IMG/VR virus record: IMGVR_UViG_3300020581_000032
Coordinates: 1-22,910 of that record
DNA: 22,910 nucleotides
Source of the DNA: a virus
Strand: one strand, 5' to 3'
The translations under genes were made by a program, and so were the position numbers. The notes beneath the pieces are model-generated. The model searched no databases and was not told the origin of the DNA. It was given only the letters and a program-made list of their open reading frames with translations. Every line of letters starts with the position of its first letter. Within the stretch, counting starts at the first letter, position 1. Below, piece by piece: positions 1 through 22,910 of this stretch.

Positions 1-789
1 AGCTGGGTGTGGGGCGGGAGTCGGGGCAGGAGGTGCGGCGGTTGGTGCTTCTGGTGGGGTCTCGGGGGCCGGCAGGAGCCTTTGCCGGTTAGCATCGTCA
101 GCCGTTGCCTGGGCTTCTGCCGCCCTTTGGGCATCCTTGGAGCGGATAAACTCGTCTATCTCGGCCTTGGTCTTGGCCCCACTGATTCGGGCCTCCACTT
201 CATCGGCCTGACGGAGGAAGTCGGAGACGCGCCCGGCAGTCGCCGGGGTTGCCCTTGGGGGCGCCCTGCCACCAAGAGTGACAAAACCGGCTAGTTCGTT
301 GGCGCGCTGGGCTAGTTCATCGCCGGATTCGTCAGTAAGCGTACGGGGTCCGCCGCCGACCGGCGTCTGCACCTTTCCAGCAAAAACGTCTCCCGGAAGA
401 CTTGCCGCGCTTCTTATCATCTGCTCGGTTCCGGTCTGGACGCGCCCCTTTCCGGCCGATGGATATGTCACTCCCTGAGATGGATCAAATGGCAACCCAG
501 ACGTTAGCCTAGTCAAATCAGACGGCGCTTCTTCTGATTCGCCAGTCAGCGCCTGCCATGCTTTATGACGCAATGATGGTGTTGTGAGAACATGGGCAAC
601 GTCAGATGCTTCTTGGGGGAGATTGGAGACAAGTTCTCTTATGCTGCTCGCTGGACGGAGGTGGCCCTTAAGCCAGTCTTCGTCGGACTGAGACTCAAGC
701 GGAGTGAGGCCGCTTACGTCCAGGCTTGGAGGTGTCGCCGCTACGGGAGGTGTGTCTAACGGCGTGAGACCAGAAGTGTCAAGTTCCAC
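1..789 (-). CDS. Partial virion protein, candidate ejection/internal protein (C-terminus beyond window)
   Basis: The reading frame is open for 263 codons from a GTG at 789 to the window edge, so the C-terminal part is missing. An in-frame TAA lies seven codons upstream and no ATG lies between, so GTG is the likely start; AAAGGG sits 5 bases before it and AAGGAG further up. The N-terminus carries two imperfect copies of a short motif, LDTSGLTPLD and LDVSGLTPLE, about 22 residues apart. A predicted helical stretch follows, then a Pro/Ala-rich tail near the edge (PAPETPPEAPTAAPPAP). I recognise no enzyme in the visible part. Its place at the end of the late operon, after two other large low-complexity proteins, resembles the ejection-protein position in P22-like phages; a lytic transglycosylase domain could lie in the missing part. 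The role is inference only. Confidence 0.75.
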   Translation of the reverse strand, partial: MELDTSGLTPLDTPPVAATPPSLDVSGLTPLESQSDEDWLKGHLRPASSIRELVSNLPQEASDVAHVLTTPSLRHKAWQALTGESEEAPSDLTRLTSGLPFDPSQGVTYPSAGKGRVQTGTEQMIRSAASLPGDVFAGKVQTPVGGGPRTLTDESGDELAQRANELAGFVTLGGRAPPRATPATAGRVSDFLRQADEVEARISGAKTKAEIDEFIRSKDAQRAAEAQATADDANRQRLLPAPETPPEAPTAAPPAPTPAPHPA

Positions 790-884
790 TGTAACCCTTT
801 GATCTCCTTACTTTACTCTAGGCATCTGATTTGACTCCTATACCATATGTCTATGGTGGCACAAGTCGCACCGCACCGCAAGCC

Positions 885-2606
885 CTATTTCCGGTAAAGT
901 TTCCCTTCATACATAACAACCGAGCCAGGAGGGGCGCTCTTTGTGAACCAGTCAGCCTGGGCCTGGGTCGTGAGTTGGAACGGCTTCTCGCGGGTACCGG
1001 CGCCGGATGGCAGTGCGTCATATTGCTCTTTGGTGGTTATGACTGGGGGCATCACAGGGGCGGCTGCGGTCTGGGGGGCTGGTGGTACATTAAGTCGGTT
1101 GTCTTTCGCATTACTAGCCCCCGCCACCATAGTATCGGCAGCAAGAACACGAGGAACGGTGGCTGTTATTGGTACGGGATTCTTAAGAGCAGACAGAGGA
1201 GATCGGGAACGAATCAACTCTCCCAACTTACCGGCCTGAGATTTTGTCACAGCATTGCTGAACAAACGCGCTGCAACGCCGGCCACTGGAGCCAGAGGAC
1301 CACCCACAACACCAGCAGCCAATGCTCCCATGCCGCCGCCACCACCAAGGACGTTACCGGCCAGACGGCTAGTGTTTGACGTAATTGACCCATTAACTAT
1401 CCCTTCCATCTGAGCTAGTTCGTCCGGGCTCATGCCTTTGGTCAGCTTCTCATTCGTTAGAACATCAGCAAGTCTCTGGCGAATTGTATTCCCAATATTC
1501 ATTCCAGAATTAGCCGCAGATGCCCTAAGTTGTGCACGAACCACCTTCTTGTCTATTAGATCAGATCGCTCGGCCGCAGACCAGTTTCCAACCGCATCTT
1601 TCAGCACGTCAGAGGCAAGCTTAGCGTCTCCGCTTATCAAATCAGGTGGTTGAAGATTGGATAGAAAGTCGTCAACACCTCTCTTAGCTACGCCCGCAGC
1701 ATAGCGTTCCTCGCCATCCGGACTCATGGTCAAACGACCAAGAGTCTTACGAAGATTCATTAAGTATGCCACATGATCCATGGGACGTGGCGGACCATCT
1801 TCAAGTTTCTGTAAGACCCCGAATGTCTTCCCAGCTACGTTCTCATCCATCCCGTATTGGGCCAAATCATCTCGAATAGTGTTGGCGACATTTTCAAAAG
1901 ATTTTGGCTGAATTTGAACGCCCATGCCTCTCGCGGCATCAAACCCAGAACTCCCCGCATCGAACAATTCTTGTGTGGTCGGGACCGGTGCTTTTGTCGG
2001 TATTTTTGCGCCCGGAAGGGGTCCCTTCGGTCCAAAGCCAGTCGGCCGCATAGCCATAAGAGATTGAGCAACGTCACCCTTAGCTTGGTCATACATCGCC
2101 TGCGGATCATCATGGGCGGCAACCTCTGGATTTATTTTAGTTCCAATCCAGTGTTCCGCGTCTGCTAGAGGGTGTCCGACAAGAGATTGCACCGCACCCA
2201 CAAGCGGAGCCATTGGAAGACCCGTCATGGTTGCTAGGCCCCTGTAAAACCTACCAGCCCTGCCTGGGACATCCATAACCTCATTGCCGACTCCTTCCCA
2301 GAACCCTTGGCCAGCATCACGCTTGATTCTATCGGCAATACTCGGAAAGGCCGAAGATATATCACTGGCACCGCTCTTTGCCGTATCAACGGTGGTTTCA
2401 TGGGCTTGTCGTGGCACATCGCTAATGGCCAGAGGAATCGACGACGCTGGTGGTTGATTGGTCGTAGCCCATGGAGCATCCGGCAAGTCCGTCGATGGCG
2501 TAGCCCATGGAGCATCCGGCAAGTCCGTCGATGGCGTAGCCCATGGAGCATCCGGCAAGTCCGTCGATGGCGTAGCCCATGGAGCATCCGGCAGTTCATC
2601 TGCCAT
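885..2606 (-). CDS. Large virion protein with N-terminal DAPWA repeats, putative ejection protein
   Basis: A 573-aa protein whose ATG overlaps the stop of the upstream gene (TAATG). Residues 5-47 are four copies of LPDAPWAT joined by PSTD, encoded by a perfect 36-bp tandem repeat. A mostly helical region follows (about 100-400), then a Gly/Ala-rich hydrophobic stretch (about 412-447, containing GNVLGGGGGMGALAAG) that could contact or enter a membrane. The C-terminus holds ITTKEQYDALPSG and ends in a small beta-like tag, PPGSVVMYEGKLYRK, of a kind common in phage virion proteins. Gene position and the glycine-rich hydrophobic stretch suggest an internal protein that is ejected with the DNA, as for P22 gp7/gp20/gp16, but I see no direct homology. 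A 95-base gap separates it from the next gene, larger than most junctions here. Confidence 0.85.
   Translation of the reverse strand: MADELPDAPWATPSTDLPDAPWATPSTDLPDAPWATPSTDLPDAPWATTNQPPASSIPLAISDVPRQAHETTVDTAKSGASDISSAFPSIADRIKRDAGQGFWEGVGNEVMDVPGRAGRFYRGLATMTGLPMAPLVGAVQSLVGHPLADAEHWIGTKINPEVAAHDDPQAMYDQAKGDVAQSLMAMRPTGFGPKGPLPGAKIPTKAPVPTTQELFDAGSSGFDAARGMGVQIQPKSFENVANTIRDDLAQYGMDENVAGKTFGVLQKLEDGPPRPMDHVAYLMNLRKTLGRLTMSPDGEERYAAGVAKRGVDDFLSNLQPPDLISGDAKLASDVLKDAVGNWSAAERSDLIDKKVVRAQLRASAANSGMNIGNTIRQRLADVLTNEKLTKGMSPDELAQMEGIVNGSITSNTSRLAGNVLGGGGGMGALAAGVVGGPLAPVAGVAARLFSNAVTKSQAGKLGELIRSRSPLSALKNPVPITATVPRVLAADTMVAGASNAKDNRLNVPPAPQTAAAPVMPPVITTKEQYDALPSGAGTREKPFQLTTQAQADWFTKSAPPGSVVMYEGKLYRK
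2464..2593 (-). repeat. 36-bp perfect tandem repeat, about 3.6 copies, in frame
   Basis: Copies lie at 2464-2499, 2500-2535 and 2536-2571, with a partial copy at 2572-2593. The full copies are identical base for base as read. The period is a multiple of three, so each unit adds the 12 residues DLPDAPWATPST to the N-terminus of the overlapping virion protein. The lack of any synonymous drift points to recent slippage or recombination, or to ongoing homogenisation. Confidence 0.97.
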
Positions 2607-5455
2607 TACGGTTGCCCCTTAGGAACCCATGTCGTTCCATTCCAAACGCCGATACCTTGTTTGAATTGCTTCTTTTCTCCGATTTTAGGCGCTGGCGCTC
2701 CCGTCGTTGCTGGCGTAGTAGCGGCGCCAGACGCAGGCCGTCCAGTTATCCTGCTTTCAATGTCTCTCCGCACCGCATCAGGCGCAAGTTGCGCGGCGTG
2801 CATTTCCTTGCCCATCTGGTCAAGAACAGCCTGATATGCTTCTGGACTAGTAGCGGTTGAAAGCAACCGTTCGGCACTAATCCGCGAATGGTCTGTAGTC
2901 ACGTTAGCGCGGCTCATCGCCTGGGCGTATGCAGTTATAACAGCTTGGTTGGCCGTCACAAATCTAGCGAGGGCCGGTGAACTTGTCCCAGCCTGCACCA
3001 TCTGCACGGCCTTGTTCCATGGCACGAATTCTGTTCTCGGGAGCGCCGCAGAAGCATCAAGCGCAAGCGGGAAGGTGTTCTGCGCTTCTCGAACAGACAT
3101 ATCAACATTGGCGCCACGCACGGCGGCAGTGCGGGCACCTGCCGTTTGCGCCGTAAAGTTAACCCTCGCCGCCGCCAAATCTTCTCCAGTTGCACCACTA
3201 TCCTTTAGCGTCCTCTCAATTTCATTCCATAATCTGGCCCGGTTAACTCCTGCCGTCTTTCCAAACCCCAGATTCTGCATGACGGCTGTATTGCCGCTCT
3301 TGACGTAGCTAACCGCCATGTCATGGATGGCCGCAGGATCGATTAGACCAGACATCGACCCAGAGTTTGGGTCGTTTGGATCCGGAGCCGCAGCAGGCGG
3401 AACCTCAACCGGCTTTAACGATCCGTCTGGCTGCCGGACGCCGTATGTCTGCATCGGCATAAGAGTTGTCGGATCAATATGCTGACCCATCGGTACGGGT
3501 TTTGCGGCCTCTTGCTGCTGATACCAAGTGCCGCTCTTTTGTGCCTGCGTCTCAAGATTAAGTTTCTGTTGCGCCTGCTTCGCCGCCTGATCGAGCCGCG
3601 TGGACTCCAAATCAATGCGCTTGTTCTGCTGCGCGTACCCGGTCTTCTTCTCCGCTTCAGAGATGTTCTGTGCCTGCTCTGCGTTGTACTCCCTGAGGCC
3701 ACCTAATCCACCTTCTCCGATCATCGTTCCAAGAAACGGTGACCGACTTGCCATCATTCCCAAACCAGCCGCCATGAGAGCGCCACGAATGCCTGTATTT
3801 GGATGCTGGTAAGTCAGATCGTTTGTCTGCGGAGGTGGTGCAGCATTGCGGTCGCGGACATAATCCGGAGACTGGTCAGTGCCGTTAGCGGTAAACGACA
3901 TTGCGTCGGGAGGAAGGGCCACGCCACGGGCGGTTGGAGCGGTATGAGTGGCGCTAGCAATGGCATTCAAACCGTTATCACCCAGCGCAATACCGCGAAC
4001 AAGATCACGATTGTATGGGCTATCCGGGTCATCTACCGCAGAATTGTTTGACCGATCAGTTAATCCCGCTAGTGTCGCTTGCTGATGTTCGTCCCAATTT
4101 GGCGTCACACCGAGCGCAAGACCGCCACGGCCGCCGTTCACCACAAGATCGGAAGCATCAATATCGTCCGGGCTCCCGCCGTCCGCGTAGCCGTGGATAC
4201 GTCCACCGGATGCCACGCCGCCGCCCACAAATCCAATGCCGGGGTCGGCAAAATTGCTAGACGAATCTATCGCCGCGTAAGGACCAAGCTCCTGACCAGC
4301 TTGGACCCATTGATTTCCAGAAGCGGTGCCGTTTGCGTTGTACCCATTATACATATTCTGAATGTCGCCGCCAAGATTAGAAAGATTAGAATATCCACCA
4401 CCCCCGCCAAGACCGCCAGTGCCCTGGCTTCCGCCGCCTTGATTCCCTATCCCGGGAGGTGGCGGGGCGCCATGGCCATGCGTAATGCCAATGCTAGGAA
4501 CCCAACCATGACCGCCTCCGTACGGAGTTGACCCAGCACCGTAGCCACCACCAAATTGCGGATATGAAACCCCACCACCTACGTCAAAATGAGCAATGCC
4601 TCTCGGCTCAATACGGCCGCCTCGGTTGGCGAATAGACTAGCGGCAGTTAGTCCGGCACCAGCAACCTGTCCCAACACATTAGGCCCAGGCGATGTCGTG
4701 GTGGATGTCCCACCAAGTTGGCTCCCCAAACCACTTGCAATTCCCGCATTCCACTGAAGCTGCTGATACGGAAACGCCTGTTGGTTTAAGAATTGCTGAT
4801 AAGCCGCCTGATCTGCCGCACTCGCTACACCATACTGAAGATTCCCGGCGCCGACTTGGGCATTTGCCCCGGTCAGGGCAGCATTCTGCCCTGACACGCC
4901 AAGGTTGCCGAGCGAATATGCACCCTGCGCCTGCGCCTGTTGCTCCGCTAGAGCCGTGCCGACTCCCTGCTGATAGCCTTGGCTTCTCAGGCCGGCGAGA
5001 ACTGGCGCCTGGGCAAGCTGCTGGTTGCGAACTGTTTCCGCCTCGGCAACGCCCTCACGGTTGCCGCCGAGAGCGTTCTGCGCAATCGCGTTGCCCTTGA
5101 CACCCTGAAGCTGCTGGGCGTTCTGAGTGTTGAACAGGTCTTGGGTGGAATTGATAACGTCAGTTGTGAATGGATTCTGGTACTGCTGTATTTGTGCAGC
5201 GGTGAGAGGGGTGGATGCTTGGGTCGCAAGGCCAGCGGCTTGCTGAATATACGGCTGAGCGTAACTAGAGTTGGCGTTAATGTTTCCGATGCCAAGGTTC
5301 TGCTGCGCATTGACACCGGGGACAAGTTCGCCATCATACGGTGTATATGGAGTCTGCCCAACAGTATTTGCCCTGCCGAGCAAATCCATGTAGGCCCCTG
5401 ACGCATACGGATTAGGAGCAGTCGTAGAAGTTGATGTTTGAGATTTGTTGCCCAA
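2606..5455 (-). CDS. 949-aa Gln/Gly-rich virion protein, putative ejection/internal structural protein
   Basis: The frame opens with TTG directly after the TAA of the upstream gene; the N-terminus (MGNKSQTSTSTTAPNPYA) is typical of a family of large phage structural proteins, and the next Met is 22 residues in, so I keep TTG. Residues 1-280 are helical and rich in Gln, Ala and Asn. A Gly-rich, low-complexity middle (about 285-440) contains RGGRIEPRGIAHF and SGGRIHGYADGGSPDD. Around 600-660 is a charged, coiled-coil-like stretch (ISEAEKKTGYAQQNKR onward). The C-terminal 15 residues or so (KQGIGVWNGTTWVPKG) form a short beta tag analogous to that of the next gene. No catalytic motif is seen. 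Its place among late genes argues for a virion component delivered into or assembled within the particle; the exact role is unknown. Confidence 0.85.
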   Translation of the reverse strand: MGNKSQTSTSTTAPNPYASGAYMDLLGRANTVGQTPYTPYDGELVPGVNAQQNLGIGNINANSSYAQPYIQQAAGLATQASTPLTAAQIQQYQNPFTTDVINSTQDLFNTQNAQQLQGVKGNAIAQNALGGNREGVAEAETVRNQQLAQAPVLAGLRSQGYQQGVGTALAEQQAQAQGAYSLGNLGVSGQNAALTGANAQVGAGNLQYGVASAADQAAYQQFLNQQAFPYQQLQWNAGIASGLGSQLGGTSTTTSPGPNVLGQVAGAGLTAASLFANRGGRIEPRGIAHFDVGGGVSYPQFGGGYGAGSTPYGGGHGWVPSIGITHGHGAPPPPGIGNQGGGSQGTGGLGGGGGYSNLSNLGGDIQNMYNGYNANGTASGNQWVQAGQELGPYAAIDSSSNFADPGIGFVGGGVASGGRIHGYADGGSPDDIDASDLVVNGGRGGLALGVTPNWDEHQQATLAGLTDRSNNSAVDDPDSPYNRDLVRGIALGDNGLNAIASATHTAPTARGVALPPDAMSFTANGTDQSPDYVRDRNAAPPPQTNDLTYQHPNTGIRGALMAAGLGMMASRSPFLGTMIGEGGLGGLREYNAEQAQNISEAEKKTGYAQQNKRIDLESTRLDQAAKQAQQKLNLETQAQKSGTWYQQQEAAKPVPMGQHIDPTTLMPMQTYGVRQPDGSLKPVEVPPAAAPDPNDPNSGSMSGLIDPAAIHDMAVSYVKSGNTAVMQNLGFGKTAGVNRARLWNEIERTLKDSGATGEDLAAARVNFTAQTAGARTAAVRGANVDMSVREAQNTFPLALDASAALPRTEFVPWNKAVQMVQAGTSSPALARFVTANQAVITAYAQAMSRANVTTDHSRISAERLLSTATSPEAYQAVLDQMGKEMHAAQLAPDAVRRDIESRITGRPASGAATTPATTGAPAPKIGEKKQFKQGIGVWNGTTWVPKGQP

Positions 5456-6145
5456 TTACGCCGCCCGTCCGTTCACTGTTTTGTCTTCTCCACTCCCTAA
5501 CATCCAGAATTCGCGCTCTTTCTCGACACCACGTAGCACCTCGGCTGCCTCTCTCAGTAGAGGCAATAGTTGCTTCTGCACCACGTCTTTCGGTATCCGT
5601 TGGTTTGTATGCCCATCCGCAAATGCACCGAGCCTCCGCCGCAAGTCGCCATGATCCTCTGGCGCTACGTCATCATCGAGGCGCGGCTTGAACTTCGCGT
5701 TGTGGACAAAGAACGCACCGGTTGGATTGCCGAGTCTACGGCGGTAGAGGCGAACCTTGCCTGCCAATGAAGACTCGGTTATGATCCCGGTAAAGAGAGG
5801 AATCTTCATCTTGTCGGAACACGCCTTGGCGAACTCGATCAGTGCCTCAGCATTCCGCGACTTGCGATATTCCGGGGCAACGAAGTTCCACAATTCCACA
5901 AGGTGCCAGTCGTCCGTGTAGTGCGTATCGCTTATCGAGAGACACGTTGACGCCTCAAGATGTCCCGGAGCACCAATAACGCCGACAATGTTGCCTTTAG
6001 CCTCGTAGCACTTGCGGATCGTGTCACGGACCTTGGATTCGTTGAGGCTAAACAGGCCGTTTTCAGCATGTAAGCGACGGCACATTTGTAGCACGTCGCC
6101 CTCGTCCTCTTTGGTCGCTATGCGAACCTCGGGTAGGTCTATCAA
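5456..6145 (-). CDS. GNAT-family N-acetyltransferase
   Basis: I choose a TTG at 6145 (229 aa), which overlaps the upstream stop as TTGA and gives the N-terminus IDLPEVRIATKEDEGDV, where GNAT folds normally begin. A GTG at 6235 would lengthen the protein but overlap the upstream gene by 94 bases. The GNAT pattern is visible: beta1 VRIAT, helix DVLQMCRRLHAENGLF, then VELWNFVAPEYRKSRNAEA, where the YRKSRNAEALI segment corresponds to the acetyl-CoA pyrophosphate loop in a degenerate form. Then come IPLFTGI and VRLYRRRLGNPTGAFF. The C-terminal third is helical and charged. Family members transfer acetyl from acetyl-CoA to an amine; the substrate here is unknown and could be a host or virion protein. 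Stand-alone GNAT genes in phage structural operons are familiar. Confidence 0.85.
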   Translation of the reverse strand: MIDLPEVRIATKEDEGDVLQMCRRLHAENGLFSLNESKVRDTIRKCYEAKGNIVGVIGAPGHLEASTCLSISDTHYTDDWHLVELWNFVAPEYRKSRNAEALIEFAKACSDKMKIPLFTGIITESSLAGKVRLYRRRLGNPTGAFFVHNAKFKPRLDDDVAPEDHGDLRRRLGAFADGHTNQRIPKDVVQKQLLPLLREAAEVLRGVEKEREFWMLGSGEDKTVNGRAA

Positions 6146-6390
6146 TTCGGCTTCTCGGTTGATGGCGGGTTGAGCATTTGACCAATTTGTTCGTACAATT
6201 GTTGTAAGCATGGACCATCCATCCGGAGGCGGCACGATACGACAAGATCGGGATCGATGGCATCGCCTTTCACCGAGAACAGAGCCGTAGCGAACTGGAT
6301 ATTATGAACTCCGTTAAGGGTCCCGCTGCCGATTACAGCGTTGACGAAAACGGGAACGATTTTCATTGGATCGGTTATGCTATCAGACAT
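6142..6390 (-). CDS. Small conserved-looking phage protein (82 aa)
   Basis: An 82-aa protein beginning MSDSITDPMKIVPVFVNAV from an ATG at 6390, with GGAG about 7 bases upstream. It has an N-terminal beta-rich half and a helical C-terminal part (DLVVSCRLRMDGPCLQQLYEQIGQ). I cannot name a family with certainty; the pattern DPDLVVSCRLRM resembles short uncharacterised proteins in podovirus late operons. It lies between the HNH gene (14-base gap) and the GNAT gene, and its stop overlaps the TTG start of the GNAT gene (TTGA), so the two are probably translationally coupled. Function unknown. Confidence 0.8.
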   Translation of the reverse strand: MSDSITDPMKIVPVFVNAVIGSGTLNGVHNIQFATALFSVKGDAIDPDLVVSCRLRMDGPCLQQLYEQIGQMLNPPSTEKPN

Positions 6391-6404
6391 TTGAGGCTCC
6401 GTGG

Positions 6405-7070
6405 TTATAGAAGGCGTCCGAGTAAGCGAGCGAAGTCGATTGGGTCTTGTGCCGCCTTATAAAGGTTGCATTTTTCACAGGTAAGTTGGATATTGCTCCG
6501 GTCATTAGTGCCACCTTTTGACAGGGCGATAATGTGATCTGCGTGATGATCTATTCCAAGTTTTTTACGACAATACGCACACCGACCTCCCTGAGCCTTG
6601 AAAATCTCCTTTATATCAGCGGCCGTAAACGATCCTGGGGCGGCAAGTTCGCGAGCGCGGCGCTTGTGTTTTGCAACCTTAGAATTACGCTTAACCCTTT
6701 CTGGATTATCTTTGGCCCACTGAAGAGTTCTGACTCTCGCTTTCGCATTTACCTCTTCGAGATTTTTAGCGCGATAATCTCGACTGCGTTGTTTTCCCGG
6801 CTCTGGATTTTTCGCATATTGTCTCTTAGTTTTGTTTCTGTATTTCTCTGGATTGGAGGCGTATCTATTGCGCTCACGCTCATTAACCCAATCTCTGTTG
6901 CGCTCCAGCCAAGCATCGCTTGACGCTCTATGCTTAGATTCGTGGGTCTTAGACAAACGCCTGTGTGCGACGCAATATCCGTATAAATTCTCTGGCTTTA
7001 TTTTTTTGCCGCACTCCTTACAGTGACTAGACCTTTCGGGCGCTTCTGTTGTAAGGTTCGAGTTAGCCAC
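6405..7070 (-). CDS. HNH endonuclease, probable free-standing homing endonuclease
   Basis: A 221-aa protein from a GTG at 7070 with a strong AGGAGG 8 bases upstream. The HNH nuclease fold is at residues 160-205: CxxC (C164, C167), the catalytic DHHADHII (HH 175-176, H179), then GGTNDRSNIQ with the central Asn 193, and a second CEKC (198-201) followed by N202. The two CxxC pairs bind structural zinc in this family, and the His residues activate water and bind the catalytic metal. An N-terminal C17/C20/C33/H36 cluster may be another small zinc site. Between the two is a basic, helical region with repeated NPE-type motifs, likely for DNA binding. It interrupts the operon between a virion protein gene and the small 82-aa gene, and is a selfish element rather than part of the virion. 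Confidence 0.92.
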   Translation of the reverse strand: MANSNLTTEAPERSSHCKECGKKIKPENLYGYCVAHRRLSKTHESKHRASSDAWLERNRDWVNERERNRYASNPEKYRNKTKRQYAKNPEPGKQRSRDYRAKNLEEVNAKARVRTLQWAKDNPERVKRNSKVAKHKRRARELAAPGSFTAADIKEIFKAQGGRCAYCRKKLGIDHHADHIIALSKGGTNDRSNIQLTCEKCNLYKAAQDPIDFARLLGRLL

Positions 7071-7097
7071 TTGGGTACCCTCCTACTCACTTGGTTA

Positions 7098-7131
7098 GAG
7101 GCTTGCGAGCGCTGATACGCTCGTAAGCCTC
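7098..7131. other. 14-bp hairpin upstream of the HNH gene
   Basis: Positions 7098-7111 and 7118-7131 form an inverted repeat with a 6-base loop (CTGATA on the + strand). Thirteen of 14 positions pair perfectly; the remaining one is G·T on the + strand and A·C in the minus-strand transcript. It fills the 70-base gap between the stop at 7141 and the HNH ribosome binding site (7079-7084). In the transcribed direction it is not followed by a U tract, so it is a poor intrinsic terminator. RNA processing, transcript stabilisation or insulation of the HNH leader are possible. Confidence 0.85.
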
Positions 7132-7140
7132 GCTTTTGTA

Positions 7141-8058
7141 TCACCTTTTGGCCGGCGGAGGCAAGCCCTTAAGTGTAGAAATATGACGCTTGCGGGTGGC
7201 CAGAATCCATCGATCTATAGCGGCGTGCCCCAAATCAAGAAGCTTCTTTACTGGGACGTTCTTCATTCCCAGATCGGCCGCCATCTTTTGCCCCATCTTA
7301 AGCACCGATTCTGGGCCGACCAGGAACTCTCCCCCGGCCACATTGCAGGGCACTGGAGTTCCTATTTCGTGCCCCTCTCTGGCGCCACCTTCATCGGCAC
7401 TGCCACCAAGACCGAATTTCGGCAAAGGAGGTGGCTTAGGAGCGCCGCCACTGCGTCCAATTCGCATGGTTGGGCCGCTACCATAAGGGCCTGAAGCCCC
7501 AAAGAGGCTATTTGCGACTGCAAACCCGTGCAGAGTATTCCCCTGTCCAAGCGCTGAAATATGGTCAGCAGGGAGTACATGCGATGATGATGGCAGAGAC
7601 GTACTGATATGATCTGTGCGACCGGCGACAGATGATAGAATCGGCCCCGGCCTCATCATATTGCGAACTTCCTGGCGCTGTTGCCAATTCGTATACGGCG
7701 ACCCACCGAATGCATATCCGGCCACACCACCGTCTGCTCTTGCCGGCCGTCCAGAAGTTACACCGATCTGCTTTTGCAATTTCATAATGTCAGACCCAGT
7801 CAATCCTTCAATTGGACGCCCAACCTTGTCTGAATAGTCGTGAATGGCGTTCACTACAAAATCTTGCGTGCGCGGATCGGGAGTCGGCAGCGGCACATCA
7901 GCCACCCCACCATCCGCATGTCCACGGCGCTGTGTTGCAAAAGCTATCGCGAGTGCCTGCTTCTGGCTCTGAACGTGCGGACTCTTCCCAACCTCTCCCA
8001 TGAGCGTCGATACGTTTCGCTTAAAAGCGGCCGGACTCGAGGAATGTTCTAGTGGCAT
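7141..8058 (-). CDS. Conserved phage virion-associated protein with KQALAIAF and ADGG motifs
   Basis: A 305-aa protein from an ATG at 8058. The first 45 residues (MPLEHSSSPAAFKRNV, then a QSQKQALAIAFA helix) match a short module very widespread in phage late proteins, where a pattern like K-S-x-A-F-x-x-N followed by KQAxAIA recurs. The middle is low complexity and carries GHADGGVAD, RADGGVAGYAFGG and FGLGGSADEGG. The C-terminal 90 residues look like a second conserved module (GGEFLVGPESVLKMG, then GHAAIDRWIL and STLKGLPPPAKR). Both end modules are known to me only as conserved hypothetical phage sequences; no activity can be assigned. It follows the tailspike gene by 7 bases, so it probably belongs to the particle or its assembly. 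Confidence 0.85.
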   Translation of the reverse strand: MPLEHSSSPAAFKRNVSTLMGEVGKSPHVQSQKQALAIAFATQRRGHADGGVADVPLPTPDPRTQDFVVNAIHDYSDKVGRPIEGLTGSDIMKLQKQIGVTSGRPARADGGVAGYAFGGSPYTNWQQRQEVRNMMRPGPILSSVAGRTDHISTSLPSSSHVLPADHISALGQGNTLHGFAVANSLFGASGPYGSGPTMRIGRSGGAPKPPPLPKFGLGGSADEGGAREGHEIGTPVPCNVAGGEFLVGPESVLKMGQKMAADLGMKNVPVKKLLDLGHAAIDRWILATRKRHISTLKGLPPPAKR

Positions 8059-8065
8059 GTGTTGC

Positions 8066-9259
8066 TCATGTGATGTTGACGCATCCTGAAACTACCTTAC
8101 CCGCACCAGAAACAACAATGGCAGTACTGGCCCAGCACCCAGTTACAGCCGTTGGGGAAGTTCCGGCCGAGAATGTAGTGCTTCCAACTTCGCAAGCGCT
8201 GAACATGCTGCCTTTTGCGCTGGTAATCACTATAGGATGGCTAAATACGCAACCTACAAACGTTGTGAAGGCGGTCAGAGTTCCGCCTCCATCATTAATG
8301 GTAACTGAATTTGGTGTTCCGGCCCCAGAATAAGACAAATCACACATGGTAAGATTATTTTCTTGCCCTTTACCGGCGACAACAGGAGTACTCTGAAAAA
8401 ATAGAGCCACAGGGGATGCTAGTTCGTTATCTAGCTTGCATCGTAGATACCAATTAGCACCATGAGAAAATACGTTAAATGAGTTTCCAGTAGCTGTGAC
8501 ATTTTCAAATAAACAATCAGTGGCAAATATATTAATTGCTGCAACTCCGCCCAAAACAGAGCAATCTCTCATTGTCATTGCTACTGTGGTAGAGTCTATT
8601 TCTAGGACGTTAGAAGTTGGCGTTGCAAATGAATTATATAAAAATATATCTTGTGTTGTGCAGTTACCAGCCGTAACGCATGATAAAACTGTAGTGTCTA
8701 TATTGCATTGTATCAAAGAACCTTGAGAAGCAACCCCCTGCAAGATAACTGTCCCGGTGAGATTAAGCGTTGTGTCTATTAAATATGTTTGACCTGGGAA
8801 AAATACTGTACCTCCGTTTATGCCTCCTATGTAATTAATTGCCCCCTGAATCGCCGCGTGGCACTCTCCAGAGCAATCTCCGAACATCTGCGGAGTAACT
8901 GTTGTTAGAGCGAGCCCCCACCACTGACCGTCAGCGGACTGGAATCCACCAGCCGAAGCACCCCCAACTTTCTTGTAGAGTGCCGCGCCATAATCTCCGA
9001 CTGCCGCACGTCCGGCGGTCATAACAAAACTAACAGTCGAGGCTATCGTTGCCGCCGCCGCTGCTGTCTGTGTGGAGAATATCCCCTGTAGTGGTATGCC
9101 GCTATCTTTTAGAAGCTTTCCGGTATTATCGGCAAATGTCGGTATATCTCCAGCCACAGAAGACCCTGGCCCGAAGACATCGCCCTTTACTGGAATCAAT
9201 CCGAACTGGTTTATAACCTTGGCGATCCAGTATGGATTCGGTCGTCCAGTCTGCATCAT
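8066..9259 (-). CDS. Tailspike-like protein with right-handed beta-helix (pectate-lyase fold)
   Basis: A 397-aa protein whose ATG overlaps the preceding stop (ATGA). Residues 1-55 are a virion-attachment module with the common phage pattern VKGDVFGPGSSVAGDIP, then FADNTGKLLKDSG. From about residue 125 (MFGDCSGECHAAIQGAINYI) the sequence switches to a beta-helix typical of pectate-lyase superfamily tailspikes: an AIQxAI helix cap, GGTVFFPGQTYLI, then short strand repeats. About a dozen cysteines are spaced along the rungs (DCSV, TDCLF, MCDL, GCVF, SACEV, GCWA, SGCVN). Such spikes bind and often cleave surface polysaccharide; no catalytic pair can be assigned by eye. No signal peptide is present, unlike three other adhesins in the window. 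Confidence 0.85.
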   Translation of the reverse strand: MMQTGRPNPYWIAKVINQFGLIPVKGDVFGPGSSVAGDIPTFADNTGKLLKDSGIPLQGIFSTQTAAAAATIASTVSFVMTAGRAAVGDYGAALYKKVGGASAGGFQSADGQWWGLALTTVTPQMFGDCSGECHAAIQGAINYIGGINGGTVFFPGQTYLIDTTLNLTGTVILQGVASQGSLIQCNIDTTVLSCVTAGNCTTQDIFLYNSFATPTSNVLEIDSTTVAMTMRDCSVLGGVAAINIFATDCLFENVTATGNSFNVFSHGANWYLRCKLDNELASPVALFFQSTPVVAGKGQENNLTMCDLSYSGAGTPNSVTINDGGGTLTAFTTFVGCVFSHPIVITSAKGSMFSACEVGSTTFSAGTSPTAVTGCWASTAIVVSGAGKVVSGCVNIT

Positions 9260-9696
9260 TGTGTGGACGTAATAATCGTGAGTGGATTATTCGCTCCAGA
9301 CTGGGCTATGCCATTCCATGCCACAGAAACTGCACCAGTCAACGTCAAGTAATCTCCAGGCAATATAAGAAAGGACCCGCCTCTAGTGGAGAATGATGCA
9401 ACGGTCGGACTCTGGCAGATCAGAAGTTCGACCGTATTGCTTGGATTGTGGAAGACTATGTAAGTTCTTGCCGAGTCTGCGGCTATGACCTGTATCGATG
9501 ATGTTGTGAGATTATTGACTGCCGTAACGGTTCCTATAGTAAACGACCCGTCACGCTGGCCAACGGCCACCCACGAACTAAGTTGTTGTACGACCCCCCT
9601 TAGCTGAGTAACAACGTCTTGAGCACCAGCACCAGGAGGGTTGCTGTACTGGTTTGCTGGAGTGCTTCCAGGAATGGCGTTGGTTGAGTCGGTCAT
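9256..9696 (-). CDS. Small beta-rich virion protein
   Basis: A 146-aa protein from an ATG at 9696 that overlaps the stop of the gp10-like gene (ATGA), and it ends in an ATGA overlap with the tailspike. Residues 1-60 include a helix (DVVTQLRGVVQQLSSWVAVG); residues 70-146 form a small beta-sandwich of a kind frequent in phage tails: ADSARTYIVFHNPSN, then GGSFLILPGDYLTLTG and VSVAWNGIAQSG. Family members often sit near the tail tip or on fibre bases, possibly as adaptors for spikes. Its position directly before the tailspike fits a role in attaching it, but this is inference. Confidence 0.75.
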   Translation of the reverse strand: MTDSTNAIPGSTPANQYSNPPGAGAQDVVTQLRGVVQQLSSWVAVGQRDGSFTIGTVTAVNNLTTSSIQVIAADSARTYIVFHNPSNTVELLICQSPTVASFSTRGGSFLILPGDYLTLTGAVSVAWNGIAQSGANNPLTIITSTQ

Positions 9697-11744
9697 CGCC
9701 TACCACACGGTGCAAACCGAAATTTGATAGAGCCGAGTCGGTAAAAACTTCCGATATCATTCGTTGAAATAGTCACGCTCATGAATCTTGCACGGAATCT
9801 CAGGGGTATAAATTCTGTCGCAGAATTCACCGTGTATGGACCATATGTTATGACCGCGTCTCCTTGATAGTTTGTGACGTTGAAAGATATCTGAATTTGC
9901 GCATTTTGAGAGCCAGCAAAGGTTCCGTATTTGAAATCAGGTATAGCCTGATCTACAAATGAGAAGTCTTCGCCTTCTTGGAGATAGAAGAATCCAGTCG
10001 TAAAACTCGAAACCAGCGGCTGACCATCCGCGTCAGGCGTCGTCTCCTGGAGGTAGATTACCCCCGCTGGAGACGCCGCAATCGGCATTCCCAGAGCGGA
10101 CTGGTCGATCCAGGCGGACCTTGCGAGAGGTCCGTAGTCCCACGGAGCCCCAGGCTCGCTGATGTTGAGCTTCACGTATGAGTCGCATTCACCGCTCACG
10201 CTCGCCGCACTGGGATATTCCCAGCCGGCCTCGTTAAACGGCGTATTCGGCATTGCGCGGATATTCTGGAGGAAATTCGTGTTCAGATTCTGGAAAACTA
10301 CATCCCAGACCGGACACGGAATGACCGAAACTCCATTACCGTTGTAAACATAGAAATTTGTGGTCCCCATCCAAAACACACTGCCGCGAAGCTGCTGCGC
10401 CGCGTGTGCTGAAACAAGACCGGCGCCAGCACCGATTTTCGTAAACCCATACACATTTGGAAGACCAACGTAGTTCATCGCCCACAAATCTAAGTCTGTC
10501 CATATCAAATTCACATTCGAGACTGCCGTCCCTCCCATGATCTGTGATCCAATCGGGATCGTGAAGTTACCGGCTTGAGTCTCAGAGGTTGCGGCCCACT
10601 GGAAGAAATTTGATACATCAGACCACTGCACAAGCATCGGCTGCTTCTGGTATCCAATGCCCTGATGAATAGACGACCCCCAAGCTATAAGTATTTGTTG
10701 CGACATTGAAACGAAAATGCCGTTATTAAATATAGGACCAGTGCTTATAATAGTGGAGTTCTGGACTCCTCCTGTTGGGCCCCAATAATAAATACCACCT
10801 CCGCGTGGACAAGATAAGAGGATTTCACCCCAATTGTCCTGCGTCCAGTCTGTTGCAGTAATCGGTGTTCCGGTTTGGCTGGTTGGAGTAATTCCAGTTC
10901 CATAACCACCAGTACCGTATGTCCCGAGACCATATCCGGCCCCAACAGGAGGCGGAGCAAGACTAATGTAATACAGCAATTCAATTGTACCAAAATTCAT
11001 TTGGTGCGTATTCGTAGCGGTCGCCTGGGTAGCCGCAGAAATAGTGAAGAAAGCAGACGGTATCGTTGGGTCTATGCTGACGACAGTATATGCCCCTAGA
11101 ATCGTAATTCCGTTAAATGTAGTCGCAACGTCAAAAACAACGATGCTTCCAACGGATTGACCGTGGTTCTGGAATGCAACAGATACTACAGAACTTCCAC
11201 TGGTAAATGTGAATATCGGCAGTGCAGATGTTGTAGTGGTAGATGTTGCGTTTTTAGGTGCCGTTATCTGATATGAATTAATACCTGTGACTGTTGTAAT
11301 CTGATAGAGACCATCAAGGATTAAGCCACCAACAGATATTGGTGTATTAAAGAACACAGAGTCTGCGACGGTGACATTTGAAATATTATTATCAGTTATA
11401 CTGACAACTGGACTGTTGATTGTGGTTGAGAAATTCGTCCCGCCTGATGCGAAATCAGAGGTAAATATCTGCGGAGTGATGCTGTGTATCAGATTGCTTG
11501 TTATGACAACAAGTGAGGTAGTAGTCCCAATCGAGAGATGACCTAGAGAATTCAAATCCTCCCAGGCATGAAGGTCTCTCGGGACGCCTCCCACTGGAAA
11601 CTGGTAGTATTTTTTGTACCCCCCGTATTTCTGGACCAGACCGTCTCGAAACCGGATCAGAGAGCTACTTGAGTACCCCGCTCGCAAAAGTGTCGGAGTT
11701 CGCTCAGCGTTTACTCCCGGAGTAAGCGTAACGCTACCGAACAT
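9693..11744 (-). CDS. P22 gp10-like packaged DNA stabilization / tail hub protein
   Basis: A 683-aa protein with a TAATG overlap at its start. The N-terminus follows the gp10-type pattern: LTPGVNAERTPTLLRAGY, an RFRDGLVQKYGGY segment, then PRDLHAWEDLNSLGHLSIGT. Residues about 100-245 hold two successive beta repeats (VTVADSVFFNTPISVGG and SVGSIVVFDVATTFNG) absent from the shorter P22 protein, explaining the greater length. The remaining half has motifs of a beta-propeller hub: TDWTQDNWGEILLSCPRGG, QILIAWGS, VQWSDVSNFFQW, WTDLDLWAMNYVGLP. In P22, gp10 binds below the portal and adaptor, seals DNA in the capsid and anchors the tail. Here it lies two genes downstream of an adaptor candidate, consistent with neck and tail-nozzle assembly. 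I am fairly sure of the family, less so of one-to-one equivalence. Confidence 0.8.
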   Translation of the reverse strand: MFGSVTLTPGVNAERTPTLLRAGYSSSSLIRFRDGLVQKYGGYKKYYQFPVGGVPRDLHAWEDLNSLGHLSIGTTTSLVVITSNLIHSITPQIFTSDFASGGTNFSTTINSPVVSITDNNISNVTVADSVFFNTPISVGGLILDGLYQITTVTGINSYQITAPKNATSTTTTSALPIFTFTSGSSVVSVAFQNHGQSVGSIVVFDVATTFNGITILGAYTVVSIDPTIPSAFFTISAATQATATNTHQMNFGTIELLYYISLAPPPVGAGYGLGTYGTGGYGTGITPTSQTGTPITATDWTQDNWGEILLSCPRGGGIYYWGPTGGVQNSTIISTGPIFNNGIFVSMSQQILIAWGSSIHQGIGYQKQPMLVQWSDVSNFFQWAATSETQAGNFTIPIGSQIMGGTAVSNVNLIWTDLDLWAMNYVGLPNVYGFTKIGAGAGLVSAHAAQQLRGSVFWMGTTNFYVYNGNGVSVIPCPVWDVVFQNLNTNFLQNIRAMPNTPFNEAGWEYPSAASVSGECDSYVKLNISEPGAPWDYGPLARSAWIDQSALGMPIAASPAGVIYLQETTPDADGQPLVSSFTTGFFYLQEGEDFSFVDQAIPDFKYGTFAGSQNAQIQISFNVTNYQGDAVITYGPYTVNSATEFIPLRFRARFMSVTISTNDIGSFYRLGSIKFRFAPCGRR

Positions 11745-12712
11745 TAGGCGGCCCTGATTAGCGTAAGACCACCAATATACCCAGGAGGAACAGTCGGGAC
11801 TACAGATGGGGATGCATTGCCAACTTGATGTGTATGCTGGGCACTTTCAGTTCCTGTTATAGATGTTAATCCAACCGGAAGTCCTGGCGATCCAAATTGG
11901 AGAGTCGTGCTTGTGCTCGTGGCACTGTGCAAAAAACTGTCATTTGTACCAGGAACGTGCGTATGTGTTGCACTTTCTACGCCAGTAGATTGAAGTGGCA
12001 TCTGACTGGCTGTAAGCGTTGTGGTTTCCGCCGATCCGGCAGAAAAAATAGTATTCCCGTTGATGATATTAACGAGACGAGCAGTTCCTTGATTCAATGT
12101 TGCCCTAAATCTACCCCTAGCATCCGGTAGAGTTGTTCCGCCAAGCAACGCAGCGAGAGCCGGATAGGTCACGCCTGAAAACGCAGACCCGTCACAATTC
12201 AGATATGGGGGGACCGACTGATTTGCGATCCACGATGGAACCGTAGATGTTGCAAGGTCCATATATGAGCCAACGTGATCCAGGTTGACGTATTTAATAT
12301 CCGTACCGTCGCAATAAGCATGGAATATTTCTCCAGGAGGCGCATTGACGTATTTACCAGCACTTATGGACTGTATTGCGATAAAGGCTGACCCAGAAGT
12401 CGTGCATTGGTTATCGAATATCCAAAAACCTGGACGCGGGAGGAATACCGTGCAGTTACCACTCAATGAGCCAGTGAGTTTGATGACGGCGCTCTGAGAT
12501 GCGTATGGTCCGGCCCAAGATGATCCTGAATTTGGTGGCGTGGTTAACGTAACAGACGATCCACCAAGGCCGGTGAGACTGATGGTAAATACATTCCCAG
12601 CAAGGCTGTCATTAGCTAGGAAATTAGCATTTAGGACTACGCCCCACGTTCCAGAATTTGAACCAGTGGTTTGGTCGTAAAAACCGACTGTAGGTGACTG
12701 TGGATCGGCCAT
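11744..12712 (-). CDS. Tail collar-domain fibre protein
   Basis: A 322-aa protein starting 7 bases after the preceding stop and ending in a TAATG overlap with the gp10-like gene. The N-terminal half is a beta-rich fibre base (TWGVVLNANFLANDSLAG onward). At about residues 163-211 lies the phage tail-collar domain: WIANQSVPPYLNCDGSAF, TYPALAALLGG, then LPDARGRFRATLNQG. The C-terminal tip contains two HxH motifs, ESATHTHVPG and ESAQHTHQVG; in long tail fibres of T4 and lambda such motifs coordinate iron in a trimeric needle. It is likely a trimeric short fibre contacting the host surface. Its location between the adaptor and the hub gene is compatible with a fibre attached at the neck or tail. 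Confidence 0.85.
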   Translation of the reverse strand: MADPQSPTVGFYDQTTGSNSGTWGVVLNANFLANDSLAGNVFTISLTGLGGSSVTLTTPPNSGSSWAGPYASQSAVIKLTGSLSGNCTVFLPRPGFWIFDNQCTTSGSAFIAIQSISAGKYVNAPPGEIFHAYCDGTDIKYVNLDHVGSYMDLATSTVPSWIANQSVPPYLNCDGSAFSGVTYPALAALLGGTTLPDARGRFRATLNQGTARLVNIINGNTIFSAGSAETTTLTASQMPLQSTGVESATHTHVPGTNDSFLHSATSTSTTLQFGSPGLPVGLTSITGTESAQHTHQVGNASPSVVPTVPPGYIGGLTLIRAA

Positions 12713-12719
12713 TTACTTT

Positions 12720-13406
12720 TTACGTCCTTGGTGGTGTGCTTATTGACGATGGATTTTTGCTAGTCCAGCCTTGCGCTGCATACTTCTTTCTATTTTCTTC
12801 AGTATTTGCCGAGGTGAACTCTCTCTGATAATGCGACTCCCATGAGGCTGGCATTTGTGGATCGTCGGTGGCAGCGCCAAAGTTCTTCATAAAGCCGCTG
12901 GCGAATACCATTGATGCGCTAATGAAAAGATCGACAAGATATAGCGAAATATATGTAGTGGAATTACTAGCGCTTAGAGGTGCCGGTCTTATTGTCCCAG
13001 TCACCTCGACTTTATACGCAGCATCTGGAAATGGAGCTACCAGTATTTGCTGATCGGTAAGCATTGCGTAGTATTGCGGCAGTGCTGGTGTTCCACCCCC
13101 CCAAACTGCATCCATCCATTCCTGCGAGACCGGCACAAGCTGATTTGCCGTCGTATTCGTTCCGGCCGGCGTATACACACTTATGCTTGAGGTTACGACA
13201 AAATGCTGCGGAAGAACAAACAGCCGACTATTCGGAGTTAGAACTCCTGTTTCATCTCTTGTAACTGTAGTCAGGAGGTCTAATTCTCTGTATATTCTCT
13301 GCTCCGCATCGTTGATGATGGACGGCAGAATCTGCACAAAGTTCACGTCTGTCGTTGTCGTCGGTATCAAGTTCGCTATCGTGGCAACATAATCTGTGTA
13401 GTTCAT
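12720..13406 (-). CDS. Head-to-tail adaptor-like protein (P22 gp4 / T7 gp11 type)
   Basis: A 228-aa protein whose ATG directly follows the upstream TAA. It starts with the pattern MNYTDYVATIANLIPT, then an adaptor-like helix (IINDAEQRIYRELDLL), followed by beta-strands with LPQHFVVTSSISVY, QEWMDAVW, and a PQYYAMLTDQQILVAP segment, and a C-terminal helix (WESHYQREFTSANTEENRKK). This arrangement of an N-terminal helix AEQRIYRE, an aromatic-rich beta core and a C-terminal helix is that of the ring-forming adaptors that dock under the portal in podoviruses. It sits two genes before the gp10-like gene, with the collar fibre between. Confidence 0.75.
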   Translation of the reverse strand: MNYTDYVATIANLIPTTTTDVNFVQILPSIINDAEQRIYRELDLLTTVTRDETGVLTPNSRLFVLPQHFVVTSSISVYTPAGTNTTANQLVPVSQEWMDAVWGGGTPALPQYYAMLTDQQILVAPFPDAAYKVEVTGTIRPAPLSASNSTTYISLYLVDLFISASMVFASGFMKNFGAATDDPQMPASWESHYQREFTSANTEENRKKYAAQGWTSKNPSSISTPPRT

Positions 13407-15683
13407 TTACATTTCATATGCCGTACAACTTACATTGGCGACTATTGCAGTCCCGGCAGTAACCGCCGCGAGCCGCAGATCGAACCAATATGCCGTGCCG
13501 GGAGAAAGCCCGGTCGCGACCCCGATATTGGCAAAAGAGACCGTTTGATTTGCCGCTGCCGCCGTCATGTTGGTGCCACCCAAACCCGTTCCAGTCGAAG
13601 CCGCTTGGTTTACAGGTGCGGTACCGGTTCCATAGAATAGGCTGTTGAGGGCACCATCTCCGCTCGTATCATTGGCCATGCCGCCCTGAATTTCCAGGTA
13701 GACACGTGAACTATAGAGTGGCGTAATAGCGCAGGAACTACCTAATCCCATCATCACGCCAGCACCGGTTGCTGTCGTGCCTGTTGGATTTGATGGCGCC
13801 CCTACCATCGTGGCACCGCCGGTCGAGAGCATCGTCACGGAGGCGTTCGGGAACGTGAAGGTGCGGCCAGTCGCCGGCAGCGCCATGGTTGATGCCCCCG
13901 CGCCTGTCGTTGTTAGATTTGCACCCAGCGTGAGCGTGCTTGATCCGTTGTTAACTCCCGTTCCTCCTACGCTCGCCGTCACAATGCCGGAATTAATTTC
14001 CGATCCTGCAATTGATTTGTTGGTCAGTGTGTCCGTGGTAGCGCGCCCCACCAAGGTATCGGTTCCCGCCGGCAATGTGAGTATACCGGCCGCGGTCGCC
14101 CCCGGCGTAAGCGTTGTGGCGCCGCTCGTGGTATTAGCCAGGATGATCTGACCGATGGTCGAGGCCGCCTGCCCTAATGTAAGAGCGCCGGCTGAGATAT
14201 TGGCATTTGTGTTGCCGCTTACCGTATTGGTGCTTGCGGCGTAGTAAGTCAATTGCCCCGCAGTACCAGAGTTTACCGTTCCTCCACCGGCCGCATTGGC
14301 CCAGGAGGCGACACCAGAACCGTCAGTTGTGAGGACTTGACCTCCAGACCCTCCGCTTGTCGGCAGCGTAAGCGTCCACGTCCCGGCGGCGGCGGCCGGC
14401 TGAACGGTCACAGCACCGCTTGTGTTTCCAGCAAACGCCAAAACTCCCTTAGTCGCGCCAGATACGCCCAAAGTGGGAGTGGCCGTGAAGGCCGGGCCAG
14501 ACCCAGCCAAGACCTGACCAGCGGCTCCCGCAACCGTGATATTACCGGTAGCGGTCGTAATTGCCAGTGGAGCACTCGCTGTAACCACAGGAGTCCCGCT
14601 TGCTGTTCCGAAGGTAATCGTAGGAGTTCCAGCGGCAGCTTGTGGTGTAAGAGTTACCGACCCCGAAGTATTCCCCTCCAAGACCACTTGCCCGATTGTG
14701 GTGCTCGCCACGCCCAATGTGAGGGCTCCAGCGCTCATATTGGCGTTTGCGTTACCACCCACAACGTTCGTGGATCCAGGATAATACGCGATCTGCCCAG
14801 CGGTTCCAGTGTTAACCGTTCCAGAGCCACTGATGACATTGCACCCGAAGGCGTGCGTAGAGGTGTTATAGGTAAGGGCATTCGCCGCTGTAGAGCACGA
14901 AAGAAGTGGTACTGCACCTGGAGCGGCCGACCCACCAGTAGCGTTTGCGAGCACGTTATCGGCAGCGATAGAGGCAAGAGATAGGGTACCTGTCGTCGTG
15001 ATAGGGCCACCAGTAAGCCCTGTTCCGCTTGCTACGCTCGTGACTGTGCCGGTAGATGTCAGAGTGTTACACCCAAATCCAGTGTTTGTCGTCCAGATCA
15101 GCGCATTTGACCCACCACTACAGGACGGCATAGACATGGCCGTTGGGACAGATGACCCGGAAGTATTATTTCCAATCACAGTATTAGCGGCGATAGCCGG
15201 GAAATCACCGATTACGATCCCCCTGAAGGCTGGAGTAGTCGCCCCTCCTGAAGTAGGACCAGCCCAGAATGTATTGGCGCTCTCGTTTGCTGATGTAAAG
15301 GTAAGTGTCCCTCCAGATGTAACCGGCGACCCAGACACCGTGAATATCGGCGGGGCGGCGAGAGCCACAGACGTTACTGTCCCGGTGCCAGAAACGGTGA
15401 GCCACGCCGGAACCCCAGAGGAATTCTCGGACAGAATCTGCGTTCCGCTTGAGTTTCCGGGCAGACTCGTCCAGCCAGAGCCAGACCTGTAGATTATCGT
15501 TCCAGAATTTGTCCCATACAGGAAATCGAACAGCTTACTTACCGTTGACCCGGTTGGGACATTTGTAGAGCCGGTCGGATTCGCGCAAATCTGTCCTGTC
15601 GTGAATTGTCCCGTGCAGGCAGCAAATGCCGAGGCCGGGGCAAGTGACAGAATTGCGGCAAAGACAAGAGACCCGATCTTCAT
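13407..15683 (-). CDS. Repetitive tail fibre with N-terminal signal peptide
   Basis: I start at ATG 15683, which shares one base with the upstream stop (TAATG), giving 758 aa. A TTG five codons upstream would overlap that gene by 16 bases and spoil the signal peptide. Residues 1-22 (MKIGSLVFAAILSLAPASAFA) have a basic n-region, hydrophobic core and an AxA-type cleavage site, then ACTGQFTTGQIC. The body consists of fibre modules: GTGTVTSVA twice, TGLTGGPITTTGTLSL, an internal duplication (residues 287-350 and 467-530), and TDTLVGRATTDTLTNKS. The last 110 residues form a globular tip (SSRVYLEIQGGMAND, GDGALNSLFYGTGTAPVNQA, GTAYWFDLRLA) common to phage fibres. There are eight Cys. A trimeric adhesin is likely; the Sec signal is unusual for a virion protein assembled in the cytoplasm. 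Confidence 0.85.
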   Translation of the reverse strand: MKIGSLVFAAILSLAPASAFAACTGQFTTGQICANPTGSTNVPTGSTVSKLFDFLYGTNSGTIIYRSGSGWTSLPGNSSGTQILSENSSGVPAWLTVSGTGTVTSVALAAPPIFTVSGSPVTSGGTLTFTSANESANTFWAGPTSGGATTPAFRGIVIGDFPAIAANTVIGNNTSGSSVPTAMSMPSCSGGSNALIWTTNTGFGCNTLTSTGTVTSVASGTGLTGGPITTTGTLSLASIAADNVLANATGGSAAPGAVPLLSCSTAANALTYNTSTHAFGCNVISGSGTVNTGTAGQIAYYPGSTNVVGGNANANMSAGALTLGVASTTIGQVVLEGNTSGSVTLTPQAAAGTPTITFGTASGTPVVTASAPLAITTATGNITVAGAAGQVLAGSGPAFTATPTLGVSGATKGVLAFAGNTSGAVTVQPAAAAGTWTLTLPTSGGSGGQVLTTDGSGVASWANAAGGGTVNSGTAGQLTYYAASTNTVSGNTNANISAGALTLGQAASTIGQIILANTTSGATTLTPGATAAGILTLPAGTDTLVGRATTDTLTNKSIAGSEINSGIVTASVGGTGVNNGSSTLTLGANLTTTGAGASTMALPATGRTFTFPNASVTMLSTGGATMVGAPSNPTGTTATGAGVMMGLGSSCAITPLYSSRVYLEIQGGMANDTSGDGALNSLFYGTGTAPVNQAASTGTGLGGTNMTAAAANQTVSFANIGVATGLSPGTAYWFDLRLAAVTAGTAIVANVSCTAYEM
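14094..14285 (-). repeat. Fibre module duplication, downstream copy
   Basis: It encodes fibre residues 467-530 (GTVNSGTAGQLTYYAAST onward) and is a diverged direct repeat of 14634-14825. Shared anchors are GTVN(S/T)GTAGQ, N(T/A)NANxSAGALTLG and STIGQ, followed by a Thr-rich strand segment. The two copies differ at many codons, so the duplication is old compared with the 36-bp repeat at the left end. Confidence 0.85.
14634..14825 (-). repeat. Fibre module duplication, upstream copy
   Basis: It encodes fibre residues 287-350 (GTVNTGTAGQIAYYPGST onward), the partner of 14094-14285. The two are separated by about 350 bases that encode a related but less regular module (GVLAFAGNTSGAVTVQP). Confidence 0.85.
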
Positions 15684-16162
15684 TATGTTTGGTACCAACT
15701 CGCTCCAGTTACAGGGAATGGATTTATCGTCACCCAGCCATATGCGTTGTCTATAACGATGCTTGATTGGCCATCCACAAGTTGACCGCCCGTGAATGTG
15801 ATCGTTATTTGATTCGTCCCATTACCAGCATCACCTTTGCCGTCTTTAATGATCACTGGGAACGGGTACGCCATCGCACTCGCAAGAGGAACCACTATCG
15901 AAGTCGGAGAACCTATCGTCTTGTCTACGATGATCCTCGTGTCGGTCGATAGCATGTTATATGTCGAACCAGAAGTGATAAGCGTAGTCTCAAGAAACGG
16001 GAATGCGGCAAAGAACGATGCAAGAACAGCCGTAGAAACCTGATATGTATTCCCGAGCGCAGCGGTACCAGGAGACACAATCTCCATAACCTCGCCGCCA
16101 TTTAAGGCTATATTCAGAATATTCTGACTAGTAATTCGTCCATCCAGAGGGATTGCTGCCAT
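15683..16162 (-). CDS. Small beta-rich structural protein
   Basis: A 159-aa protein starting at an ATG that directly follows the TGA of the upstream gene. It contains NTYQVSTAVLASFFA, then STYNMLSTDTRIIVDK and SIVVPLAS, followed by VIIKDGKGDAGNGTNQITI, LVDGQSSIVIDNAYGWVTI and a terminal ASWYQT. This IKDxxGDA..NxITI..DG pattern is common in phage tail appendage proteins and suggests a compact beta-sandwich or beta-helix cap. It lies between the Cys-motif protein and the signal-peptide fibre and shares its stop with the fibre's start, so it may be the virion-proximal partner of that fibre; this is inference. Confidence 0.78.
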   Translation of the reverse strand: MAAIPLDGRITSQNILNIALNGGEVMEIVSPGTAALGNTYQVSTAVLASFFAAFPFLETTLITSGSTYNMLSTDTRIIVDKTIGSPTSIVVPLASAMAYPFPVIIKDGKGDAGNGTNQITITFTGGQLVDGQSSIVIDNAYGWVTINPFPVTGASWYQT

Positions 16163-16552
16163 TCACGAACTCGTTTCGTATTGTAGAGCGCGAGCAGTCT
16201 CGCCGTCCTGCGTGCACCGGATCATCTGAGGTCCAGCCGCCCATGGCGGTCCTTTTGGATCGGCAAATTGTGTAATCCTAATGGTTTGCTCCTCGTATGC
16301 AAAGTTAGGTGTCCTAGCATTAAGGACTGGCATGGGATCTGGTGGCAGGATAATGGTGCGAAATTGCTCATTCGGCACATCTAGACAATTAACCCCCGTG
16401 CAAACCAAAAGACCTGTATTGTATAATTTTGTACCGGCCCACTCCATCTGCCATTGCAAATCTTGTAACTGGAACCAAAATCCGCAGCGCGAGCACTCAC
16501 CAAATGCACGAGGATCGTTAGGATCAACTTTCGCTCTGCCGTGAGGTCTCAT
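16163..16552 (-). CDS. Conserved phage HGRA protein with paired Cys motifs
   Basis: I start at ATG 16552, which overlaps the endonuclease stop as ATGA and gives the typical N-terminus MRPHGRAKVDPNDPRAFG (129 aa); a start 11 codons earlier would run into the endonuclease. The protein then shows CSRCGFWFQLQDLQWQ, EWAGTKLYNTGLLVC, CLDVPNEQFRTIILPPDP. A CxxC and a CxxxxC resemble a zinc ribbon or knuckle. The pattern HGRA...CxxCG...LxWQxxW...VC..C.D.P..Q.R.I.LPPDP is a recurrent conserved phage hypothetical found beside neck genes. I know of no established function. A structural neck component or assembly factor is plausible from its place between adaptor candidates. Confidence 0.85.
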   Translation of the reverse strand: MRPHGRAKVDPNDPRAFGECSRCGFWFQLQDLQWQMEWAGTKLYNTGLLVCTGVNCLDVPNEQFRTIILPPDPMPVLNARTPNFAYEEQTIRITQFADPKGPPWAAGPQMIRCTQDGETARALQYETSS

Positions 16553-17574
16553 TTGGAAATTCTTTGAAACGTGAGCCCGGCACACCTATGCCCGCGATCA
16601 ATAGCAGCAAAGAGCGAACCCATTGGTAAATCATAGGCTCTCGCGGCGTTACTTATACTGTCGAACTGATGCCCAGTATCTAAACACACAATAGGCTTCT
16701 TAATTTTCTTTTGTCCGCGAGAAAGGGCCGCCAAAACTTCTCTTTTCTGACTGGCGATCTCATCCTCAGTCCATACCTTCTTTTTAACCGCCTCACGATC
16801 TGCGTAACGAAAAGACAGTCCGCTGTTGGTTTCTCCTCCTCTTTGGCATATTTGAATAACACGCATTTTCTCTATCTCATACGCCGATGCCGCAAGCGTA
16901 ACGCTTGAATATTCCTTGCTGTCAGTAATGCACACTACTGGCCGACACTTGTCCTTATTTCTCCTTGCCTCCCAGCCGGCGCGTCTATCGTTCAACGCAC
17001 TAAGTTGACGGTCAATTTCATCTTTTGATAGAACCAAATCAGAATATGCAAATGATTTCCCCCCGCACTGAATTTGCCTTCCGTGTAGCATCTCTCCAAT
17101 GCCTCTTTTACTAATACCGTAGTTGTCGGCAGCGCTTTTAATGCTCTTAAAAAGAAGACCGTCATTTAGACATACGATAGACCTGAATTTGTGTTCATGG
17201 TTGTTGGCTGCATAACATTGCGGACTGGGTTTACGCCCCTTAAGCGCCCTGGACGTTTTCTCAAGCCATTCCTTGGTCCGCACAAGACCCACCATACCCT
17301 GACCGCCTCTGGTTATGTTATATTCAGGCCTCAGGAGAGCTATCAGTCTAATTTCCTCTTTCATGAGATCGGTGTAATTCTCTGCGGTTGATATAATCGT
17401 CCATTCAAATGCGTCCTCGCCGTATTTCCTTATCGCGGCATTAAATACGTGGCATCCCCTGCGCTTACCCTTAGCGTCAGAATAATGCTTAGACCGCCTG
17501 ACCTTCAGAGCGCGCTTTGTTGCGCCAATGTAGCGTTTTCCGTTTTTTATATTTGTTGCCATGTAAATAATCAT
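16549..17574 (-). CDS. GIY-YIG homing endonuclease with modular DNA-binding repeats
   Basis: I choose ATG 17574 (341 aa) because GGAGG lies 6 bases upstream; an in-frame ATG six codons earlier has no such site. Residues 1-90 form the GIY-YIG nuclease: IIYMATN, KRYIG, the Arg helix ALKVRRSKHYS, a Glu within MKEEIRLIALL, and the closing PEYNITRGGQG. Residues 100-118 (KEWLEKTSRALKGRKPSP) look like a NUMOD3 element. Three repeats follow at about 131-177, 211-258 and 293-338, each with (R/K)(S/P)(I/V)VC(L/I), an S(I/V).xAA.AY helix-turn-helix core and a closing aromatic strand, as in NUMOD1/IENR1 modules. It is a free-standing selfish gene that cuts a cognate site to spread. Its stop overlaps the next gene's ATG. 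Confidence 0.93.
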   Translation of the reverse strand: MIIYMATNIKNGKRYIGATKRALKVRRSKHYSDAKGKRRGCHVFNAAIRKYGEDAFEWTIISTAENYTDLMKEEIRLIALLRPEYNITRGGQGMVGLVRTKEWLEKTSRALKGRKPSPQCYAANNHEHKFRSIVCLNDGLLFKSIKSAADNYGISKRGIGEMLHGRQIQCGGKSFAYSDLVLSKDEIDRQLSALNDRRAGWEARRNKDKCRPVVCITDSKEYSSVTLAASAYEIEKMRVIQICQRGGETNSGLSFRYADREAVKKKVWTEDEIASQKREVLAALSRGQKKIKKPIVCLDTGHQFDSISNAARAYDLPMGSLFAAIDRGHRCAGLTFQRISK

Positions 17575-17578
17575 TTTG

Positions 17579-17599
17579 TGCCTCCGAATCATTGAGGCA
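17579..17599 (-). promoter_or_regulatory. Hairpin masking the ribosome binding site of the GIY-YIG gene
   Basis: In the transcript, TGCCTC (17599-17594) pairs over six bases with GAGGCA (17584-17579) around a 9-base loop. The Shine-Dalgarno GGAGG occupies 17585-17581, so four of its five bases lie in the stem. Such occlusion limits translation from long read-through messages, as known for T4 I-TevI. Whether a shorter transcript that frees the site exists cannot be seen. Confidence 0.6.
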
Positions 17600-17606
17600 G
17601 ATACTA

Positions 17607-18287
17607 TTATCTAAAAAATGATGCGAGTCCAGGGGTAATATACAAACCCACATTCTCTGTATCTTGCTTCATAGCCAACCCAAATGCAATGTCGTAATCT
17701 GCCTTGCGCTGCTGTTCCAAGGCAGGCGCATAGTGCCTTGAAAGTCGATGTGCTAGTCCAGCCGTATATGCATCAAGGAACCTGTACTGAAGATCAGCAT
17801 TACCTCCCTGACCGGGAACGGCGTCCTGTATTTGACGGTATCTCCAATATGTAACAACGTATGTATTCGCGCTGTCTGGCGTCGGCCAAAATGTAATTGT
17901 CGGGTTCACCGTCCTCAGAAAGAAGAACGATGTCGGGAACCCTTGCTGTAGAGGAGTCGCTAGTGAGGCATAATCAGTCCGAGAGAACGGCAGAAGTAGC
18001 CTATTGCTTCCTCCGGTCGGAGTCACATACAGGTCGAGTATCATTATCGTATTTGCCGGAACGTTGTATGTCGCCGTTCCCGATATGAGATTTATGGTCT
18101 GCGTATCCTCAAGCCATAATTCCAACCCCGAGTTAACCCACTCAGCCTGAAGAAGATTTGCCTCAAGCCTAGCATCAAACATATGCTGGGCCACTATTGA
18201 TGGCGGCTTAACCTGGATACGAGAGAACGCATTAAGAAACAGACTACCGAGTTCTGGACCGAAATTATATGTGCCGCTAGTAGTCAT
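17607..18287 (-). CDS. Neck/adaptor-like structural protein
   Basis: A 226-aa protein whose ATG overlaps the preceding stop (ATGA), ending with tandem stops TAA TAG. It shows a pattern I know from conserved phage neck proteins: an initial TTSGTYNFG, a helical FLNAFSRIQVKPPSI, then ARLEANLLQAEWVNSGLELW, followed by TATYNVPANTIMILD, FSRTDYASLATP, QGFPTSFFF, the diagnostic TITFWPTPD, YVVTYWRYRQIQD, and a helical C-terminus with LDAYTAGLAHRLSRHY. The WPxPD motif and flanking helices are common in proteins coded near portal and capsid genes. A head-completion or adaptor role is likely but the exact homologue is not certain. The homing endonuclease follows 32 bases downstream. Confidence 0.75.
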   Translation of the reverse strand: MTTSGTYNFGPELGSLFLNAFSRIQVKPPSIVAQHMFDARLEANLLQAEWVNSGLELWLEDTQTINLISGTATYNVPANTIMILDLYVTPTGGSNRLLLPFSRTDYASLATPLQQGFPTSFFFLRTVNPTITFWPTPDSANTYVVTYWRYRQIQDAVPGQGGNADLQYRFLDAYTAGLAHRLSRHYAPALEQQRKADYDIAFGLAMKQDTENVGLYITPGLASFFR

Positions 18288-20461
18288 TGGCAGGTAGTTC
18301 CATATCCGGACGGAATCGCATCAGGTGAAGCAACTTTAGCAGCCAAACTTGAAGTACTGTATGTCATATTGGCGTATCTCACTGCTTCATATTCAGGAGA
18401 CTGTCCGCGATAAGTGCCGAATTTCCAATAGTATTGCTGCGTTCCACTGGTCGGTGTCTCTCCTGTAACCCCATTGAAGTTTACCACCTGTATCCCGTTC
18501 TGCCATACATGAATCTTTCCCTGCGCTCCCGTGGGGTCGAAATTAAGTTGTAGAACGTAGTTATACCATACACCCCTCAACTGTTTCCATTCATACGCAA
18601 CGGTGACTGCTTGATTTGCATCAGAAACGTATTCAACTCTTCCAATATCTCCTATCTTCGTATTCATATCAAAAGGAGGTGACCCACCACCGGCGGGGTT
18701 TATAGTCTGGTGAACCTGTCCATTAAAGAACCAGTTAGAGGTAAGGGCTGCCCCCGGCTCTATGCACACTGAATAAGACATCCACGCATCTGTTGCGGTA
18801 GCGAATTGAGCATTACCGGTAGCCCCAGTCGATCCATCAAGCTCTACGCGCTCTGAACCTCCAAATGTCCCGATAGTACAATCGTCGTCCACACCACAAT
18901 TATTGGCATACATATTAAACCGGATCATGTTTCCAACACTACCGAATTGAATTGGTCCGGTCACACCACTTGAATTGAGACCGCTTTCAAATCCATAAAG
19001 ATTCTGTGTCGGCCCTCCAGAAAATGCTGGTAGAGTTCCGCCAACCTGAGCAGAGAATCCAGCAGCCTGCGTAAAATTACTCCATCCTGAATCTGGGATC
19101 TGATCTGTAATAGACGCATTATTTGTTTTTTGCGTGGATGACTGGAAAAAATCACTCCCGAGTTTTGAATTGTATAGTTTAATCTCTGTTGTGTATGTGG
19201 TTGGTCCCGCTGTAGAGCTACCTATATACCACGTCTGAGGAGAAGGCGCAGTACCTCCGCTATATTGCAATGCGCCACCATCGCACACGACAGAAACAGT
19301 ACCATTTCCCCAAGAAATGCCAAATATAGCCGGCAGCGCCATGCTCTGATTCGCAGAAACTAGAGCAACATTACCGCAAATAGAGTATGGCGGAGCGCCG
19401 CTACCCTCTCCTCCGTCGTTGAAAAACATGGCCATCGCAGCATACTGCCAAAGATACCCATTCGATGGAGACCCGGCGAAATACGGGCTCGAAATCTGAT
19501 GACGGAAATTACCCGCCGCCGCCCCAGAAGTCGCAAAAACCGCAGTGGCCGCAGAGGCATTCAAAAGCGTAGCGGCCCCATTAGTGAAGCTAACCGCATC
19601 TGATTGTCTTGTCGCTATAGTCCCGCTTGTAAGGATCGGAGACGTGACCCACACCCTTGGTTCTATCTGTCCAAAATCAGCCGCTACAACATCTCCATTT
19701 GTCACAATTCGTATGCACAAAGTCGGATTTATCGTAGTAGCGTCGTAGGTAATAACGAATCTCTGCCAAGAGGCTGAAAGAGAGCCGCTACCTTTTGTAA
19801 CCGGAGACCAGACTGTCCCAGAGTGTCCAGGAACAGTCCCCTCCATGGAGATGTCAACTTCTCCGGAGCCGGACACTCGCTTAAGGAACACACTCCCAGT
19901 GAACTCAGCGAATGGCGGGTTAGACGACGTTACCGATTGACATACCGTTCCGTTACTGGATGTCGCAGTAAGGGTGCTGGCTGCATTAGGAGTATTATCA
20001 ATTCCAACTGCCGTCTTCGCCACAGTGACGTTGCTCTTTGTCCACGCAGACTGGGACATATCCCTGGACCACAGGATCGGATTTGTTGTCGCCGCAGTCT
20101 CATATAGTAGACCTAAATCTGTAACCCTAGCAGTATTGTTTGGAAAGCTAGACCAGTGACCATCACTCCATTGGGCGTATCCACCGTTATTTGTAGCAGA
20201 AAGGCAGGCTGTAAGTGTTGTGCAGTTCTGACCAAGATAAACACCGGAAACAAAATTGAGATCAATGGTCGGAAGAGTCAGGCCGAATAGTTGAGCCACT
20301 TGACCCAGGGTGGCCTTGAAATCACCACCATTATGCCCAACGGCGACAGAATCCTCAGACGATAAATTTGGCACAGTAGGAAGGCCCGGAATCCCACCAG
20401 ACTGCCCAAATGCAGGCACAGTCAATAGTCCAAGCATTACTAGAAATCTAATTAAGGCCAC
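18284..20461 (-). CDS. Tail adhesin/depolymerase with signal peptide, carbohydrate-binding and polysaccharide-lyase domains
   Basis: A 725-aa protein from a GTG at 20461 that overlaps the small gene upstream by 10 bases; no clear ribosome binding site is seen. Residues 1-20 (ALIRFLVMLGLLTVPAFGQ) look like a Sec signal peptide. Residues 34-60 (SSEDSVAVGHNGGDFKAT) match a tail-attachment module. Residues 128-290 resemble a carbohydrate-binding sandwich (NPILWSRDMSQSAWTKSN, SWQRFVITYDA). A middle beta domain follows. From about 450 to 705 is a polysaccharide-lyase jelly roll with three motif clusters of the PL7/PL13 type: RVEL (538-541), QVH (582-584), and YWKFGTYR (678-685), plus VWYNYVLQLN. 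In these enzymes Arg, Gln/His and Tyr act in beta-elimination of uronate polymers. There are ten Cys. A tail depolymerase is likely; the substrate is unknown. Confidence 0.82.
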   Translation of the reverse strand: MALIRFLVMLGLLTVPAFGQSGGIPGLPTVPNLSSEDSVAVGHNGGDFKATLGQVAQLFGLTLPTIDLNFVSGVYLGQNCTTLTACLSATNNGGYAQWSDGHWSSFPNNTARVTDLGLLYETAATTNPILWSRDMSQSAWTKSNVTVAKTAVGIDNTPNAASTLTATSSNGTVCQSVTSSNPPFAEFTGSVFLKRVSGSGEVDISMEGTVPGHSGTVWSPVTKGSGSLSASWQRFVITYDATTINPTLCIRIVTNGDVVAADFGQIEPRVWVTSPILTSGTIATRQSDAVSFTNGAATLLNASAATAVFATSGAAAGNFRHQISSPYFAGSPSNGYLWQYAAMAMFFNDGGEGSGAPPYSICGNVALVSANQSMALPAIFGISWGNGTVSVVCDGGALQYSGGTAPSPQTWYIGSSTAGPTTYTTEIKLYNSKLGSDFFQSSTQKTNNASITDQIPDSGWSNFTQAAGFSAQVGGTLPAFSGGPTQNLYGFESGLNSSGVTGPIQFGSVGNMIRFNMYANNCGVDDDCTIGTFGGSERVELDGSTGATGNAQFATATDAWMSYSVCIEPGAALTSNWFFNGQVHQTINPAGGGSPPFDMNTKIGDIGRVEYVSDANQAVTVAYEWKQLRGVWYNYVLQLNFDPTGAQGKIHVWQNGIQVVNFNGVTGETPTSGTQQYYWKFGTYRGQSPEYEAVRYANMTYSTSSLAAKVASPDAIPSGYGTTCQ

Positions 20462-20787
20462 TGTACAACACCAAGATTTACAAAGCCAGAAGTCCAGGCA
20501 GTAACAACCAACCTTAAGGCTGAAATAGGATACACAATGTTGCTGTATGCGCTTTGCGTAAGGCCATTAAGAACAGAGTGATTGACCCAGTTAGTTATCG
20601 CAGCCTGCGGATAATCTCCTGTGACTTGTACCGAATATGTTAGAGCCCCAGATACCGTACATATAAGCCCTAGAGACCCTATGGGCTGTTCCGCTAATTG
20701 TCCTATCAAAAACGACTGAGAGGTATATGGAACTATTGGAGAAGACGACCCGACTCCTCCAAGGGTTGCTCCTATATAAACCTTCAT
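20452..20787 (-). CDS. Small beta-rich virion protein between two depolymerase genes
   Basis: A 111-aa protein beginning MKVYIGATLGGVGSSSP from an ATG that shares one base with the upstream stop (TGATG). The body is beta-strand-rich (SQSFLIGQLAEQPIG, LTYSVQVTGDYPQ, LRLVVTAWTSGFVNLG). Short proteins of about 110 residues of this shape recur in phage tail regions as caps or adaptors, but I cannot name a function. Its base composition matches genes to its left, whereas the gene that feeds into it is distinctly richer in GC, so a composition boundary lies exactly at this junction. Confidence 0.72.
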   Translation of the reverse strand: MKVYIGATLGGVGSSSPIVPYTSQSFLIGQLAEQPIGSLGLICTVSGALTYSVQVTGDYPQAAITNWVNHSVLNGLTQSAYSNIVYPISALRLVVTAWTSGFVNLGVVQWP

Positions 20788-22835
20788 CAGTTGTGCGCCG
20801 GATCAGCTAGTGGCGTCGTTTCTAGCGCAGACAAGTCACTCACCCCGTACTTGGCCGTGCAGTCAGAGCCCTGGGAGCACACCTGCATGTTCCCATAGCG
20901 CACGCCAAAGGTCGGGAGGTTGTTCCCCGTCTCGCGATATATTCCGTACTTCCAGTAGGCCGCGTTGTTCGTCCCGTTGCCGCCGAACAGCGAGGCGCCG
21001 GAGTGACTCGCGATCTGCACCATCGTCCCTTCGGTGACGGTGTCGAGCCACACATTGAACGTGTCATTCGTGCCGCTCGTAGATGTTCCTACCTGATAGA
21101 CGAAGTGATACCAGCGCCCCCTCGTGATCGCCACGCCGGTCGTGGCGCTGCTCTGGGTCGCGGTGGTCGCGTTGTTGGTGTAGACGAACCACGTGTCCGA
21201 CACGCTGTTCGAGTTGGACATCGTGTTGAAGATGCAGCAGATCCCGCCCGCCACCGTGTGCATCTGGCCGTTGATGTTCCACGACGACGTGTACGCGGTC
21301 CCAGGCTCGATGTAGACCGCGTAGGCGATCCAGAATGTCGTGCCGATCGAGAACTGAGCTGAGCCGCCGGCACCGTCCACCTCGGAGCGATTGGTACCGT
21401 CCCATGCATCGGCGAGACCGTTGATCTGGAACCGCCAGTTGTCCCCAAGCCGGCCGGCCGCTGTGGAGCCGTTAGTTGCCTGCCACTGCGTATAACTGTT
21501 CCACGACGCCTCGGAGTTGTAGGCGTTGCCGTTGACCGTGATGGCACCGACGCCGGGTGGGTTCGGAGCGAAGCCGCCGAGCTGTATCTGGTTCCAGTTC
21601 CATCCGTCTCCGAGTGGGTTCGTGAGCGCGACCGACGCGGCGGCTCCGGTCGTGATTCCCCAGTAAGATACCTGATTGGCCGAGATGGAATTTCGCGATG
21701 TCTGGGTACCCGAGGCAACGAGCGCCTCCACAAACGTGCCGGGCGTCCCGTTGCCGGCGGCGTCACCCATGACGTACAGGCCGACCGCGTTCGGATAGGT
21801 CGGAGTGCCCGACCCGGTGCTCATAAACTGCGTGCCGCCGTTCCACCGTAAGATTCCACCGGTCGAGTAATCGAATTGCGTCAGATTTTGCCCGCGCCAG
21901 ACGCCTCCGAACCCCTCTGCGTTACCATTGTTGCTGCCGTTTATGTTGTTTGCGAGAACGTCCGGCGCCGCGTTGTTTGACAGACCCCACCGGGAATCAC
22001 TGGCCGCGCTCGATGTCGTGGTCGGGTAGACGACGCTGGCGTAGTTGAAATTTGCTGTCGTAATGTCCTCTCCGAAGGACATCACCATGAACGTTTCAAC
22101 CGTCGCCGTCTTGTAGGAGGCGCTGTCGGCGGCCTTGAGGTTGCAGGCAGATAGACACCCGAACAGGCATGGCAGTGACGACCCCTGGCACGTCGGGTAA
22201 TACCCGAGTTGATCGGCCAATGTAGCCTGCGATGCGTCGTTGGCCCCGGCTTGATCATACAGCTTCGACGCGCCGCAGTTCGTCAGGAACAAGGTCGCGG
22301 CGCCGGCATTGCCGTCGATGCCGAATCCGGAGCCGGTAAGCGCGGCGAGATTCGTATTGGCACCAACCGTGATATTGACGCCCTCGCGAAACATAAGCTC
22401 GCTGCTCGCGGTCGTCGCCGTAACTGAGCTGTTGCCGGCCGCATAGAACACCGGGCTGGGGCCGGCGTTGAACACGTGGATCACGGAACCTGATGGGAAG
22501 GCGACCCTGGTTGACGCGGTGACGACGCTGAGCGTCGCGGTGCCGCAGAGGCTGGATGAGGCCGTGACATCCGGGTCGCACCCGACGAAGCCAATGTCCA
22601 GCGTCGTGCTGTCGGAAGATCGCGTGAGTTGCACCGCCTTGCCGGCGTAGGCAGCACGGACCTTGCGCAGCGAGTAGGCCACGGTCCACGCGCCGGGCGA
22701 TGCCGCGAAGGTGTCGAGGACGCCTGTAGAGCATGATGGAGCCGCACCGCTTGCAGCGCCAGAGAATGGTACAATCTGGGCTCCAGCATTGGGCGGCAGA
22801 AATAGAACTGAGAGAGCGATCAAAAGGCGTAGCAT
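20787..22835 (-). CDS. Tail adhesin/depolymerase with signal peptide and polysaccharide-lyase domain
   Basis: A 682-aa protein whose ATG shares a base with the stop of the upstream gene (TGATG). Residues 1-19 (MLRLLIALSVLFLPPNAGA) form a signal peptide. Residues 40-103 and 181-215 resemble the two halves of an arabinofuranosidase-B-like concanavalin fold (AYSLRKVRAAYAGKAVQL, SSDSTTLDIGF, then LYDQAGANDASQ). Between them, about 104-180, is a small beta unit of phage type (STRVAFPSGS, SSVTATTASSEL, NTNLAALTGSG). A LamG-like region follows. Residues about 450-655 are a polysaccharide-lyase jelly roll with RSEV (483-486), QMH (524-526), RGRWYHFVYQ and YWKYGIYR (627-634). Twelve Cys are present. 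Composition is GC-rich compared with the genes to its left. A depolymerase role is likely; substrate unknown. Confidence 0.82.
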   Translation of the reverse strand: MLRLLIALSVLFLPPNAGAQIVPFSGAASGAAPSCSTGVLDTFAASPGAWTVAYSLRKVRAAYAGKAVQLTRSSDSTTLDIGFVGCDPDVTASSSLCGTATLSVVTASTRVAFPSGSVIHVFNAGPSPVFYAAGNSSVTATTASSELMFREGVNITVGANTNLAALTGSGFGIDGNAGAATLFLTNCGASKLYDQAGANDASQATLADQLGYYPTCQGSSLPCLFGCLSACNLKAADSASYKTATVETFMVMSFGEDITTANFNYASVVYPTTTSSAASDSRWGLSNNAAPDVLANNINGSNNGNAEGFGGVWRGQNLTQFDYSTGGILRWNGGTQFMSTGSGTPTYPNAVGLYVMGDAAGNGTPGTFVEALVASGTQTSRNSISANQVSYWGITTGAAASVALTNPLGDGWNWNQIQLGGFAPNPPGVGAITVNGNAYNSEASWNSYTQWQATNGSTAAGRLGDNWRFQINGLADAWDGTNRSEVDGAGGSAQFSIGTTFWIAYAVYIEPGTAYTSSWNINGQMHTVAGGICCIFNTMSNSNSVSDTWFVYTNNATTATQSSATTGVAITRGRWYHFVYQVGTSTSGTNDTFNVWLDTVTEGTMVQIASHSGASLFGGNGTNNAAYWKYGIYRETGNNLPTFGVRYGNMQVCSQGSDCTAKYGVSDLSALETTPLADPAHN

Positions 22836-22910
22836 CAGCAGTTACCCGTGGTGCACGCGACGATCACGATACCGGAACCACCAGCGCCACCTGTCTGCCC
22901 GTTCGATGCG
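22835..22910 (-). CDS. C-terminus of a glycine-rich tail fibre (partial)
   Basis: Only the final 24 codons and the TGA at 22837-22835 lie in the window. They read ASNGQTGGAGGSGIVIV and then ACTTGNC. The GGxGGSGIVIV ending is characteristic of glycine-rich C-terminal domains of phage fibres; the two terminal cysteines are less usual. The stop shares a base with the next start (TGATG), so it is co-translated with the depolymerase that follows. Confidence 0.65.
   Translation of the reverse strand, partial: ASNGQTGGAGGSGIVIVACTTGNC

Follow-up and report, generated by a model that had tools for sequence, protein, structure and literature searches.

Sec-type leaders and even cysteine numbers in candidate tail adhesins of a short-tailed phage group

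The window analyzed here, the whole 22,910-base stretch of virus DNA (IMG/VR record IMGVR_UViG_3300020581_000032), carries a minus-strand morphogenesis module of the short-tailed phage type. The module encodes a P22 gp10-like "stabilization" protein, phrog_2941 and phrog_12985 proteins, a DNA ejection protein, a collar fiber, and a leaderless pectate-lyase-like spike, together with three genes, 13407-15683, 18284-20461, and 20787-22835, whose products begin with Sec-type leaders (Table 1). All three reading frames were confirmed at the coordinates given in a first-pass annotation of this DNA, and its counts of 8, 10, and 12 cysteines were exact, with no cysteine falling within a leader. Homing endonuclease genes of the GIY-YIG and HNH types were found within the tail module (16549-17592 and 6405-7070), and the protein encoded at 885-2606 carries an N-terminal tandem repeat, TDLPDAPWATPS, in its sequence. 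GC contents of 57% (13407-15683) and 62% (20787-22835), compared with 45 to 50% in most adjoining genes, suggest recent acquisition of these two genes.

Table 1. Leader genes, their parts, and neighboring tail-module genes in the window
Feature	Position	Strand	Evidence or remark
Leaderless pectate-lyase-like spike, contrast case	8066..9259	-	13 Cys (odd)
P22 gp10-type "stabilization" virion protein (phrog_3287)	9693..11744	-	E 5e-57; relatives annotated "phage stabilization protein"
Leader-bearing fiber-like adhesin, 758 aa, 8 Cys	13407..15683	-	Leader-bearing relatives L001, L044, L049, L051, L052, L060, L122, L127
N-terminal two-cysteine module CTGQFTTGQICANPTGS, residues 23-39 of 13407-15683	15567..15617	-	Conserved in 9 family members
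Predicted Sec signal peptide MKIGSLVFAAILSLAPASAFA(A) of 13407-15683	15618..15683	-	Score 8.7; 0/500 shuffles
Stand-alone docking stub of 159 aa without Cys or leader; carries docking motif and XD1-like beta domain	15683..16162	-	Docking profile match; predicted model
CxxC Zn-finger-like tail-module gene	16163..16585	-	Precedes docking gene in relatives; synteny anchor
Conserved tail-module gene (phrog_12985)	17607..18287	-	Context
Protein of 725 aa and 10 Cys with leader and C-terminal polysaccharide-lyase domain	18284..20461	-	GTG start
PF14099 polysaccharide lyase domain, residues 525-689 of 18284-20461	18395..18889	-	E 5.6e-11, 43.2 bits, cutoff 29.9
Predicted Sec signal peptide MALIRFLVMLGLLTVPAFG of 18284-20461, cut after 17 or 19	20405..20461	-	Score 4.85; 5/500 shuffles
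Protein of 682 aa and 12 Cys with leader and C-terminal polysaccharide-lyase domain	20787..22835	-	ATG start
PF14099 polysaccharide lyase domain, residues 471-637 of 20787-22835	20925..21425	-	E 5.1e-11, 43.3 bits
Predicted Sec signal peptide MLRLLIALSVLFLPPNAGA of 20787-22835, cut before Q	22779..22835	-	Score 8.2; 0/500 shuffles

Leaders were scored with a rule-based scorer of our own, built on n-region charge, h-region hydropathy, and the residues at −3 and −1, and calibrated on 124 annotated Escherichia coli K-12 genes from three regions. All 26 Sec or lipoprotein precursors in this set scored at least 4.6 and all 68 cytoplasmic proteins at most 2.1; false passes over 4.6 were confined to 4 of 30 inner-membrane proteins. 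As the first-pass annotation had proposed, Sec/SPase I-type leaders were predicted on all three window genes, against scores of no more than 0.6 for the other 16, and each was compared with 500 trials in which residues 2 to 41 were permuted. The leaders combine a basic n-region, a hydrophobic core, and small residues at −3 and −1, features that are weaker in 18284-20461, whose leader starts with GTG and ranks last among the three.

The ATG of 13407-15683 lies at 15683 and overlaps the upstream stop as TGATG, with an alternative TTG five codons earlier. The scorer placed the cut after residue 22, although a cut after residue 21 (AFA-AC) is equally possible. In the two-cysteine module that follows, both cysteines and the N two residues past the second are invariant across nine family members; in L080 (relatives are denoted by L numbers) the two cysteines are missing as a pair. 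The closest homolog, in L001, has kept the leader in drifted form, and its next 17 residues are nearly identical. All three products had been described as fiber or lyase modules, and this can now be divided: 18284-20461 and 20787-22835 each match the PF14099 polysaccharide lyase profile at 43 bits, over its curated cutoff of 29.9, and the third is repeat-rich and fiber-like. A leader-bearing relative of 20787-22835 was identified at L127:1166-2437 (31% identity; E value, 4e−5). In the L127 virus record (103.9 kb), six genes of adhesin size with leaders lie no more than 9 kb from the Zn-finger gene, and one of them encodes 22 cysteines. The domain at residues 38 to 218 of 20787-22835 also occurs on a leaderless protein, L004 2625-4778, amid the morphogenesis genes of another phage. 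An AlphaFold model of 18284-20461 made from one sequence was unusable (pLDDT, 34), and a PDB sequence search with the two lyases and three other leader proteins gave no match. The spike at 8066-9259, earlier set against the three as lacking a leader, does lack one but is also cysteine-rich (13), though with an odd count.

The first-pass annotation had also proposed a survey of metagenomic relatives for conservation of the leader. Homologs of the gp10-like and Zn-finger proteins led to about 190 loci, almost all of them in metagenomic viruses, and the gp10-like gene served as the marker for placing relatives. A fixed filter (score, hydropathy, charge, and a length of at least 150 aa) was passed by 15 of 4,455 shuffled N-termini (0.34%) and by 44 unique leader proteins, the three from the window included. 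Once their leaders were removed, 39 of these had an even cysteine number, 3 an odd one, and 2 none; among the relatives only, which were not the source of the hypothesis, the same filter gave 36 even and 3 odd. The two without cysteines were judged false positives, as were proteins of the MRPVTVSVGP type. The three odd-numbered proteins are encoded outside the tail module, ∼8 kb downstream from the gp10-like gene, have the appearance of membrane or unrelated proteins, and were excluded post hoc. Without them, the tail modules of relatives contain 36 leader-bearing proteins of adhesin size beyond the three in the window, all with even mature cysteine numbers. The survey thus found that leaders recur and that every tail-module leader protein has an even mature count. 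For comparison, genes in these loci that lack a leader and encode two or more cysteines had even counts in 372 cases and odd counts in 229 (Fisher P = 2e−6 against the leader set). The 44 leader proteins fell into 28 separate sequence clusters, 25 without an odd member, so the parity does not arise from repeated counting of one family, and it was stable across a range of thresholds.

In Gram-negative bacteria, exported proteins have a known preference for even cysteine numbers (PMC7678975). Cysteine density was 1.46 per 100 aa in the leader proteins and 0.60 in leaderless ones, and among homologs of 13407-15683 the median was 1.1 with a leader and 0.4 without (P = 0.004; n = 6 and 6). Leader proteins showed classical n/h/c regions and A-x-A-type sites, often with Gln at +1. 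In seven proteins the leader itself holds a single cysteine, and all seven are odd in total and even once the leader is removed, a pattern that points to leader removal and an oxidizing compartment and would otherwise be hard to explain.

Leaders were present in 13 of the 63 loci with at least 6 kb of upstream sequence (loci not deduplicated). On the tree of gp10-like proteins, their presence and absence required at least eight changes, which suggests that the trait has often been gained, lost, or exchanged. Isolated relatives, recognized by the gp10-like gene, have mostly Alphaproteobacteria and cyanobacteria as hosts, and the five examined had no leader adhesins. No relatives were found in bacterial genome contigs and no 13407-type leader adhesins on plasmids. 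Searches of 11 virus records, possibly fragments, gave no match to PF01323 (a phage-coded DsbA) or PF00589 (integrase), and likewise none to terminase PF03237. Twin-arginine-like leader motifs were seen in L008 1298-2005 (NQRRGFLF) and L182 11608-12678 (ISRRKLLV), possibly for Tat export, and the tail region of a spring-water relative (L029, MW202675.1) encodes, at 3443-3850, a protein annotated as "nuclease-like" that carries a clear Sec leader.

The bodies behind the leaders resemble virion adhesins. Fiber repeats are common to leader proteins and leaderless phage fibers, and leader proteins of relatives match PHROG tail fiber, tailspike, and baseplate families; glycine-rich, lectin-like, GDSL esterase, pectate-lyase-like, and PF14099 domains were found among them. 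Residues 182 to 729 (548 residues) of the L060 protein are homologous to a Kuttervirus tail fiber/tailspike such as Sajous1 gp136 (27% identity; E value, 3e−13). The likeness lies in the body, as the Kuttervirus protein has a long N-terminal region before the matching part, where the putatively exported L060 adhesin has a Sec leader and a two-cysteine module. Most leader genes lay on the upstream side of the gp10-like gene (22 of 575 upstream open reading frames, versus 3 of 284 downstream; P = 0.03).

How such proteins relate to the tail was approached through a 33-column docking motif that opens 82 leaderless proteins and, in relatives, is often encoded by the gene after the Zn-finger gene. 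The docking gene is long, with a fused adhesin, in 34 of 42 leaderless loci and a stub in the other 8, including L003, in which the homolog of 13407-15683 is cut by the contig end and its leader end is not visible. Of the 11 leader loci, 10 have a docking gene that encodes a stub of 145 to 175 aa (P = 2e−5 versus leaderless loci), a count that takes in L001 and L049, whose stub was not called as the next gene. Each of the nine adhesins that carry the two-cysteine module has such a stub in its locus, and the window has the matching order of Zn-finger gene (16163-16585), stub (15683-16162), and leader adhesin (13407-15683). The leaderless fibers of L040, L041, L065, and L069 share the position after the Zn-finger gene and the fiber repeats but are single chains with an N-terminal docking motif, no leader, and few cysteines. 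On leader proteins the docking profile scored no better than on shuffled controls; a docking motif noted by eye behind the leaders of 18284-20461 and an L039 protein did not beat shuffles and was dropped. From these comparisons, the leader proteins appear to be halves of tail adhesins, detached and exported through Sec.

A model of the stub (pLDDT, 79) predicted an XD1 fold, aligning with residues 80 to 175 of CBA120 TSP4 (VIA-align Z, 11.9; root mean square deviation, 2.4 over 95 residues) and with T4 gp9 (Z, 9.9). TSP4, gp9, and gp10 are tail anchors that carry other fibers; in contrast, the 159-aa stub chain ends after XD1, without the partner-binding XD2 and XD3 and without an adhesin body, and its presumed adhesin partners have Sec leaders. 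In TSP4, XD1 is described as a spacer without the trimeric partner-binding faces of XD2 and XD3 (PMC8825819), and adhesin binding to the stub is accordingly put forward here as a hypothesis.

Several other explanations were weighed. That the leaders are chance hydrophobic starts or products of misassigned start codons would accord with the weaker, GTG-started leader of 18284-20461 and the few false positives in the survey, yet so few shuffled N-termini pass the filter, the leader is retained among diverged homologs, and the parity signal does not depend on the scorer, making this explanation extremely improbable. Hydrophobic N-termini can have other roles, and the first-pass annotation had listed an uncleaved helix that docks to the tail. 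Although nothing specific favors it, an uncleaved leader could insert into tail or membrane as particles assemble in the cytoplasm; we consider this very unlikely given the classical leader architecture with frequent Gln at +1, a parity that is even only without the leader in 7/7 informative cases, a high and even cysteine content unexpected in a reducing cytoplasm, and a docking motif absent above shuffled controls. Receptor-masking lipoproteins of phages exist, and exported adhesins might similarly block receptors at the envelope, preventing superinfection or readsorption of progeny to debris. Exported phage envelope proteins such as lambda Lom (PMC12309495) give this some footing, but it is unlikely for large fiber or enzyme proteins of 300 to 1,000 aa, often several per phage, and no lipobox pattern appears to be conserved: the 13407-15683 leader does have FAA-C, but without Leu at −3, and most homologs have the cysteine at +2 behind Q or D.

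A more serious alternative accepts export and proposes enzymes or adhesins that never join the particle but remove the exopolysaccharide surrounding an infected cell or debris, letting progeny spread. Bacterial PF14099 enzymes are typically exported, and two of the window proteins have such lyase domains; GDSL esterase, lectin-like, or pectate-lyase-like domains in others, and leader proteins devoid of the docking motif, would likewise suit this role. The genes nevertheless lie in a neighborhood of virion genes, for the most part on the upstream side of the gp10-like gene, their bodies are homologous to virion fibers and a tailspike, and a docking gene without a fused adhesin goes with the presence of an exported adhesin. 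We regard a purely nonvirion role as possible, at distinctly less than even odds.

The interpretation we prefer, with a probability of roughly 0.75, is that adhesins or depolymerases of the tail cluster are made as Sec precursors, cleaved, and oxidatively folded in the periplasm, detached from their tail anchors. Export had been one of several options in the first-pass annotation and is now well supported by the recurrence of leaders in relatives and the even mature cysteine numbers of all tail-module leader proteins. Leader type, mature cysteine parity, synteny with docking stubs, and the homology of the bodies to tail fibers and tailspikes are the sequence evidence behind this reading; actual export and periplasmic disulfide formation are inferred. 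The three window genes would be translated as Sec precursors, signal peptidase would remove the leaders, and the mature adhesins and lyases would gain disulfides in the host periplasm. The phage group would alternate between a single-chain fiber, with docking domain and adhesin together, and a split form, in which the short leaderless docking protein (15683-16162) could assemble on the tail in the cytoplasm and the adhesin part (13407-15683, likely also the two lyases) would be exported. After lysis, exported adhesins may attach to stub-bearing virions, a step that we propose tentatively and rate a little under even. The P22 tailspike and T4 fibers are tail adhesins able to attach to finished particles in vitro, making such late joining physically plausible. 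The complete two-compartment build, with a cytoplasmic tail anchor and a disulfide-stabilized periplasmic adhesin united only after lysis in this group of short-tailed phages, is likewise conceivable, if not quite an even bet.

Host Sec export of phage proteins has precedents in exported endolysins (fOg44 Lys44 and SAR endolysins; PMC6116005) and in Lom (PMC12309495), but these are lysis or envelope proteins rather than tail adhesins. No report of a Sec-exported tail adhesin was found in the openly available papers and collections searched. The common view is that the receptor-binding proteins of tailed phages both fold and are assembled within the reducing cytoplasm. If the reading given here is true, the recurring class with leaders and even cysteine numbers would represent either extracellular completion of virions with disulfide-stabilized fibers or a secretome of depolymerases encoded in the tail operon. 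Such adhesins would then be annotated and expressed differently, and the class would point to a reliance of the phages that carry them on the disulfide-forming (Dsb) system of the host.
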